DNA of 64,000 nt from Arachidicoccus sp. (GTDB lineage Bacteria > Bacteroidota > Bacteroidia > Chitinophagales > Chitinophagaceae): positions 1 to 64,000 of the forward strand of contig JAPWKH010000033.1 in NCBI GenBank assembly GCA_028283605.1. The letters run 5' to 3'. The position numbers were made by a program, and so were the translations under genes. This document shows, in pieces, positions 1-64,000 of the stretch (position 1 is its first letter; each line of letters starts with the position of its first letter). Under the pieces are notes generated by a model, which did not search any database, had not been told where the DNA came from, and saw only the letters and a list, made by a program, of their open reading frames with translations.

Positions 1-556
1 ATATGCGCTCGACCGCGAAGAAGCCTTGGGTCGCCCGCACGCGACCATGGCCGCCGCAGGTGCCGCAGACCGTCGGGCTGGTGCCGGGCTTGGCGCCCGA
101 GCCGTCGCAGACCTCGCAGGTGATGGCGGCGGGAACCTTGATCTCAACCTCGGCGCCCGCATAGGCCTGCTCGAGGGTGATCTCCAGGTCGTAACGCAGG
201 TCCTGACCGCGCTGCGGGCCGTTGTTCGACTGGCGGCGGCCACCGCCGAACATCTCGCCGAACACATCGCCGAACACGTCGTTGAAGATATCGTTGGCGT
301 CGCCGCCAAAGCCGCCGGGACCGCCTTGCGGTCCGCCGTTCACCCCGGCATGGCCGAAGCGGTCATAGGCCGCGCGCTTCTGGGCGTCGGACAGCACAGA
401 ATAGGCTTCGTTGACCTCCTTGAAGCGTGAGGACGCATCCTCGCAACCGCCATTGCGGTCGGGATGGTGCTCCATCGCCATCTTGCGGAAGGCGGCCTTG
501 AGGGCGGCGTCATCGCAGCCACGGGCCACGCCCAGGACTTCGTAATAGTCGCGCAT
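1..556 (-). CDS. dnaJ: Chaperone DnaJ (N-terminal part, runs off the window)
   Basis: Hsp40 co-chaperone that delivers unfolded proteins to DnaK and stimulates its ATPase in the cytoplasm. Reading the minus strand from the ATG at 556 gives [13 protein letters not shown], then a J domain with the HPD motif (EHHPDRNGG, about residues 30-38), a glycine-rich linker ([13 protein letters not shown] and a second GGG stretch), and the first zinc-finger repeats ([16 protein letters not shown]). The reading frame is still open at base 1, so the rest of the zinc domain and the C-terminal substrate domains are outside the window. It lies 165 bases downstream of dnaK on the same strand, the usual order, and is probably cotranscribed. 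No frameshift is seen in the 185 visible codons. Confidence 0.95.
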
Positions 557-721
557 CGTCAGGGTCGATCACTAGCCATGAGATACGGATGTGGCGTTGA
601 TAGGGAAACGCGACCCGGTGGGATAGCGCGCAGGCGGCGGCAAGGGGTCATCGAGCCTTGTTCCGCAAAGGTAGCGCGGCGGCGGATCAGGTCGTTCAAT
701 GTCCGCCGGCGCGACCCATGG

Positions 722-2617
722 TCACGCCGACGGCTTGGAGTCGTCGACTTCTTCGAATTCGGCGTCGACGACGCCGTCATCAGCGGCGGCGTCTTCGCTG
801 TCCTCAGCGCCCTGCTGGGCGCCGTACATCGCTTCGCCGAGCTTCATCGACGCCTGGATCAGGGCTTGGGTCTTGGCTTGGATCGCCTCGACGTCTTCAC
901 CTTCCAGAGCGGTCTTCAGATCGGCCAGGCCGGTCTCGATCGCGGTCTTCTCGGCCGCGCCGACCTTGTCGCCATGCTCGGCCAGGGCCTTCTCGGTCGA
1001 GTGCAGGATGGCTTCGCCGTGGTTCTTGGCCTCGACCAGCGCCTTCTTCTTCTCGTCCGAGGCCTTGTTGGCTTCGGCTTCCTTGACCATGCGCTCGATG
1101 TCCGCGTCGCTCAGGCCGCCGTTGGCCTGGATGCGGATCGAGTGCTCCCGGTTGGTCGCCTTGTCCTTGGCGTGGACCTGGACAATGCCGTTGGCGTCGA
1201 TGTCGAAGGTGACCTCGATCTGCGGCACGCCACGCGGCGCCGGCGGGATGCCGGTCAGGTCGAACTGACCCAGCAACTTGTTGTCCTCGGCCATCGGACG
1301 CTCGCCCTGGAAGGTGCGGATCGTCACGGCCGACTGGTTGTCGGCGGCGGTCGAGAAGGTTTGCGAGCGCTTGGTCGGGATGGTGGTGTTGCGCTCGATC
1401 AGCGGGGTGAACACGCCATTCAGGGTCTCGATGCCCAGGGTCAGCGGGGTCACGTCCAGCAGCAGCACGTCCTTGACGTCGCCTTGCAGCACGCCGGCCT
1501 GAACGGCGGCGCCCAGGGCCACGACTTCGTCAGGGTTCACGCCCTTGTGCGGCTCGCGGCCGAAGAAGTCCTGCACCGCCTGCTGAACCTTGGGCATGCG
1601 GCTCATGCCGCCGACCAGGATCACTTCGTCGATGTCGCTCTTCTTGAGGCCGGCGTCCTTCAGCGCCTGTTCGCACGGACCGATGGTGCGGGCGATCAGG
1701 TCTTCCACCAGGGCTTCGAGCTTGGAGCGCGACAGCTTGATGTTCAGGTGCAGCGGGCCCGACGCGTTCATCGAGATGAAGGGCAGGTTCACTTCGTACT
1801 GAGCCGTCGACGACAGCTCCTTCTTGGCCTTTTCAGCCTCTTCGCGCAGACGCTGGAGGGCCAGCTTGTCCTTACGCAGGTCGACGCTCTGCTCTTTCTT
1901 GAACTCGTCGGCCAGGTAGTCGACGATCCGCAGGTCGAAGTCTTCGCCGCCCAGGAAGGTGTCGCCGTTGGTCGACTTCACTTCGAAGACGCCGTCGCCG
2001 ATTTCCAGGATCGAGACGTCGAAGGTGCCGCCGCCCAGATCGTAGACGGCGATCTTCTTGCCGTCGTTCTTTTCCAGGCCGTAGGCCAGGGCCGCGGCGG
2101 TCGGCTCGTTGATGATGCGCAGGACTTCAAGGCCGGCGATCTTGCCGGCGTCCTTGGTCGCCTGACGCTGGGCGTCGTTGAAATAGGCCGGAACCGTGAT
2201 GACCGCCTTGGTCACCGGCTCGCCCAGGTGGGTTTCGGCGGCTTCCTTCATCTTCTGAAGGATGAAGGCCGAAACTTCCTGCGGGCTGTAGTCCTTGCCG
2301 TGGGCCTTGACCCAAGCGTCGCCGGTCGGGCCCTTGACGATCTCATAGGGCACCATCGCCTTGTCCTTCTCGACCACCGGGTCGGAAGCGGCGCGGCCGA
2401 TCAGGCGCTTGATGGCGAAAAGGGTGTTGGTCGGGTTGGTGACGGCCTGGCGCTTGGCGGGCTGACCCACCAGCCGTTCGCCGTCTTCCATGAAACCCAC
2501 CACCGATGGCGTCGTGCGAGCGCCTTCGGCGTTCTCGATCACCTTGGGGGTTTTACCGTCCATGATGGCAACGCACGAGTTCGTGGTGCCAAGGTCGATA
2601 CCGATAATCTTAGCCAT
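722..2617 (-). CDS. dnaK: Molecular chaperone DnaK (Hsp70)
   Basis: ATP-dependent Hsp70 chaperone, 631 residues, normal full length. The ATPase domain carries the three Hsp70 signatures: IDLGTTNS (residues 7-14), [12 protein letters not shown] (around 195) and [11 protein letters not shown] (around 340). The substrate-binding domain follows ([12 protein letters not shown]), and the C-terminus is acidic, ending near DAEFEEVDD. The ATG at 2617 is preferred over an upstream in-frame TTG at 2626 because [10 protein letters not shown] is the family start and a GGAG lies upstream of it. The sequence is highly Caulobacter-like and strongly GC-rich. It forms a dnaK-dnaJ unit with the gene below it and has a heat-shock-like promoter at 2697-2725. 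The gene is intact. Confidence 0.97.
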
Positions 2618-2696
2618 GGATTTCAATCTGCTCCGTTGAGGCGAATGGGTTTTGGGGCGGCCTTATGAAAGAGAAGCGCCGCAATTGTCCATCCCC

Positions 2697-2725
2697 GTTA
2701 AGATGAATTAAGGGAATTTTTCAAG
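2697..2725 (-). promoter_or_regulatory. Putative sigma-32 (RpoH) heat-shock promoter of dnaK
   Basis: On the minus strand CTTGAAA (2725-2719) matches the RpoH -35 element. A 17-base spacer separates its CTTGAA hexamer from CTTAAC (2702-2697), a weak match to the alphaproteobacterial -10 (CYTATNT). It lies about 80 bases upstream of the dnaK start. That dnaK-dnaJ is controlled by RpoH in Caulobacter is established knowledge; assignment of these exact bases is inference. Confidence 0.5.
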
Positions 2726-2823
2726 CCCCCAACTCAATCAGAGGCCCGAAAGCTGTAGCCGATATGGGAGATTGAAACGCCCCTGCAAGGGTATGGACCG
2801 GAATAGCCCTAAAATTTTTGCGG

Positions 2824-2844
2824 TAAGGGTGCGAGGCACCCTTA
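2824..2844. terminator. Perfect 9-bp hairpin, possible terminator
   Basis: TAAGGGTGC (2824-2832), loop GAG, GCACCCTTA (2836-2844) form a perfect hairpin between dnaK and the ATPase fragment. On the minus strand, just downstream of the fragment, it is followed by CCGCAAAAATTTT, which is not a clean T tract, so terminator function is uncertain. It could also be a leftover small palindrome. Confidence 0.35.
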
Positions 2845-2900
2845 ACCCGGAATCGCTACAGCGCGTGCGGCAAACTGTTTTAGTACACTGAAGCTGATCG

Positions 2901-3362
2901 TTAAGCCTCTAAAACCGGCAAATTACACTGCAAGGCAGCATTTACATCCGGGTAGTCCAGGCTATTTGCATGCTCTGCGAACAAAGCTTGTAATAAAGAT
3001 GAAAAATCATTCAATGGTGAATTAATTTTATTTTTCCATCTATTTCCTTTTCTGAATACGCTAAGTTGCTTATTATTTTTATCTTTAAAATCAATTTTTA
3101 CTCCAAAGTTTTGTCTAGAAATATTATTCCCTAATTGAAGAGCTTCTAGTGCCAACTCTTCACTGACTTTTGGCACATCAGTATCCAGAACCAACATTCG
3201 ATGTGCAGAAATTCTATGCGCATTTAGGGAGTGATTGGTCTCAATTTCGGCCGCGAGGCGACTCTTGCCAGAGCCATTGGCGCCGACAATAATAACTGAA
3301 GAACCGGGTGCAAGAGAGATGTTCTGGCTACCTGAGGGCGTTGGAACGTCAAAGCTAAACAA
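2901..3362 (-). pseudogene. Truncated AAA-type ATP-binding protein (N-terminal fragment)
   Basis: 153 residues with a Walker A motif GANGSGKS (about residues 27-34) in an SMC/AAA15-like setting (SVIIVGANGSGKSRLAAEI). No Walker B, signature motif or C-terminal half is present, and the frame stops after NLPVLEA. Proteins with this start usually run to several hundred residues, so this is probably the 5' remnant of a larger ATPase of the kind found in defence or mobile islands. Its AT-rich composition differs sharply from dnaK next door, which points to transferred DNA. It could be a genuine short protein, but the missing ATPase half argues against this. Confidence 0.5.
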
Positions 3363-3502
3363 AATTCCCCCAGCTAATTAAGAGCCATCCAGTTAGCAAA
3401 AAACCATCGCAGCAAAATACTAGATTCGTGTTTAATTATAAGAAGAATTATACTTGATACTTAATTTATCCCCACTCTCCAAAACTGCCCCATCATTCCC
3501 TG

Positions 3503-4021
3503 ATGGATACCTCTGACGACATGACCGCCGATCTCTCGCCGCTTGAACAGCGGCGGGCGGCCTTGCGCGCCCTGTCCGACGACATCATGGACATCATCAA
3601 GGACCTGCCCAAGCCGACAACCTGGCTGGAAGGCGACCGCGCCATGCGCTGTCTCGGCACCGCCGATCGCGTCACGGTTCAGTTGTTCCGCAAGGTAAAG
3701 GCGCATATACCCGCCAAAGCCAGGCACATCCCGGCTTATTCGGCAGCACCCGCCTGCGAACCGGAAGCGCCCTTTGTCTCCCGCTTCGAAGATGACGATG
3801 TTGAAAACGTCGAAGAAACCGATGACGGCGCGGCGCTCGATATCATGCTCGATGACATGGAAGCCCTGCTCGATGCCATTGATCGCGGCGAAACGCCCGC
3901 ACCCGTTAAGCTATCCGCGAAATGCGTGGCCACCGGCCACGACACGCCCTATCACACTCTGGCGCAAGCTCTGAACCGTGGCCGCGACCTGCTAAATGAG
4001 CTGGCTACCGCGCCTCCATAA
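3503..4021 (+). CDS. Hypothetical acidic protein
   Basis: 172 residues, GC-rich like the dnaK region and so probably a native gene. It starts MDTSDDMTADLSPLEQRRAAL, then a region with DIMDIIKDLPKPTTWLEGDRA, a basic stretch (RKVKAHIPAKARH), and an acidic middle (RFEDDDVENVEETDDG). It has no signal peptide, membrane segment or recognisable domain. I do not recognise the family. The IS407-type element begins 17 bases after its stop codon, so the insertion just missed the reading frame. Confidence 0.6.
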   Translation: MDTSDDMTADLSPLEQRRAALRALSDDIMDIIKDLPKPTTWLEGDRAMRCLGTADRVTVQLFRKVKAHIPAKARHIPAYSAAPACEPEAPFVSRFEDDDVENVEETDDGAALDIMLDDMEALLDAIDRGETPAPVKLSAKCVATGHDTPYHTLAQALNRGRDLLNELATAPP

Positions 4022-4268
4022 TATCAGCCTTAAGATGCGACGTTGCCCCTTGATGTTATCCAATCTTGAGTTCGCTCGGGCGGTTGGTTTTTCCGTTTTG
4101 GATACTGGTGGGAGCGTCGGTGACCGGCGCGGAGCTGTGCGATGAGCGCAGCGCCAGGTCACTACGACGCGGGTTGAAATTGCGGGCATACTCGGCCGGC
4201 GTCAACCAGCCGATCCGGGAATGTGGTCGTTGGGTGTTGTAATCCGTCCTCCAGGTTTGAAGTACCGC

Positions 4269-4988
4269 TCAGGCATGAGCCAAAGACGTGAAAAGCGTCT
4301 CGTTGAGCAGCTCATCTCTCAAACGCCCGTTGAAGCTTTCCACAAAGGCGTTCTGGTTGGACTGCCCGGTGCGATGTAGTGCCAACCCACCCGGCTGGAA
4401 TCTGCCCAGGACAGGATGGCATTGCTGGTGAATTCCGTTCCATTATCGCTGACGATCATCTTGGGTCGGCCCCGCTCAGCAATGATCCTATCGAGTTCGC
4501 GCGCGACGCGGCCGCCCGACAGCGATGTGTCGACGGTGAGTGTCAGGCATTCCCGTGAACAATCGTCGACCACACACAAGATGCGCAAGCGACGGCCGTC
4601 AGTGAGTTGATCCGATACAAAGTCCAGTGACCAACGCTCGTTCGGCGCCATGGGCAGCAGCATGGGTGAGCGTGTGCCCATGGCACGCTTACGGCCACCA
4701 CCCGGCGCCGCACGGTGACCTTCTCCCGATACATTCGGAAGAGCCGTTTGTGGTTCACGACAAAGCCTTCCGCTTCAAAAGGACGTGGAGGCGGCGATAG
4801 CCAAGCCGCCGGCGTTCGGTCGCCATAGAACGCATGCGTTCGCGCAAGGTGCCGTCGTCACTATGCCTGGAGGCATAACGAACCGTCATCCGGCAACATG
4901 AAATGACCTGGCACGCCCGTCGCTCGCTCATCTCGTAGGTGGCTTCAAGATAAGCAACAGCTTCCCGCCGAGCGGCGGGCGCTACCAT
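4269..4988 (-). pseudogene. IS407-type transposase OrfB, frameshifted (copy 1)
   Basis: Corresponds to the DDE integrase-core OrfB of copy 2 but is broken into at least three frames. One base is lost near 4777 (CCGCTTC for CCCGCTTC), and there are clustered changes near 4698-4725 and near 4361. Pieces such as [15 protein letters not shown] and VSDNGTEF can still be read. It also carries the same in-frame TGA at 4269-4271 as copy 2. No active transposase can be made from this copy as read. Confidence 0.8.
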
Positions 4989-5246
4989 TTTTTTCCAAGC
5001 AGGTCTTTCAACGCGACATTGTCCAGCATCGCGTCGGCCAGCATACGCTTCAGCTTGGCGTTCTCATCTTCCAGCGACTTCAGCCGCTTGGCCTCAGATA
5101 CTTCCATGCCGCCGTACTTGGCCTTCCACTTGTAAATGCTGGCGTCGCTCACGCCGTGCGTGCGACACAGATCCGACCGGAACACCGGTCTCGTGCTCCT
5201 TCAAAATCGATATGATCTGCTCTTCTGTGAATCGGCTTCGCTTCAT
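4982..5246 (-). pseudogene. IS407-type OrfA, frameshifted (copy 1)
   Basis: Helix-turn-helix OrfA of the IS3 family. Relative to copy 2, two bases (AC) are missing near 5180, breaking the frame between the start (MKRSRF) and the HTH region ([17 protein letters not shown]). The remainder down to LKDLLGKKW is intact and ends at the same A7 slippery run as copy 2. Confidence 0.8.
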
Positions 5247-5411
5247 TCTCTGGTCCTCTTTTAAGGCCAGAGCTAACTTTAAACTGGATTAAATCCCGGG
5301 GGCAACGTCGGATGCTTTGAGCGCAAGATCAGATGGTCTGCACTCAGCGCTCCCACAGACAGCTATTCAAGGCGCGTCTCCGGAATACGCAAACACCCCA
5401 TCACTAACGCA

Positions 5412-5446
5412 TTCAGGGTATGAACCGTACCGGTTCATACCCTGAA
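5412..5446. repeat. Perfect 16-bp inverted repeat downstream of gcrA
   Basis: TTCAGGGTATGAACCG (5412-5427), loop TAC, and its exact complement (5431-5446). It lies 55 bases beyond the gcrA stop codon. The A-run (5445-5450) is on the side away from gcrA, so it does not make a textbook terminator for gcrA, although a very stable hairpin could still stop or stabilise the transcript. The symmetry would also suit an operator. Confidence 0.6.
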
Positions 5447-5500
5447 AAAACACGCGCCTGCGGATGCCACCGGCAAGCATCCGCCTGCCCGTCGCTCTTA

Positions 5501-6031
5501 CTACAGATAGCGACGCAGATTACGGGAAAGCTCCGCGCCACCGTCGCGCTTCTTGGTCTTTTGCGATGGCTGATAAGCCACGCGAGCGTGTTCCACGCAA
5601 TAGGGGGTGCCGTCATCCGAACGGCGGCCGCAGAAGGAGAAGCTGTCCGAGGACGGATCGCCGATCGGCCACTTGCACATCTTGGCGCCGAGGGTAAGCA
5701 CAGTGGCGGTGCCGGGCTCTTCGACATAGGGCACAACCGGTTGATTGATCACCGGGCGGGCAAGAACCGGCTCAGTGCGGCGGACCGTGGCCTGCGCTGC
5801 CGGGCGTTCGGCGGGCGCGCTGGATACCGCAGGACGCGGAGGACGGGCGGGCTTGTAAAGGGGGCGCGTCGGTTGCGAAGGCGCGGCCCGGCCCGACAGG
5901 CCCAGACGGTGCACCTTGCCGATCACGGCATTGCGCGTCACGCCGCCAAGCTGTTTGGCGATCTGGCTGGCGGAATGGCCTTCCTGCCAGAGCTTTTTCA
6001 GCGTTTCTACGCGTTCGTCGGTCCAGCTCAT
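5501..6031 (-). CDS. gcrA: Cell-cycle transcriptional regulator GcrA
   Basis: 176 residues, very close to the usual length of about 173. The N-terminal DNA-binding domain (MSWTDERVETLKKLWQEG, then SASQIAKQLGGVTRNAVIGK, residues 1-45) is typical. A proline-rich linker follows (PTRPLYKPARPPRPA), then the C-terminal sigma-70-interacting domain with conserved cysteines (CKWPIGDP, FCGRRS, YCVEH). GcrA binds RNA polymerase and activates promoters carrying m6A-methylated GANTC sites, working with CcrM, DnaA and CtrA in Caulobacterales. The gene is intact and the ATG at 6031 is the family start. This core gene sits inside the IS-bracketed segment. DnaA-box-like sites lie about 190-210 bases upstream. 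Confidence 0.95.
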   Translation of the reverse strand: MSWTDERVETLKKLWQEGHSASQIAKQLGGVTRNAVIGKVHRLGLSGRAAPSQPTRPLYKPARPPRPAVSSAPAERPAAQATVRRTEPVLARPVINQPVVPYVEEPGTATVLTLGAKMCKWPIGDPSSDSFSFCGRRSDDGTPYCVEHARVAYQPSQKTKKRDGGAELSRNLRRYL

Positions 6032-6219
6032 ACTGCTACTCTCCCATGCTGATCCAGATCAGTTGCGATTTGAAAGCAAACAAATCACAAGATATAGATG
6101 ATCCCAAAGGCATCCGTGCCCCCATCGTCAACAGATGGTAAACGAAATGTTAAAAACCGCAATATATGGTGGGAAGGGAATTCCAGTCTGTCCACATATA
6201 TCTAGATGTTGTGTTTTTA

Positions 6220-6239
6220 TAATCCACATATGTGGATAA
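6220..6239. promoter_or_regulatory. Pair of inverted DnaA boxes upstream of gcrA
   Basis: TGTGGATAA (6231-6239) is a perfect DnaA box (complement TTATCCACA). TAATCCACA (6220-6228) is a one-mismatch box facing it, together forming the palindrome TCCACATATGTGGA. Another half-like site TCCACATA is at 6191-6198, and a GANTC methylation site (GAATC) is at 6306-6310. DnaA activation of gcrA is known in Caulobacter; use of these boxes here is inference. Confidence 0.55.
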
Positions 6240-6315
6240 GGCGCCCATTCAGGGCTTTGCATCGAGCGCTATTCTGCGGCGGGTAGCGTCCGCTTTTTCT
6301 GAGCGGAATCAAAAG

Positions 6316-6340
6316 GGGGCTGCCCGTTTTGGGCAGCCCC
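6316..6340 (-). terminator. 10-bp GC-rich hairpin with T tract, minus strand
   Basis: GGGGCTGCCC (6316-6325), loop of five, GGGCAGCCCC (6331-6340). On the minus strand it is followed by CTTTTGATT, a short T tract typical of intrinsic termination. It lies upstream of gcrA and would shield the gcrA promoter from transcription entering from higher coordinates. The region 6341-6522 holds no gene I can support. Confidence 0.5.
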
Positions 6341-6522
6341 GTCGTCAACATTATATAGGTTCCAACAGATGTATTACAAGGTGAACCTGTTGATGTCGCA
6401 CGTCCGGCTTCAGCATATGTTCGACAGACGAACCGAAGATCAAATTTACAGGCGTGCCGTGAATGGCGCTTTAATGGTTAGCGCCGGCCAGGCCAGAACC
6501 TATCTTGTACGTGGATTTGCAT

Positions 6523-6747
6523 ATGGAAAAGCCCGCCGCCTTTAGGGCTGCGGGCTTTATGGTGGAGCTTAGCGGAGAGGCATCGAACCAACTCTTCGCT
6601 ATCATGGAAGAATGGAACCATCTTTTAAAGCACTCTTGTATCGTAAAAACGCCGCCGGTTCCTGCAAATACGGACGAAAAGTTTTCAGAACTGATCCCCC
6701 CACGGAAAAAGGGCCGCCCCCGTAAGAAGCTCAATAAGGCTTCATAG
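6523..6747 (+). CDS. Small protein with C-terminal AT-hook-like motif
   Basis: 74 residues starting MEKPAAFRAAGFMVELSGEA and ending with a basic tail containing KKGRPRKK, an AT-hook-like GRP core that could bind the DNA minor groove. An upstream in-frame TTG at 6505 is less likely as the start. The family is not recognised. The gene is followed after 11 bases by a second small gene with a good ribosome-binding site (AGGGGAGAG), so the two look like an operon, perhaps from a plasmid or other mobile element. The second gene is interrupted by the IS21-type remnant. Confidence 0.5.
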   Translation: MEKPAAFRAAGFMVELSGEASNQLFAIMEEWNHLLKHSCIVKTPPVPANTDEKFSELIPPRKKGRPRKKLNKAS

Positions 6748-6758
6748 GGGAGAGCGGT

Positions 6759-6926
6759 ATGAGCAAAAAAGATACATTTCCGGTCTCTGTCCGTTTTGAT
6801 TTCAATCAATTGGCCAAGTTGGATGAAAACCGGGGCGGCCTATCCCGCACTGATTTTATTCGTTGGCGCACAATTGGCACTGTCAACGTCGGAGTAAAAG
6901 TCGGCCACGTGGCGGCGCAAAAGTAG
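6759..6926 (+). pseudogene. Ribbon-helix-helix-like small protein, truncated by IS21-type insertion
   Basis: Begins MSKKDTFPVSVRFDFNQLAK and continues with LDENRGGLSRTDFIRW, the pattern of a ribbon-helix-helix DNA-binding protein (beta strand, then two helices with a GLSRTDFIR-type turn), as in antitoxins or mobilisation accessory proteins. After about 40 codons (6880) the frame enters the IS21-type terminus and stops at 6926 after a non-native tail. Ribosome-binding site at 6746-6753. Family assignment rests on a short stretch and is tentative. Confidence 0.45.
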
Positions 6927-6939
6927 GCCAGTTGTTCTG

Positions 6940-6990
6940 CGCGTAGGAGAGCCCCCTTCGGGCGTAGCCCGAAGGGGGCTCTCCTACGCG
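6940..6990. repeat. 24-bp perfect inverted repeat inside the IS21-type end
   Basis: Left arm 6940-6963 (starting CGCGTAGGAGAGCCCCC), loop GTA, right arm 6967-6990, perfectly complementary. On the plus strand it is followed by a T6 run (7000-7005), so it could terminate transcription entering the element. Its length and perfection are unusual. A fold-back assembly artefact cannot be excluded. Confidence 0.6.
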
Positions 6991-7011
6991 GGCGGCCTGT
7001 TTTTTGGGTAA

Positions 7012-7299
7012 TCAGGGGGCGGGGCTGGCCTTACGAGCGCGGCTATGAGCCAGACGATAGCTGTCGCCATTCATCTCGAGGATGCTGACATGGTGGGTCA
7101 TGCGGTCCAGTAAGGCGCCGGTGAGCCGCTCGGATCCGAAGGTTTCGGTCCATTCATCGAAGGGCAAGTTGCTGGTAATCAGCGTCGAGCCGCGCTCGTA
7201 GCGCTGGGAGATCAGCTCGAACAGTAACTCCGCCCCGGTCTTGGACAGAGGTACGAAGCCCAGTTCATCGATGATAAGCAGCTCACATACCCTGACATT
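7012..7299 (-). pseudogene. istB: IstB transposition helper ATPase, C-terminal fragment
   Basis: Minus-strand reading gives CELLIIDELGFVPLSKTGAE (Walker B LLIIDELG), then LLFELISQRYERGSTLITSN, LPFDEWTETFGSERLTGALL and DRMTHHVSILEMNGDSYRLA, ending in a stop at 7012. This is the C-terminal 90 or so residues of IstB, the AAA+ helper of IS21 transposase. The N-terminus with Walker A is missing, and homology ends at about 7300. Confidence 0.8.
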
Positions 7300-7471
7300 G
7301 GATTGAAGGCTGCAAGGGCGCGTCGTGATTAGGCGCGTGAACTTCTGGCGGATGGTATGACCCAGCCGCTCAAAAGAAGCTGGAGGCAGTTGCGGTCACT
7401 ATAGGCATCACTTACCTTAAAGATATGTTGCCTGGCAATCGACCGTAGTCGGCCGTCACAGTAGAAAGCGA

Positions 7472-8407
7472 CTATGGAACCGGAGATGGTGAGATTCTAT
7501 CGAATGAATCGTAAATGCATGTTGACCCACGACCATTATTTTTAATATAATAAAGAGCCTGATCAGCAAATATTATAGAATTATCTCGATCATTTACATC
7601 ACGGGAATACGCCACTCCTGCTGAAAAACTATATTTTATCTCATTATTACCGCATAATACGGGCGTCATAGAGTCTCTTATTCTATCAATTATATTGCGG
7701 GCCTCTGACGGTGTCGTTCCGGGAAAAATTAATAAGAATTCTTCCCCGCCATACCTCCCTATATAGTCTGATCCCCTAATTCCTTTTATGATTGAAGATG
7801 TAAAATGCCTTATTACGGCATCGCCGCAATCATGCCCATAAGTATCATTTATCGATTTAAATAAATCGATATCCAATATCGATAATGAATATCCTATTTC
7901 CTGGGGGTTGAGGCCGTTCAACGCATTCATGATACCGCGCCTGTTGAAAATCCCAGTCAATTCGTCGATCTGCGATAGGCGCTCCGCTATATCGCGATCC
8001 ATGCGGATTGTTTTTACATCCGTTTTCTGCAGACTTGTTATATCAGGTGCTATGCTGATCATCCAACCGTCTGCATTAATTGTTTCGGTCATGAGGACCC
8101 AGCGACCACTACGCATGTCAGTTTCAAATGATTTGAAACTCTCTTTGCCCCGCCGAGATCTCGCCGCAGCCAGCCATTGCTCAAAATTGGCTGCGCGCGC
8201 GTGAGAGTTGCAGCCGGCGTCGGTTTCGACCCCCCTGCGCATCAAATCCGCCCAGGTCAGTTTCTCGTCGCGCTGGAGCCCAAATTCTCGTCCAAATGCT
8301 TCGTTGAAATATACAATAATATCATCTTCGTTATAAACGGCTATCAGTACATTTGACGCATCGAGCAGGGACATTATTTGTTCTGGTATAGTCTTATCCA
8401 TCTCCAA
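7472..8407 (-). CDS. PAS-GGDEF diguanylate cyclase
   Basis: 311 residues, predicted cytosolic. The N-terminal sensor region (about residues 12-128) has a PAS-like pattern (ASNVLIAVYNEDDIIVYFNE, later WMISIAPDITSL). The GGDEF domain (about 145-305) has IDELTGIFNRRG (147-158), the active-site loop GGEEF (220-224), and an allosteric I-site RGSD (211-214) exactly five residues before it. It should therefore make cyclic di-GMP and be product-inhibited. It is somewhat AT-richer than gcrA. No neighbour points to a specific signal, although c-di-GMP often governs surface polysaccharides such as those encoded nearby. The gene is intact. Confidence 0.88.
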   Translation of the reverse strand: MEMDKTIPEQIMSLLDASNVLIAVYNEDDIIVYFNEAFGREFGLQRDEKLTWADLMRRGVETDAGCNSHARAANFEQWLAAARSRRGKESFKSFETDMRSGRWVLMTETINADGWMISIAPDITSLQKTDVKTIRMDRDIAERLSQIDELTGIFNRRGIMNALNGLNPQEIGYSLSILDIDLFKSINDTYGHDCGDAVIRHFTSSIIKGIRGSDYIGRYGGEEFLLIFPGTTPSEARNIIDRIRDSMTPVLCGNNEIKYSFSAGVAYSRDVNDRDNSIIFADQALYYIKNNGRGSTCIYDSFDRISPSPVP

Positions 8408-8599
8408 ACCCTATCGTATTTTGTTGTAAAGAACTGCGCGCAGTCAGTTCTAAGTCGCGGCGATAGACATCATGATCGATGATATAGTTTAATATTTTAT
8501 AACGGCGATATATGGCGCCAGCTACCTGTTTGACAGAAGTGCAGCACGCAGGGTTGTCCAGTTATTGCAGGGCGCGTTGGGACGGCAGCTTTTTAATAG

Positions 8600-8760
8600 T
8601 CACCTCCGGAAGTTGCCTTTCCCCAATTCATCATCTCCCGTCGCAGGGCGGCCAGTTTCGCCATCACAGCCATGCTCAAACAGTACGCAGTAAGCAGCCT
8701 TCCGTAATCCATGAGCGCAGCGCGTTCCTTCGATGCCGGCTCGCTTTGCAGCTTCCCGAA
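8600..8760 (-). pseudogene. Tyrosine recombinase (integrase) C-terminal remnant
   Basis: The minus strand gives REAAKRAGIEGTRCAHGLRK, then AAYCVLFEHGCDGETGR, stopping at 8600. The HGLRK core matches box II of tyrosine recombinases (HxLR), with the usual AAKRAGI lead-in. The following box with the GH and the catalytic tyrosine is not readable. It points to an old integrated element. The rest of 8408-8918 shows nothing else I can support. Confidence 0.4.
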
Positions 8761-8918
8761 GCCAGCTCCCGAAGCCTTATGATGACAACGCGGCGCCAGT
8801 CTTCGGATTGATTAGAAAGTGCATCTGTCTGTCCGTAAGTCTGCTCAGTTCGGCGATTAGATCTCTATGAAAAAGGCGTTTTCCAGTCTCTGCTGCACCT
8901 CACTGGTCAAGCGTTACG

Positions 8919-9227
8919 TCAGACCAACGGCGATATCTCATCGACAATCGCTATCGTGGCGCTCACCATGCCACCGTTCTTGCCACCGAGCCGCGCCGCC
9001 CATTCGGGACTATCATGGTACTCCTGATCACGAACGGCTAATTCTTCTGCTGTCCCGTCAAAACGAACCGCCCAGACAAACTGATTGTTTTCATAATCGG
9101 CGTAGGCGAACACCACTGTAAAGCCGAATTGCTCCCGCAACGGACGCACGTTTTCCCGCCAGTGAACAGCCCAATCTGGCAACACGCCTTTCCTAAATTG
9201 ATAGCGGCGTAGTTGAATGACCGACAT
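8919..9227 (-). CDS. NIPSNAP-like dimeric alpha/beta-barrel protein
   Basis: 102 residues from MSVIQLRRYQFRKG. The pattern ELRxYxxKxGxLPxW, a middle RPLREQFGFTVVFAY, and FVWAVRFDGTAEELAVRD is typical of the small NIPSNAP/ferredoxin-like-fold family, whose biochemical role is mostly unknown. A longer reading from 9287 would add residues encoded by the IS5-type end (DFFNTLL), so the inner ATG at 9227 is preferred. That ATG overlaps the end of the IS inverted repeat, so the native ribosome-binding site was probably replaced and expression may be altered. Confidence 0.6.
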   Translation of the reverse strand: MSVIQLRRYQFRKGVLPDWAVHWRENVRPLREQFGFTVVFAYADYENNQFVWAVRFDGTAEELAVRDQEYHDSPEWAARLGGKNGGMVSATIAIVDEISPLV

Positions 9228-9308
9228 TAGCAGGGTGTTGAAGAAGTCGCTTGCGGCGCGACTATCGGCATGATTCACTTGGTCCATGCTTAGGTTCGAG
9301 GACGTGCT

Positions 9309-10404
9309 ATGCGTGGTTCAGACAGTCGGAGTGGTTCTCTATTTTCCTATGTCGACATAGAGGCTCGGTGTCCGCCGCGATCATCCGCTGCGGACGATCC
9401 GCGAACTGTCAGATGCGGCTTTTGAGACGCTGACAGTTGATTTTTCCAAGCTCTACCTGGCATGGGGCGTCCCTCGATCGCCCCTGAGATGCTGCGGGCC
9501 ATGCTTTTGCAAGCCTTTTACTCGATCCCGTTCGGAGCGTCAGCTTATGGAACATCTTGAGTTTGACCTACTGTTCCGCTGGTTCGTTGGCTTGGGTGTC
9601 GACGGGGCGGCATGGGACCATTCGACGTTCTCTAAAAACCGTGACCGTCTTTTAGAAGGCGAGATTGCGGCCAAGTTTTTGGCCGCCGTGTTGGCACAGC
9701 CGCGCGTAAAACGTTTGCTCTCAACGGACCACTTCAGCGTCGATGGCACCTTGATCGAAGCCTGGGCTTCAATGAAAAGCTTTAAGGCAAGGGCGCAGGA
9801 TGACAAAGACCCACCGGCACCAAGCTCGGGTGGTCGCAATGCTGATGTCGATTTTAAAGGCCAAAAACGCTCCAACGACACCCATGAGAGTACGACTGAC
9901 CCTGAGGCGAAGCTTTACCGCAAAGGGCCGGGCATGGAGGCCAAGCTTTGCTTTATGGGTCATACCTTGATGGAGAACCGCTCGGGCCTGATTGTCGACA
10001 CCCGTATGACCACAGCAAACGGTCATGCCGAGCGCATTGCCGCGTTATCGATGATCGAACCGCGTGCGGACCGGCCCAAAGCTATCAGCCTTGGGGCCGA
10101 CAAGGGCTACGACGCCGAGGACTTCGTCAATGAACTGAAGTCGATGAACGTTCGCCCTCACGTCGCGCAGAATGATACTGGTCGACGCTCGAACATTGAT
10201 CGGCGCACGACCCGTCATGCCGCTTACGCCATGAGCCAGAAGATACGTAAGCGCATCGAGGCAGGCTTCGGTTGGCTGAAGACCGTTGGCAACTCCCGAA
10301 AGACGCGGTTCAAAGGCACGGATCGCGTCGGGTGGGGCTTTACCTTCGCCATGGCGGCCTACAATCTCGTGCGATTACCCAAACGGTTGCAGGCATCGAC
10401 ATGA
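9309..10404 (+). pseudogene. IS5-family transposase, frameshifted near the N-terminus
   Basis: The native start is probably the ATG at 9309 (MRGSDSRSGSLFSYVDIEAR). The frame is broken near 9370-9385, near 9465 and near 9528, each by about one base in or near a homopolymer, and then runs open from 9547 to 10404. The intact part has the DDE-type core: FSVDGTLIEAWASMKSFK (first Asp), ISLGADKGYDAEDF (second Asp) and RKRIEAGFGWLKTVGNSRKT (Glu), ending NLVRLPKRLQ. The homopolymer pattern suggests either decay or read errors. Confidence 0.8.
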
Positions 10405-10730
10405 GGCTTCAGGGAAAGTGGCGGATCGTCGAGACAGCCCTGTGGGACAGGGACTATCTCGACCTGTCAGGACCCGCTTTTATTGAGATCGACGACAAGG
10501 GGAATGCTGAAATGGCATATGGAGCCATGAACGCTAGCCTTGACATAGGATACATATCCAACGGAATTGACTTCGATTGGAACGGCAGTGACGAAGGCGA
10601 CCACGTCGAAGGAACAGGCTGGGCCGAACGGCAACACGATGGGGCCCTAATCGGCGAAATTAGCTACCGAAATGGCGACGAGACCACTTTCAAAGCCATC
10701 CCATGGCCGACTTCTTCAACACCCTGCTAA
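10401..10730 (+). CDS. Passenger protein of unknown function in the IS5-type element
   Basis: 109 residues, MRLQGKWRIVETALWDRDYL at the start and YRNGDETTFKAIPW near the end. Its ATG overlaps the transposase stop (ATGA), so it is translationally coupled. The body resembles a widespread small soluble family of unknown function (GKWRI...LWD.DYLDL.GPA.I, later GWAE...DGSL.GEI). The last residues PTSSTPC and the stop codon are encoded by the IS inverted repeat, so the natural C-terminus was probably the Trp just before. This supports capture of a chromosomal gene by the element. Confidence 0.65.
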   Translation: MRLQGKWRIVETALWDRDYLDLSGPAFIEIDDKGNAEMAYGAMNASLDIGYISNGIDFDWNGSDEGDHVEGTGWAERQHDGALIGEISYRNGDETTFKAIPWPTSSTPC

Positions 10731-10870
10731 TAGTGCATTCTGGAATTAGTAATCTACGAATAATCATAATTGATTATTGATTTCATAAAATAAACTATCA
10801 AATTTAGACTTATAAATTATTTCCATGGCGAAACATAATTATAAAATTGCTAATAATGAGGGTATGGATT

Positions 10871-12196
10871 ATGGAGCTTAATAATAATTTCCAGTTATCT
10901 TGCGTAAAATTGTTTGAGGAAATTTTTTCTGATGAACCACATCATGCACTAAATTTTTTTCTACATGTACACTCCTTCCTATCAGATCTGAGATGCTTGC
11001 ATTGTTGCTTGTATATGAAGGAGAGTGGCCACGTTGAATTAGCTGACTTCGCCTTGAGTAAAGTAATAAAAGAAAGAGATCTAGGCGTATCAGGCTATTA
11101 TGAGTTGGCTATTATAAAGGAACGTCTTGACGCGTTACCTGAAGCTATGGCGCTTATTAGGAAAGTGCTCACTGCAGATCCGGAGCATGACAGGGCCCTT
11201 TTGCGGCGGGCTATTATAATGGTCAAGCTCGGTATGCGGGAACCTGCTTCCGCGGCAATTGAAGATATCCCGCTCAGTAATAACTTTGATTTGAATGAAA
11301 AGACTACATTGGCAGCCTTTAACCGCACTTCAGATTTCTGGCACGCGCAAATGGAATTGTTCACGGAAACACCTCTCAATTTCTGGGAGGTTGGAGAGGC
11401 CGTGGAAAAAGCTTTGGTAGAGCAAAAACCCTTTTGCTTACTTCGCCTGGGGGATGGTGAAGGAGCGTTTCTAATGCCTGACCATACAGAGGACCTTATG
11501 TCTCTGGCTACAGTGGCCAGGCGATACTTTGCGTATCGCTGGTTCGGTGACAATTTTGAATCTGCATTGCCAGTTTTGATGTCCTTAAGCGGCAAACTCA
11601 AAGAAATTGCATCCAATGCAGATATTGTTGCTGTTCCTAATATAGATTGGTGTCGCTATGAATGGGCGAATGGGAATTTCCGCACATTAGCTGGGTGTCT
11701 CAGCTCCAGGCAGTGCATAATAAATACGGACGGACTGCTGGCAGAAAGTGGGGTTGCGCTTGATCTGACCCACGGTTCTGTACTGTCGCGTCTCATTCAA
11801 AAAGCGGAAACCGTATGTCTGGTCACTTGCCATACAGAACTCGCGCAAAAGTTAAATCATGCGTTAGGCAGCAATAAGGTGGAATCAATCATTATCCCCC
11901 CTGCGCACTCCGATCTTAATCTCAGTAAACTGAGCATAGATCGCAACCATGTCGATGTTTTCAATGATACAATGAATCTAATCAAAGCGTATTCACAATC
12001 CCGTCTTTTTCTGATTGGGGCAGGTTATCTGGGCAAATTTTATACCCACCAAGCGTCAATGATGGGGGCCGTGGCCCTGGATGTCGGCTCTGTCCTTGAC
12101 GGGATTATGGGTTTGCAGACACGTCCCAACTTCGAAGGGATTGATTTACCTGCAAAATTCTGGGGTGCTTTTATGAACGATCAAGAGGCTGCGTAA
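10871..12196 (+). CDS. Putative GT-D-type glycosyltransferase with N-terminal TPR-like region
   Basis: 441 residues from MELNNNFQL; a GAGGG ribosome-binding site (10858-10862) favours this ATG over the earlier in-frame starts. The N-terminal third looks like helical TPR repeats (YYELAIIKERLDALPEAMAL, VLTADPEHDRALLRRAIIM). From about residue 185, FCLLRLGDGEGAFL resembles the acidic RxGDGE motif of GT-D fold (DUF1792) sugar transferases, followed by Rossmann-like strands (VCLVTCHTELA, LFLIGAGYLGKFYTHQ) and ALDVGSVLDGIMG. It is AT-rich, unlike dnaK or gcrA, and lies beside polysaccharide genes. Family assignment is by motif only. Confidence 0.55.
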   Translation: MELNNNFQLSCVKLFEEIFSDEPHHALNFFLHVHSFLSDLRCLHCCLYMKESGHVELADFALSKVIKERDLGVSGYYELAIIKERLDALPEAMALIRKVLTADPEHDRALLRRAIIMVKLGMREPASAAIEDIPLSNNFDLNEKTTLAAFNRTSDFWHAQMELFTETPLNFWEVGEAVEKALVEQKPFCLLRLGDGEGAFLMPDHTEDLMSLATVARRYFAYRWFGDNFESALPVLMSLSGKLKEIASNADIVAVPNIDWCRYEWANGNFRTLAGCLSSRQCIINTDGLLAESGVALDLTHGSVLSRLIQKAETVCLVTCHTELAQKLNHALGSNKVESIIIPPAHSDLNLSKLSIDRNHVDVFNDTMNLIKAYSQSRLFLIGAGYLGKFYTHQASMMGAVALDVGSVLDGIMGLQTRPNFEGIDLPAKFWGAFMNDQEAA

Positions 12197-12308
12197 ATAC
12201 GATAAGGTTCTATTGGCGCTGTGAATATAAGTGGTGAAACGGCTAAGTGATCGGCGGACGAATCATAGTCGTCTGTCAATTAACCTATATGCCTTAATAC
12301 CTTATGGT

Positions 12309-13174
12309 TTAGCTGTACTTGAGACATCGTAAAAGATATTTGGCATAATCGCTCTTACCGTATTTCGAAGCAAGGGCACTCAATTCGTTATCTGTTATGT
12401 AACCTCGCCGCCACGCCACCTCTTCCGGGCAGGCGATTTTGAAACCCTGGCGCTTTTCCAGTACGCGAACGAATTCTGCCGCATCAAGGAGACTGTCCGG
12501 CGTGCCGGTGTCGAGCCAGGCATAACCGCGGCCAATCGGCTTAACGCTCAGTTCGCCCGTGTTCGAGATAGATGCGGTTGACATCGGTGATCTCATACTC
12601 ACCGCGTGCCGATGGCTTCAGGTTGGCGGCAATGTCAACGACCTGATGATCGTAGAAGTAAAGACCCGTAATTGCCCAGTTGGAGCGCGGCTTTAGCGGC
12701 TTTTCCTCGACGGAAAGCGCGATGAAGTTGTCGTCGAATTCGACCACGCCGTAACGTTCGGGATCGGAGACCTGGTAGGCGAAGACGCTGGCACCGGGTG
12801 CGCGCAGCGGATTCGCAAGAAACCGGCGAGGGATGGGCCGAAGAAGATATTGTCGCCCAGCACCAGGCAGGCCGGGCCGCCGGCCGAGGAAATTGGCGCC
12901 GATGATGAAGGCCTGGGCGAGGCCGTCCGGGCTCGGCTGCACGGCGTAGCTGAGGCTGATCCCCCACTGTTCACCGCTGCCGAGCCGCTTGAACAGTGTC
13001 GAGATCGTCCGGCGAGGAGATGATCAGCACGTCGCGGATGCCGGCCAGCATCAGCACCGACATCGGATAATAGATCATCGGCTTGTCGTAGATCGGCAGC
13101 AATTGCTTGTTGATCGCGAGCGTCGCCGGATGGAGCCGCGTGCCGCTGCCGCCGGCAAGAATGATTCCCTTCAT
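12309..13174 (-). pseudogene. rmlA: Glucose-1-phosphate thymidylyltransferase RmlA, frameshifted
   Basis: First enzyme of dTDP-L-rhamnose synthesis. The start is clear ([20 protein letters not shown], then [17 protein letters not shown]), with the nucleotidyl-transferase signature GGSGTR. The total span is normal for about 290 residues, but the frame changes near 12995, near 12900-12840 ([17 protein letters not shown] lies in another frame) and near 12565. The C-terminal piece (KPIGRGYAWLDTGTPDSLLD to the stop) is again readable. No domain is missing, so corrected sequence could restore an intact gene. It overlaps the end of rmlD by four bases. Confidence 0.85.
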
Positions 13175-13708
13175 CCGGAATGGTCCTCTGTTTGGGGCCC
13201 GACCAGCCGGTCAAGGCAGTCATCGAGCGACATGCGCCATGGATCGAGACGCAGGCCAAATGTATCGTCAAGTTTGTCGCCATTGAGGCACGAATTGGCG
13301 GGCCGTTTCGCCGGGGTCGGATAATCGGCCGTCGTGATCGGATTGACCCGTACCGGTGTACGTCCGCGCGCCTCGGCGCCTTCGAAAATGGCCGTAGCGA
13401 GTTCGTGCCAGGTCGCCTCGCCGTCATTGACGAAATGCATAGGTGCCGCGGAGCGTCGGCTCGAGGCGCATCGCCGTTGACCCGCTGGGCCAGTTCGGTT
13501 TCCGTCTCAGCCTTGTCGACGGCCGTATAGGCGGCAGAGGAAATGATGGCGTCGGGAGCGATCTCCCGCACGATGGCTTCGAGGCTTGGGTTTGTGACAG
13601 GTCGACTTCGGGGCGGCCGATTCGCACGATCTCCAGACCGAGACGATCTCCCTCCATTTGCAGGGCGGTATCGACCTGACCGTTTTTTCCGGTGACAAGA
13701 ATGCGCAT
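13171..13708 (-). pseudogene. rmlD: dTDP-4-dehydrorhamnose reductase RmlD, internally deleted
   Basis: The last step to dTDP-L-rhamnose. The N-terminus (MRILVTGKNGQVDTALQMEG) and the C-terminus (MHFVNDGEATWHELATAIFE, ending [10 protein letters not shown]) are present, but the whole gene spans only 538 bases instead of about 880. Around 13440-13470 the text jumps from the NAD-binding half (VDKAETETELAQRVNGDAPR) to the C-terminal third, so roughly 110-150 codons, including the catalytic YxxxK region, are absent. Frameshifts also occur in the N-terminal half. Unlike the other rml genes, this one cannot be rescued by fixing single bases. Confidence 0.8.
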
Positions 13709-13710
13709 GA

Positions 13711-14771
<1,061 letters not shown>

Positions 14772-14881
14772 TTAAAAATCATCCCTCAAAAGACCAGCAC
14801 ATCGGCCGGCCGCCTGAACCTGTCAGTTGCGGCCTGCGAAGCCCCCCGGCCCGACGCACATGTTATCAGCCAATATATTGC

Positions 14882-15469
14882 TTATCGTAAAGACGCAAGC
14901 TTAGGCTGTGTCTTGTCCTTATCTGAAAGCACGGCTTTTGATAGATCGACCGGCCAGTCGATGCCGATTTCCGGGTCATCGAAGGCGATACCGGCGTCAT
15001 GGGGATGCGAATACGGATTTGTGACCTTGTAGAAAACGACCGTGTCGGGCTCAAGCGTGCAGAAACCGTGTGCGAAGCCTTCGGGCACCCAGAGCTGCTC
15101 GCCCTTTTCGGCGGTCAGGTTAGCGCCGACCCATTGGCCGAAGGTCTTCGATCCAGGACGGATATCCACGGCCACATCGAAAATCGCGCCGTTCAGGCAA
15201 CGCACCAGCTTGCCCTGGGGCAAGGGGGACTTCTGGTAATGCAGGCCGCGGATCGTGCCGACTTGGGCGGACAGCGACTGATTATCTTGGACAAAGCCAA
15301 CATTGGCAATATGCTCACGAAACCAACCATCTTTATAGGATTCAAAAAAATATCCGCGAGAGTCGCCAATACGCGTAGGAACGATAAGTGCAACCCCACT
15401 CACGGAAAAAGTTTCATAATGCACGGATATCTCTGGGTTGTGCCGGTAAAAAGTTCCGAGACACTTCAT
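14882..15469 (-). CDS. rmlC: dTDP-4-dehydrorhamnose 3,5-epimerase RmlC
   Basis: Epimerase of dTDP-L-rhamnose synthesis, cupin fold, 195 residues. Recognisable are RIGDSRGYFFESYKDGWF, FVQDNQSLSAQVGTIRGLHY with the catalytic His in GLHYQ, KLVRCLNGAIFDVAVDIR and WVPEGFAHGFCTLE. The ATG at 15469 has a strong ribosome-binding site (GAAAGGAAGT) but gives about 17 residues more than usual at the N-terminus; a GTG at SVHYETF is the alternative. It is the first gene of a minus-strand rmlCBDA operon and the only one read intact. Confidence 0.93.
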   Translation of the reverse strand: MKCLGTFYRHNPEISVHYETFSVSGVALIVPTRIGDSRGYFFESYKDGWFREHIANVGFVQDNQSLSAQVGTIRGLHYQKSPLPQGKLVRCLNGAIFDVAVDIRPGSKTFGQWVGANLTAEKGEQLWVPEGFAHGFCTLEPDTVVFYKVTNPYSHPHDAGIAFDDPEIGIDWPVDLSKAVLSDKDKTQPKLASLR

Positions 15470-15561
15470 GACTTCCTTTCAAATTGCAATAATAATTTGC
15501 ACTGACGCGAGTTAATCGGGCTCAAGTTTTCAATCAAAACGCGTTTGCTCAAGCGTCATGA

Positions 15562-15671
15562 CGACGTTGCCCTTTGGATTTGATCCCGTTTCGGGTGGCC
15601 AAGAAATGGGGAGCAGGTCAACCAACCGCTCGAGCAAACTCAAGATTGGATAAAGTCAAGGGGCAATGTCG
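15562..15671. mobile_element. 110-bp MITE derived from an IS407-type relative
   Basis: Consists only of the two ends of an element related to the two IS407-type copies. The first 27 bases (CGACGTTGCCCTTTGGATTT onward) match the orfA-side end, and the last 50 bases (CCAACCGCTCGAGC to GGGGCAATGTCG) match the orfB-side end with about six differences. It lies in the opposite orientation to the full copies, and the 1.1 kb interior is missing. It sits between rmlC and the next gene. It could be mobilised by the full-length transposase. Confidence 0.75.
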
Positions 15672-15746
15672 GATAGGTTGATTGTGTGTTTTTTATAAGC
15701 TAGTGATTTTCATGTTTAGTGATTTATTATCTTTTTGGAGGCGAGT

Positions 15747-17228
15747 TTGGCGTTAAAAAACAATGTTCTAACTGTTGCTATAATGGGAGTTGAGCGATTG
15801 TCTGTGCCACACGGCACATATACGGAATTGTTGGAATTCTTACCGCTAAATGAAACGGAGTTCGTTGAAACTGACAATATCAAGCCGGACGACCTGCTGT
15901 TTAAGAATAGATTTATAGTCGGGCTGATTGTGGGGGCGGATGAGGCAAAAGCGCTAAACAAAAAGCTGCAAACTGTCCTGCCTGAGCATTTACGTGAGGA
16001 GGGTGTTTTCACGTTCTCTGGTGCACAGGATAACACCAAATTAATTGAATGGTTGGAAGGGCGCATCAGAGTCGCCGTCGAGGAAATGATTGGCGCTTTT
16101 TTTCGGAGTCAGCAAGCCTTAGCTGAAACCCGACGGCGCAACCATATGCTTCAGAATAATTTGATGTCACTGGAGAATGCGTTTGCTTCCTTTGGTTACC
16201 CTGGTCGCAAGGTGAGTTTTCAGACCACTGACAAAATTGTTTTCGCTTTCGATGTCGGTGATGAGACTGGTGAAATTGGGTTTTTGCAGAAAATACCTGT
16301 TCACCTGTCCAATGTCGTGGGTATTGCTCTTTTCTTTCGAAGGAGCGGGAGGGGACAGAGCGGCGAACTGTATCTAAAGATTACAAAGCAATTTTCGCAT
16401 GAAATAGTTTGTGAACAGAAGATCAATTTTGAAGATATCAGACGCGGCTGGAATGAATTTGAATGCTCACCAAAAGAATTCGAACGTTCGGAACCTCTTG
16501 TGATCGAGTTGACAATTACAGGGAATGACGCGGAGAAAATGATGCCGGCGTTAGCCAGAGGCGCGAGTTCGATTCAAGACCGTGTACATTTGAAAAGTGG
16601 TCGTGCTTTGGCCTATCCATTGGCCATCCGTGTTTTTAGCGGCCTGGCAGGGGTGCCTTACAAGCGAAAGATTGCTGCTGAAGCAGTCAATGCAGAAGTG
16701 CCGAGATTAAAAAGCATTTTATCAGAAGATGTTATGGCGACGGCACATATATACGAGCTTCCATACGATGAACCGTCTTTCCGAGTTGTAGATTTTGACA
16801 AAAATATCCAATCTCTACTAGTGCATCCCTTGGGATCGGCCCCTGTGGTGGCCCAGTTAAAAAGGGTTAAAGCACCGGTTAAATGCTTGATTTCGGCCGT
16901 GATTGAGCACCGTAACGTCGAAGGTGGGCCTGTGGATTTTGGAATTTACGTGGTTAAAAATTCACTTCGCCCGCCATCTTTCTCAAAGGATTTTTTTGGA
17001 GTGAGTGCGTCGTCGAAAGTGGGGGATGCTTTTGTTGATCTTGATAAAATTTCGTGGGTCCGTCTCAATGGAGGAGAGTGGAGCGAGTTGGAAACGCAGT
17101 TTTTCTTTGAAGGCGGCGTAGGGGAGCGGGACGTACATATTGACATATTTCTTCTTACTAGATCGCCGTCAGGCAATAGCCATTTGGCTTGGGCAATGTT
17201 CCGGAATATTTCGATCTCGACAATATAG
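15747..17228 (+). CDS. Unknown protein of a polysaccharide cluster
   Basis: 493 residues if the TTG at 15747 is used; GGAGG at the right distance supports it over the TTG at 15735. No signal peptide or membrane segment. The first 130 residues look alpha/beta (LTVAIMGVERLSVPHGTYTE, FIVGLIVGADEAKALNKK) with a helical end (SQQALAETRRRNHML). The rest is rich in beta strands and resembles two lectin-like sandwiches (VHLSNVVGIALFFRRSGRGQ, LYLKITKQ; later VKCLISAVIEHRNVEGGPVD). It is AT-rich like the neighbouring glycosyltransferase gene, which starts 33 bases later, so the two are probably cotranscribed. I do not recognise a characterised family; a role in sugar-chain binding or export is only inference from context. 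Confidence 0.6.
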   Translation: MALKNNVLTVAIMGVERLSVPHGTYTELLEFLPLNETEFVETDNIKPDDLLFKNRFIVGLIVGADEAKALNKKLQTVLPEHLREEGVFTFSGAQDNTKLIEWLEGRIRVAVEEMIGAFFRSQQALAETRRRNHMLQNNLMSLENAFASFGYPGRKVSFQTTDKIVFAFDVGDETGEIGFLQKIPVHLSNVVGIALFFRRSGRGQSGELYLKITKQFSHEIVCEQKINFEDIRRGWNEFECSPKEFERSEPLVIELTITGNDAEKMMPALARGASSIQDRVHLKSGRALAYPLAIRVFSGLAGVPYKRKIAAEAVNAEVPRLKSILSEDVMATAHIYELPYDEPSFRVVDFDKNIQSLLVHPLGSAPVVAQLKRVKAPVKCLISAVIEHRNVEGGPVDFGIYVVKNSLRPPSFSKDFFGVSASSKVGDAFVDLDKISWVRLNGGEWSELETQFFFEGGVGERDVHIDIFLLTRSPSGNSHLAWAMFRNISISTI

Positions 17229-17261
17229 TTCTAATTTTCAAGTAAATTGAAAGTATTAAAT

Positions 17262-19898
17262 ATGTCAAAGCGTTCCATATTATCATCTAGACCCATAATA
17301 AGCGTTGTGGACGTAGAATTATCAAGTAAGCGAAAATTAATTGCTTTCATTATTCCAATTTTTAAGCATAGTACGCTTCTGAATGATGCAATATATTCTA
17401 TTTTATCCGCAAATGGCGGCGATAACGTGGAGATTGTTATTGTAGATGATGGGTGCCCAAACTTAGAGACAATGCTTACAGGGTGTGGCGCGGTGCAGAA
17501 TCACGCCCAAATTACATATCTGCGAGGACCGAATAGGGGGCTTAGTGGCGCGCGCAATGTGGGCATTAATTATTTGCAGAAGCATTCCGAAGCGGAAGCA
17601 TATTATCTGTTAGATGCCGACAATATGATCTCTCAATGGACAATAGACCAGATGCGGGAAAAGCTCACAAACTTTCCTGAAATTGACTGGTATTATCCCG
17701 ACATCAAAATGTTTGGCATGGAAAGTCTGACGGGTTATCCCGGAAAATTTTCACCTCTAGATCTTGTGATAGAGAATATTTGTGAAGCGGGCAGTCTGGT
17801 ACGGGCGCGAGTTTTTAAAGATGGGTTGCGGTTTGACGAAAGTTTAAAGCTGGGTTTTGAGGACTGGGATTTTTTTCTTTCGGCCGCTGAACTTGGGTTT
17901 CATGGCATGAACTTTCCGGAGATCGGTTTTAATTATCGCAAGCGCCCAGAGAGTATGCTGGCGGATGCTGATCGAGAAAGAAGTGGCATTGTTAAGGCCT
18001 TGGTGGAAAAGCATCCGTGGATGAATGATGTTAAATGGTTGACTAAAGCAGAAAACATTCTCGTCCCACGGTACACTATATATCTTTTTGATTTGGGTAT
18101 AGTTGTTAGATCATCTGGTATGATGGCGGCGAAAAATATTTCTATTGATGAGTATATTAGAGATTTTAATCTGTACGATCCAGCTCCGGAAGAAGCAAAT
18201 ATAGGATCTTTCCTAATTGTTACCAGTTCGAATATATGGGAAATGCTCCAAAAAAGTAATATTGGAGAGTGGTGTCTTTATGATTTGGAAAAGCGTCTCG
18301 ATAATTCATTAATGGTGTCAATGAATTTCGAAGCCGCAGAGGGCGAGATTAAAATTTATAAACCCACATCTATAGGTGTGTCTGATTTCAATATTTTGAT
18401 GTTTAACACTGTCGTATTTCGGAAGGCTGTAAATGATCCTAGCGAAGACCGGATCAGCAATCTGATAAATAATAAGTTAGAGAGCACGCATTCGCTGCGA
18501 ATTGTTAAATTGATGGGATATGACCCTGATCCTGAACTAGTAAATATGAGGCGCGCCATCCAGGATGCTGTATTAGAATTGCGCAGCGAAATTCTAAGAC
18601 AGCGCGCAGCCAGTTGCGAATTAGTTTTCAGCAGAAAAGCATTTGATCGCGTTGGTATAAGAAGTAAAGAAAATTTTGCGAAGGCTCTGCGTTCGAAGGC
18701 GAATGGTGCAATATTGCCCCCGGCCATCAACCGTAAAAGCATCGAGATCGCCTTCATATTGCCCATTGTTGATTTTGGCGGTGTAGAAAAGGTAACATTT
18801 GCTGTTGCTGAACAGTTCAAGAAGTTAGGCTACGGAACAACCCTGATCGTTTTCAAATCCAGACGGGCCATTTTCAGTGATGCCATAGATCGGTTCTTTG
18901 ATCGCGTCTTCTTTATCGACAATGAGGAATTTGAATCATGGACCGGCCCACGGTTTATGGGAACCAACTTGCCCAAGTGGGGGCTCCAGGGCGCCCATCA
19001 GGCGGAAGTCAATCTTCTGAGTACTTTTGATGTCGTTATAAATGCGCATGGAGCGGATGCGTTCGGTCTTCTGGGAGACATCCGTCGCAATGGTGTCATC
19101 ACGGTGGCTTATTTACATCTATTCGACCAGTCCCCATCTGGTATAAATTGGGGGCACCCTGATTTGGCTATAGCTTATGAACATGCTGTTGACATTATGG
19201 CTGGCTGCTCGGAACTGATTTGTACGCAGTTGCATGCTGAAGGCGTTCCTGTTGGCAAGTTGGTGCCTGTGCCGAACGCGGCATCGCCATTTCTCGCACA
19301 ACCTCTTTTGCGCCCCATCAAAAAAGCAGACGAAGACAAACTTAACATTGTGTTCCTCGGGCGCTTAGATGTGCAGAAGGGCCTGCTGAGGCTTGAAAGC
19401 GTTTATAATCAATTGATCGACGATGAACGAATGCATTTTCGTATTGTTGGAAAATCGATTATCAACAACGCGTCTTCACAAGCCCTTTCCTTCAAGGCCA
19501 TTGAGCCGCCCATTTATGATTCCGCTGCCCTGGCGAACCTATATGAATGGGCGGATGTGCTTTTGTTGCCGTCGAACTACGAAGGTCTGCCACTGACAGT
19601 TATTGAGGCCATGAAATATGGCGTCATTCCTATTGTTACCGATGTCGGCGCTAATAGTGAAGTGGTCGTGAACGGTGTAAACGGGTATATCTTTGCTTTA
19701 GATAACTATGTCGAGAAGACTGTGGAAACCTTGCGCCGCTTGAGCACGAGCAAGGATCTGTTATATAGCTTGTCCCAGCAGGCGGTACTGGATACAGAGG
19801 ACCGTACTTGGGAAAAAGCAATTGCCGGCCTTGAAGGCCGAATCCGCGGAATGATTGAAAAAAAGAGAGTTAAACGTCTATCACCGCCTCTCGGATAA
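17262..19898 (+). CDS. Bifunctional glycosyltransferase (GT2 fused to GT4)
   Basis: 878 residues from MSKRSILSS. The N-terminal GT-A domain has IAFIIPIFKHSTLLNDAIYS, VEIVIVDDGCPN, RGPNRGLSGARNVGI, the metal-binding LLDADNM (about residue 118) and the acceptor-site motif GFEDWDFF (about 200). The C-terminal GT-B domain starts near residue 500 (IVDFGGVEKVTFAVAEQF) and has VFLGRLDVQKG (about 695) and the GT4 signature SNYEGLPLTVIEAMKYG (about 770). The middle 200 residues are not recognised. Such fusions add two successive sugars to a surface polysaccharide or O-antigen. AT-rich composition suggests acquisition with its neighbours. An upstream TTG at 17247 is a less likely start. Confidence 0.85.
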   Translation: MSKRSILSSRPIISVVDVELSSKRKLIAFIIPIFKHSTLLNDAIYSILSANGGDNVEIVIVDDGCPNLETMLTGCGAVQNHAQITYLRGPNRGLSGARNVGINYLQKHSEAEAYYLLDADNMISQWTIDQMREKLTNFPEIDWYYPDIKMFGMESLTGYPGKFSPLDLVIENICEAGSLVRARVFKDGLRFDESLKLGFEDWDFFLSAAELGFHGMNFPEIGFNYRKRPESMLADADRERSGIVKALVEKHPWMNDVKWLTKAENILVPRYTIYLFDLGIVVRSSGMMAAKNISIDEYIRDFNLYDPAPEEANIGSFLIVTSSNIWEMLQKSNIGEWCLYDLEKRLDNSLMVSMNFEAAEGEIKIYKPTSIGVSDFNILMFNTVVFRKAVNDPSEDRISNLINNKLESTHSLRIVKLMGYDPDPELVNMRRAIQDAVLELRSEILRQRAASCELVFSRKAFDRVGIRSKENFAKALRSKANGAILPPAINRKSIEIAFILPIVDFGGVEKVTFAVAEQFKKLGYGTTLIVFKSRRAIFSDAIDRFFDRVFFIDNEEFESWTGPRFMGTNLPKWGLQGAHQAEVNLLSTFDVVINAHGADAFGLLGDIRRNGVITVAYLHLFDQSPSGINWGHPDLAIAYEHAVDIMAGCSELICTQLHAEGVPVGKLVPVPNAASPFLAQPLLRPIKKADEDKLNIVFLGRLDVQKGLLRLESVYNQLIDDERMHFRIVGKSIINNASSQALSFKAIEPPIYDSAALANLYEWADVLLLPSNYEGLPLTVIEAMKYGVIPIVTDVGANSEVVVNGVNGYIFALDNYVEKTVETLRRLSTSKDLLYSLSQQAVLDTEDRTWEKAIAGLEGRIRGMIEKKRVKRLSPPLG

Positions 19899-20096
19899 CT
19901 CTGAAATTCCAGTGAAGCCCGAATGTTGCGGTGGCAGGGCAGGCGCGGCTTTCAATGCTGGGAATGTGATCGGGAGAAGGAAATGCTTGCGCATGAGGAC
20001 TAGCATCATGTGGCTGGTATGTAGAAAAAAGTGTGCTGTGTCGTCCGTACAGATGGTTCCATCACGATAGCGCGACAAAATTATAATAGGTTTTAT

Positions 20097-21224
20097 ATGA
20101 AGCTTGGGCTTGTCCATTTCAATCATGAAGACAGAAATAATCTGACTGTATGGCAGGATATCCGTAAGTCGTCTTGGAAGCCGAATTACGGTGATATGTT
20201 GGTTTGCGCCTCGGTAATCAGGCAGGTCGAAGGTGCTTCACAAGGGGCTCGCATCGGCTTTGGCGGTGTTCTACAGACTCAAGTCGATCGTGCGATCGTT
20301 CGCGGGTCCACTTATCTACACGAGGCCTTCGATTTCGAGGCCGCCAACAAGACCCTCGACAGCATAAACGCACCATTGGCTATTGTCGGCCTCGGTGCGC
20401 AAAGCCCGGTCATGGATCCGACTTTTCTTGATGACAACGAAGGCGCAAAAGGATTTATCGCGCGACTGAACGAAAAGTCCGCGAGCATATCGGTGCGTGG
20501 TGCGTTTACCGCTGAAGTCGTAGAGCGGCTCGGCGGGAAAAATATCCGGATCACGGGCTGCCCTTCGTTGTTCTATGCAATGGCCTGCCCCGTGGTTCAG
20601 GTGCCGGAATTGCTCAAGATGCCGCAACGTTCCATGGGCATATCCATCCATTCCGGCCTAATGAAGAATATCTTCTGCCACGCACCGCTCGAGGCGCGCG
20701 AAAAGCACGGCAAAGTTATCGCCTGGGCGATAGAGAACGCTGCGAACGTTTCGATCTTCGAGCAGGGTGTATTGCTGGAATATGACGTTGCCGATCACAC
20801 TCTCAGCTTCGAGGAGCGCCGCAAGGCCGCCGTACAAGTCATCGAACGTATCGGAGCGCAGGAACTTTTTGCGCCAGAAGACTTGATGGCGCGCATGGTG
20901 AGCGTCAAGAGTATCGAAGAATGGTTAGCTAAGGTGCGCGATGTCGATGCAATTATCGGTTTCCGTTTCCACGGCAACATGGTTGCTCTATTACAAGGCA
21001 AGCCCTGTTACTACTATACCTATGATTCGCGTCTGAAGGAGTTTTGCGACGTCTATGGCCTGCCCCACCAGGATGTTACCGGGCCGTGGGTGGACCCCGT
21101 AACGGCTATGGTGGAGTATAACTGGGATGCGGCCAACAAGCGCATGGCCGGGCTGTTCGAGGAAATGAAGACCTTCTATGCAGAAAATGGCTTCGTAACG
21201 ATGTTCGATAGAATTATCGTTTAA
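20097..21224 (+). CDS. Polysaccharide pyruvyl transferase family protein
   Basis: 375 residues from MKLGLVHFNHEDRNNLTVWQ. Typical features of the family are WKPNYGDMLVCASVIRQ (a GD near the N-terminus), APLAIVGLGAQSP, ISVRGAFTAEVVERLG, NIRITGCPSLFY, and the C-terminal VDAIIGFRFHGNMVALLQGK with the conserved RxHG. These enzymes transfer pyruvate ketals, or in some members other groups, to sugars of exopolysaccharides. The gene lies 198 bases after the fused glycosyltransferase in the same direction. Its composition is more GC-rich than the two genes before it, so the cluster may be a mosaic. The gene is intact. Confidence 0.85.
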   Translation: MKLGLVHFNHEDRNNLTVWQDIRKSSWKPNYGDMLVCASVIRQVEGASQGARIGFGGVLQTQVDRAIVRGSTYLHEAFDFEAANKTLDSINAPLAIVGLGAQSPVMDPTFLDDNEGAKGFIARLNEKSASISVRGAFTAEVVERLGGKNIRITGCPSLFYAMACPVVQVPELLKMPQRSMGISIHSGLMKNIFCHAPLEAREKHGKVIAWAIENAANVSIFEQGVLLEYDVADHTLSFEERRKAAVQVIERIGAQELFAPEDLMARMVSVKSIEEWLAKVRDVDAIIGFRFHGNMVALLQGKPCYYYTYDSRLKEFCDVYGLPHQDVTGPWVDPVTAMVEYNWDAANKRMAGLFEEMKTFYAENGFVTMFDRIIV

Positions 21225-21548
21225 TTTCTTCTTAGGCTGTAGTTTGCAGAATTTATAAACTACAAATCTTAGGCGATTATGATGAAATTAAAGCTTTCTA
21301 CCGGAGCTCTTAAATTGCGACGTTGCCCCTTGATGTTATCCAATCTTGAGTTCGCTCGGGCGGTTGGTTTTTCCGTTTTGGATACTGGTGGGAGCGTCGG
21401 TGACCGGCGCGGAGCTGTGCGATGAGCGCAGCGCCAGGTCACTACGACGCGGGTTGAAATTGCGGGCATACTCGGCCGGCGTCAACCAGCCGATCCGGGA
21501 ATGTGGTCGTTGGGTGTTGTAATCCGTCCTCCAGGTTTGAAGTACCGC

Positions 21549-22271
21549 TCAGGCATGAGCCAAAGACGTGAAAAGCGTCTCGTTGAGCAGCTCATCTCTC
21601 AAACGCCCGTTGAAGCTTTCCACAAAGGCGTTCTGGTTGGGCTTGCCCGGTGCGATGTAGTGCCAACCCACCCGGCTGGAATCTGCCCAGGACAGGATGG
21701 CATTGCTGGTGAATTCCGTTCCATTATCGCTGACGATCATCTTGGGTCGGCCCCGCTCAGCAATGATCCTATCGAGTTCGCGCGCGACGCGGCCGCCTGA
21801 CAGCGATGTGTCGACGGTGAGTGTCAGGCATTCCCGTGAACAATCGTCGACCACACACAAGATGCGCAAGCGACGGCCGTCAGTGAGTTGATCCGATACA
21901 AAGTCCAGTGACCAACGCTCGTTCGGCGCCATGGGCAGCAGCATGGGTGAGCGTGTGCCCATGGCACGCTTACGGCCACCGCGGCGCCGCACGGTGAGCT
22001 TCTCCTCCCGATACATTCGGAAGAGCCGTTTGTGGTTCACGACAAAGCCTTCCCGCTTCAAAAGGACGTGGAGGCGGCGATAGCCAAACCGCCGGCGTTC
22101 GGTCGCCATAGAACGCATGCGTTCGCGCAAGGTGCCGTCGTCACTATGCCTGGAGGCATAACGAACCGTCATCCGGCAACATGAAATGACCTGGCACGCC
22201 CGTCGCTCGCTCATCTCGTAGGTGGCTTCAAGATAAGCAACAGCTTCCCGCCGAGCGGCGGGCGCTACCAT
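21549..22271 (-). CDS. IS407-type transposase OrfB with premature stop
   Basis: 240 residues of the IS3-family integrase-core protein. The DDE triad is complete: D123 (WSLDFVSD), D182 (VSDNGTEF) and E218 (NAFVESFNG), with 35 residues between the last two as expected. The frame stops at TGA 21549-21551 (SLAHA-stop), but the next 70 codons are open in the same frame and read AVLQTWRTDYNTQRPHSRIG and WLTPAEYARNFNPRRS, the normal conserved C-terminus, ending at 21336. TGA for CGA (Arg) is a single C-to-T change. Copy 1 has the same TGA. It is made as an OrfAB fusion by -1 frameshifting. Confidence 0.85.
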
Positions 22272-22531
22272 TTTTTTCCAAGCAGGTCTTTCAACGCGAC
22301 ATTGTCCAGCATCGCGTCGGCCAGCATACGCTTCAGCTTGGCGTTCTCATCTTCCAGCGACTTCAGCCGCTTGGCCTCAGATACTTCCATGCCGCCGTAC
22401 TTGGCCTTCCACTTGTAAATGCTGGCGTCGCTCACGCCGTGCTTGCGACACAGATCCGACACCGGAACACCGGTCTCGTGCTCCTTCAAAATCGATATGA
22501 TCTGCTCTTCTGTGAATCGGCTTCGCTTCAT
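22265..22531 (-). CDS. IS407-type OrfA
   Basis: 88 residues, [20 protein letters not shown], with a helix-turn-helix ([20 protein letters not shown]) and a C-terminal leucine-zipper-like coiled coil ([20 protein letters not shown]). It binds the element's ends and supplies the N-terminal part of the OrfAB transposase. It ends LLGKKW-stop, overlapping OrfB by seven bases. Intact here, broken in copy 1. Confidence 0.88.
22271..22277 (-). other. Programmed -1 frameshift site (A7) between OrfA and OrfB
   Basis: Seven As on the minus strand, within GGAAAAAAATGGTAG, just before the OrfA stop. This is the standard slippery position of IS3-family elements, used to make the OrfAB fusion. The same run is present in copy 1. 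Confidence 0.7.
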
Positions 22532-22681
22532 TCTCTGGTCCTCTTTTAAGGCCAGAGCTAACTTTAAACTGGATTAAATCCCGGGGGCAACGTCGCGGTT
22601 TTCTGACGATAGAAGACGATACTGCTGCGACAGGTTGCTGTGACAGTAGTTGACTGCGATATAGGGAGATTGTTTTAAGGT

Positions 22682-22711
22682 CTTGGTTTTGGACGATAAA
22701 TCGTCACCAAG
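22682..22711 (-). terminator. Hairpin downstream of tRNA-Leu
   Basis: CTTGGT (22682-22687) pairs with ACCAAG (22706-22711), with an inner perfect stem GACGAT/ATCGTC (22692-22697 and 22700-22705). It lies nine bases beyond the tRNA 3' end on the transcribed strand. No strong T tract follows, so it may be a terminator or a processing signal. Confidence 0.35.
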
Positions 22712-22719
22712 AAGCCTAA

Positions 22720-22806
<87 letters not shown>

Positions 22807-22940
22807 ACTTGTCTTAGGTGGTAGTCTTCACCGTTACCGATGAAGGCGGCGACCTATAGGGGCAAATTTTTCGCGGGTCAACGATTTTAATGACGGTTTT
22901 TACAAAAGTTTTTAATCACGCTTCAATAATTGTGCAAAAC

Positions 22941-25115
22941 TCAATCATCCGACTTTATCGGCCCCAATTTATAGCTAAGGCCAATATAAAGGTTGGGTCC
23001 GCGGAAAATAACTCGTGTATCGTCGCGCACCTGTACCGTCCGGCTTATATTTCGGTAACGGCCGGAATCAAAGATATTATAACCATTGGTGATCAATTTC
23101 AGGCGTGGAGATAATTGATGGCTGTAGGACAGATTTAACAAAGTATAGCCTGATTGAGTCCCTTGAGCTGAGAGGGTTCGTCCATATGATTGCAAACTTA
23201 GCTGTATATTATCCGGCTTATAGGGTTTGAAGGTAAGGCTAGCCTTGCTTTCATAAGACATGCCGGAATTATGCGTTTCCATTCTCTCGAAGTTGGTTTC
23301 CAGTTCGTTATAAAAAATATCTGCGCTTAAGCTGTAGCTGATCTTTGACGACAGGTTTGCATCCAATGACAAGTCCAGCCCGCCCGCTAGGCCCTTTCCG
23401 GCATTTTCGCGTGTCGTGACCAGAACTGTATCCGAAACGAAATAGACGTAATCCGTCAGCGTGTTTTTACTGCGCCGGTAATAAAGCGTGGCCTCGTAGC
23501 TGAAGGGTCGGGTAGAATGGTTATAACTGGCTTCAAAAGACTGAGTTTGCGATGGCTTGAGATACGGGTTACCTATAAAGATATCCTGGCCGCCTGTATT
23601 GGTGGTCAGAGGATTGAGGTCATTCGCCGTTGGCCGTTCGATCCGTTGGCTGTAACTGAGTTTGATGCCGTTGGCCTCAGAAATATCCCTACTAAGGTAG
23701 AGGCTCGGGCTCCATTGTGTGTCGGAAGTACGGGTGTAGGACTCCAGGCGACTCTGACGTAAGTCAGTTTGCATGTTTTCTACACGTATTCCACCCTGAA
23801 GAGTCCAGTCAAAAACCGGCGCCTCATAAGTCGCATAGGCAGCGCTTAAAGTCTGGTTTATCAAAAAGCGGTCAGTTTGGCTTGTGTTTGTAGTTTCTGC
23901 GCCTGTGGCAATATCGATGTCCAGGGCGTAGTTATAGGATTGATTGCGATTGCTTTCGATATCGAAGCCTGCCGTCCACTGCCGGTCACCAGAGAGGGGA
24001 AGTACGTAATCTCCGCTCACATTGTCTGTTAACTGCCGGTCGTTCCGACTGAGGTCGTAGGCCCTGACTAGTGCCTGGCTATCCGGGTCATAAACCCGGT
24101 AATTGCGCTGGCTGTAGGGATCGACCTCTTCATGGCGCCAGCTTATATTAAAGCTTTCTCCCTCCTTAAGTCCCTTATGCTTATAGGTCAGGATCAGGGA
24201 GGCTGTATCCTGGTTTTCGGGCCCGGATGAACGCGTAATCGTGTCATCACTCAGTTGGCCCTCAGCATTATAAATTTTGATGCGATCTTCAATGTGACGG
24301 GTGAAGCTGCGTTGCGTAGCTTGCCCCGTCAGGCTCAGATTATCCTTGTCTGAAAGAGCATATGACAGGGCGGCATCCAGGGTGACCATGCGAACATGAT
24401 TATGGACCTGATAGTCTTCATGCATCAGATTTTGCGTATTGCCATCGCTGTCGAAGTGAGTTCGGTCGGCATGGCTGATCATCAGGCGCCCGTCTTCGCG
24501 CAGACTGAGCCCGCCATTCAGGCTGAGCTTGCCCAGATTCTGACTGCCGCTAACAGATGCATTGTAATGCCCGCTTTCTCCGGCATTTAGCGTTAGCTCG
24601 CCGGTCCCGCTTCGCTGTTGCGATTGCTTTGTTACTATGTTGATTATGGTGGCGCTGTCGGAACGGAACTGGGCGCCAGGATTGGTCACGACCTCAATCT
24701 TGCTGATTGTATTTGCCATCATGGATTGCAGGCTGTTTGCGCGGTTGCTGCCCGTAAGCGCCATTACCGGTTTGCCATCCACCAGTATCTGAACCGCCCC
24801 TTGGCCGCGCACCGTGACATTTCCATCCGGCGTGGCATTGACTGACGGCAGGGTGTTGAGCACATCGGCGACCGTGCCCGATGACGTCTGAAGGCTACCC
24901 TTCAGGTCATAGACCGTACGATCAGCCTTATAGACAACCGGAGGCGTTTGGCCGGTGACGATGATTGTAGTCGTGGCTGTATCCGTTTCGGCTGGCAGGG
25001 TTTCCCTGGCTTCAGCTTTGGGCTGGTCCTGCAGAACATGTCCCTGAACGGCCGTCGTGATGAACAGTGCCGAGACTGTAAAACCGCCTGAAAGTCCGAT
25101 TATACGCGGCGCCAT
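22941..25115 (-). CDS. TonB-dependent outer-membrane receptor
   Basis: 724 residues from MAPRIIGLSGG; GGAGGAGTG directly before the ATG at 25115 fixes the start. A signal peptide with hydrophobic core (FTVSALFITTAVQG) is followed by a plug domain (residues about 60-160: TIIVTGQTPPVVYKADRTVY, VADVLNTLPSVNATPDGNVT, VRGQGAVQILVDGKPV) and a 22-strand barrel of the outer-membrane beta-barrel family related to OMP_b-brl_3 (LKLSYSQRIERPTANDLNPL, IFIGNPYLKPSQTQSFEASY). It imports an unknown substrate across the outer membrane using TonB energy. The final residues (LYIGLSYKLGPIKSDD) do not end in Phe but extend slightly beyond. The gene is intact and isolated. Confidence 0.88.
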   Translation of the reverse strand: MAPRIIGLSGGFTVSALFITTAVQGHVLQDQPKAEARETLPAETDTATTTIIVTGQTPPVVYKADRTVYDLKGSLQTSSGTVADVLNTLPSVNATPDGNVTVRGQGAVQILVDGKPVMALTGSNRANSLQSMMANTISKIEVVTNPGAQFRSDSATIINIVTKQSQQRSGTGELTLNAGESGHYNASVSGSQNLGKLSLNGGLSLREDGRLMISHADRTHFDSDGNTQNLMHEDYQVHNHVRMVTLDAALSYALSDKDNLSLTGQATQRSFTRHIEDRIKIYNAEGQLSDDTITRSSGPENQDTASLILTYKHKGLKEGESFNISWRHEEVDPYSQRNYRVYDPDSQALVRAYDLSRNDRQLTDNVSGDYVLPLSGDRQWTAGFDIESNRNQSYNYALDIDIATGAETTNTSQTDRFLINQTLSAAYATYEAPVFDWTLQGGIRVENMQTDLRQSRLESYTRTSDTQWSPSLYLSRDISEANGIKLSYSQRIERPTANDLNPLTTNTGGQDIFIGNPYLKPSQTQSFEASYNHSTRPFSYEATLYYRRSKNTLTDYVYFVSDTVLVTTRENAGKGLAGGLDLSLDANLSSKISYSLSADIFYNELETNFERMETHNSGMSYESKASLTFKPYKPDNIQLSLQSYGRTLSAQGTQSGYTLLNLSYSHQLSPRLKLITNGYNIFDSGRYRNISRTVQVRDDTRVIFRGPNLYIGLSYKLGPIKSDD

Positions 25116-25410
25116 CACTCCTCCGTTTTGACCTCGCGCGAACCCCGTCACCGGACCGTTGATTCGTAATGCCCGTTTTCGAATACGCAAACAATGGGAA
25201 TTCCCTTGAAAGGCAAGTTTCGCTAAAACAGTTTAAGATGTGTTGTTAATATGCAAAATTTCAACCAAAGCGGCAATTTCTTACCGCCACATGGCGATTT
25301 TTGCGTTTACTGAAATTTTATAATTTCGAACACCTTGCCTATGGGTTTTTTGCACGTGTGGTTCTTTTGTATCATTTGACTGGGGAAGTTCCAAAAAAAT
25401 GGAGGCGGCA

Positions 25411-26673
25411 ATGCTGCAAACCTACCTGGGTGCCTTGATCCAACAGGGCTCACTCACGGTCCGCATCAATCCGAACAAGACCTATCATTTCGGCACCCCC
25501 ATACCGGAACGGCCGGATCTCGATGTTGCCATCTGGATTAACAGCCCATGGACCGCCTTCAAGATCGGCCTGCACCCCTATCTCTATTTCGGCGAGGCGG
25601 TCATGGAGGCCGATCTGATTGTCGAAAAGGGCAGTTTATGGAACCTGATCGAGCTGATCGGTCTCAATCTGCGCCATGCCCCTGATCGCGGTTGGCTGTC
25701 GCGCCTGCTGAATGGCATAAAACGCTTCATGCCGGCCCATTCGCGGACAGCATCGCGCGCCAATGTGGCGCACCATTATGATCTGTCTGAAAAGCTCTAT
25801 CGTCTGTTTCTCGACGAGGACATGCAGTATTCCTGCGCGTATTTCCAATGTTCGCAGGCCTCTCTGGAAGAAGCGCAGATCGCCAAGAAGGACCACATCG
25901 CCGACAAGCTCTATCTCTCGCCCGGCCAGAGTATACTGGATATCGGCTGTGGCTGGGGCGGCATGGCCCTGCACCTGGCTCAGCAGGCCGGGGTCAATGT
26001 CACCGGCGTGACGCTTTCGACCGAACAACTGGCCGTGGCCGAGCAGCGTGCTCTGGCGCCGAGCGTCAATGCTCGCGTGCGCTTTGAGCTTTGCGACTAT
26101 CGTGAGGTGACAGGCCTGTTCGACCGCATTGTCAGCGTCGGTATGTTCGAACATGTCGGGCAGGCCGGTTTCGACGGCTATTTCCAGACCGTAGCCGAGC
26201 GGCTGAAGGACGACGGTGTGGCCCTGATTCACACCATCGGCCGTCGTGGCAAGACCGGCGGGCGTTCGGCCTGGCTCAACAAATACATCTTCCCCGGCGG
26301 CTATATTCCCAGTTTATCGGAAATAACAGATTCGGTGGAGAAATCCGGTCTTTTCATCACTGATATCGAACCCCTGCGCCTGCATTATGCCGAAACCTGC
26401 CGGCACTGGCGCGAGCGCTTCCTGGCGCACCGTACGGAGATCGCCGCCCTCTATGACGAGCGCTTCTGCCGCATGTGGGAATTCTATCTTTGCTATTGCG
26501 AACTGGGTTTCCGCTATGGCGACCTGATGGTCTTTCAGGTGCAATTGGCCAAGCGGCTGGATACCCTGCCGATCACGCGCGACTACATGATGCCGCAGGC
26601 TTCAGCCCGCGTCGCCGAAGACGCCAGCGGCGAAGCGCTCAAAAGCCTTGCCCGTCTCGACCAGACGGCCTGA
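25411..26673 (+). CDS. cfa: Cyclopropane-fatty-acyl-phospholipid synthase
   Basis: 420 residues from MLQTYLGALIQQG; GGAGG five bases before the ATG at 25411 favours it over the ATG at 25399. It transfers a methylene group from S-adenosylmethionine to cis double bonds of membrane phospholipids. Visible are the N-terminal lipid-binding region (WTAFKIGLHPYLYFGEAVME), then AHHYDLSEKLYRLFLDEDMQ with YSCAYF, the SAM-binding LDIGCGWGGMALHLA (about residue 177), FDRIVSVGMFEHVG, and the C-terminal HYAETCRHWRERF and YLCYCELGFRYGDLMVFQ. Intact, with no partner genes beside it. Confidence 0.92.
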   Translation: MLQTYLGALIQQGSLTVRINPNKTYHFGTPIPERPDLDVAIWINSPWTAFKIGLHPYLYFGEAVMEADLIVEKGSLWNLIELIGLNLRHAPDRGWLSRLLNGIKRFMPAHSRTASRANVAHHYDLSEKLYRLFLDEDMQYSCAYFQCSQASLEEAQIAKKDHIADKLYLSPGQSILDIGCGWGGMALHLAQQAGVNVTGVTLSTEQLAVAEQRALAPSVNARVRFELCDYREVTGLFDRIVSVGMFEHVGQAGFDGYFQTVAERLKDDGVALIHTIGRRGKTGGRSAWLNKYIFPGGYIPSLSEITDSVEKSGLFITDIEPLRLHYAETCRHWRERFLAHRTEIAALYDERFCRMWEFYLCYCELGFRYGDLMVFQVQLAKRLDTLPITRDYMMPQASARVAEDASGEALKSLARLDQTA

Positions 26674-26850
26674 GGGGGCGAAATGCGGGCGAAACAGCGC
26701 CACGGTCCGGCGCGGATTGAAATCGCGCATTGGAATCCGCACCACATCTGACGCGCTGTAGTACTCCGGCACTGTGAGGCCAGCCCCGGCCTCGACCATG
26801 CTGAGCGCGCGTTCATCCTGCGCCGTTCGGTAGACCAGTGGCGGCCTTCA
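26602..26850 (-). pseudogene. LysR-type regulator, C-terminal remnant
   Basis: The minus strand reads RTAQDERALSMVEAGAGLTV, then PEYYSASDVVRIPMRDFNPR and RTVALFRPHFAPSGRLVETG, the end of a LysR substrate-binding domain (MVEAGLGITVLPEY, then VRIPIRDFNPRRTIAL in relatives). There is no DNA-binding domain and the N-terminal 230 or so residues are gone. Its 3' end overlaps the last codons of cfa. In intact genomes such a regulator could have controlled the neighbouring leucine-degradation genes, but that is inference. Confidence 0.6.
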
Positions 26851-26872
26851 AGGTGCCGATCCATGTACTATG

Positions 26873-27025
26873 AGGTGCAAGGGGCATCCCTGGTATGCCT
26901 CGGCCCGCCTGTGGGATGACGGTGTCATCGACCCGACCGATACGCGCCGTGTACTCGGCCTGGGACTTTCCGTCGCATTGAATGCCTACGTTTTACCCAC
27001 CAGTTTTGGTGTCTTCAGGATTTAA
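26873..27025 (+). pseudogene. mccB: Methylcrotonyl-CoA carboxylase beta subunit, C-terminal remnant
   Basis: The plus strand gives [18 protein letters not shown], then [17 protein letters not shown] and finally TSFGVFRI-stop, the last 50 residues of the carboxyltransferase subunit (relatives end in [17 protein letters not shown]...ETRFGVFRM). The other 480 or so residues are missing. It stands directly before the liuC-type gene, the normal order in leucine/isovalerate degradation operons, so a larger operon was cut here. Confidence 0.75.
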
Positions 27026-27044
27026 CCCCCGAAAGGAAAGCCTC

Positions 27045-27812
27045 ATGCAGGATATCACCGTAGATGCCGACGAACGCGGCGTGGTCCGCGTCACCCTTAA
27101 CCGTCCCGCCATTCACAATGCTTTCAATGAGGGTATGATCGGCGAACTGACCGACGCCTTCGCCGACCTCGGCAATCAGGACGGTGTGCGCGTCATCGTT
27201 CTGGCCGGAAATGGCGCCAGCTTCAGCGCCGGGGCCGATCTCAACTGGATGAAGCGCGCCGCCGAACAGGACGAATATGCCAATCGTGAAGACGCACAGG
27301 CCCTGGCGAAGCTGTTTGACACAATCAACACCTGCCCGAAGCCGGTGATCGGGCTGGTGCAGGGCGCAGCCTTGGGCGGCGGGGTCGGACTCATCGCCTG
27401 CTGTGATGTGGTGATCGCACAGCCGGAGGTCAGCTTCGGCATGACCGAAGTACGGCTGGGCCTGATCCCGGCGGTCATATCGCCCTTCGTCATTGCCAAG
27501 ATCGGCCAGTCCGCTGCGCGGCGCTACATGCTGACCGGCGAGCGCTTTACCGCTGCCGAGGCCCTGCGCATCGGTCTGGTTCACGAAGTCAGCCCGGCGC
27601 TTGAGGCCGAGGGCGCGAAGATCGTCGAAGCCCTGCTGGCCGGCGGTCCGGAGGCCATAAGCGACGCCAAGGATCTGATAAACGACATCGCAAAGATGGA
27701 CGATAAGGCTGAACAGACCGCGTATCGCATCGCCACGCGCCGTGCTTCGGATGAAGGCCGCGAGGGCGTGACCGCCTTTCTCGCCAAGCGCAAACCCGGC
27801 TGGTTGACCTGA
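27045..27812 (+). CDS. liuC: Enoyl-CoA hydratase, probably methylglutaconyl-CoA hydratase
   Basis: 255 residues from [20 protein letters not shown], with AAAGGAAAG before the ATG at 27045. Crotonase fold: oxyanion-hole segments [13 protein letters not shown] (about residue 62) and [19 protein letters not shown] (about 105), and the conserved [19 protein letters not shown] (about 130). Its position between the ends of mccB and mccA is that of LiuC, which hydrates 3-methylglutaconyl-CoA in leucine degradation. It overlaps the next start codon (TGATG), so the genes were cotranscribed. The gene is intact although both partners are truncated. Confidence 0.85.
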
Positions 27813-27937
27813 TGTTTAAGCGCATCCTCATCGCCAATCGCGGGGAAATCGCTCGCCGCATTCTCCGCACCTGTAAACGGATGAATGTGGAGACCGTCGC
27901 GGTCTATTGCGATGTCGATTTGCTGCGCCATGGGTGA
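27812..27937 (+). pseudogene. mccA: Methylcrotonyl-CoA carboxylase biotin-carboxylase subunit, N-terminal remnant
   Basis: [20 protein letters not shown], then [16 protein letters not shown] and a stop after 41 codons. This is the exact start of a biotin carboxylase/acyl-CoA carboxylase alpha chain (relatives continue ...HVREADEAV with about 620 more residues). It breaks off near 27925, and unrelated sequence leading to the receptor gene follows. Truncation could be a real deletion or a wrong join. Confidence 0.8.
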
Positions 27938-28057
27938 GGCGCAGTCCTGTCCCTAACAGGCCGCAATGCCATCAAGCCAAAAAAGACGCGAAGCCTTCTT
28001 CGAAAAATGCCGAAAAATGCTCCGCGTCCACAGAAGCTGTGTTGTGTCTGTCAGCTC

Positions 28058-30313
28058 TTAGAAGAACTTGTAGGTGACGCCGAACAGATAGCTGGAACCG
28101 TATTTTTCATAGCGCAGGATATGATCCTGCTGGCCCTTGCCCTAATAGGTGTAGAAGGGCTCGTTGCTCAGGTTCGACCCAGAGACGTTGAGCGTCAGCC
28201 CATTGAGCGGACCGTCATTGAAGCTGTAGCTGATCTGGGCATCGATCACGCTTTCGGAATGCACCCAGGTATTACTCAGGCTGTTGGTGTAGTCAGGCAC
28301 TTCACCAAGGAAGTCACCGCGATAGCGGTTGCTGATCCGCGCCGAGAAGCCATGCTTTTCGTAATGGACCGTGGTGTTCATGACCTTCTTGGAAAGACCC
28401 GGCACGTCATAGGCATTGGTGCCCGACGGGTTGATGGAACTGTCGTTGAACGAGGCGCTCCAGATCACGCCGAAGCCGTCGAGCCACGGTGTCAGCAGTT
28501 CGCCCGGCACAGAGACCGTCAGTTCGACGCCCTTGATATAGCCGCCATGGCCATTGGCCTGGGCCGTCGTCGTGCCGATACGGTTGGCGTCGGCATTGGC
28601 ACAGACCCACTGGCCGTAATAGGGGCTCTCTTCGTCATTGTCGATGACCTTAATCGTATGGGCCGAGTCGGAGTAACAGGCGCTGGACAGGGCGACACCG
28701 GTATAGTCCTTGGTCAGGGTCTGGCTGTAGATGAAGGTCGTCAGATCCTTGTAGAAACCGGCAACCGACACGTAACCCTTGCGCCCGAAGTAATGCTCGA
28801 TCGACAGGTCATAGTTGTTGGCCTTCCATGGCTTCAGGCCCGGGTTGCCACCGCTGCCGCTCCAGTAATAGGCCGTGGTCCCGTTGGTATAGGGCGACGT
28901 ATTGACCGTCGAGGAAGTGAAGTAGCCGTCCTTGTACATGGCCAGGGCGTCATAGGACACCATGCCGCCGTTGTTGCCCAGGAAGTCGGCATCGGTGGTG
29001 CCGGTGCGATACTTTTCCGGAATGACCGCTTGCGAGGCGCCATCCGGCAGACCGAGATAGCCTTCCTTGCCGTCCTTGTCCTTGGTGTGCTCGGTATGGT
29101 CATAACCCACCAATATATCGCTGAAGAAGCCCGCATGGAACTTGCGTGTCGCGGCCAGTTTGATCAACTTGATTTAGTCGACCACATGCGGCACCCCCAC
29201 ATAACCGGCGCGCGACGAGGCCAGCGGACCACCCCATCCGTCCGGATCGGTCAGGAAGATGGTGTCGAAGTCGGAATAATCGATCTGGCTTGAGATATGG
29301 TCAGGCCGAACCCTTCCTGCGAGAAGTTGACCGTGTCGGTCGCACCCGAACCGCTGGCGCCGGTGCCGGCGGTCGATTCGACCTGGATATCGGTGCGGTC
29401 GGCCTTGGAAGTCGACAGGTCGGCCGTCAGCGACCACTCGTCGTTCACATCGTAGACCGTGTTCCAGCCGAAGGCATCCAGCTTGGACTTGCGCTGGTTG
29501 ACATAGTTTTCCATCACGGTCTTGACGCCGGTAAAGGTACCGCTGGTGACGAATTCGTCATCGGTCGTATAGCCTTCTTCCAGGTTGTTGGCGCCCCAGG
29601 CCAGCAGATATTCGAGGCGGGCGATACGCTGCAGTTCGTCGAAATCCGAATGATAGGTATCGAAGGTCATGCGCAGATTGTCGGTCGGGCGATATTCCAG
29701 CACGCCCATATAGCCATCGCGCTTCAGCACCGACGAATCGACCGCATCCTTTTCCCCGCCGGTGATCAGCAGGCTCTGATCCGCCGTCGTATCGCAGGCC
29801 GAACAGGTCGGATAGCCCCAGGATTCCTTTTTCAGGGTCTGATAGGGTGACTCGTTATGGGCATAGCCCAGGGCAATCCCGACCTTCTTATTGAAGAACT
29901 GATCGATATAGGTCGCCGAGAAACGGTTGCCTGTATTCTTCATTCCGCCGATGCGGGCGTCTTCGCTGTTCTGTTCGCCGCGCGCACTGACGACGAGGGC
30001 GCGCTTGCCATAGGCCAGCGGACGCACGGTCTGCAGTGCCGGCAATACCCTGATCCGTCATGCCGGCGTTCGGTGTCTTGTAGACCAGGACCTGCGAAAT
30101 CAGTTCGGAAGGATACTGGTCGAACTCGACGGAACGGTTGTCATTGGTCACGACCACGGTGGTCGTTTCATCGGCGGACGTCGTGGTCGTGGTGGCAGCC
30201 GCATCCTGGGCCATGACGGGGACGGCGAAAGCGCAGGCCGTTACAATGGCCACGGTCGCGCCACAGGTCAGCAGACGCGTACGCGTCGCGATTTGACCCT
30301 TGGAATTACGCAT
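28058..30313 (-). pseudogene. TonB-dependent receptor (Caulobacter type), disrupted
   Basis: Starts at the ATG at 30313 behind CAGGAGGAACCTA. A signal peptide (LTCGATVAIVTACAFAVPVM then AQDAA) leads to TTTVVVT, but the text then jumps straight to NDNRSVEFDQYPSELISQVL, so about 90 residues of the plug domain are missing. The rest of the TonB-Xanth-Caul type barrel follows with frameshifts near 30045 and 29305 and in-frame stops TAA at 29174-29176 and TAG at 28142-28144. After the last stop the frame continues GKGQQDHILRYEKYGSSYLF and GVTYKFF, a normal receptor end, to 28058. Substrate unknown; related receptors import oligosaccharides. Confidence 0.8.
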
Positions 30314-30419
30314 TAGGTTCCTCCTGGTGTTGCGTTTCAATCTTCAACGCGTGTCCTGTTCTTGTGTGCAGGACAATCGCCTCAGACATCTCAACCCTCA
30401 CGACACTCTTTTGGCGTCT

Positions 30420-30445
30420 TCACAGGAGGATTTTCTGAAAGATAA
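30420..30445. other. Junction between alphaproteobacterial and Bacteroidota sequence
   Basis: Left of here the text is the promoter region of the receptor gene (GC-rich). Right of here it is AT-rich tamB coding sequence in mid-gene. The switch lies around TCACAGGAGGATTTTCTG. No repeat, integrase, IS or tRNA marks it. Confidence 0.7.
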
Positions 30446-33400
30446 TTTTGATTTTTCCTACATTGGTTTGGAAAATGCCGTGATTAATATCAACCGGAAA
30501 GATTCTGTTTGGAATTATCAGTTTATAATAGATCATTTTGCTTCGAACAAAAAAGACACAACTACAAGCAATACAAAACTTAATTTGAAAAAAATAGATA
30601 TTCAGAAATTAAGATTTGCGCAAAACGAATTATGGACAGGGCAAAAAATGAGCCTCTCACTTGGAAGTTTGCTGCTTGATGCAGATAAGATTAATTTCAA
30701 TACACTTGATTTTAAAATCCAAAATGCTGGAAATGGATAAGCCGTTTTTCAGTATGATGAACTTTAAAGGATTGCAGCCGCAAAAGAAAATCATTCATTC
30801 AAAACAAGAAAAGAAAGGCAAAAGCCTGTATTTCAACAGCGCAGGAATACGTATATCTTTGGATAGCCTGCAATTGATCAACGGCGATTTTGTAATGATG
30901 CAGCACGACAGCAGCTATAAACCTTTTCCTGGTTTTGATGCGGAGGATCTGCAATTTCATCATCTTAATTTATCTGCCGGGAAATTCTTGTTTAATCAGG
31001 ATACAATTACTGCAAAACTGGCCTTAAGCACAGTGGAACGAAGCGGCTTGGATATTAAGAATTTATCGGCCGACTTCAGGCTTACGCCGAAAATAATGGA
31101 ATTTAATCATTTGGATTTACGTACTGCAAACAGTCATTTGCCGCACGACTAGACTGTCACAATGAAGTTCGGCGATTTTTCCAAAGACAGCAGAGCAACT
31201 TTACGGACAAAGTAATATTGGATGCGCACTTCAATGATGCACAGGTAAACAGTGATGATATCGCTTACTTCGCGCCCGATTTAAAAACATGGAAAAAGAG
31301 ATGGAATGTTTCAGGGAAAATATTTGGGAACCATTGCAGATTTTAAAGTGGCCAATATGTCGGTAAAAGACCAGGACGGGATGATTGCTTCAGGAGAATT
31401 GACAATGCGCGGTTTGCCGGAAATTGATACAACGCTGATAGATGTTGAAAGCCTGAATGCAAATGTAACGTACAGGCAATTGTTGCCTATCGTTCCGCAA
31501 TTGAAAGAAGTTACCAATCCAAACCTTTCCGCTTTAGGCAATGGCCATTTCAAAGGTTATTTTAAAGGAACAATCCACAGCTTTGCACTCGGTGGAAATA
31601 TGCATACGGCTTTAGGCGCAGACTCGCTGCAATTAACTATGACGCTGCCTGAAAAAGGAAATCCTACATACAAAGGAAGCATTGCTACCAATCAGTTTAA
31701 TCTCGGCAAATTTATCGGCAATGACAGTACGCTCGGCAACATTGCTTTCAAAGAGAAAATTTGATGGCGAAGGGTTTGATATGAATTCAATGAAAACCTC
31801 TGTAAGCGGTCATTTCGATCGGTTTGAGAGCCATGGGATATGGATATTCTAATATTGATGTGGACGGAGTAATCCAGAAAAAATTATTCAGCGGAGATCT
31901 TAAAATAGACGATTCAAGCGCAAGCCTTATTTCAAATGTTGCGATTGATTTCAATGGCGATGTTCCTCATTTCAATGTGTTGGGCGATTTGCAAAACCTT
32001 GACATGCAACGTGTAAAACTTGTAAAAGGGAGAATGGTTTTAACCGCGTTATTCGACCTGAATTTTTATGGAGATAATATTGATAATTTTATCGGTACTG
32101 CGAAGATATTGAATGTATCTTTAGTCAAAGATTCTTCAAAAATCAGCTTTGATTCTTTAACTGTAAGCGCTTCGGTAGATTCACAGCAATTAAAGATTTT
32201 GTCTGTCATCAACAATTCGTTTGGGTATACATAAAGGGCAATATTCGATATTAGACCTGCCTACAACGTTTCAAATTTTTTTAAGCAATTACTATCCGGC
32301 AGTATTTAGAAGCCTTCTCAAACGCCGAAAGACCAGCACTTCACGCTCGAACTGCATACAAAGGATTTTGATAATTACGCAAATATTATCGATTAAATCT
32401 TAAACGGCTTGGACAGCGTTACGGTAATGGGCGCGATCAATTACCGAAGACTCGGGTATCTTCTACTCTGGATGCATCGGTTCCGTATGTGAAATACAAA
32501 AATTACAAACTTCAGAATACATTGATTGAAGGAAACGGCAACCTTTCAAAAATTGATTTTACGGGGTAAGGTAGAGAAGTTTTATTTGAGCGACAGTTCA
32601 TATTTTCCTAATACTACTTTTGAGCATCAGTTCCAATAACAACATATCTTCCATTCAATTAAATACAGGTTCGAATAATGCCATAAACGAAATTAGCCTC
32701 GCTGCAAACGTGTATAATCTTGACGATGGTGTGAAAATAAATTTTCTTCCGTCGTATTTTATTCTGAATGATAAGAAATGGAATCTGGAGAAAGAGGGCG
32801 AATTGGTAATAAGAAAAAATTTCACCTCTGCTAAAAATGTAAAATTTTCGCAAGGCTTTCAGGAAATTACGGTAGAAACATCGAAAGGTATCCGAGATAC
32901 AACCATGAATAATCTGATCGTAAAATTAAACAAAGTAAACATCGGCGATTTCACTTCGGTTTTCGTTCCGTCGTTACATGTCGAAGGCCTGGTAAGCGGA
33001 AGAGTTACGATGATCAATTTCTACGGCGATTTCAGTATTGCGGATAGTATGAAGTTTGAGCAGCTTCGTTACAACGGAGATTCTATCGGCAATGTAAATC
33101 TGAAAGGTTTTTATTCCGGTAAAACGAAAAAAATATACGCTTCACTGCCGCTTCGGAAAACGATAAATATGATTTTGATGTAAAAGGAAATTATTCGCTG
33201 AACGATTCATTGGAAAACCCAATGGACATTGTTATCAACATGAAGCAAATGCGCATCAATATTCTTAACCAATTTTTGAATACCATTTTGGAAATATTGA
33301 CGGCTACGGAACAGGGAAAATTGAAATCGTTGGCAAACCGAAAAGTTTCCGCTTATTGGGAAATGCTGCATTATCGCACGCAGCAATGGATGTGCTTTAT

Positions 33401-33543
33401 ACAAAAGTGCGCTACTACATAGATACCGCAAACTTTACATTTACCGATACCAGTATCAATTTGGAACGTTTACGCTTAAAGATAAATACGGCAATACGGG
33501 AAAACTTCTCAGAGGCACTTTATATCATCGTAGCTTTAATGAT
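30434..33543 (+). pseudogene. TamB/DUF490 family protein, 5' part, many frameshifts
   Basis: TamB-like proteins are very large inner-membrane-anchored periplasmic proteins that help lipid transport or outer-membrane protein assembly. Repeating beta-helical AsmA-like text is readable in pieces in all three frames: NFDFSYIGLENAVININRKD, then GIRISLDSLQLINGDFVMMQ (30,661-31,152), VSVKDQDG-like text (31,306-31,764), DVDGVIQKKLFSGDLKIDDS (31,824-32,234) and VEGLVSGRVTMINFYGDFSI (32,620-33,183). At least six frame changes are needed to join them. The N-terminal membrane anchor and first 150 or so codons are lost at the contig junction. The piece joins 33,544-34,971 as one gene. Confidence 0.75.
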
Positions 33544-34971
33544 ATGAGCTTTGATTTTGATGTAAAATCGGATAAGATATTAGCGGTAGATACGAAACCG
33601 GCAGACAATCCTTTATTTTATGGTTATGCAGTTGCGAAGGCTGAGTTTATTTTGAAAGGAACGCAAACCAATATGCAAATGACCATTTCTGCTGCACCGG
33701 CAGATAAATCAATTGTTAATATAGTTACTCCTAATACGACTGCTACCGGAACAGCAAATTTTATTGTATTTAAAAAGTACGGAAAGCCAGTTAAGGATAG
33801 CAGCGCGCTGCAAAATGCAAATATAGATTTGCAACTAAACCTTACGGCAAATAACAAAGCAACCATTAATGTAATTCTTGATCCTTTAACAGGAGATGCG
33901 ATTAGCGCTACCGGAAACGGAAGTCTTAAAATTCATGTGCCGCCTACAGGCGATATTACCATGAAAGGAAAATATAATATTGAAAGCGGTAAATACGATT
34001 TCAGTTTTCAAAGCCTTATTAAAAAGCCTTTTTATTTTCAGGATGGGGATGATAATTACATTGAATGGACCGGAGACGCGGCCAATGCAAATCTTCATAT
34101 AGATGCACGTTACACGGCGCAGCAAGTAAGTTTAAGCTCTTTGTTAACTGCACAATCAAGCATTTCTTCCGCCACAGGAATGAACGATGTAAGAGGCTAT
34201 CGCGGCGATGTGTATGTAATTGTACAATTGCGCGGCAAACTGCTAAAGCCGGATATCGGATTTAAGTTTGATTTTCCCGTTGGAAGTTCCGTAGAAACCA
34301 ATCCGGATTTTAGAGTGCTGCTCCAGAAAATGACAAGTGATGAAAATGAAATGCTGAAACAAGTTGCGTATCTGATAGCCTTTAATTCTTTCGCACCTTA
34401 CGGGCAATCCGGCGGCAACTCTGCAAACTTTACCACAACCGGCGTAAACACAATTTCTTCTTTGATTACAAATGAATTGAATAATATTTTCTCAAATGCA
34501 CTTACCAAAATTACCGGAGATAAAGGCTTAACATTTGAGGTAGGAACGCAATCTTACAGCAGTTCAGAAATATTGGGACAAGGCGGCTCAGACAAATGGG
34601 ACCGGCAAAACGTAAATTTCAGGCTCATGCAAAGTATTGCGAACGATAAAATAGTTTTTGTGATTGGCGGCAACTTTGATTTTGGAGTGAATGGCGGACA
34701 ATCCATATCGCAATCAGGCGGCGCCTTTTCTCCGGATCTATCTGTTCAATTTATTCTTTCACGTAACAGGCGTTTACGTGCGATTGTTTTTAGCCGCAGC
34801 AGTTTGAGCGGCATTGGGGCTTCTATAGGCAGGCAAAACAGATATGGTGTAAGTATTTCCTATACCAAAGATTTTGAAAAGCTTTTCGGAGGAAAGGAAA
34901 AGTTCCGGGAAATAAAAACTGCCGACAGCACAATGAGCATCAGTACAAGCGAGGACTATGATGTGAATTAA
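33544..34971 (+). CDS. TamB/DUF490 family protein, C-terminal part
   Basis: 475 codons open without a break, MSFDFDVKSDKILAVDTKPA to STSEDYDVN. The DUF490 hallmarks are present: YGYAVAKAEFILKGTQTNMQ, GNGSLKIHVPPTGDITMKGK, YNIESGKYDFSFQSLIKKPF, then IEWTGDAANANLHIDARYTA and the C-terminal barrel-facing region LAYLIAFN-like KQVAYLIAFNSFAP, with EVGTQSYSSSEIL and VFVIGGNFDFGVNG. This is the C-terminal half of the gene broken upstream; its first ATG is internal and not the real start. In Bacteroidota this gene commonly stands alone or near an outer-membrane assembly gene. Confidence 0.85.
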   Translation: MSFDFDVKSDKILAVDTKPADNPLFYGYAVAKAEFILKGTQTNMQMTISAAPADKSIVNIVTPNTTATGTANFIVFKKYGKPVKDSSALQNANIDLQLNLTANNKATINVILDPLTGDAISATGNGSLKIHVPPTGDITMKGKYNIESGKYDFSFQSLIKKPFYFQDGDDNYIEWTGDAANANLHIDARYTAQQVSLSSLLTAQSSISSATGMNDVRGYRGDVYVIVQLRGKLLKPDIGFKFDFPVGSSVETNPDFRVLLQKMTSDENEMLKQVAYLIAFNSFAPYGQSGGNSANFTTTGVNTISSLITNELNNIFSNALTKITGDKGLTFEVGTQSYSSSEILGQGGSDKWDRQNVNFRLMQSIANDKIVFVIGGNFDFGVNGGQSISQSGGAFSPDLSVQFILSRNRRLRAIVFSRSSLSGIGASIGRQNRYGVSISYTKDFEKLFGGKEKFREIKTADSTMSISTSEDYDVN

Positions 34972-35103
34972 ATTCTTCCGTTTTCCATTATTTTTTTTAT
35001 AATGGTTTTATCAAAATTATATAAGACTTTTGCACACAAATCAGGCAGATGAACAAGCCTTATTTCATGTGATTTATAAATTCATTTGTGACTGGATAAA
35101 GTA

Positions 35104-35940
35104 ATGAACACAAAAGCCTTTGCAGCAATATTAGTTGCACTTTTTATACCGATTACAGGATACTTTATTTTAAAATATTCAAGCGCCCGCGCAATAGATA
35201 TTCCGCATAAATATCTGTTGGATTCTGTTGTGACCAAAACCAAAAACGGAAAAGTTTACAACGATAGTGTTTGGCATACCGTACAAAATATACGTTTAAT
35301 CAATCAGTTTGGCGATACAGTTAATTTGTATGATATCAAGAACAAAGCCATTGTGATGGATTTCTTCTTTACCGGCTGCGGTTCTATATGTCCTACGCTC
35401 ACACGGAACATGCGGATGATACAGCAATCTTTCGAAAAGGGAAGTAAAAATATTACCGATGATGCTGACGGGCCAAACCGCGTGCAGTTTATTTCTATGT
35501 CGATAGATCCTTTACGCGACAGCGCCGTGCGGTTGAAAGCGTATGCCGATAAATATGGAGCCAATAACGATAACTGGTGGTTTCTTACAGGCAGCAAAGA
35601 TTCTATTTATAACTTTATTTTTGAGCAGCTTAAAGTAGATAAATACAACGATACAATCCCCATCAGTCCGGAGTTTCCGCATACCGGCCGTTTTGTATTA
35701 CTGGATCAGGATTTTCATATTCGCGGATATTACGACGGACTGGACACGACAGAAGCTTTACCAAAACTCGCCCGAGACATCGGAACACTTATGGTGGAGA
35801 AAGATCCTCAGCATCCGCAGGCATTGCCTTTTGATCCTTTGGAAATGGGTGTTTTATTTGCAATTGCTGCTATTATTGTTTTTATAATGGCAGGAATAAT
35901 TTTTAAGAAAAAGAAGATAAAACCATTAGATAATTTATAA
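35104..35940 (+). CDS. SCO1/SenC-family copper chaperone
   Basis: 278 residues. N-terminal membrane anchor (residues 7-24), then a thioredoxin-like domain with the copper ligands GCGSICP (C92 and C96) and EFPHTGRF (H193), plus VMDFFFTG and VQFISMSIDPLRDSAVRLKA. It delivers copper to the CuA site of cytochrome c oxidase. Unusually there is a second hydrophobic segment at the C-terminus (MGVLFAIAAIIVFIMAGIIF, about 248-267) followed by KKKK, so the protein may be anchored at both ends. The DUF420 gene starts 14 bases later, which fits an oxidase assembly operon. Confidence 0.9.
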   Translation: MNTKAFAAILVALFIPITGYFILKYSSARAIDIPHKYLLDSVVTKTKNGKVYNDSVWHTVQNIRLINQFGDTVNLYDIKNKAIVMDFFFTGCGSICPTLTRNMRMIQQSFEKGSKNITDDADGPNRVQFISMSIDPLRDSAVRLKAYADKYGANNDNWWFLTGSKDSIYNFIFEQLKVDKYNDTIPISPEFPHTGRFVLLDQDFHIRGYYDGLDTTEALPKLARDIGTLMVEKDPQHPQALPFDPLEMGVLFAIAAIIVFIMAGIIFKKKKIKPLDNL

Positions 35941-35954
35941 AATATTTTCTGTAA

Positions 35955-36500
35955 ATGTTACAGGCGACTATTCAAAAAAATGATAAAAAAGCAAAACGTT
36001 TAATAGCCATCGTATCTGTTGTGATTTTCGGTGCTGTGGTAATATTGGACAGGCATATTATTCAACCAAAATTTACGCTGTTCAATGTTCATTATTTTGC
36101 GTTGGTAAATGCAGTTATCAATTCCATTGTTACATTGTTTTTAATTGCGGCACTATGGGCGGTAAAGAGCAGGAAGTATGTATTGCATCGCAATCTTATG
36201 TTGGCCGCTATGTTGCTGTCTGTATTATTTTTGCTGTCGTATATATGCCATCATTTATTTGCCGGCGATACATCGTATGGAGGCGAAGGATTTATTCGTT
36301 ATGTTTATTATTTTATACTTTTTACGCATATAGCATTGGCTGCCATTATGCTTCCTTTTATTTTATATACAGCCTATCGCGGTCTTACCGGAGATTGGGC
36401 AAAACATAAAAAAATAGCGCGTTATACCTGGCCTTTATGGCTGTACATTTCTGTAACCGGACCGATAATTTATTGGATGATTGCACCATATTATCATTAG
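35955..36500 (+). CDS. DUF420 membrane protein (cytochrome oxidase-associated)
   Basis: 181 residues with about five membrane segments (LIAIVSVVIFGAVVIL, ALVNAVINSIVTLFLIAALW, NLMLAAMLLSVLFLLSYICH, ILFTHIALAAIMLPFILYTA, WPLWLYISVTGPIIYW). Conserved histidines in the family pattern are visible: VLHRNLM, YICHHLF, FTHIALA and KHKKIARYTW. DUF420 proteins are found next to Sco1 and terminal oxidase genes and are thought to take part in oxidase assembly; the biochemical role is not established. Cotranscribed with the Sco1 gene. Confidence 0.85.
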   Translation: MLQATIQKNDKKAKRLIAIVSVVIFGAVVILDRHIIQPKFTLFNVHYFALVNAVINSIVTLFLIAALWAVKSRKYVLHRNLMLAAMLLSVLFLLSYICHHLFAGDTSYGGEGFIRYVYYFILFTHIALAAIMLPFILYTAYRGLTGDWAKHKKIARYTWPLWLYISVTGPIIYWMIAPYYH

Positions 36501-36784
36501 AATTGTATGTTGTAAACGAAAAATATTTATATCTATAAAGAGCAATTCACTTCTAATGTGAATGGTTTTATTATATTCAAATTAATAAACCATATTCATA
36601 TTTTCCAATGCTTATAATCTCGCTCAATCTCTTTTCTTGCTGTAGTTTTTTACTTGCCGTTGTATGTACTACAAGCCATGTAAAATCTGGACAGATCATG
36701 TTTTAAATATATGGATACTATTGCCGTCCGATAACCAAGATCTCATATCAATCTCAGCCAGATACAATTTATAAAAAAAATTGT
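36501..36784. other. Non-coding stretch, nothing recognised
   Basis: AT-rich intergenic DNA between the DUF420 gene and the arsR-type operators. No open frame, RNA gene or repeat that I can support. Confidence 0.5.
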
Positions 36785-36826
36785 GCAAGCAAATGATTGC
36801 GCATATATTTGCAAGTAAATACTTGC
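36785..36826. promoter_or_regulatory. Two tandem 16-bp palindromes, likely ArsR-family operators
   Basis: GCAAGTAAATACTTGC (36811-36826) is a perfect 7-2-7 palindrome. GCAAGCAAATGATTGC (36785-36800) is the same design with one mismatched pair. Start-to-start spacing is 26 bases, about 2.5 helical turns. The nearer one ends six bases before the ATG of the ArsR-type regulator, so autorepression is likely. Function is inference; the symmetry is visible. Confidence 0.6.
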
Positions 36827-36832
36827 ATTTAA

Positions 36833-37177
36833 ATGGAAATAAGACGAGATATTTTTCAGGCAATCGCTGACCCTACAAGACGGGCAATAATTTCACTTAT
36901 TGCATTGAAGGCAATGACACCAAACGCCATTGCCGAACACTTTCACACTTCACGACAAGCAGTTTCCCAGCATTTGCGGATTCTGACGGAATGCGAACTG
37001 GTAAGCCAAACACAACAGGGGCGTGAAGTTTACTATCAGCTTTATGTCAATAAAATGAAAGAAATAGATAAATGGTTGAATCAATTCCGAAAAATTTGGG
37101 AAGACAAGTTAGATAACCTTGAAAAGTATTTAGCAAAAATTCAAAATCAAAAAAACATTGGCAAGCAAAAAAAATAA
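36833..37177 (+). CDS. ArsR/SmtB-family transcriptional regulator
   Basis: 114 residues, winged helix: MEIRRDIFQAIADPTRRAII, then NAIAEHFHTSRQAVSQHLRI (recognition helix, about residues 32-51) and LVSQTQQGREVYYQLY (wing). There are no cysteine clusters for metal binding, so it belongs with the metal-independent ArsR members that commonly control AHSA1/SRPBCC genes, one of which follows directly. The basic C-terminal tail ends QNQKNIGKQKK. Two palindromes in front of the start codon are probable binding sites. Confidence 0.88.
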   Translation: MEIRRDIFQAIADPTRRAIISLIALKAMTPNAIAEHFHTSRQAVSQHLRILTECELVSQTQQGREVYYQLYVNKMKEIDKWLNQFRKIWEDKLDNLEKYLAKIQNQKNIGKQKK

Positions 37178-37178
37178 T

Positions 37179-37325
37179 ACAAATGAGAGACAATTAAAAT
37201 TCTCAAGATTGCTTGATGCACCTGTTGAATTGGTATGGGAAGTTTGGACAAATCCTGAATATCTTGGAAGATATAAAACAAAACGTAGAAAAATTGTAAA
37301 AGTATTTATCACTTTTAAACAATAA
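37179..37325 (+). pseudogene. AHSA1/SRPBCC domain fragment
   Basis: Frame TNERQLKFSRLLDAPVELVW, then EVWTNPEYLGRYKTKRRK and a stop. This is the N-terminal strand and helix of an AHSA1 (activator of Hsp90 homologue 1-like) domain, matching the start of the gene that follows (KREFAADLELVWNAWTKPEH). It lacks the remaining 100 or so residues and has no ATG of its own in a good position. It looks like the leftover of a duplicated AHSA1 gene or of an in-frame fusion with the regulator. Confidence 0.6.
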
Positions 37326-37328
37326 AAA

Positions 37329-37832
37329 ATGAATCCGAATTTATTATTTGACTTTACTGTCAACAAAGAAAACAACACAATTGTTGTAAAACGTGAATTT
37401 GCTGCAGACCTCGAATTGGTTTGGAACGCATGGACAAAACCCGAACATCTTGACAAATGGTGGGCGCCAAAACCTTGTCGTGCAGAAACCAAATCGATGG
37501 ATTTTCGTGAAGGCGGACATTGGTTGTATTGTATGATTATTCCCGAAAATCAAAGACATTGGGGCAAACAGGAATATGAAAAAATTGTGTTGCATGAAAA
37601 TTTTTCAGGCACAGATGTTTTTTGTGATGAAAATGGAAATTCAAATCTGGAGCTTCCAAAAGGCAGGTTTGAAAATGTGTTTAGCGAAACCGGCGGGAAA
37701 ACGCTTGTAACAATTATTTCAACGCACAACAGCTTTGAAGATATTAAAATGATGATTGAAATGGGCTTTAAAGAAGGCTTTACGATGTCGCTTGAAAATC
37801 TCGATGAATTATTATTAACATTAAAAAAATAA
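37329..37832 (+). CDS. AHSA1/SRPBCC domain protein
   Basis: 167 residues. Helix-grip fold pattern: TIVVKREFAADLELVWNAWT (residues 17-36), KPEHLDKWWAPKPC, MDFREGGHWLYCMI, then FENVFSETGGKTLVTIIS and a final helix MGFKEGFTMSLENLDELL. The fold has a hydrophobic cavity that binds small molecules; the ligand is unknown. It follows an ArsR-type regulator, a common pairing in many bacteria, and is presumably its main target. The gene is intact. Confidence 0.85.
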   Translation: MNPNLLFDFTVNKENNTIVVKREFAADLELVWNAWTKPEHLDKWWAPKPCRAETKSMDFREGGHWLYCMIIPENQRHWGKQEYEKIVLHENFSGTDVFCDENGNSNLELPKGRFENVFSETGGKTLVTIISTHNSFEDIKMMIEMGFKEGFTMSLENLDELLLTLKK

Positions 37833-38054
37833 AACAAAATTATATGACAAATTAAAAAAATTACTTGTAAAGATTTTATCAAACGAAAAAGCCGTGGGTA
37901 TTGAAATTACAATGCTTCACCCAAATTTATACCCTAATGGAATCTACATAATTTTACAAAATTTTATTGAAATAATTAAAATAACAAAGCTGCTACTCAA
38001 AAGGGTATAACAATATTCTGTAATTAACTTAATCAGTTTCTTATTTATACAAAA

Positions 38055-38080
38055 AAGCGACCGAGTAGTTTCGGCCGCTT
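38055..38080 (-). terminator. Intrinsic terminator of the metal efflux operon
   Basis: AAGCGACCGA (38055-38064) pairs with TCGGCCGCTT (38071-38080) with one mismatch and a 6-base loop. On the minus strand it is followed by a run of six Ts. It lies 37 bases beyond the czcA-type stop codon. Confidence 0.75.
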
Positions 38081-38116
38081 TATTCTCTGAATACAAGTCT
38101 TGCTAAAAAATTATAC

Positions 38117-41100
38117 TTAATGGTTAGTATCTTCTTTGCCTTGTGTATCGGCATGTTTCACATCAATCTTTCGGTAAGACCATCTGAAAATCAGTGGAAA
38201 TACCAATAAAGAAAATACCATTGCACAAAGAATGCCGCCTATTACAACACGAGCCAAAGGCCTCGAACTTTCGGAACCGATTCCCGTAGAAATTGCAGCG
38301 GGTAATAATCCGATCGCCGCCATTAACGATGTCATCACAACAGGGCGAACCAGTGATTCCACACCTGTTTTTATAGATGTATATAATGGATTGCTATGCC
38401 GTTTATAAGCTTCCATGTTTTGTTTAAATGCAGTAATCAACAGCACGCCTTCTAAAATACATATACCAAATAGCGCTATAAAACCTATCCCCGCAGATAT
38501 GCTGAAATTTGTTCCTGTAATCAATAAAGCGCCAATGCCGCCGACTACAGCAAACGGAACGTTGGTAAATACAAGACCCGCATCTTTAAAATTGCCGAAC
38601 ATCACAAATAGTAACAAGAATATCAATAATAAACTGATCGGTACAACTTGCGCCAAACGTTTTTGCGCTCTTTGTTGGTTTTCAAAATCGCCTTGCCATA
38701 CCATGTTATAGCCTTTCTTTAAATGAATGGCTTTGGCAACTTTAGCCTGCGCTTCTGCAATAGCGCTTCCCATATCCCGGCCGCGAATAGAAAATTTAAC
38801 CGCAGAATATCTCTGATTATCATCTCTGAATATAAGGCAAGGCCCTGTCTTGTACACGATATCGGCAATTTCTTTTATAGGCACTTGCGAGCCGTTCATG
38901 GATGGCACCAACAGATTTCCGATATCATCCGAACTCTTTCTGAACTCTTCGGGAAAGCGGATTCTTATATCAAATTTTTTAATGCCTTCGTATAATTGCG
39001 TTGCAGCTTTACCACCAATGGCCATTTCAATCGCGGCATTTGCATCTGCGGTGTTTACGCCATATTGCGCCATTTTGTTTTGATCGAGATTAATGTCAAG
39101 TTCGGGCTGTCCCAAATTTTTAATCACGCCCAAATCTGTAAATCCACGAACAGTTTTTAATTGATCGTATATTTTGTTACACTGATCTTCCATATAATTC
39201 AAAGAATCACCGAACACTTTCACGACAATAGAACCTTTAACGCCCGATACGGCTTCTTCTACATTATCCATAATCGGTTGAGAAAAGTTCAGATCCGCAC
39301 CCGGCACAATAGACAGAGCCTTTTGCATTTGATCTATCAATTCATCTTTTGTAATATGTCTTTTCCAATCTTCTTTCTGGTACAGCGCTACATCAAATTC
39401 TATATTATAGAAACCGGTAACATCGGTGCCGTCATCAGGGCGGCCATTTTGAGAAATCACACGTGTAACTTCCGGAAAGGTGGCTATAATATGCCGCATT
39501 TGATTGGCGATTTGTACGGATCTTTTTAAATCTATGCTGTACGGCAAGGATGCACGAACGTACAACGAGCCTTCGTTTAATTCAGGTAAAAATTCACTTC
39601 CCAAAAATTTAAATGAGTAGAACCCGATAATTACGAAAATGCCGGCGCCCAATAATACCAATGGCCTTCTGCGGTAATTGAAAGTAAATACCCCCATGAT
39701 AATTTTCGTGAAGAAAATGATGATCGGGTTATGCTTTTCCCTTACATTCTTCTTCAATAAAATGCTTACCAATACAGGTACTAACGTTAAAGTAAATATC
39801 AATGCGCCTAATAATGCAAAGCCCAATGTCCATGCCAGCGGCGAGAACATTTTACCTTCTACTTTTTGAAAAGAAAAGATGGGTAATAATGCAGTAATGA
39901 TTATTAATTTGGAAAAGAAGATTGCTTTGCCTAATTCAGCGCCTTTATTTTTCAGTATACCCAATTTTGCCCTTTTATTAAACCGTTCCATTCCCAATCC
40001 ATGTGCCTGAGCATCCAAGAGTACAAATAATCCCTCAACCATGACGACAGCGCCGTCAATGATTATACCGAAGTCAATTGCGCCGAGCGATAATAAATTT
40101 GCCGACATACCTTTCAGCTTCAGGCATATAAATGCAAACAACAATGCCAATGGAATAATAATGGATACTATTAATGTTGTGCGCCAGTTAAACATAAACA
40201 ACGATACAATCAATGTAACGAGTATAATGCCTTCCGTTAAGTTGTGTAATACTGTGTGTGTGGAATAATTTACCAGATCCCGCCTGTCGTAAAACGGCAC
40301 AATCTTTACATCCGGCGGCAGTATTTTTGAATTTAATTTGGCTATTTTATCTTGTAAAGCAGCAATTACTTTATCCGAATTTTCTCCTCTTCTCATTAAT
40401 ACAATTCCTTCAATGGCATCAGGGTTATCAACATATTGCCTTACTTTTCCAGTATCTACTGCATTAGTACGGCCTACGGCACCCAAGCGTGGCAGGTTGG
40501 ATATAGATACAGTTGCCACATCTTTTACTAATACAGGCATTCCTTTAACTGTTTCAATAAGAATATTATTTATCCCGTTGATATTGCCCAGTAATCCGAT
40601 GCCTCGCACTACATAAGCCTGATCGTTTTTTTCTATGATATCGCCACCGATATTAATGTTGCTTTTAGCCACGGCATTATAAACATCCAATGGCGAAATG
40701 CCTCTGTCGCTAAGCTTTCTCGGATCTACCTGAATTTCGTAAGTCTTTACCATGCCGCCGAAACTCACAATATCTGCAATGCCGGGAACCGCGCGCAATT
40801 CTCTGTCTACCGACCAGTCCTGAATGGTTTTTAAATCGCGCGGAGTACGGGTTTTGCTTTCCAAAGTATATCTGTAAATTTCACCTGTGGGGCCTGTTGG
40901 CGGCTGTACATTCAGGCTGGCGCTTTCCGGAATATCCGCATTGGCCAATAAATTATTTACCTGTATTCGCGCATAGTCATCTGTAACATCGTCATCGAAA
41001 ACTATATTCACAACCGATAATCCGAATATGCTTGTAGATCGTAAACTTGCTTTTTTCTGCACCGGATTCATGGCTATTTCGAGCGGAATGGTTACAAATT

Positions 41101-41296
41101 TTTCTACTTCTTCCGCACTGCGGCCCGGCCATTGCGTAATGATCTGCACCGTTGTATTTGTAACATCGGGAAAGGCTTCGATAGGCATTCCTTTGAAAGT
41201 AACGACACCCCATATTGCCAGCAAAATGGTGGCAAAGAATATCATGTACTTATTCTTTAAAGAGAATGCGAGTATCTTTTTTAATACTTTATTCAT
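38117..41296 (-). CDS. Heavy-metal efflux RND transporter (CzcA type)
   Basis: 1,059 residues, full length for the inner-membrane pump of a tripartite exporter. Twelve membrane segments in the usual 1+5+1+5 pattern. In TM4 the heavy-metal signature DFGIIIDGAVVMVE has D408, D414 and E421 in the arrangement known from CzcA/CnrA (HME1-like), pointing to divalent ions such as Co, Zn, Cd or Ni rather than the copper/silver CusA type. The periplasmic pore domains are present (MPIEAFPDVTNTTVQIITQW, WPGRSAEEVEKFVTIPLE). It stands last in a minus-strand operon after the outer-membrane and adaptor genes. The gap to the adaptor is 150 bases. Intact. Confidence 0.93.
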   Translation of the reverse strand: MNKVLKKILAFSLKNKYMIFFATILLAIWGVVTFKGMPIEAFPDVTNTTVQIITQWPGRSAEEVEKFVTIPLEIAMNPVQKKASLRSTSIFGLSVVNIVFDDDVTDDYARIQVNNLLANADIPESASLNVQPPTGPTGEIYRYTLESKTRTPRDLKTIQDWSVDRELRAVPGIADIVSFGGMVKTYEIQVDPRKLSDRGISPLDVYNAVAKSNINIGGDIIEKNDQAYVVRGIGLLGNINGINNILIETVKGMPVLVKDVATVSISNLPRLGAVGRTNAVDTGKVRQYVDNPDAIEGIVLMRRGENSDKVIAALQDKIAKLNSKILPPDVKIVPFYDRRDLVNYSTHTVLHNLTEGIILVTLIVSLFMFNWRTTLIVSIIIPLALLFAFICLKLKGMSANLLSLGAIDFGIIIDGAVVMVEGLFVLLDAQAHGLGMERFNKRAKLGILKNKGAELGKAIFFSKLIIITALLPIFSFQKVEGKMFSPLAWTLGFALLGALIFTLTLVPVLVSILLKKNVREKHNPIIIFFTKIIMGVFTFNYRRRPLVLLGAGIFVIIGFYSFKFLGSEFLPELNEGSLYVRASLPYSIDLKRSVQIANQMRHIIATFPEVTRVISQNGRPDDGTDVTGFYNIEFDVALYQKEDWKRHITKDELIDQMQKALSIVPGADLNFSQPIMDNVEEAVSGVKGSIVVKVFGDSLNYMEDQCNKIYDQLKTVRGFTDLGVIKNLGQPELDINLDQNKMAQYGVNTADANAAIEMAIGGKAATQLYEGIKKFDIRIRFPEEFRKSSDDIGNLLVPSMNGSQVPIKEIADIVYKTGPCLIFRDDNQRYSAVKFSIRGRDMGSAIAEAQAKVAKAIHLKKGYNMVWQGDFENQQRAQKRLAQVVPISLLLIFLLLFVMFGNFKDAGLVFTNVPFAVVGGIGALLITGTNFSISAGIGFIALFGICILEGVLLITAFKQNMEAYKRHSNPLYTSIKTGVESLVRPVVMTSLMAAIGLLPAAISTGIGSESSRPLARVVIGGILCAMVFSLLVFPLIFRWSYRKIDVKHADTQGKEDTNH

Positions 41297-41446
41297 CCGT
41301 ATATTTTTATTTTTTTATTCTGTAGGAGAGAACCTCGCTTTCTATTTTTTCCCGTTAAGAAAAAACGCTTCGCCCGGTTTTATACTACTGATTTTTATAG
41401 TGGTAATTTGATTTAAACATAGAGAAAGGAAAAATATTTTCTCTGC

Positions 41447-42550
41447 TTAACTATTTAATTGCTGGTAAATCAGCAACGCTTCGGTAGCAATAATGTGCTG
41501 CCCTTCCTGAACGTTACCACTTATGAATGTATTGTTTCCTTTTGTTCCGATTACTTGCACAGGAACTATTACTATATCCGACGGACTGTTATAAATCAAT
41601 ACATAATTCTGATTATCTGCAAATACCAATGAACTTGAAGGAACCGCTAAATATTTTTTATTCTCGGAATAATCTACACTTACGCTTGCAAACATTTGCG
41701 GCTTTAATAAGTAGCCGGGATTATTCATTACTATTCTTACTTTCATCACACGGCTGTCAGGATCAAGCACGTTCATGATTTTATCAATCTTTCCGCGAAA
41801 GATTTTACCCGGATAAGAGAGCGTAGTAATATTAACGCTATCACCATTCTTGACATAAGAAATATTGGATTCATAAACGTTTGCCATTACCCAAACCGTA
41901 TTCAAATCAGATATGGTAAACAGGTTGCTGCTGTTGTCAGCACGTACGGCCATGCCATCGTTGATATTTCTTTCTACCACAAATCCGGAAATCGGCGCAC
42001 GCAATACATATTCTCCGGTAGAAGAACCGCCATTGTTTTGCAATATGCGTTTTGATTTTTCCAAATCTGATTTGGCTTGTATGAATTGCTGCACGGCATT
42101 TACGCTATCCACCTGCGAAGCCAGTCCGCTTTTGTACATGCTTATCGTTTTTTCTTCGTTTCGCTTGGCTATTTGATAGTTGCTTTCTGCATTAACCAAA
42201 TCGCTGCTATAACCCGTTACATCAGAGCTGCGAAGTACAGCCAAAACATCTCCCTTGTTTACATAATTTCCCAAAACTCCCTGCACACTTTCTGCGATAC
42301 CGCTTACCATCGGATAAATTTTAACCACATGGTCTTCGTCATAATCCACCTGGCCTGTAAGTGTGATGGTATTTGAATAATCAAGGTTTCTTACCGAATC
42401 GATAGTAATGGTTTTTAATAAAGAATCCGGCAGCACATATTTCTCCGGCGCATCTGCTGTTTTGGTTTCGTTGCTTGAACAACTTTGCAGTAATATCAAA
42501 ATAGATAAAACGCATAGAAAGTTCGGAATACTGTATTTAATCTTTTGCAT
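41447..42550 (-). CDS. RND efflux membrane-fusion (adaptor) protein, CzcB type
   Basis: 367 residues from MQKIKYSIPNFLCVL (an ATG at 42574 would add eight). Lipoprotein signal with lipobox LLQSC. Barrel-sandwich halves around GIAESVQGVLGNYVNKGDVL and YVLRAPISGFVVERNINDGM frame a helical hairpin (SNYQIAKRNEEKTISMY to AKSDLEKSKRILQ), then a beta-barrel (FTISDLNTVWVMANVYESN) and the membrane-proximal domain. It bridges the inner-membrane pump and the outer-membrane channel. It lacks the His-rich N-terminal metal-binding segment of some CzcB proteins. Confidence 0.92.
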   Translation of the reverse strand: MQKIKYSIPNFLCVLSILILLQSCSSNETKTADAPEKYVLPDSLLKTITIDSVRNLDYSNTITLTGQVDYDEDHVVKIYPMVSGIAESVQGVLGNYVNKGDVLAVLRSSDVTGYSSDLVNAESNYQIAKRNEEKTISMYKSGLASQVDSVNAVQQFIQAKSDLEKSKRILQNNGGSSTGEYVLRAPISGFVVERNINDGMAVRADNSSNLFTISDLNTVWVMANVYESNISYVKNGDSVNITTLSYPGKIFRGKIDKIMNVLDPDSRVMKVRIVMNNPGYLLKPQMFASVSVDYSENKKYLAVPSSSLVFADNQNYVLIYNSPSDIVIVPVQVIGTKGNNTFISGNVQEGQHIIATEALLIYQQLNS

Positions 42551-42599
42551 TCTGCTTTGATTTATAATGAACATTTAATTATTTATAATCAATTATTAT

Positions 42600-43880
42600 T
42601 TAATAAAAATTACTTCCGCTGTAAAAATTGATGGCTTCGAAAACAGTCATACGATTGATCTGCAGATTGTTTGTCTGTAAAATATTTTCTTTATAAGCAT
42701 CATAAAAATCAAGGAAATCGAGCAGGCTTATATTGCGAGCGCGGTAGTTTTGTAAAGTAGCCTGTTGCAGTTTTTTAAAATCACCTTCGAAGTTTTGGTC
42801 GCGGCTTCTGTAGAGATGATCGTAGGAATTTGCTTTTACCAATTCATTGTAAATATTTTCCTGAACATTTGCTTCTACATTTTGCTCGTTTACTTTAGAC
42901 AATTCCGTTACAATTTTTGCAGAGCGTATATTGCCTTGGTTACGATTAAAAAATGGAAGGTCTATTCCTAAGCCTAAGGCAAAATTATTCTTCACAAATC
43001 CGGCCTGCTGGTCATAGCCTACATTCAGATTCAGATCCGGAACGGCCAATGATTTCTGATAGTTGTAATTCAGTTCATTAATCTGTGTATTCAGCTTGGC
43101 TATTTTCATGTCAGGATGATTCTGTAATGCACTGTCTACAATGGTTTGCAACGGATACTGATTGGGATTTAATGCCGCAACACGTGCTTCATCCACCTGA
43201 GGGAGAATAAACGCACCGAAAAGATGAAGTATGATTCGCACTTCACTTTCCTTATCGTTGATTTGATTAATGATATCATTGTATTCAGATTGCAGACTGT
43301 ACAGCTGCGCCTTTACGCGGAGCGCTTCTTTTTGTGATACGTTGCCTTGTTGCAATTGCTCGTCAAAACCTTTTGTAAGCGCATTTAACGAATTGATTTC
43401 GTCTGTATATACATTCGATGATTTATGTAAAAAATAGATAGTGTATAAATCTGTATGCAGCGTGAACTTTAAAGTTTGCAATAAATCCAGAAACTGTAAC
43501 TGGGACAATTGTGTATTGGCTGTTGCCAGTTTTACCTGCTTATTCCTTTTGCCCGCAAGGATTATTTCCTGTGAAAGCTGCGCCGTTACCTCACCTTTGT
43601 TGCCAAATGGAAACCAGTCTTTGGTTTGTGTATTGTATATCAAAGAAGTAGCTTGCACATTCGGATTGGGATATATTTTTGCCTGCGCTTCCAAAGCTTT
43701 TTGCGCACTGATGTTGTACTTCTGCGCGAGCAATTGTAAATTATTCCTCAAAAACATCGCGTCCGCACTGTCTATAGATATTTGTAACGTATCTGCCGTA
43801 ACCGTACTTTGCGCTTGCATACTAAACGGTATTGCGATAAGCCCACACCATAATGCTATAAATCGCATCATTTTAATCAT
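42600..43880 (-). CDS. Outer-membrane efflux channel, TolC/CzcC family
   Basis: 426 residues with signal peptide (FIALWCGLIAIPFSMQAQS). It has the two OEP repeats of the TolC family: about residues 40-215 (KALEAQAKIYPNPNVQATSL, QEIILAGKRNKQVKLATAN) and about 240-420 (LNYNYQKSLAVPDLNLNVGY, LGLGIDLPFFNRNQGNIRSA). YPNPN and LPFFNRNQG are typical of the metal-efflux branch. First structural gene of the pump operon after the small secreted protein; 49 bases separate it from the adaptor. Confidence 0.92.
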   Translation of the reverse strand: MIKMMRFIALWCGLIAIPFSMQAQSTVTADTLQISIDSADAMFLRNNLQLLAQKYNISAQKALEAQAKIYPNPNVQATSLIYNTQTKDWFPFGNKGEVTAQLSQEIILAGKRNKQVKLATANTQLSQLQFLDLLQTLKFTLHTDLYTIYFLHKSSNVYTDEINSLNALTKGFDEQLQQGNVSQKEALRVKAQLYSLQSEYNDIINQINDKESEVRIILHLFGAFILPQVDEARVAALNPNQYPLQTIVDSALQNHPDMKIAKLNTQINELNYNYQKSLAVPDLNLNVGYDQQAGFVKNNFALGLGIDLPFFNRNQGNIRSAKIVTELSKVNEQNVEANVQENIYNELVKANSYDHLYRSRDQNFEGDFKKLQQATLQNYRARNISLLDFLDFYDAYKENILQTNNLQINRMTVFEAINFYSGSNFY

Positions 43881-44007
43881 GAATAAGAAATTAAATTTTA
43901 TAAAAGTTATAAAAGCAAACAGAAAAGCTATCGTACAGAGAAGATAGTTTTTCTTATTAATCTAATTAGGAAAAGAAGATAATAAGAGGCTTATTTTCCT
44001 AAAAATA

Positions 44008-44400
44008 TCACGCAACATTGGGAGGTTCCGGATATATTTCCGCATAATAAAGCGAATAAAAAGGAGATCGATAAAGAGAGTAATTTTTATTACTCGTATA
44101 GATAGTATATTTTGCTTCTTGTGTAGAATGAGGAACGAAAACCTGATATGGAGCTTTTATAAGTTTATTTGTATTTTTCGTATGGTTTCCCTTGTGTTCG
44201 GGAAATACATTTTTATGAACAAGCATTTCTTCCATTACATACTCAACAAAAGAATCTATTTGGTTTTTGTTCAATACTGTATTGCCGGAACTATCAATTG
44301 ACTGTTGTATATATTCGCTACCATACACGCTTAGATTCATTACCTGAATAGCGATAATGAATAAAACACAACGGGAAAGATATATACTAATTTTTTTCAA
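44008..44400 (-). CDS. Small secreted protein leading the metal efflux operon
   Basis: 130 residues with an N-terminal signal segment (VLFIIAIQVMNLSVYG). The mature part has EYVMEEMLVHKNVFPEHKGN followed by HTKNTNKLIKAPYQVFVPHS, with several histidines and acidic residues that could bind metal, and a Tyr-rich C-terminus (YSLYRSPFYSLYYAEIYPEP). No known domain. It lies 127 bases upstream of the czcC-type gene in the same direction. A periplasmic metal-binding or sensing role is inference from context. Confidence 0.6.
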   Translation of the reverse strand: MKKISIYLSRCVLFIIAIQVMNLSVYGSEYIQQSIDSSGNTVLNKNQIDSFVEYVMEEMLVHKNVFPEHKGNHTKNTNKLIKAPYQVFVPHSTQEAKYTIYTSNKNYSLYRSPFYSLYYAEIYPEPPNVA

Positions 44401-44417
44401 TTTATTTTAATCTCTAA

Positions 44418-44425
44418 CAAATATA
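44418..44425 (-). promoter_or_regulatory. Putative -7 element (TATATTTG) of the metal efflux operon
   Basis: Matches the Bacteroidota TAnnTTTG -7 consensus, 18 bases before the ATG of the small secreted protein. No clear TTTG -33 partner is seen. The palindrome GTTGTACAAC (44451-44460) lies just upstream and could be an operator. Confidence 0.4.
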
Positions 44426-44544
44426 TAAATACCTGCTAATTAAATTCCCTGTTGTACAACTATTTCAAAAAAATAACATACTAACAAATGATAGAAATTT
44501 TATGATAGGTAAGGAAACTTATACTTCTGTCAATAATATTTTAT

Positions 44545-45354
44545 TTACAAATTTTCATAATTCGTATTCAAATTCAGATTTGTTTTTTCTGCGGCTTCTA
44601 TAATGGAAAAATCCGAAAGTAGCAACGCCTTTCCTTTCTTCACACATACATTATGTTCAAAGTGTACGGAAGGCGATCCGTCGCGCGTTTTTACCGTCCA
44701 TCCGTCATTTTCCGTATAAACATTTCTTTTGCCGAGGTTAATCATCGGCTCTATTGCAATTGTAAGATTTTCCAGCAATTTCAATCCTGTGCCGCGTTTT
44801 CCGTAATTGGGAACATTCGGCTCTTCGTGCATCGTTTTTCCCAAACCATGCCCAACGAGTTCGCGCACCACGCCGTAGCCGTGCTGCCTTTCGGTATAAT
44901 CCTGAATAGCAAAAGCAATATCTCCGATACGATTGCCTGCAACGGCTTTTTCAATGCCTTTGTATAAAGATTCTTTGGTAATTTTTACCAATTTCAAATG
45001 TTCTTCCGGCGCTTCGCCCAACACAAATGTATAGGCATGTTCTCCTACATATCCATTTTTCGTAATGCCCAAATCCAGTGAAACAATATCGCCTTCTTTC
45101 AATTCCGTTTTGTTGGGAAAGCCGTGTACCACCACTTCGTTTACCGATGCACAAATATTATACGGATAACCATGATAGTTGTGAAATGTAGGAATACCGC
45201 CTTCATCCAAAATCATTTTTTTGCAATATTCATCTATCTGCAAAGTGGTCATACCGGGCTTTAATATCTTTGCCATCTCAGCAAGAATGCGACTGATCGT
45301 AGTTGCATTTTGCCGCATAATTTCTACCTCTTCGTTGGTTTTATATTTGATCAT
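44545..45354 (-). CDS. map: Type I methionine aminopeptidase
   Basis: 269 residues; removes the initiator methionine. Alignment by eye to E. coli Map gives the metal ligands: first Asp in VSLDLGITKNG, His in LVGHGLGKTMHEEPN, Glu in IAIEPMINLG and Glu in VHFEHNV. The second Asp (GD in GFHGD of E. coli, D108) is Glu here (GYVGEHAYTF). That is a conservative but unusual change at a catalytic metal ligand. The HGL and FHN-type pocket residues are otherwise normal. Many Bacteroidota carry a second map gene in the ribosomal operon, so this may be an accessory copy. A good -7 element lies 30 bases upstream. Confidence 0.9.
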   Translation of the reverse strand: MIKYKTNEEVEIMRQNATTISRILAEMAKILKPGMTTLQIDEYCKKMILDEGGIPTFHNYHGYPYNICASVNEVVVHGFPNKTELKEGDIVSLDLGITKNGYVGEHAYTFVLGEAPEEHLKLVKITKESLYKGIEKAVAGNRIGDIAFAIQDYTERQHGYGVVRELVGHGLGKTMHEEPNVPNYGKRGTGLKLLENLTIAIEPMINLGKRNVYTENDGWTVKTRDGSPSVHFEHNVCVKKGKALLLSDFSIIEAAEKTNLNLNTNYENL

Positions 45355-45384
45355 TAATGAAAAATAATTCGTTTATTAAAGCCG

Positions 45385-45392
45385 CAAAAGTA
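45385..45392 (-). promoter_or_regulatory. -7 promoter element (TACTTTTG) of map
   Basis: Perfect TAnnTTTG followed by C on the minus strand, the Bacteroidota housekeeping -7 box, placed 31 bases upstream of the map start codon. A TTTG (in CTTTGATAA) lies upstream but at slightly long spacing. Confidence 0.5.
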
Positions 45393-45425
45393 GTTCAATT
45401 ACAGAGAATTGTTTATCAAAGAAAA

Positions 45426-47768
45426 TCAAATTTTTAATTGCCCTGTTAATCGGATATCATCTGATGATGCGCCGATAAGAATATCATATTCTCCTTTTTC
45501 AACGTTCCATTTTTCTTCGCTCGTCCAGTTTCTTAATTGTATTTCGTTAAGATAAAAGGTAACAGTTTTTGTTTCTCCTGCTTTTAAACGGATCCGTTCA
45601 AATGCGCGTAATTGTATTTTTGGGCGAACGGCAGATCCGCTTTTCTGATGAATATATAATTGCGGCACTTCGTCGCCGTCAATATTACTTGTATTGGTTA
45701 TGGAGAAATTAATTTTTACAGCTGTTTTATTTGCAGCGCTGTTGTTTTGAACAGATAGATTCCGATAGGAAAATGTACTATAACTTAATCCGTAACCAAA
45801 CGGGAACAAAGGTGTTGCTTCTTCTTCCACATATCTGTGTTTCGACGGGCGCTGGTAATTGTAATAAACCGGCAATTGCCCAACGCTTCGCGGATAAGAA
45901 ACCGGCAATCTGCCTGCGGGATTATAGTCGCCGAACAATACATCAGCGATCGCATTACCGCCTTGTTCGCCGGGATACCATGCATTTATAATTGCAGGAA
46001 TATTGCTTGCAGCCCAATTCAAATTTAACGGCCTTCCTTCAATCGTTACCAATATCACAGGCTTTCCTGTAGCTGCTACGGCTTGTAATAATTTGTTTTG
46101 CAAGCCCATTAAATCAAGCGTTGTTCTATCATATCCTTCGCCGCTTTCCATATCACTCAACGGCTGATTTCCATTATCCGATTTCACAACTGCCGCTCCC
46201 GTATTTTTATAATCCGTTTTGAAATCTCGTGCGCTTGAGCCTCCTAAAACTATGATGGCAACATCTGCATGCTGTGCGGCTTTCACAGCTTCATCAATAT
46301 GGTTAAAATTTGTATCGCGAATAGCACAGCCTTTTACATAATTGATATTTGCATCCGGCAATTTATTTTGAATTCCTTTCAGAACAGTAATCACTTTTCC
46401 CGCCTGTTGCGGTGCAGAATAATCGCCAATTTGATTATAAGCATTATCTGCATCCGGACCTATGACTGCAATATTTTTTATATTTTTAGAAAGAGGCAAA
46501 AGATGTTTATTATTTACAGAATCGTTTTTTAATAAAATAATCGATTCGGCTGCCACTTGCCTGGAGACAGTTACATGGCTTTGTTTATGAACTGTTGCGT
46601 TGGCATCCGCTGTATTAGCAAACGGGTTATCAAACAATCCTAATGAAAATTTAGCATTTAATACACGGCTTACTGCGGTGTCAATATCTTTTATGGATAC
46701 TAATTTTTCCTCGAAAGCTTTCTTTAGATTATTGCCAAACCCTGTTCCTCCAAGATCTGCATCAAGTCCGGCTTTTATAGCCAAAGCCGCGCCTGCTTCG
46801 GGCGTTGCAGCCACATTTTGTGTACTGTATAATCCATCAATACTTCCCAGATCGGAAACCGCAAAACCGGTAAATCCCCAATCTTTTCTCAAAATGTCGG
46901 ATAATAAAAATGTATTTCCCGAACAAGGAATTCCATCTATTGAATTATAAGAAGCCATTACAGATTTTGCGCCGGCTTTAACCGCCATGCGGAAAGGGTA
47001 TAAAATGTTTTCAAGCAATTCTCTTTTGCCAAGTGTTACAGCGCCGCCGTTTTGCCCGCCGTCAGATATTCCATAAGCCGTAAAATGTTTTAATGTACTG
47101 ATAGCTTTATATGGGCCGTTTTGCAAGCCTTTTACAAAGGCAACGCCCATTTCGCCAACTAGCTCAGGATCTTCTCCAAAAGTTTCTTCAACTCTTGACC
47201 AGCGCGGTTCCCGGGCCAAATCGAGAATAGGCCCGTAAATGATATTGCTTCCCAGCACACGCGTTTCGGCTGCAATTATTTCTGCCATTTGGCGAATCAA
47301 AGCCGTATCCCACGTAGATGCCTGACCGATAGCAGTCGGGAAAACAGTTGCTCCGATGGCCATTTCGCCATGCGCACCTTCTTCAGCCAACAAAAGCGGA
47401 ATATGGTTTTTGGAATGTATGACTGCAAAGTGTTGTAAAGAATTGGTAGCTTCTACCGCTTCAGAGATTGTAAGGCCGTTCAATAAAGAAATTTTAGTCC
47501 AGGGATCGGCACGAAGTGTTCCCCATAATGTACCCGGAATTTGCGGAAAATTTTTAAACTTCTCGGATGGAAATACAAGGTTGTTTTTCTTAGTGTACAT
47601 TTCCCAGCCAAACAAACCTGATAACTGATTTATTTTTTCATCAACGGACATTGAGTGAAGAAGAAGTTCGATTTTTGCATTGTATGATGTTGTTGCCGAT
47701 GAATAGTTTTGCGCTTTGGAAAACAGAATAAAAAAAATTAAAAACAAGAATAAATAAATTTTTCTCAT
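45426..47768 (-). CDS. Glycoside hydrolase family 3 (beta-glucosidase/xylosidase)
   Basis: 780 residues from MRKIYLFLFL (ATG 47768; an earlier frame start adds ten). Signal peptide, then the GH3 TIM-barrel domain with LAEEGAHG, IYGPILDLAREPRWSRVEET, FGEDPELVGEMG, KHFTAYG and the catalytic nucleophile Asp in GFAVSDLGS. The second alpha/beta domain has SIILLKNDS and IAVIGPDADN. The C-terminal fibronectin-III-like domain has FPFGYGLSYSTF and VPQLYIHQKSGS. It is probably periplasmic and cleaves beta-linked glucose or xylose from plant glycans; exact substrate cannot be read from sequence. It is separated from the rhamnose operon by a terminator. Confidence 0.92.
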   Translation of the reverse strand: MRKIYLFLFLIFFILFSKAQNYSSATTSYNAKIELLLHSMSVDEKINQLSGLFGWEMYTKKNNLVFPSEKFKNFPQIPGTLWGTLRADPWTKISLLNGLTISEAVEATNSLQHFAVIHSKNHIPLLLAEEGAHGEMAIGATVFPTAIGQASTWDTALIRQMAEIIAAETRVLGSNIIYGPILDLAREPRWSRVEETFGEDPELVGEMGVAFVKGLQNGPYKAISTLKHFTAYGISDGGQNGGAVTLGKRELLENILYPFRMAVKAGAKSVMASYNSIDGIPCSGNTFLLSDILRKDWGFTGFAVSDLGSIDGLYSTQNVAATPEAGAALAIKAGLDADLGGTGFGNNLKKAFEEKLVSIKDIDTAVSRVLNAKFSLGLFDNPFANTADANATVHKQSHVTVSRQVAAESIILLKNDSVNNKHLLPLSKNIKNIAVIGPDADNAYNQIGDYSAPQQAGKVITVLKGIQNKLPDANINYVKGCAIRDTNFNHIDEAVKAAQHADVAIIVLGGSSARDFKTDYKNTGAAVVKSDNGNQPLSDMESGEGYDRTTLDLMGLQNKLLQAVAATGKPVILVTIEGRPLNLNWAASNIPAIINAWYPGEQGGNAIADVLFGDYNPAGRLPVSYPRSVGQLPVYYNYQRPSKHRYVEEEATPLFPFGYGLSYSTFSYRNLSVQNNSAANKTAVKINFSITNTSNIDGDEVPQLYIHQKSGSAVRPKIQLRAFERIRLKAGETKTVTFYLNEIQLRNWTSEEKWNVEKGEYDILIGASSDDIRLTGQLKI

Positions 47769-47809
47769 TACAACTTCATTTGCCATAAAGATAATCATAC
47801 ATCCAATAT

Positions 47810-47842
47810 AAAAGCCTGCGGAAATTTGTCCTGCAGGCTTTT
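47810..47842 (-). terminator. Intrinsic terminator of the rhamnose operon
   Basis: AAAAGCCTGC (47810-47819) pairs perfectly with GCAGGCTTTT (47833-47842) around a 13-base loop. On the minus strand it ends in TTTTATATTGG. It lies 32 bases beyond the stop of the FMN oxidase gene. Confidence 0.75.
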
Positions 47843-47873
47843 GAAAATTTAACGATGAAATTTTTCTTAATAA

Positions 47874-49016
47874 TTATTTCACGATGAAGTTCGGGAAATC
47901 ACTTGTTTTTTCACAGCCCACTTGTGTCATTACCTGTCTTAATTGATTTTTAAGAATAGTAATAGTATGCGTGCCGCCTTCTTCTCCTAAAGCGCCTACA
48001 CCATACATAAACGATCTTCCCATAAAAGTAAATTCAGCGCCGGCAGATAATGCTCTTGCTACATCCGGGCCCGTTCTCATGCCGCTGTCGAGCATTACTT
48101 TTATTTTATCTTTATATTTCAATACTCTTTGTAAGGACACTATCGACGGCTCGGCTGCATCCAGTTGCCTGCCTCCGTGGTTGGAAACAATAATGCCATC
48201 CAATCCGAGTTGAATTACTCTTTCGGTATCTGCTTCGGTAACAATTCCTTTTATAACCAATTTCCCTTTCCATTTATCGCGCAATGCAGCTACTTTATCT
48301 ATATTGAGTTTTCCATTAAATGTTTTGTTCATGAACAAGCCGAGATGGTGCATGTTCATTCCCTTAGGGATATAAGGTTTCAACGTTTCAAATTGCGGAG
48401 TGCCATGCATAAGCGTTCTCAAAGCCCAACGCGGCTTTCCCATGATTTGTATAAGATTGTGCAAGGTCATTCGCGGCGGAATGGATAATCCGTTTTTGAT
48501 TTCTTTAGCTCGATATCCGAAAGACGGAACATCGCTTAAAATAACCAATACAGGACAATGCGCGGCGGCACGTTCCAAAATTTTATCTCTCAAATCGTCT
48601 TCTTGGGGATGATATAACTGAAACCACGCACGGCCTTGTGTTATTTCACTTATTCGTTCTATTGAAGCAGTAGAAACGGTACTTAAAACAAAAGGAATAT
48701 TTTCTTCAAATGCAGCTTTAGCCAGTATTTCAGGCGCATTCGGCCATACGATTCCCTGCAATCCTACGGGCGCAATACCGAAAGGCGCATCGTACACATG
48801 CCCGAATAATTCCGTTTTCATATCAGGCACATTATTCCCCGAAAGATAGTAAGGCAGCAATTCAACTTCTCTCAGCTTAGATGTATTTCTGTCAAGATTA
48901 ATTTGTTCGTTGCAGCCGCCATCAAGATAATCGAACGCAAACCCCGGAATCTTTTTCTTTGCTTTGTTTCTTAAATAATCAATGTTGGGATAATTGGTAT
49001 TATATTTAGCTTTCAT
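47874..49016 (-). CDS. lldD: FMN-dependent alpha-hydroxy-acid dehydrogenase (L-lactate type)
   Basis: 380 residues, TIM barrel of the lactate/glycolate oxidase family: GFAFDYLDGGCNEQINLDRN, FGIAPVGLQGIVWPNAPEIL, AWFQLYHPQ, LVIKGIVTEADTERVI (active Lys), IVSNHGGRQLDAAEPSI (catalytic His and Arg), and the FMN phosphate site VMLDSGMRTGPDVARALSAG. Its place at the end of a rhamnose operon suggests oxidation of L-lactate formed from lactaldehyde, the cleavage product of rhamnulose-1-phosphate. A -7 element in the gap before it suggests it can also be transcribed alone. Exact substrate is inference. Confidence 0.85.
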   Translation of the reverse strand: MKAKYNTNYPNIDYLRNKAKKKIPGFAFDYLDGGCNEQINLDRNTSKLREVELLPYYLSGNNVPDMKTELFGHVYDAPFGIAPVGLQGIVWPNAPEILAKAAFEENIPFVLSTVSTASIERISEITQGRAWFQLYHPQEDDLRDKILERAAAHCPVLVILSDVPSFGYRAKEIKNGLSIPPRMTLHNLIQIMGKPRWALRTLMHGTPQFETLKPYIPKGMNMHHLGLFMNKTFNGKLNIDKVAALRDKWKGKLVIKGIVTEADTERVIQLGLDGIIVSNHGGRQLDAAEPSIVSLQRVLKYKDKIKVMLDSGMRTGPDVARALSAGAEFTFMGRSFMYGVGALGEEGGTHTITILKNQLRQVMTQVGCEKTSDFPNFIVK

Positions 49017-49121
49017 TCGTATGATATTTTTTTTCCAGTTGTCGAATGGAATGCCTTTGGCTAATCATTGCTTTAAATATTAAACAACTTATGGGCATTT
49101 CATAAAATGATAAATTCGCGC

Positions 49122-49129
49122 CAAAGTTA
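49122..49129 (-). promoter_or_regulatory. Possible -7 element (TAACTTTG) upstream of lldD
   Basis: TAnnTTTG match in the 133-base gap between the kinase and lldD genes. The inverted repeat AATCGA/TCGATT at 49137-49152 lies directly upstream, at the kinase stop codon, and could be an operator. Confidence 0.4.
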
Positions 49130-49149
49130 ATTTATAATCGATATGTCGA

Positions 49150-50523
49150 TTATACTTTTTCCTGTTTTAATGCAGAATAAAATTTCAGGTCTATAATATC
49201 GTTCGGTAAAGGGCGTTCATTCCAATATGGATGAATGGATAAAGCCGTACCAAGCGCAGTGGCTTGCGCCATCGATGCTGCATAAACTTCCGTTTCAGGA
49301 AAAGATTTTGCCAATAAATGCATAAAAATATCGTTCTTGCTAAAGCCTCCGTCAACAAATATTTTTCTTGTATTTCCTTCCTGTATAATTTGTTTTGTGG
49401 AGATATATTGTTCAGCTGCAATTTCTGCCATGAGTGCATGATAAGCTTCTCTTTCATTCAAAAAATTGCTCAATGAAATCCCGGCAAATGCAGTTTTTGT
49501 ATTATCGCTTTGCCCGATGCCCATACGTTTAACTTTATCTACGATTGCTTCATCATAATAAATATTGCGCAGCTCAGGGGTTTTTATATTAAAATGTTGG
49601 GCGATTCTTTTAGTTTCCTGTTCATGCTTATATCCTGCAAACAACCGGGAAGCTTTTATAGGCGTGCCTTTATAGCTCAAATAACATAGACCGTGATTGT
49701 CAATATCATTTTGCGTTAAAACGGTTTGATTAAACGGATTTAAACTGATGCACCAGGTTCCTGTAGAGATAAGTATAAACGGCTCATTGAAATTTGACAA
49801 GTAAGGAATTAATGCCGCAGAACTGTCGTGCAATCCTACACCCACACTATAACCGTTTTGGCCACTGAAACTTTTAACTATTTTATCTGAAGGAAAAATC
49901 GGAGGAAGTTTCTTATCGAGTTGTTCTTTATAAACCCAAGCGTGATAATCTTTTTTTTGAAAATCCCACAAATGCGTATGGCAGCCGATACTTGTAATAT
50001 CGGAATAATAAGCGCCGGTAATCAGTGAACTCAAATACTGCGGCAGATGAAGTGCATAATTAATCTTGTCAAAAAGTTTTGGTTTTTCATGTTTGATACG
50101 GTACAGCTGCAGACCGGAATTTAAACTTCCCGAACATGGGGAGGCGGTTTCCAAAGCCAATAAATCTCTTCCGCCGTAATGGGAATAAAATTTATCTTCC
50201 AATTCTTTCGGATAAGGTTTTAAGTAGTTGTAAAGCGGCGCCACCGGTTTGCCGTTTTTTCCAATATAGACAAAGCTTGCCCCATATGTACTTATGTTTA
50301 ACGCGCGTAGATCAAATTGCTTTTTGTGCAATAATTCGGTTATCGCATCCATCATAAACTCACGAAGGCTATTGATATTTTCGCAAGGAAAACCATCTTC
50401 ATCAACCGTTTCGGGCAATGTATCCGATTTTTCATAAACGATATTATAATGCTCGTCGAAGAGAAATATTTTTTTATTCGTTTTGCCTATATCAAAAATT
50501 GCGGCTACCGGTATTTTTTCCAT
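49150..50523 (-). CDS. rhaB: FGGY-family carbohydrate kinase (probable L-rhamnulokinase)
   Basis: 457 residues, ASKHA fold. ATP-binding motifs are AIFDIGKTNKKIFLFD (residues 8-23) and ISTGTWCISLNPF with a C-terminal adenosine motif KIFVDGGFSKND; the catalytic Asp lies in GVGLHDSSAALIPYL. It is more divergent than the E. coli enzyme, but its position four bases after the rhamnose isomerase gene makes L-rhamnulose the likely substrate. L-fuculose is an alternative, because the operon also encodes a fucose/arabinose-type isomerase. Confidence 0.8.
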   Translation of the reverse strand: MEKIPVAAIFDIGKTNKKIFLFDEHYNIVYEKSDTLPETVDEDGFPCENINSLREFMMDAITELLHKKQFDLRALNISTYGASFVYIGKNGKPVAPLYNYLKPYPKELEDKFYSHYGGRDLLALETASPCSGSLNSGLQLYRIKHEKPKLFDKINYALHLPQYLSSLITGAYYSDITSIGCHTHLWDFQKKDYHAWVYKEQLDKKLPPIFPSDKIVKSFSGQNGYSVGVGLHDSSAALIPYLSNFNEPFILISTGTWCISLNPFNQTVLTQNDIDNHGLCYLSYKGTPIKASRLFAGYKHEQETKRIAQHFNIKTPELRNIYYDEAIVDKVKRMGIGQSDNTKTAFAGISLSNFLNEREAYHALMAEIAAEQYISTKQIIQEGNTRKIFVDGGFSKNDIFMHLLAKSFPETEVYAASMAQATALGTALSIHPYWNERPLPNDIIDLKFYSALKQEKV

Positions 50524-50527
50524 GATG

Positions 50528-51802
50528 CTACAGTCCTGTGGTTTGAGAATTCGCGCCTCTTTCTTTAATTAATTGCTCTCTTATTTTCAATTCGCGGTAC
50601 AATCCCAGAGGGCTTAATGCGCCGCCGGATTGCAGCCTTGCTTCGGCAACCAAAGGACGAACATCGGTTCTGAAAACGTTTTGTAAAATCTCCTGAGCCT
50701 TTACCACATCACTGTTTTCTCTCGCTTCTGCCAAAGCTTTTTTATCAACAAGCAATGCTTGCGCATAAGCAATCATAATAGCTTCTACAGATTGCAGAAG
50801 ATCTTCCAACGGATCTTTTACATTGTGCGAAGCATCAATCATCCAGCCTAAATCATTCGCATGATTCATTCCACGCGCATCCATTCCGTCAACCAATTCA
50901 TTAAATATTAAAAATAACTGATAAGGCTTTATACTTCCTGTGGTAAGATCATCATCGGCATACTTGGAATCGTTAAAATGAAAACCGCCGAGCTTTCCTT
51001 CCATTAATAACAGAGCAACAATTTGTTCTATATTAGCATTTGCTAAATGGTGTCCTAAGTCTACTAATGTGTAAGCTTTCTTTCCCAATTTACTTGCAAA
51101 CAAATAGGATTGTCCCCAATCGCCTACAGTAGTAGAATAAAAATTGGGTTCAAAGGCTTTGTATTCTACAAAAATTTTCCAATCTTCCGGAAGAGCAGCA
51201 TAAATCTCTTGCAAACTTTCCAGTGTATTTTCAAATGCTTTGCGAAAACTTATTTGGCCGGGAAAACATGAACCATCGGCTAACCAAACTGTAAGCGCTT
51301 TAGAGCCTAATGCTTCGCCATGTTTTATCACTTCGATATTGTGTCCAACGGCTTGTTTTCTTACAGCTTTATCAACGTTTTGCAGCGAACCGAATTTGTA
51401 AGAATATTGTTGATTCGGTTGATCCTGAAAAGTGTTTGAGTTAACTGCATCGAATTTCAATTCATTTTGTTGAGCTACTTTTTTAATGGCATCATAATCT
51501 TGTGGAATATCCCAGGGAATATGTAAAGAAATGGAACCGCTATTACGATTAAGCGCATGCAAAACACCAACGTCTTCAATCTTTTCTTCCAATGTGCGTG
51601 GCGCGCCACCGAAATGAAAACGCCCGAAACGAGTACCGCCCGCACCTAATGCCCAACTTGGAATACCGATCTGGAAGGCTTTAAGCTTTTGAATAATTTC
51701 ATCTTTACTCTCGATAAATGCAGATGTGTATTCAAATTGTTTTCGATGTGCTGATAACAAACTTTCGTTTTTTTCTTCTATTATTTGTTTAGCTATTTGC
51801 AT
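50528..51802 (-). CDS. rhaI: L-rhamnose isomerase (RhaI type)
   Basis: 424 residues. Converts L-rhamnose to L-rhamnulose. The sequence matches the Pseudomonas stutzeri/Bacteroidota type of enzyme rather than E. coli RhaA: IGIPSWALGAGGTRFGRFHF, ISLHIPWDIPQDYDAIKKVA, KALTVWLADGSCFPGQISFR, the metal-site segments IFVEYKAFEPNFYSTTVGDW, TLVDLGHHLANANIEQIVAL and GGFHFNDSKYADDDLTTGSI. It is the first committed step in the pathway. Intact, with the kinase directly after it. Confidence 0.93.
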   Translation of the reverse strand: MQIAKQIIEEKNESLLSAHRKQFEYTSAFIESKDEIIQKLKAFQIGIPSWALGAGGTRFGRFHFGGAPRTLEEKIEDVGVLHALNRNSGSISLHIPWDIPQDYDAIKKVAQQNELKFDAVNSNTFQDQPNQQYSYKFGSLQNVDKAVRKQAVGHNIEVIKHGEALGSKALTVWLADGSCFPGQISFRKAFENTLESLQEIYAALPEDWKIFVEYKAFEPNFYSTTVGDWGQSYLFASKLGKKAYTLVDLGHHLANANIEQIVALLLMEGKLGGFHFNDSKYADDDLTTGSIKPYQLFLIFNELVDGMDARGMNHANDLGWMIDASHNVKDPLEDLLQSVEAIMIAYAQALLVDKKALAEARENSDVVKAQEILQNVFRTDVRPLVAEARLQSGGALSPLGLYRELKIREQLIKERGANSQTTGL

Positions 51803-51882
51803 AATAATTTTTTAAGGTAAATGAAAATTATTTTTAGTAAAAGGAGTAATTACATTTTATACTGAATTAATTTTTTAATAAA

Positions 51883-53310
51883 TCAGCAAACTTTTACAAC
51901 TTTCATATTCAACAACTTTCCTAATTTCTCAATTTTAGATGTTATATGTCCGATGCCAATAGCACAATGATGCGCCGGGCCATGACTATTCCATTCGTTT
52001 ACAAATTTTTTTGCGCCAATTGAAAATTTATATCTGCTGTTTGTATTTCCAATTTGCAGTATTGGCCCATCAACAGATGTTGCTTCTGCGACGAGAAGAA
52101 GCAGGGTTCCATCATTTTTGTCTACTACACTTAATAGAGTAACATCTCCTTTTTTCACACTCATTTCAACAGAAACGCCCTTTCCAACTTTGCCATGATA
52201 AACTTTCAATGGGCGTACTTTTGTTTTTCCTTCTGCAATTGCAATATGTCCCGGGCCATCATGTCCCATTAAAACGATGTCATCATTGTAATCCATCGCA
52301 TAATATTCAGTAAAAGAACCGCCTGCACCAAAGCTGTCCATTATCTTCATTGCCTGCGCATTTTTTATTTCATATTCACCGGCTACAGGAATTCCGGTTG
52401 CCGTCAATAAAGAATTACCGAGAATGATGGAACTTATTGTTTCTTCATTCTCCGGGTTTCCTGTGCCTTTGTAATAATATGCGAGGGAACCTAATTTGTA
52501 TTTTGCTGCCAGCTTATCCAGCGCTACAGAAGTGATTGCTGCTTTTTTCATTTCCTCTTGAGCGCAATCTTGTTGCACATCAAATATTTGATAAAATAAG
52601 TCAAAGCGATTTTTCATTTCTGTTGCAGAAACTTCTTTTCTCAATGATGATAATTCTTCAACTTCAATCAATTCAATGTGTCCGCCAAAGTATTTATATT
52701 GAGTCGTAAAATCTGTATAAATGTCTAACATGCCGCTATAATAATGCCCCATACAACCAAGCCGATTATTTTGCATTATCTTCATCACGTTGGCGGCATC
52801 AATCCATTCTTCTATTTCTTTCCAGCATTCCTCTTCTTGCAGCATTCCTGTAATTTCATGAAAAGCAATTCCCGTCCTATTAAAAACATTTGCGATTTCA
52901 GGAACCGGACAGGCTGAGCAAAATGCCAGCCATTCAGCCGTCATTTTGGTTCTGTCATTCATCCCGTTGAAAGATTCATAATCAATCGAAGCCTCAGGCG
53001 AAAGATTTAAAATAATGACGGGGACTTTTGCGCGCTGAACCACCGGCAATACTGTAGATGATAAAGCATAAGTAGTAACATAAAGAAAAATAATATCAAC
53101 ATCTTCTGTCCGAAATTTTTTCCCTGCACTAAATGCTTTATCTACATTGTCAATTAGCCCTACATTAATAACAGAAGCATGAATTGCAGATATTTTATTT
53201 TCAACTTCTGATAAATAATTTTCCAACCGCAACTTCAAACCTGAAAATTGTTCCCAATAAGTTTCTAACCCGATACCAAACAATCCGATTTTTAATTCAG
53301 ATTTTTTCAT
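51883..53310 (-). CDS. L-fucose/L-arabinose isomerase family protein
   Basis: 475 residues of the AraA/FucI superfamily: IGLFGIGLETYWEQF at the start, DVDIIFLYVTTYALSSTVLP, a central domain with MGHYYSGMLDIYTDFTTQYK, and the C-terminal [40 protein letters not shown] and FVNEWNSHGPAHHCAIGIGH with conserved metal-ligand His residues. The family interconverts aldoses and ketoses; the exact sugar is not predictable. In several Bacteroidota rhamnose operons such a gene accompanies the true rhamnose isomerase. Part of this gene is duplicated in the chimera at 60,682-61,410. Confidence 0.85.
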   Translation of the reverse strand: MKKSELKIGLFGIGLETYWEQFSGLKLRLENYLSEVENKISAIHASVINVGLIDNVDKAFSAGKKFRTEDVDIIFLYVTTYALSSTVLPVVQRAKVPVIILNLSPEASIDYESFNGMNDRTKMTAEWLAFCSACPVPEIANVFNRTGIAFHEITGMLQEEECWKEIEEWIDAANVMKIMQNNRLGCMGHYYSGMLDIYTDFTTQYKYFGGHIELIEVEELSSLRKEVSATEMKNRFDLFYQIFDVQQDCAQEEMKKAAITSVALDKLAAKYKLGSLAYYYKGTGNPENEETISSIILGNSLLTATGIPVAGEYEIKNAQAMKIMDSFGAGGSFTEYYAMDYNDDIVLMGHDGPGHIAIAEGKTKVRPLKVYHGKVGKGVSVEMSVKKGDVTLLSVVDKNDGTLLLLVAEATSVDGPILQIGNTNSRYKFSIGAKKFVNEWNSHGPAHHCAIGIGHITSKIEKLGKLLNMKVVKVC

Positions 53311-53380
53311 CTCTTTATTCTTAACATTTTACTTATCTGATCGATTGAACAAGATCATGATAATTTGTTACGGATTTTTT

Positions 53381-55501
53381 TTACCGGACAAAGCCCATAG
53401 CAACACCGCCATCAACATTCAAGATATTTCCTGTGGATTTATTTAATAATCCACCCACAAAGGCAAAACATGCGTTGGCAATATCATCCGGAAGAATGAT
53501 TTCGTTCAACAAAGTCCGCTTTGCATAATAAGCCGGTAATTCTTCAACTTTGATTCCGTAAGCTTTTGCACGGCCTTCTGCCCAACCGCCGGCCCAGATG
53601 TTACTGTCTGCGATTACTGCATCAGGATTTACGGTATTCACTCTTATTTTATCGCCGCCCAGTTCGGCAGCCAGTAATCTTGTTAAATGAGCTTGCGCTG
53701 CTTTTGCAGAACCATAACCGGAATTGTTAGGACCTGCAACAATAGAATTTTTTGAAACGATATTGATGATATCGCCGCCGATATTTTGCTTGCGCAAAAT
53801 CTTAACCGCAAGTTTAGAAACAAGGAACTGACCTTTTACTAATATATCATAGAGGCGATCCCATTCTTCAATACTATGTTCTTCAATAGATCTTGAAATG
53901 CTGATGCCCGCATTGTTTACCACAATATCAACGCCGCCAAAAGCCAACGCTGTTGCATTAAAAGCCTCTTCAATCGTAGCATTATCCGTTACATTTAATA
54001 GCGTGGAAGCAACTGCATCTTTGCCGAATAATTTTTTAAATTCTTGTGTTGCTTCATTCAATCTTTCTTCATTAATATCATTCAAGATTACACATGCTCC
54101 TTCCTGTGCAAATTTTTTAGCGATAGCTTTGCCGATGCCGCCGCCGCTCCCTGTTACTAAAGCTATCCTTCCGCTCAGTGCTTTAGGCTTTGGCATGCGT
54201 TGCAATTTGGCTTCTTCCAATAACCAATATTCAATATCGAATGCCTCTTGACGAGGAAGAGAAGTATATTCCGAGATTGCTTCGGAACCTCGCATTACAT
54301 TGATGGCATTGATGTAAAACTCTGCTGCTACGCGGGCAGTTTGTTTATCTTTAGAAAATGTAAACATGCCTACGCCGGGATATAGAATTACCACAGGGTT
54401 CGGGTCGCGCATAGAAGGACTGTTATCGTGTTTGCAAGTGTTGTAATAATCAGTATACATTGCACGATATGCTTCGAATTGCGGCAATAATTTTTCCTTC
54501 AATGTTTTTACATCCGATAAATCTTCCGAAAGCGTAAGATTCAATACCAACGGGCTGATTTTGGTACGAAGAAAATGATCGGGACAAGACGTGCCTAAAG
54601 GAGCCAACCTGTCCAAATCGTTAGAATCGATGAACTGCAGCACACGCTCATCATCCGTGAAATGGCCAATCATTCTTTGTTTGGAAGAGCAGAATCCGCG
54701 CAGCACCGGCGCTAATGATGCAGCTTTTGACAATCGTTCTTCTTTTGGTAAGGCTTCTATTTTTTGTCCGCCGAAAACAGGCGCTTTCTTGCCAAGATTT
54801 TGTTCAATATATTCCGCACATTTTTCGATTACTTCCAAAGTGTTGATATAGCTTTCATACGCCGTATTGCCCCATGTAAACAAACCATGTGAGCCAAGCA
54901 TTATGCCGCGTATGCCGGGATTATTATCCAAACATTCTTTCAATTTTAATCCGAGGTCAAAACCGGGACGTTGCCATTCTACCCAACCTATTGTACCGCC
55001 AAATAATTCCTCTGTAATCTTTTTACCGTCTTTTGCTGCGGCTATTGCAATAGCTGCATCGGGATGTAAATGATCGATATGTTTAAAAGGAAGAAAACCG
55101 TGCAAAGGTGTATCGATGGATGGGGCTTTAGAATCCAAATCATAAATACAATGATTGAAAAGTGCAACCATTTCATCTTCATATTTCAATCCTTTGTAAA
55201 CATTTTCAAGGCTTCTTAGCCTTGAAACATATAATGCTGCCAGCCCGCTGCGTGTCAAGGTTCCAATGTCTCCGCCGGAGCCTTTTATCCACATGATCTC
55301 TTCTTCTTTTCCGGTTAATGGATCGGGCGCGAATGCTTTACATGAAGTGTTTCCTCCACCGTAATTGGTTAATCGCAAATCTGCTCCCAATAAATTGGAA
55401 CGATAAATTAAAAGAGCCACTTCATCGCCTTCCAGCTTGGCTGCTTCTGCATCGTTCCACAGATAACTTACATGTTTAAATTGTGTTTTTGTTTCAGACA
55501 T
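53381..55501 (-). CDS. rhaD: Bifunctional rhamnulose-1-phosphate aldolase / short-chain dehydrogenase
   Basis: 706 residues. The N-terminal class II aldolase (about 1-430) has LTNYGGGNTSCKA, IMWIKGSGGDIGTLTRSGLA, the zinc site HIDHLHPDAAIAIAAAKDG (HxH) and IMLGSHGLFTWG. The C-terminal SDR domain (about 445-706) has LVTGSGGGIGKAIAKKFAQE, VVNNAGISISRSIEE, IVSKNSIVAGPNNSGYGSAK with catalytic Ser and YxxxK, and NVDGGVAMGFVR at the end. The fusion matches the RhaD-aldolase/ADH family: it cleaves rhamnulose-1-phosphate to DHAP and L-lactaldehyde and probably oxidises the aldehyde to lactate. That fits the lactate dehydrogenase at the end of the operon. Confidence 0.93.
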   Translation of the reverse strand: MSETKTQFKHVSYLWNDAEAAKLEGDEVALLIYRSNLLGADLRLTNYGGGNTSCKAFAPDPLTGKEEEIMWIKGSGGDIGTLTRSGLAALYVSRLRSLENVYKGLKYEDEMVALFNHCIYDLDSKAPSIDTPLHGFLPFKHIDHLHPDAAIAIAAAKDGKKITEELFGGTIGWVEWQRPGFDLGLKLKECLDNNPGIRGIMLGSHGLFTWGNTAYESYINTLEVIEKCAEYIEQNLGKKAPVFGGQKIEALPKEERLSKAASLAPVLRGFCSSKQRMIGHFTDDERVLQFIDSNDLDRLAPLGTSCPDHFLRTKISPLVLNLTLSEDLSDVKTLKEKLLPQFEAYRAMYTDYYNTCKHDNSPSMRDPNPVVILYPGVGMFTFSKDKQTARVAAEFYINAINVMRGSEAISEYTSLPRQEAFDIEYWLLEEAKLQRMPKPKALSGRIALVTGSGGGIGKAIAKKFAQEGACVILNDINEERLNEATQEFKKLFGKDAVASTLLNVTDNATIEEAFNATALAFGGVDIVVNNAGISISRSIEEHSIEEWDRLYDILVKGQFLVSKLAVKILRKQNIGGDIINIVSKNSIVAGPNNSGYGSAKAAQAHLTRLLAAELGGDKIRVNTVNPDAVIADSNIWAGGWAEGRAKAYGIKVEELPAYYAKRTLLNEIILPDDIANACFAFVGGLLNKSTGNILNVDGGVAMGFVR

Positions 55502-55571
55502 ATTCTTATAGTTATTGTTTTAAATTGTTACTTCCAAATAATTTATACTTCAGATTCTCTGATGGGATTTA

Positions 55572-57905
55572 TTATTCCTCAAAATCATATTTACCCGGAT
55601 TTACTTCTTTTTTTTCTGAATATTTTCCGTCAGCAGTGGGTACATAAATTTCTGCTGTTGTTCCTTGCGGAATTTCAACATGGAGTTTTACTTTATTATC
55701 CGTGATATGCCATTCGGAAACAATAAGTCCATAAGTTGAATTATAAGAGCCTTTTGCCCAAGTAAGTCCGCCACCGATTAGTGGTTTAATAATAATCTTT
55801 TTATAGCCCGGTTCTGCAGGCTGTATTCCCGCAATATTACGATACATCCAGTTGCCGATAGCGCCGTAAGAATAATGGTTAAAACTGTTCATTCCCGGAT
55901 TTTCAAAACTTCCGTCTGGCTTTTGTCCGTCCCATCTTTCCCATATAGTCGTGGCTCCATGCAATACCGGATATAGCCAGCTCGGATAAGTTTTTTGTAA
56001 CAACAATTTATATGCAATATCACTATATCCGAATCTACTCAAAACCTCACATAGATAAGGCGTTCCCAAAAAGCCGGTGGTCAGATGGTCATCATAATCA
56101 TGTACATTTTCTACGAGGCGCTTCGCTGCCTGCGCACGCAACTCTTCCGGCAACATATCGAACTGCAAAGCCAATACATAAGCCGTTTGTGTAGAAGAAA
56201 CCAATCGCCCGTTCGGAGTAACATATTCTTTTAAGAATGCTTTTTTGACGGCGTTCAAAAGAGCGGTATATGTTTGCACATCATCGGTTTTTCCTATGAC
56301 TTGCGCCGTATTGATGAGTATTTGAACGGAGTTGGCATAGAAACATTGCGCTATCAGATATTTATCGGTAACGGCAGATCTTCCATCATCATCATCATCG
56401 GGGCGATAAAAAAGCCAATCGCCAAAGTGAAAGCCTGTGCTCCATAAATTATTTACACTCTTACTATGCATATATTCCACCCAGGCTTTCATGCTTGCAT
56501 ATTGTTGCTTCAATATCTTCTCATCTCCGTAAACCATATACATATTCCATGGTATAATGGTTGCCACATCAGACCAGCCGGCAGAACCGGCATCGTTACC
56601 ACCGAGGACATTCGGAATTACAAATGGAACTGCACCATCCGGAAGCTGGTCGGCGGCTACATCTTTCAGCCATTTAGAGAAAAAGTTTTTTACGTCTCTG
56701 TTATAAGCAGCCGTTAAAGAAAATACTTGTGCATCGCCCGTCCAGCCGAGACGCTCGTCTCTCTGCGGACAGTCGGTAGGCACATCGAGGAAATTACCTC
56801 TTTGCCCCCATTGAATGTTGTGTTGCAATTTATTCAGCAGCGAGTCGGAACATTCAAAAGTTCCGGAAGGCTTCATATCGGAATACAAAGCAACAGCCGT
56901 AAAATCTCCCGGCTTAATATTGCCAGGATAGCCTTCTATTTTTATATAGCGGAATCCATAGAACGTGAAATGAGGTTCAAATGTTTCTTCCTGTCCGCCT
57001 TTTAAAATATAGGTTGCCGTGGCTTTAGCACCGCGATAATTTGTATTGTAAAAATTACCGTTTTTATCAAGCACTTCTGCGTGTTGCAGCGTAATTTTTG
57101 TTCCTGCCTGCCCGTTTGCTTTTACAATTACCCAACCAACAAGATTTTGGCCGAAATCAATAACTTTTTCTCCTTTGGGCGTTGTTATAATTTTTACAGG
57201 ATTAAATGTTTCGTGCTTTCTTACAGGTTCATTTTCTGTCGGAATAAGATTTGAAAAATCGTAGTCTACAATTTTTACGGAAGACCAATCGCGGTCGTTA
57301 TAACCGGCATTTGCCCATCCTGTTTTTTCTAAGCGATCATCAATTGTTTCTCCATCATAAATTTCGGCAGATACAATACTACCCGTCGAGCTTCTCCAGC
57401 TATCATCCGTATTAATTGTTTCTTTTGTTCCGTCTTTATAAATAATTTCCAATTGCGACAGCAATGCAAGCGTATGACCATAATGATTTTTATTGTGCTC
57501 GCCCCAGGCCAGTTTGCCGCGATACCATCCATTACCAATCGTTATGCCGACGGCATTTTGTCCTTTATGCAACAGAGCAGCCACATCGAATTGCTGGTAT
57601 TGTATGCGGTGCGAGTAACTTGTCCAGCCGGGTGTGAGATAATCATTCCCAACTCTATGTCCGTTGATTTCAGCTTCATACATTCCTCTTGAAGTGATGT
57701 AAAGAATAGCAGACTTTATTTCTTTCTTATCTTTCTTAGCAGAAAAAACTTTTCTGAAATATTGTGCGGCACTCGAATCGTCACTTTCATTATAGCCTAT
57801 CTCAATCCATTTGGCATTCCAGATATGCGAAAGCGCCTTTGCATTTACCTGAAATAAAGTGAGCAAAAAAATAAATTGACAAAATACGAGCTTTTTAGTA
57901 ATCAT
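55572..57905 (-). CDS. Alpha-L-rhamnosidase (GH78)
   Basis: 777 residues with signal peptide (VFCQFIFLLTLFQVNAKA). N-terminal beta domains (ILYITSRGMYEAEINGHRVG, YLTPGWTSYSHRIQYQ), then the (alpha/alpha)6 catalytic domain with the GH78 motif DCPQRDERLGWTGDAQVF (about residue 375), SAGWSDVATIIPWNMY, FHFGDWL, and ATTIWERWDGQKPDG with the general base Glu. The C-terminal beta-sandwich ends at KYDFEE. Releases terminal L-rhamnose from plant or microbial glycans, probably in the periplasm. It feeds the transporter gene 14 bases upstream in the operon. Confidence 0.93.
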   Translation of the reverse strand: MITKKLVFCQFIFLLTLFQVNAKALSHIWNAKWIEIGYNESDDSSAAQYFRKVFSAKKDKKEIKSAILYITSRGMYEAEINGHRVGNDYLTPGWTSYSHRIQYQQFDVAALLHKGQNAVGITIGNGWYRGKLAWGEHNKNHYGHTLALLSQLEIIYKDGTKETINTDDSWRSSTGSIVSAEIYDGETIDDRLEKTGWANAGYNDRDWSSVKIVDYDFSNLIPTENEPVRKHETFNPVKIITTPKGEKVIDFGQNLVGWVIVKANGQAGTKITLQHAEVLDKNGNFYNTNYRGAKATATYILKGGQEETFEPHFTFYGFRYIKIEGYPGNIKPGDFTAVALYSDMKPSGTFECSDSLLNKLQHNIQWGQRGNFLDVPTDCPQRDERLGWTGDAQVFSLTAAYNRDVKNFFSKWLKDVAADQLPDGAVPFVIPNVLGGNDAGSAGWSDVATIIPWNMYMVYGDEKILKQQYASMKAWVEYMHSKSVNNLWSTGFHFGDWLFYRPDDDDDGRSAVTDKYLIAQCFYANSVQILINTAQVIGKTDDVQTYTALLNAVKKAFLKEYVTPNGRLVSSTQTAYVLALQFDMLPEELRAQAAKRLVENVHDYDDHLTTGFLGTPYLCEVLSRFGYSDIAYKLLLQKTYPSWLYPVLHGATTIWERWDGQKPDGSFENPGMNSFNHYSYGAIGNWMYRNIAGIQPAEPGYKKIIIKPLIGGGLTWAKGSYNSTYGLIVSEWHITDNKVKLHVEIPQGTTAEIYVPTADGKYSEKKEVNPGKYDFEE

Positions 57906-57919
57906 TTTTTAAAAGATGT

Positions 57920-58996
57920 TTATTTTATTGAATTACCATAGCCGACGATTAAAACGGACAGAATAATAAATGCTATTCCTGCAAGTAATGTAAAGAATGT
58001 TTTTCTACGGACGCCTTTCCATTCCTTCAATGCAATCCCCCATAGATTTGCTATAAGAATAATAAACGCCATGTGAAGTATCCAAGAACTTGCGCCGTTA
58101 CCAAGCCTGCTTTCGCCCATTCCGTAAAAGAAAAATTGTAAGAACCATGTTGTGCCGGCTATTGCGCAGAAAACATAATTTTTGAGTAAAGGAGTTTTGG
58201 AATCAATATAATTTCCATAAGTTTTATTGCGTGCATTTAATATCATGCACCAGATAAAATTGGTAGTCAGCCCACCCAGTAAAATAATGATATAGGTAGC
58301 ATTATTTTGAAATAAAAATTCGCCCTGATTTGCATGTGTCGATTTCCAAATTTCATTGGCTTCATTGGCCATCGACTTTCCTGTATCTATTCCAAAAGCA
58401 AAGCAAGCGCTTAATATTCCCGAGATGATTGCGACGATTAAGCCAAGCCCTATTTTATATTCTTCGGCTTTTTTGAGTTGAATATTTTTTTTCAAATCTT
58501 TATCTTTCATCATTCCGGCTTTGCCGCATACAACTATACCCATCACGCATATTAAAATGCCAAGCAGAATAATTTGTCCCCATTTATTTATAAATAAATC
58601 TGTAATGGAATCATGTCCGGCTGAAGGGGAAAAATTATAATATATAGAAGGAATAAGTGAGCCGAAAACAGAACATAACCCGAGAATAATGGTGCTGCCT
58701 AAGGCAACGCCTAAATACCTTACGCCGAGTCCGTAAGTGAGTCCGCCTATTCCCCATAAAATACCAAAAATATAAGTAATGAGAAGCGTGTGGGAATCTG
58801 TGTGAGATATGATTTCCTGAAAATTCGGGATTGTAATCCATGCCGCAAGAAAAGGAATAATGAGCCAAGAAAAAATACCACCGGCGATCCAAAGCGATTC
58901 CCAAGCCCAGCCTTTTACTTTTTTATATGGAATATAAAAACTTCCCGAAGCAAAGCCTCCCAAGAAATGATAGATTATCCCGAGAATTAATTGCAT
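57920..58996 (-). CDS. rhaT: L-rhamnose/proton symporter RhaT
   Basis: 358 residues from [14 protein letters not shown]; in-frame ATGs at 59,029 and 59,041 would place the start upstream of the -7 promoter box. Ten membrane segments as in RhaT of the drug/metabolite transporter superfamily: [76 protein letters not shown] and FLQFFFYGMGESRLGNGASS. Imports L-rhamnose across the inner membrane. Its first 200 or so codons are duplicated, partly without a difference, in the chimeric gene at 60,682-61,410. Confidence 0.92.
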   Translation of the reverse strand: MQLILGIIYHFLGGFASGSFYIPYKKVKGWAWESLWIAGGIFSWLIIPFLAAWITIPNFQEIISHTDSHTLLITYIFGILWGIGGLTYGLGVRYLGVALGSTIILGLCSVFGSLIPSIYYNFSPSAGHDSITDLFINKWGQIILLGILICVMGIVVCGKAGMMKDKDLKKNIQLKKAEEYKIGLGLIVAIISGILSACFAFGIDTGKSMANEANEIWKSTHANQGEFLFQNNATYIIILLGGLTTNFIWCMILNARNKTYGNYIDSKTPLLKNYVFCAIAGTTWFLQFFFYGMGESRLGNGASSWILHMAFIILIANLWGIALKEWKGVRRKTFFTLLAGIAFIILSVLIVGYGNSIK

Positions 58997-59014
58997 AGCT
59001 GACATTTCATAATG

Positions 59015-59022
59015 CAAATATA
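59015..59022 (-). promoter_or_regulatory. -7 promoter element (TATATTTG) upstream of rhaT
   Basis: TAnnTTTGC box 19 bases before the rhaT ATG at 58996, with TTGAT about 20 bases further upstream as a weak -33 match. The same bases occur in the duplicated copy upstream of the chimeric gene (about 61,429-61,436). It implies that rhaT and the genes after it can be transcribed independently of the GH43 gene. Confidence 0.45.
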
Positions 59023-59157
59023 AACGCATGTTTGTTATCAACTATCCTGCACTGTCTCACATTGGAATTAAACTATATTTTGATAGCTGATTGAAAACGT
59101 TGTGCGATAAAGTATATCGATACACTAATATTCACTAATGTCTTTCAATTCTTTTTA

Positions 59158-60642
59158 TCACTCATTTACATGCAGTGAAAATTTTAAGGATTGTTGGGGT
59201 TCCTGTGAGTATGTTTTTCCACCGTCTTTGCTGATGGATTCTTTTTCACTAAAATTATGTTTGATTATGTGGTAAACAAATCCATAACTTCCTAGTGTTG
59301 CATCAGAACGCAAGACAAAAGCATAGTGATCGTTTTTATTCACTTGCACATTGGGATGAATAACAATATTTTTTGCAGACCAACCGAGTATGTTTGAGTC
59401 AATAGACATCCTAAACAAAGACTCCTCCGAAGGAAAATTATTTGTACCGGTTTTATATACTTCAAAAATTAAGTTCTCGTTCGGATGGTTGTTTTTAAAC
59501 AGTGGTATTACGATATCTTCGAGTTTGCCTGAACTTTTTACAGTAAAGCTTTGCATGTGTTGCACATTGTTGGCAATATCGCATTTTAATGAATAAATTT
59601 TTTCGTTTGATGTATCTTCCGTTACAAACCTATCAGCAGATTTATTCGAACAATCAATCGCCAATATATTTCCTTCTTCGTCAAATGACAGAGGCGTCCA
59701 GAAGTAATTTGCCAAGGATTCATTTTTTGCGCCATTGTTCCACAAATCGCTGCCGTATACATATAATGTATCGGCATTATATTTCAATACTGAAACAAAT
59801 GACGGCTGACCACCGCAAGAATTATCATTTATTTTTTTTGCTTCTGACCACGGACCGAGCGGGGAAGATGCAGTCTTATAAGAAGTGCCGGTTCCGCCAC
59901 AATAACCACAATTAGGATCGGAATATAAAACATAATATATTCCTTTACGTTTAAATAAACCCGGGGCTTCCGTTGCCCCGCTTGTTACGGATTTTACATA
60001 TTCACCTGTTCCCGTTAAGTAATCGTCGCTCAGTTTTTCTATAACAATAGACCCTCTTGTTTTCCAGTCTGTATAGGCTAAATAAGCCGTGCCGTTGTCA
60101 TCTACAAAAACATCATGATCTCCGTTGTTCAACCCCGGTGGCAAGCCTGCATTTATTGCAAGTTTAGGCTCTGCCATTTCTTTAAAAGGACCTATGGGTT
60201 TATCAGAAACGAGCACATGATAACCCGAAGTATTATCGTAGCTGTTTATCCATAGCACATATTTTTTAGTTTTTTTATTATAAACAACATGCGGTCTGAA
60301 ACATCCGTACGTAGCACCATTGCATCTGCATTGCCACTTATCGGTATTCGCATCAAATAAGAAGCCTTCATCTTTCCAATGTTTTAAATCTTTTGAAGAA
60401 TATGCTTTGAATCCGCAGAAAGCTGCTTTTTTATTTTGCCACTCAAAACCACAATCATAGCTTGTTCCATATAAATAATAAACACTATTGAAATATGCAA
60501 GCTTTCCATCGTGTGAGTCCACTGCATTTCCTGCGTTATCCAAGCGGACAATTTGCTTTCCTTCTTTTGTAAAGTTTACAAATTGCGCCGAGGACATATT
60601 CGCAAATATGCAACCGAGCAATAAGGTGAGGTAAATTTTCAT
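59158..60642 (-). CDS. Glycoside hydrolase family 43-like beta-propeller enzyme
   Basis: 494 residues with signal peptide (IYLTLLLGCIFANMSSAQ). Five-bladed propeller features of GH43: VDSHDGKLAYFNSVYYLYGT, FKAYSSKDLKHWKDEGFLFD, RPHVVYNKKTKKYVLWINSY, DHDVFVDDNGTAYLAYTDW (catalytic Asp region) and SGATEAPGLFKRKGIYYVLY (Glu in TEAPG as the acid). A C-terminal domain of about 150 residues (MQSFTVKSSGKLEDIVIPLF) looks like a carbohydrate-binding beta sandwich. Likely acts on arabinan, xylan or galactan side chains, complementing the rhamnosidase. Several Cys near FRPH and PNCGYCGG are unusual. Substrate unproven. Confidence 0.82.
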   Translation of the reverse strand: MKIYLTLLLGCIFANMSSAQFVNFTKEGKQIVRLDNAGNAVDSHDGKLAYFNSVYYLYGTSYDCGFEWQNKKAAFCGFKAYSSKDLKHWKDEGFLFDANTDKWQCRCNGATYGCFRPHVVYNKKTKKYVLWINSYDNTSGYHVLVSDKPIGPFKEMAEPKLAINAGLPPGLNNGDHDVFVDDNGTAYLAYTDWKTRGSIVIEKLSDDYLTGTGEYVKSVTSGATEAPGLFKRKGIYYVLYSDPNCGYCGGTGTSYKTASSPLGPWSEAKKINDNSCGGQPSFVSVLKYNADTLYVYGSDLWNNGAKNESLANYFWTPLSFDEEGNILAIDCSNKSADRFVTEDTSNEKIYSLKCDIANNVQHMQSFTVKSSGKLEDIVIPLFKNNHPNENLIFEVYKTGTNNFPSEESLFRMSIDSNILGWSAKNIVIHPNVQVNKNDHYAFVLRSDATLGSYGFVYHIIKHNFSEKESISKDGGKTYSQEPQQSLKFSLHVNE

Positions 60643-60681
60643 TGAAGATAATTTGATAATGATTTTATTGCTTGTAGAAAA

Positions 60682-61410
60682 TCAGCAAACCTGTATCTCG
60701 TCTATACCTAAAAGCATTCCCAGCTTCTTGATTTTTGAATAAATATGCCTAGGTCCATCGTGTCCCATTAATACAACGTCATCATTAAAATCCATTGCGT
60801 AATATTCCGTGAAAGAGCCGCCTGCACTGAAACTGTCCATTATTTTAATTGCCTGTGTATTCTTTATTTTATATTCTTCGGCTTTTTTGAGTCGTATATT
60901 TTTTTTCAAATCTTTATCTTTCATCATCCCGGCTTTGCCGCATACAACTATTCCTATTACACATATTAAAATACCAAGCAGAATAATTTGCCCCCATTTA
61001 TTTATAAATAAATCTGTAATGGAATCATGGCCTGCAGAGGGAGAAAAATTATAATATAAAGATGGAATAAGAGAGCCGAAGACAGAACATAATCCGAGAA
61101 TAATGATGCTGCCCAAAGCAACGCCCAAATATCTTAGGCCGAGACCGTAAGTAAGTCCGCCTATTCCCCATAAAATACCAAAAATATAAGTAATGAGAAG
61201 CGTGTGCGAATCTGTGTGAGATATGATTTCCTGAAAATTCGGGATTGTAATCCATGCCGCAAGAAAAGGAATAATGAGCCAAGAAAAAATACCACCGGCG
61301 ATCCAAAGCGATTCCCAAGCCCAGCCTTTTACTTTTTTATATGGAATATAAAAACTTCCCGAAGCAAAGCCTCCCAAGAAATGATAGATTATCCCGAGAA
61401 TTAATTGCAT
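60682..61410 (-). pseudogene. Chimeric duplicate: start of rhaT joined to pieces of the isomerase gene
   Basis: The open frame starts like RhaT ([14 protein letters not shown]) and follows it for about 198 residues to [15 protein letters not shown]. It then switches to the isomerase text [38 protein letters not shown], skips about 95 isomerase residues and ends [18 protein letters not shown], matching the isomerase C-terminus. The switch lies at EYKI, where both parents read nearly alike (EEYKIGL and GEYEIKN). The first 240 or so bases are identical to the rhaT copy, later parts differ by several percent. Half of the transporter helices are missing, so it should not work as RhaT or as an isomerase. 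Confidence 0.85.
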
Positions 61411-61482
61411 AGCTGACATTTCATAATGCAAATATAAACGCATGTTTGTTATCAAGTATCCTGCGCTATCCTGATTATTATT

Positions 61483-62388
61483 TATAGTTGAATCATAATA
61501 ATTTGTCATATTATTTGTATTTTTGTATTATGTCGTATTCTATAGATTTCCGCAAACAATTATTTAAGATTAAGCGTCAGGAAAATCTCACATTTCAAGA
61601 AACTGCAGAAAGATTTGGTATTCCCATAAGGACGTTGTTTAGATGGCAAAAATGTATAAATCCTAAAAACAAAGCGGAACAAAACCTTCAACAAAAAATA
61701 GATATGGAAGCATTGCGAAAAGATGTTGAGCAACATCCGGATCATTATCAATATGAGAGAAGCGAGGAAGTTTGGGGGTAGGGCAAAGCACGATATTTTA
61801 TGCCCTAAAGCGTCTGGGAATCAGTTGTAAAAAACGCTGTTTCATCCCAAAAGCAGATGAACTCTCCAGGCTTATCTTCCAACTTAAATTATTGCGCTAT
61901 GAGCGGATCGAAAAAAGACCTGTTGTTTATTTAGATGAAAAAGTGGGTTTTCGGTAGATGCGCCCAGAGGAAAGTGGCTACAGCCAAAAAGGGAAGAAAT
62001 GTTATGGCTGTAAAGACTGGCACGCAAGAGGAAGGCTAAACGCTATCGGAGCGATAACAAACTTCAAGCTACTCAATGTATGTTTATTTGATTGTAACAT
62101 AGATGCCGATGTATTCTATGGCTGGCTTACACAGCAATTATTACCTGCTATTGCTCCAAACTCGGTTATTGTACTTGACAATGCAACATTTCACAAGCGG
62201 GATGATGCTTTGCGGGCTGTGCAAAAGCAAGGACATATTTTGGAGTTTCTCCCACCTTACAGCCCTGACCTTAATCCAATAGAAAAGAAATGGGCACAGG
62301 CCAAAAGTATCAGAAGGAAATTTGGATATACTCCTGAAGAACTTTTTATTTACACTGATTTATGACGGGTTATTCTGATTTAACTATA
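61483..62388 (+). mobile_element. IS630-family insertion sequence, degraded
   Basis: About 0.9 kb with imperfect 26-base inverted ends: TATAGTTGAATCATAATAA at 61483 and the complement of TATAGTTAAATCAGAATAA finishing at 62388, both continuing to GTCATA. It contains one transposase reading frame broken by a frameshift and a stop. TA dinucleotides stand at both borders, as expected for IS630 target duplication. It abuts the chimeric rhaT duplicate. Confidence 0.75.
61530..62365 (+). pseudogene. IS630-family transposase, frameshift and in-frame stop
   Basis: Starts MSYSIDFRKQLFKIKRQENL with a helix-turn-helix (FQETAERFGIPIRTLFRWQK). The frame shifts near 61775-61785 (a G5 run) into GVGQSTIFYALKRLGISCKK, then YLDEKVGFR is followed by an in-frame TAG at 61955-61957. 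The same frame then reads MRPEESGYSQKGKKCYG to the end. The DDE triad can be read across the breaks: YLDEKVGF, VLDNATFH and PPYSPDLNPIEKKWAQAK. Inactive as read; two single-base corrections would restore it. Confidence 0.82.
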
Positions 62389-62414
62389 TAAAAATTATAA
62401 TGTATAATAAAACA

Positions 62415-62442
62415 AAAACAGTAGCGGAAAGGCTACTGTTTT
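62415..62442. terminator. Bidirectional hairpin terminator
   Basis: AAAACAGTAGC (62415-62425), loop GGAAAG, GCTACTGTTTT (62432-62442): 11 perfect pairs. On the minus strand it is followed by more Ts (TTTTTGTTTTATT when counted through the stem end). It lies 38 bases beyond the stop of the M56 gene and just outside the IS630 element. Confidence 0.7.
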
Positions 62443-62479
62443 ATATAATATAATATCGCTGTATTTATTGCTGCATATA

Positions 62480-64000
62480 TTATTTCGAAACCGTAAATAT
62501 TATTCTTTGTTTTTGCCTGTAAGCTACAGGATGGCCGTTTTGAATAGCCGGTTTCCACTTACCGCTGTTATAAATTACTCTTACTGCCTCTTCGGAAGTT
62601 CCATAATCGGGATTGGGCGCTTTAATAACTTTTACTTCTGATATTTCACCGGATTTATCAATTAAAAAAGAAACGGTAACCGGATATTGCCCGGCCGGCG
62701 CATGATGCTTAAGCGGAACATCTTGTCTTAAATTCGATTTAAGATAATTGACCCAAGCTGCAGAACCTCCTGGAAATTCCGCCTCGTGTTGCACAGAAGT
62801 AAATTCTATAGTATGATCTTTCTCTCTGTTTCCATAGCCGACAACAACAACCTCAGGTAAAGTATCTTTTCTAAAAAATATTTTATTAGAATCTCTAACA
62901 ACTATTACATCTCTATTGATAGGGCTTGAGCGGCCTACTACAATTATTGGTTTCTTCTCATTTTTTGATGAAAATGCTATATAAGTGGCTTTTATCTTAG
63001 CAGGAGAATCTATTTTGGTGTAATATTTTAGAGCGTCTTTAGTTGTGATTTTTATTACTCCGTTTTTAGCCTCATTGCCGAACATAGATGTGGCAACAGC
63101 ATCCTTAAGTACCGATACAGAAGCTATATCTGATGGATCAATTTTATCCAACAATTCTTTAGAAGCAATTTTCCCATTGATTATATACAAAGGCTCAGCG
63201 CCATTGATGCCACGCACAAATAATTTTGTTTTTGCTGTATCAAATACATGATTGATATTATCGTGTTTGGATGTAATAATTATGACTCCAATTCTCCCCT
63301 TAACGCCATATAATGAAGTTGCCAGGGTATCTTTTAATACAGATATAGAAGCAATGCTATCCGGAGATAATGTTGTATATTTTTCTTCCTTGAGCGGAAC
63401 GCCATCTAAAATATACAATGGTTTTTTCTTTAAAGTATCCTGTTTTGGAGTATTTATATAAACTGTATCGGACAAAGCATGATATTGAAGCGAATCGCTA
63501 TGGAGTTTTAATTTCAAGACAGCAATCATGTGATCCAAAGACGCGCCTGTTTTTTTTGATTCCATGCGATGAGCGCGAAAGGCAAATGCAAAAGAAATGA
63601 TGCCAAGTAGCGGCAAAACCATTAGCCTTCTCAAATAACTGAATTTTGTTTTTTGAGAATTGGTAATCATTTTTAATCTCTTTTTTATTGTTGAATAAAA
63701 GAATGGATGAGCAGGTTCGAAAGCAAACTTGCCAACTTGTGTCAGCAGCAACATCCTTGCAAAAGCCTCGCCATCTCCATTTTTTACAGCTTTCTCATCT
63801 GCAATAAATTCATGTATCAATGTGAGTTCGCTGTTCATAAAATAAAAAACGGGATTCATCCAAAACACTGCTTTCAGTATTTGAAAAAAAAGTTTATCCC
63901 ACGAATGTTTTTGTTCTATGTGCGCCATTTCATGGCGAAAAATCTGAGCGCCTGTTTCATCATCCAATTCAATATCTTTTCGCCAAAATAAATTTCTGAA
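62480..64000 (-). CDS. M56 (BlaR1-type) peptidase with plug-like repeats and TonB C-terminal domain (partial)
   Basis: The frame is open past 64,000, so the N-terminal membrane helices are outside the window. Visible parts in order: the zinc-peptidase motif FRHEMAHIEQKHSWD (HEMAH) with a third ligand region EFIADEKAV; a membrane helix (LRRLMVLPLLGIISFAFAF); two repeats each reading PLYI(L/I)(D/N)G..., ISVLKDTLATSLYG or VSVLKDAVATSMFG, then GVIIIT or GVIKITT, which resemble the plug domain of SusC-like receptors; LPEVVVVGYGNREKD, like the start of mature SusC proteins; and a TonB C-terminal domain (AEFPGGSAAWVNYLKSNL, YPVTVSFLIDKSGEISEVKV, GKWKPAIQNG). It probably senses an envelope signal and degrades a BlaI-like repressor; the plug repeats' role is unknown. 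Confidence 0.85.
   Translation of the reverse strand, partial: FRNLFWRKDIELDDETGAQIFRHEMAHIEQKHSWDKLFFQILKAVFWMNPVFYFMNSELTLIHEFIADEKAVKNGDGEAFARMLLLTQVGKFAFEPAHPFFYSTIKKRLKMITNSQKTKFSYLRRLMVLPLLGIISFAFAFRAHRMESKKTGASLDHMIAVLKLKLHSDSLQYHALSDTVYINTPKQDTLKKKPLYILDGVPLKEEKYTTLSPDSIASISVLKDTLATSLYGVKGRIGVIIITSKHDNINHVFDTAKTKLFVRGINGAEPLYIINGKIASKELLDKIDPSDIASVSVLKDAVATSMFGNEAKNGVIKITTKDALKYYTKIDSPAKIKATYIAFSSKNEKKPIIVVGRSSPINRDVIVVRDSNKIFFRKDTLPEVVVVGYGNREKDHTIEFTSVQHEAEFPGGSAAWVNYLKSNLRQDVPLKHHAPAGQYPVTVSFLIDKSGEISEVKVIKAPNPDYGTSEEAVRVIYNSGKWKPAIQNGHPVAYRQKQRIIFTVSK

Follow-up and report, generated by a model that had tools for sequence, protein, structure and literature searches.

An Asticcacaulis-like segment joined to Bacteroidota DNA inside a tamB gene of an Arachidicoccus assembly, almost certainly by an assembly artefact

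The stretch of DNA analysed here (the window, 64,000 bases) begins at base 1 of contig C10 and makes up the first 64,000 bases of that contig, one of 35 in a 3.59-Mb assembly of an Arachidicoccus species. Its left part carries housekeeping genes (dnaK, gcrA, a tRNA-Leu), an rml cluster, a gene for a cyclopropane-synthase-type (CMAS) protein and TonB-dependent receptor genes. Its right part opens with a tamB gene that lacks its start and goes on to a gene for an AcrB-type protein and a transposase element. Between the two lies a sharp point at which two taxonomic origins meet, as seen in GC content, tetranucleotides and both DNA and protein similarity (Table 1).

Table 1 Coordinates of the join and of the features on either side of it (window positions)
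Feature	Positions	Strand	Basis or remarks
Foreign segment, Asticcacaulis-like (Caulobacteraceae)	1-30,419		CMAS protein, DNA similarity, tetranucleotides
TonB-dependent receptor gene, frameshifted	28,064-30,313	-	Pfam; comparison with the 955-codon receptor frame of G056
Join	30,420-30,430		11 bases attributed to neither genome; alignments with G056, G049, G029 and C6
Native Bacteroidota chromosome	30,431-64,000		continues in C10 (394,837 bases); AcrB-type protein hits; tetranucleotides
tamB without its first ~80-97 codons	30,431-34,971	+	frame of G001; PF04357 on 33,544-34,971
Overlap with contig C6:5548-1566 (minus)	30,431-34,416	+	96% identical

Tested within 20,001-44,000, the maximum-likelihood change-point in GC content lies at ~30,430, with a fall from 55.3% to 37.5%. 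Bins of 2 kb range from 45% to 65% GC left of 30,001 and from 34% to 41% from 32,001 on, whilst 500-base bins left of the join span 37%-67%. DNA similarity to Asticcacaulis stops at 30,409 (genomes G056 and G049) or at 30,419 (G029, G035 and G055), past which the G056, G049 and G029 sequences diverge from the window; contig C6 of this assembly and the Bacteroidota relatives become similar to the window no earlier than 30,431-30,438. Tetranucleotide profiles give the same division. The six 5-kb bins of 1-30,000, together with 25,401-30,420, correlate at 0.74-0.87 with Asticcacaulis (G056/G049) and at 0.41-0.69 with C10:64-104 kb. For the seven bins from 30,001 on, the correlation is 0.78-0.87 with that same part of C10 and 0.86-0.96 with window 35-64 kb, a stretch of which six of the seven are themselves a part. 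Correlations of these right-hand bins with a 16-kb stretch of the same-genus genome G001 (0.54-0.75) are hardly better than those with Asticcacaulis (0.57-0.75); the measure parts the two halves, therefore, but alone does not place the right one.

No direct or inverted repeat of at least 20 bases was found at the join in a search of 1-32,000, nor does the window contain any Ns. No integrase, att site or IS element was seen at the edge, and the single Pfam match among five ORFs scanned (28,007-30,740) was to a TonB receptor only. The original prediction, that two genomes are joined in mid-gene at 30,400-30,460, is thus confirmed nearly to the base by the GC change-point, the limits of similarity and the tetranucleotides, and the GC and tetranucleotide profiles it had proposed as a check do separate the halves at the join. 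Its claim that no repeat or mobile element marks the spot stands for repeats of the length searched; that everything to the left is GC-rich was too strong, given the range of the 500-base bins.

DnaK, GcrA and receptors were expected on the left and all are present, the receptors being of the TonB type. The segment had been called Caulobacter-like; its nearest named relative is Asticcacaulis, of the Caulobacteraceae. The CMAS protein (25,399-26,673) shares 79% identity with its counterpart in Asticcacaulis sp. AC466, the other 79 of the 80 loci retained being at 57% or less. All 25 Asticcacaulis genomes have a match to window 20,000-34,500 and none has one past 30,419 among the matches listed (best 12 candidates per genome). 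Against G056 and G049 the tRNA-Leu region is ~90% identical, 25,400-27,919 is 82-85% identical and 30,191-30,409, next to the join, ~88%. The receptor gene nearest the join, with a start codon (read from the sequence) ~106 bases to the left of it, has two frameshifts and two stops in 30,193-28,064, the part right of 30,193 being outside the alignment.

Damage of this kind is not confined to the join, since frameshift-dense sequence is also found far off at 12.3-14.8 kb, and the quality of the left segment varies from place to place. Three genes of the rml cluster (12,321-14,771), which we take to be rfbA, rfbD and rfbB from gene order and best fit, have 14 frameshifts against G056. Elsewhere on the left there are two in gcrA, one in dnaK, one at CMAS (just outside the ORF) and none in the adjacent rmlC or the hydratase gene, and long intact ORFs lie between 15.7 and 27.8 kb.

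Nor is the left segment one collinear stretch of an Asticcacaulis chromosome, an idea that we considered and rejected. In G049, G056, G055 and G029 its blocks (dnaK, gcrA, the CMAS-receptor block and the rml cluster) are scattered, being separated by more than 100 kb or placed on different contigs. Between the blocks sit a transposase element (9228-10,729) and two IS-like copies (4029-5310 and 21,309-22,595). The segment may itself be a patchwork, and both real rearrangement and repeat-driven misjoins are possible sources of the scattered order. The two IS-like copies form a 1.28-kb repeat, 98.7% identical, one end of which recurs inverted at 15,620-15,674. Compared with G056, G049 and G029, ~2.2 kb (at 26,840-26,844) and ~10.3 kb (at 27,919-28,070) are absent from the window, by either real deletion or further misjoins. 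The absent DNA includes, in G056, carboxyl transferase, biotin carboxylase, acyl-CoA dehydrogenase and HMGL-like genes, and its loss leaves an enoyl-CoA hydratase gene orphaned in the window.

The gene cut at the join is indeed tamB. The window copy aligns from residue 98 of the G001 frame (1604 codons, stop to stop) and, measured from the first start codon given for C6, begins ~80 codons in, so the missing part amounts to ~80-97 codons and not to the 150 or so first supposed. Four of the five same-genus genomes examined (G001, G002, G004 and G005) have tamB uncut, as a single stop-to-stop frame of 1595-1613 codons; it was not found in a 12-kb stretch taken from the fifth, G003. Relative to G001, the window copy has 14 frameshifts in 30,720-33,459 and none in 33,460-34,941.

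The DNA that follows is native. Nine of 28 Bacteroidota relatives have a match to window 28,000-34,500, each starting at 30,431 or later, and none of the 28 has a match left of the join (best 10 candidates per genome). Among plasmid records, the AcrB-type protein (38,117-41,296) has its five best hits in Hymenobacter, Parabacteroides, Emticicia, Spirosoma and Persicobacter, all of them Bacteroidota. This native part also holds a direct repeat of 606 bases (58,451-59,056 and 60,865-61,470, 94.9% identical) and a DDE_3 transposase element (61,493-62,389), copies of which, ~98% identical, lie less than 4 kb from the starts of C19 and C34.

The start that the window copy of tamB lacks is carried by contig C6 (17,005 bases) and is followed there by further genes. 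On this reading, the sequence that truly belongs to the left of window base 30,431 is C6 from base 5549 onward. The genes flanking tamB are ordered differently in C6 and in relatives: a protein that we take for a thioesterase precedes tamB in C6, its gene is on the other side of tamB in G002, G004 and G005, and it was not found in the stretch of G001. Against G001, the tamB of C6 has three frameshifts over 4.35 kb. The opposite end of C6 consists of 1.56 kb of GC-rich, low-complexity sequence with long poly-C, ATC, AC and AAT runs, which has no other strong match in its own genome and whose best match, a weak one, is to Pseudomonas phage phi3 (68% over 327 bases). The two contigs thus share 4 kb and each leaves the overlap, at opposite ends, for unrelated DNA.

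Within the overlap, C6 and C10 differ by 131 substitutions and 22 indels. Of these substitutions, 112 fall inside two frames of C6, 70 of them at third positions and 59 synonymous. Pure sequencing error was rejected as the source of the differences on account of this richness in third positions, from which it follows that strain variation contributes. The two frames are not alike: the one farther from the join has 44 of 64 substitutions at third positions (41 synonymous, 21 not, two stops), the one nearer to it 26 of 48 (18 synonymous, 30 not), and on these counts the nearer frame appears less strain-like. C10 and C6 may come from two strains, an origin that would leave a strain-specific insertion formally open.

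The join at C10 has counterparts elsewhere in the assembly. All 70 ends of the 35 contigs were examined for GC, and 11 of them switched from ~35-38% to 49-69%: the starts of C6 and C10, the ends of C9, C16 and C31, and both start and end of C13, C18 and C25. The starts of C23 (44-50%), C21 (~45%) and C4 and the end of C20 (both 44%) were excluded from this count as ambiguous. Foreign origin is shown by similarity at the C10 start and the C18 end only, and by fused frames at the C18 start and the C25 start. In the first of these fused frames (909 codons, C18:12,097-14,826, break at 13,154) a periplasmic binding protein runs into a TonB barrel; in the second (557 codons, C25:5575-7248, break at 6,464) a prolyl oligopeptidase N-domain runs into a transketolase; in both, the domain borders match the GC breaks. 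Contigs C16 and C5 repeat the geometry of C10 and C6, C5:1-2595 overlapping C16:17,528-20,121 at 99.2% identity, with C16 GC-rich from ~20,140 and C5 of native GC.

A single source for all the GC-rich ends was considered and rejected. At the C18 end, a block of 2.25 kb matches Caulobacter sp. AP07 at 93% identity and five Asticcacaulis genomes at 67-70%, and the C9 end has no such match. When compared with seven Caulobacteraceae genomes, the latter gives two short matches only, of 168 and 49 bases, and it encodes a FecR_C domain, which is typical of Bacteroidota; for both reasons it may derive from another member of the Bacteroidota or be a native island. At C9 10,229-13,190 a lantibiotic-dehydratase-type gene lies in two frames at the change in GC, which may mark an island or a chimera.

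Taken together, these results leave little doubt that the join at 30,420-30,430 arose as an artefact of assembly, whatever the route. The cut gene continues elsewhere in the same assembly, in C6; the join is absent from relatives on both sides (28 Bacteroidota and 25 Asticcacaulis genomes, among the matches listed); and comparable switches recur, by GC, at other contig ends. A chimera is by far the likeliest reading because the switch falls in mid-gene, an uncut alternative exists in the assembly, the foreign DNA runs to the end of the contig and similar switches, of more than one source, are found elsewhere. What speaks against it are the partly strain-like differences in the C6/C10 overlap, a gene order beside tamB in C6 that relatives do not share, the failure to find tamB in the stretch of G003 and the frameshift-dense sequence far from the join. 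The original prediction had named chimeric assembly as the simplest reading, and the continuation in C6, the uncut tamB of relatives, the lack of the join, among the matches listed, in relatives on either side and the other contig ends all support it.

In outline, two organisms would have been sequenced together, one a member of the Bacteroidota (genome ~3.6 Mb) and the other Asticcacaulis-like, and at a weakly covered spot in the tamB gene of the former the assembler would have extended the contig with DNA of the latter. The route would most likely be one or a few chimeric long reads; we infer the use of long reads, chimeric reads as the cause and low coverage at the join. Chimeric long reads are our best guess in view of the many indels next to the join and the low-complexity runs in C6, and this route, taken by itself, is probable.

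Part of the near-certainty that the join is an artefact belongs to a route with no chimeric read, in which a scaffolding or graph step misjoined two correct contigs. The long intact ORFs at 15.7-27.8 kb are what a proper contig would contain, but the lack of Ns in the window and of a shared repeat at the join tells against a misjoin, and the many frameshifts just right of the join give that stretch the look of read sequence that was weakly corrected; we regard this route as unlikely. Real recent transfer, in which one Bacteroidota strain has 30 kb or more of Asticcacaulis DNA inserted in tamB and C6 represents a strain lacking it, is very improbable: the third-position-rich, partly strain-like overlap and the IS-like repeats and transposase of the left segment would suit it, but the join has no repeat of at least 20 bases and the closest IS-like copy stops at 22,595, 7.8 kb short of it, the contig never returns to Bacteroidota DNA before its first base, the segment holds dnaK, gcrA and a tRNA-Leu, and ten further contig ends turn GC-richer as well, with DNA of more than one source. 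To combine such an insertion with frequent exchange between phyla, as an account of the other GC-rich ends, is just as improbable.

The join is of no consequence as biology, but it serves as a warning. The values listed for the assembly are 98.9% completeness and 1.3% contamination, yet ~100 kb at its 11 deviating ends (a sum taken from the break positions, with foreign origin shown for a part) is atypical. Two of the breaks, in C18 and C25, make false multi-domain frames for anyone mining the genome, and analyses of gene transfer, domain fusion or gene neighbourhood in this genome should omit the affected contig ends.

Beside known systems, the locus resembles a genomic island or horizontally acquired segment in having DNA of foreign composition and origin next to native DNA. 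It differs in that no repeat or IS lies at its edge, no second edge is seen, housekeeping genes lie inside it and an uncut tamB allele is present on another contig of the same assembly. It is also like the inter-genome chimeric contigs of (long-read) metagenome assemblies, in which the genome switches inside one contig. According to passages of the viralFlye paper (PMC8862349), metaFlye may link different linear viruses into one chimeric contig via chimeric reads, and 81 potentially chimeric contigs are counted there in the metaFlye pipeline. Unlike those viral chimeras, the case described here involves bacterial chromosomes and affects several contig ends of one genome.
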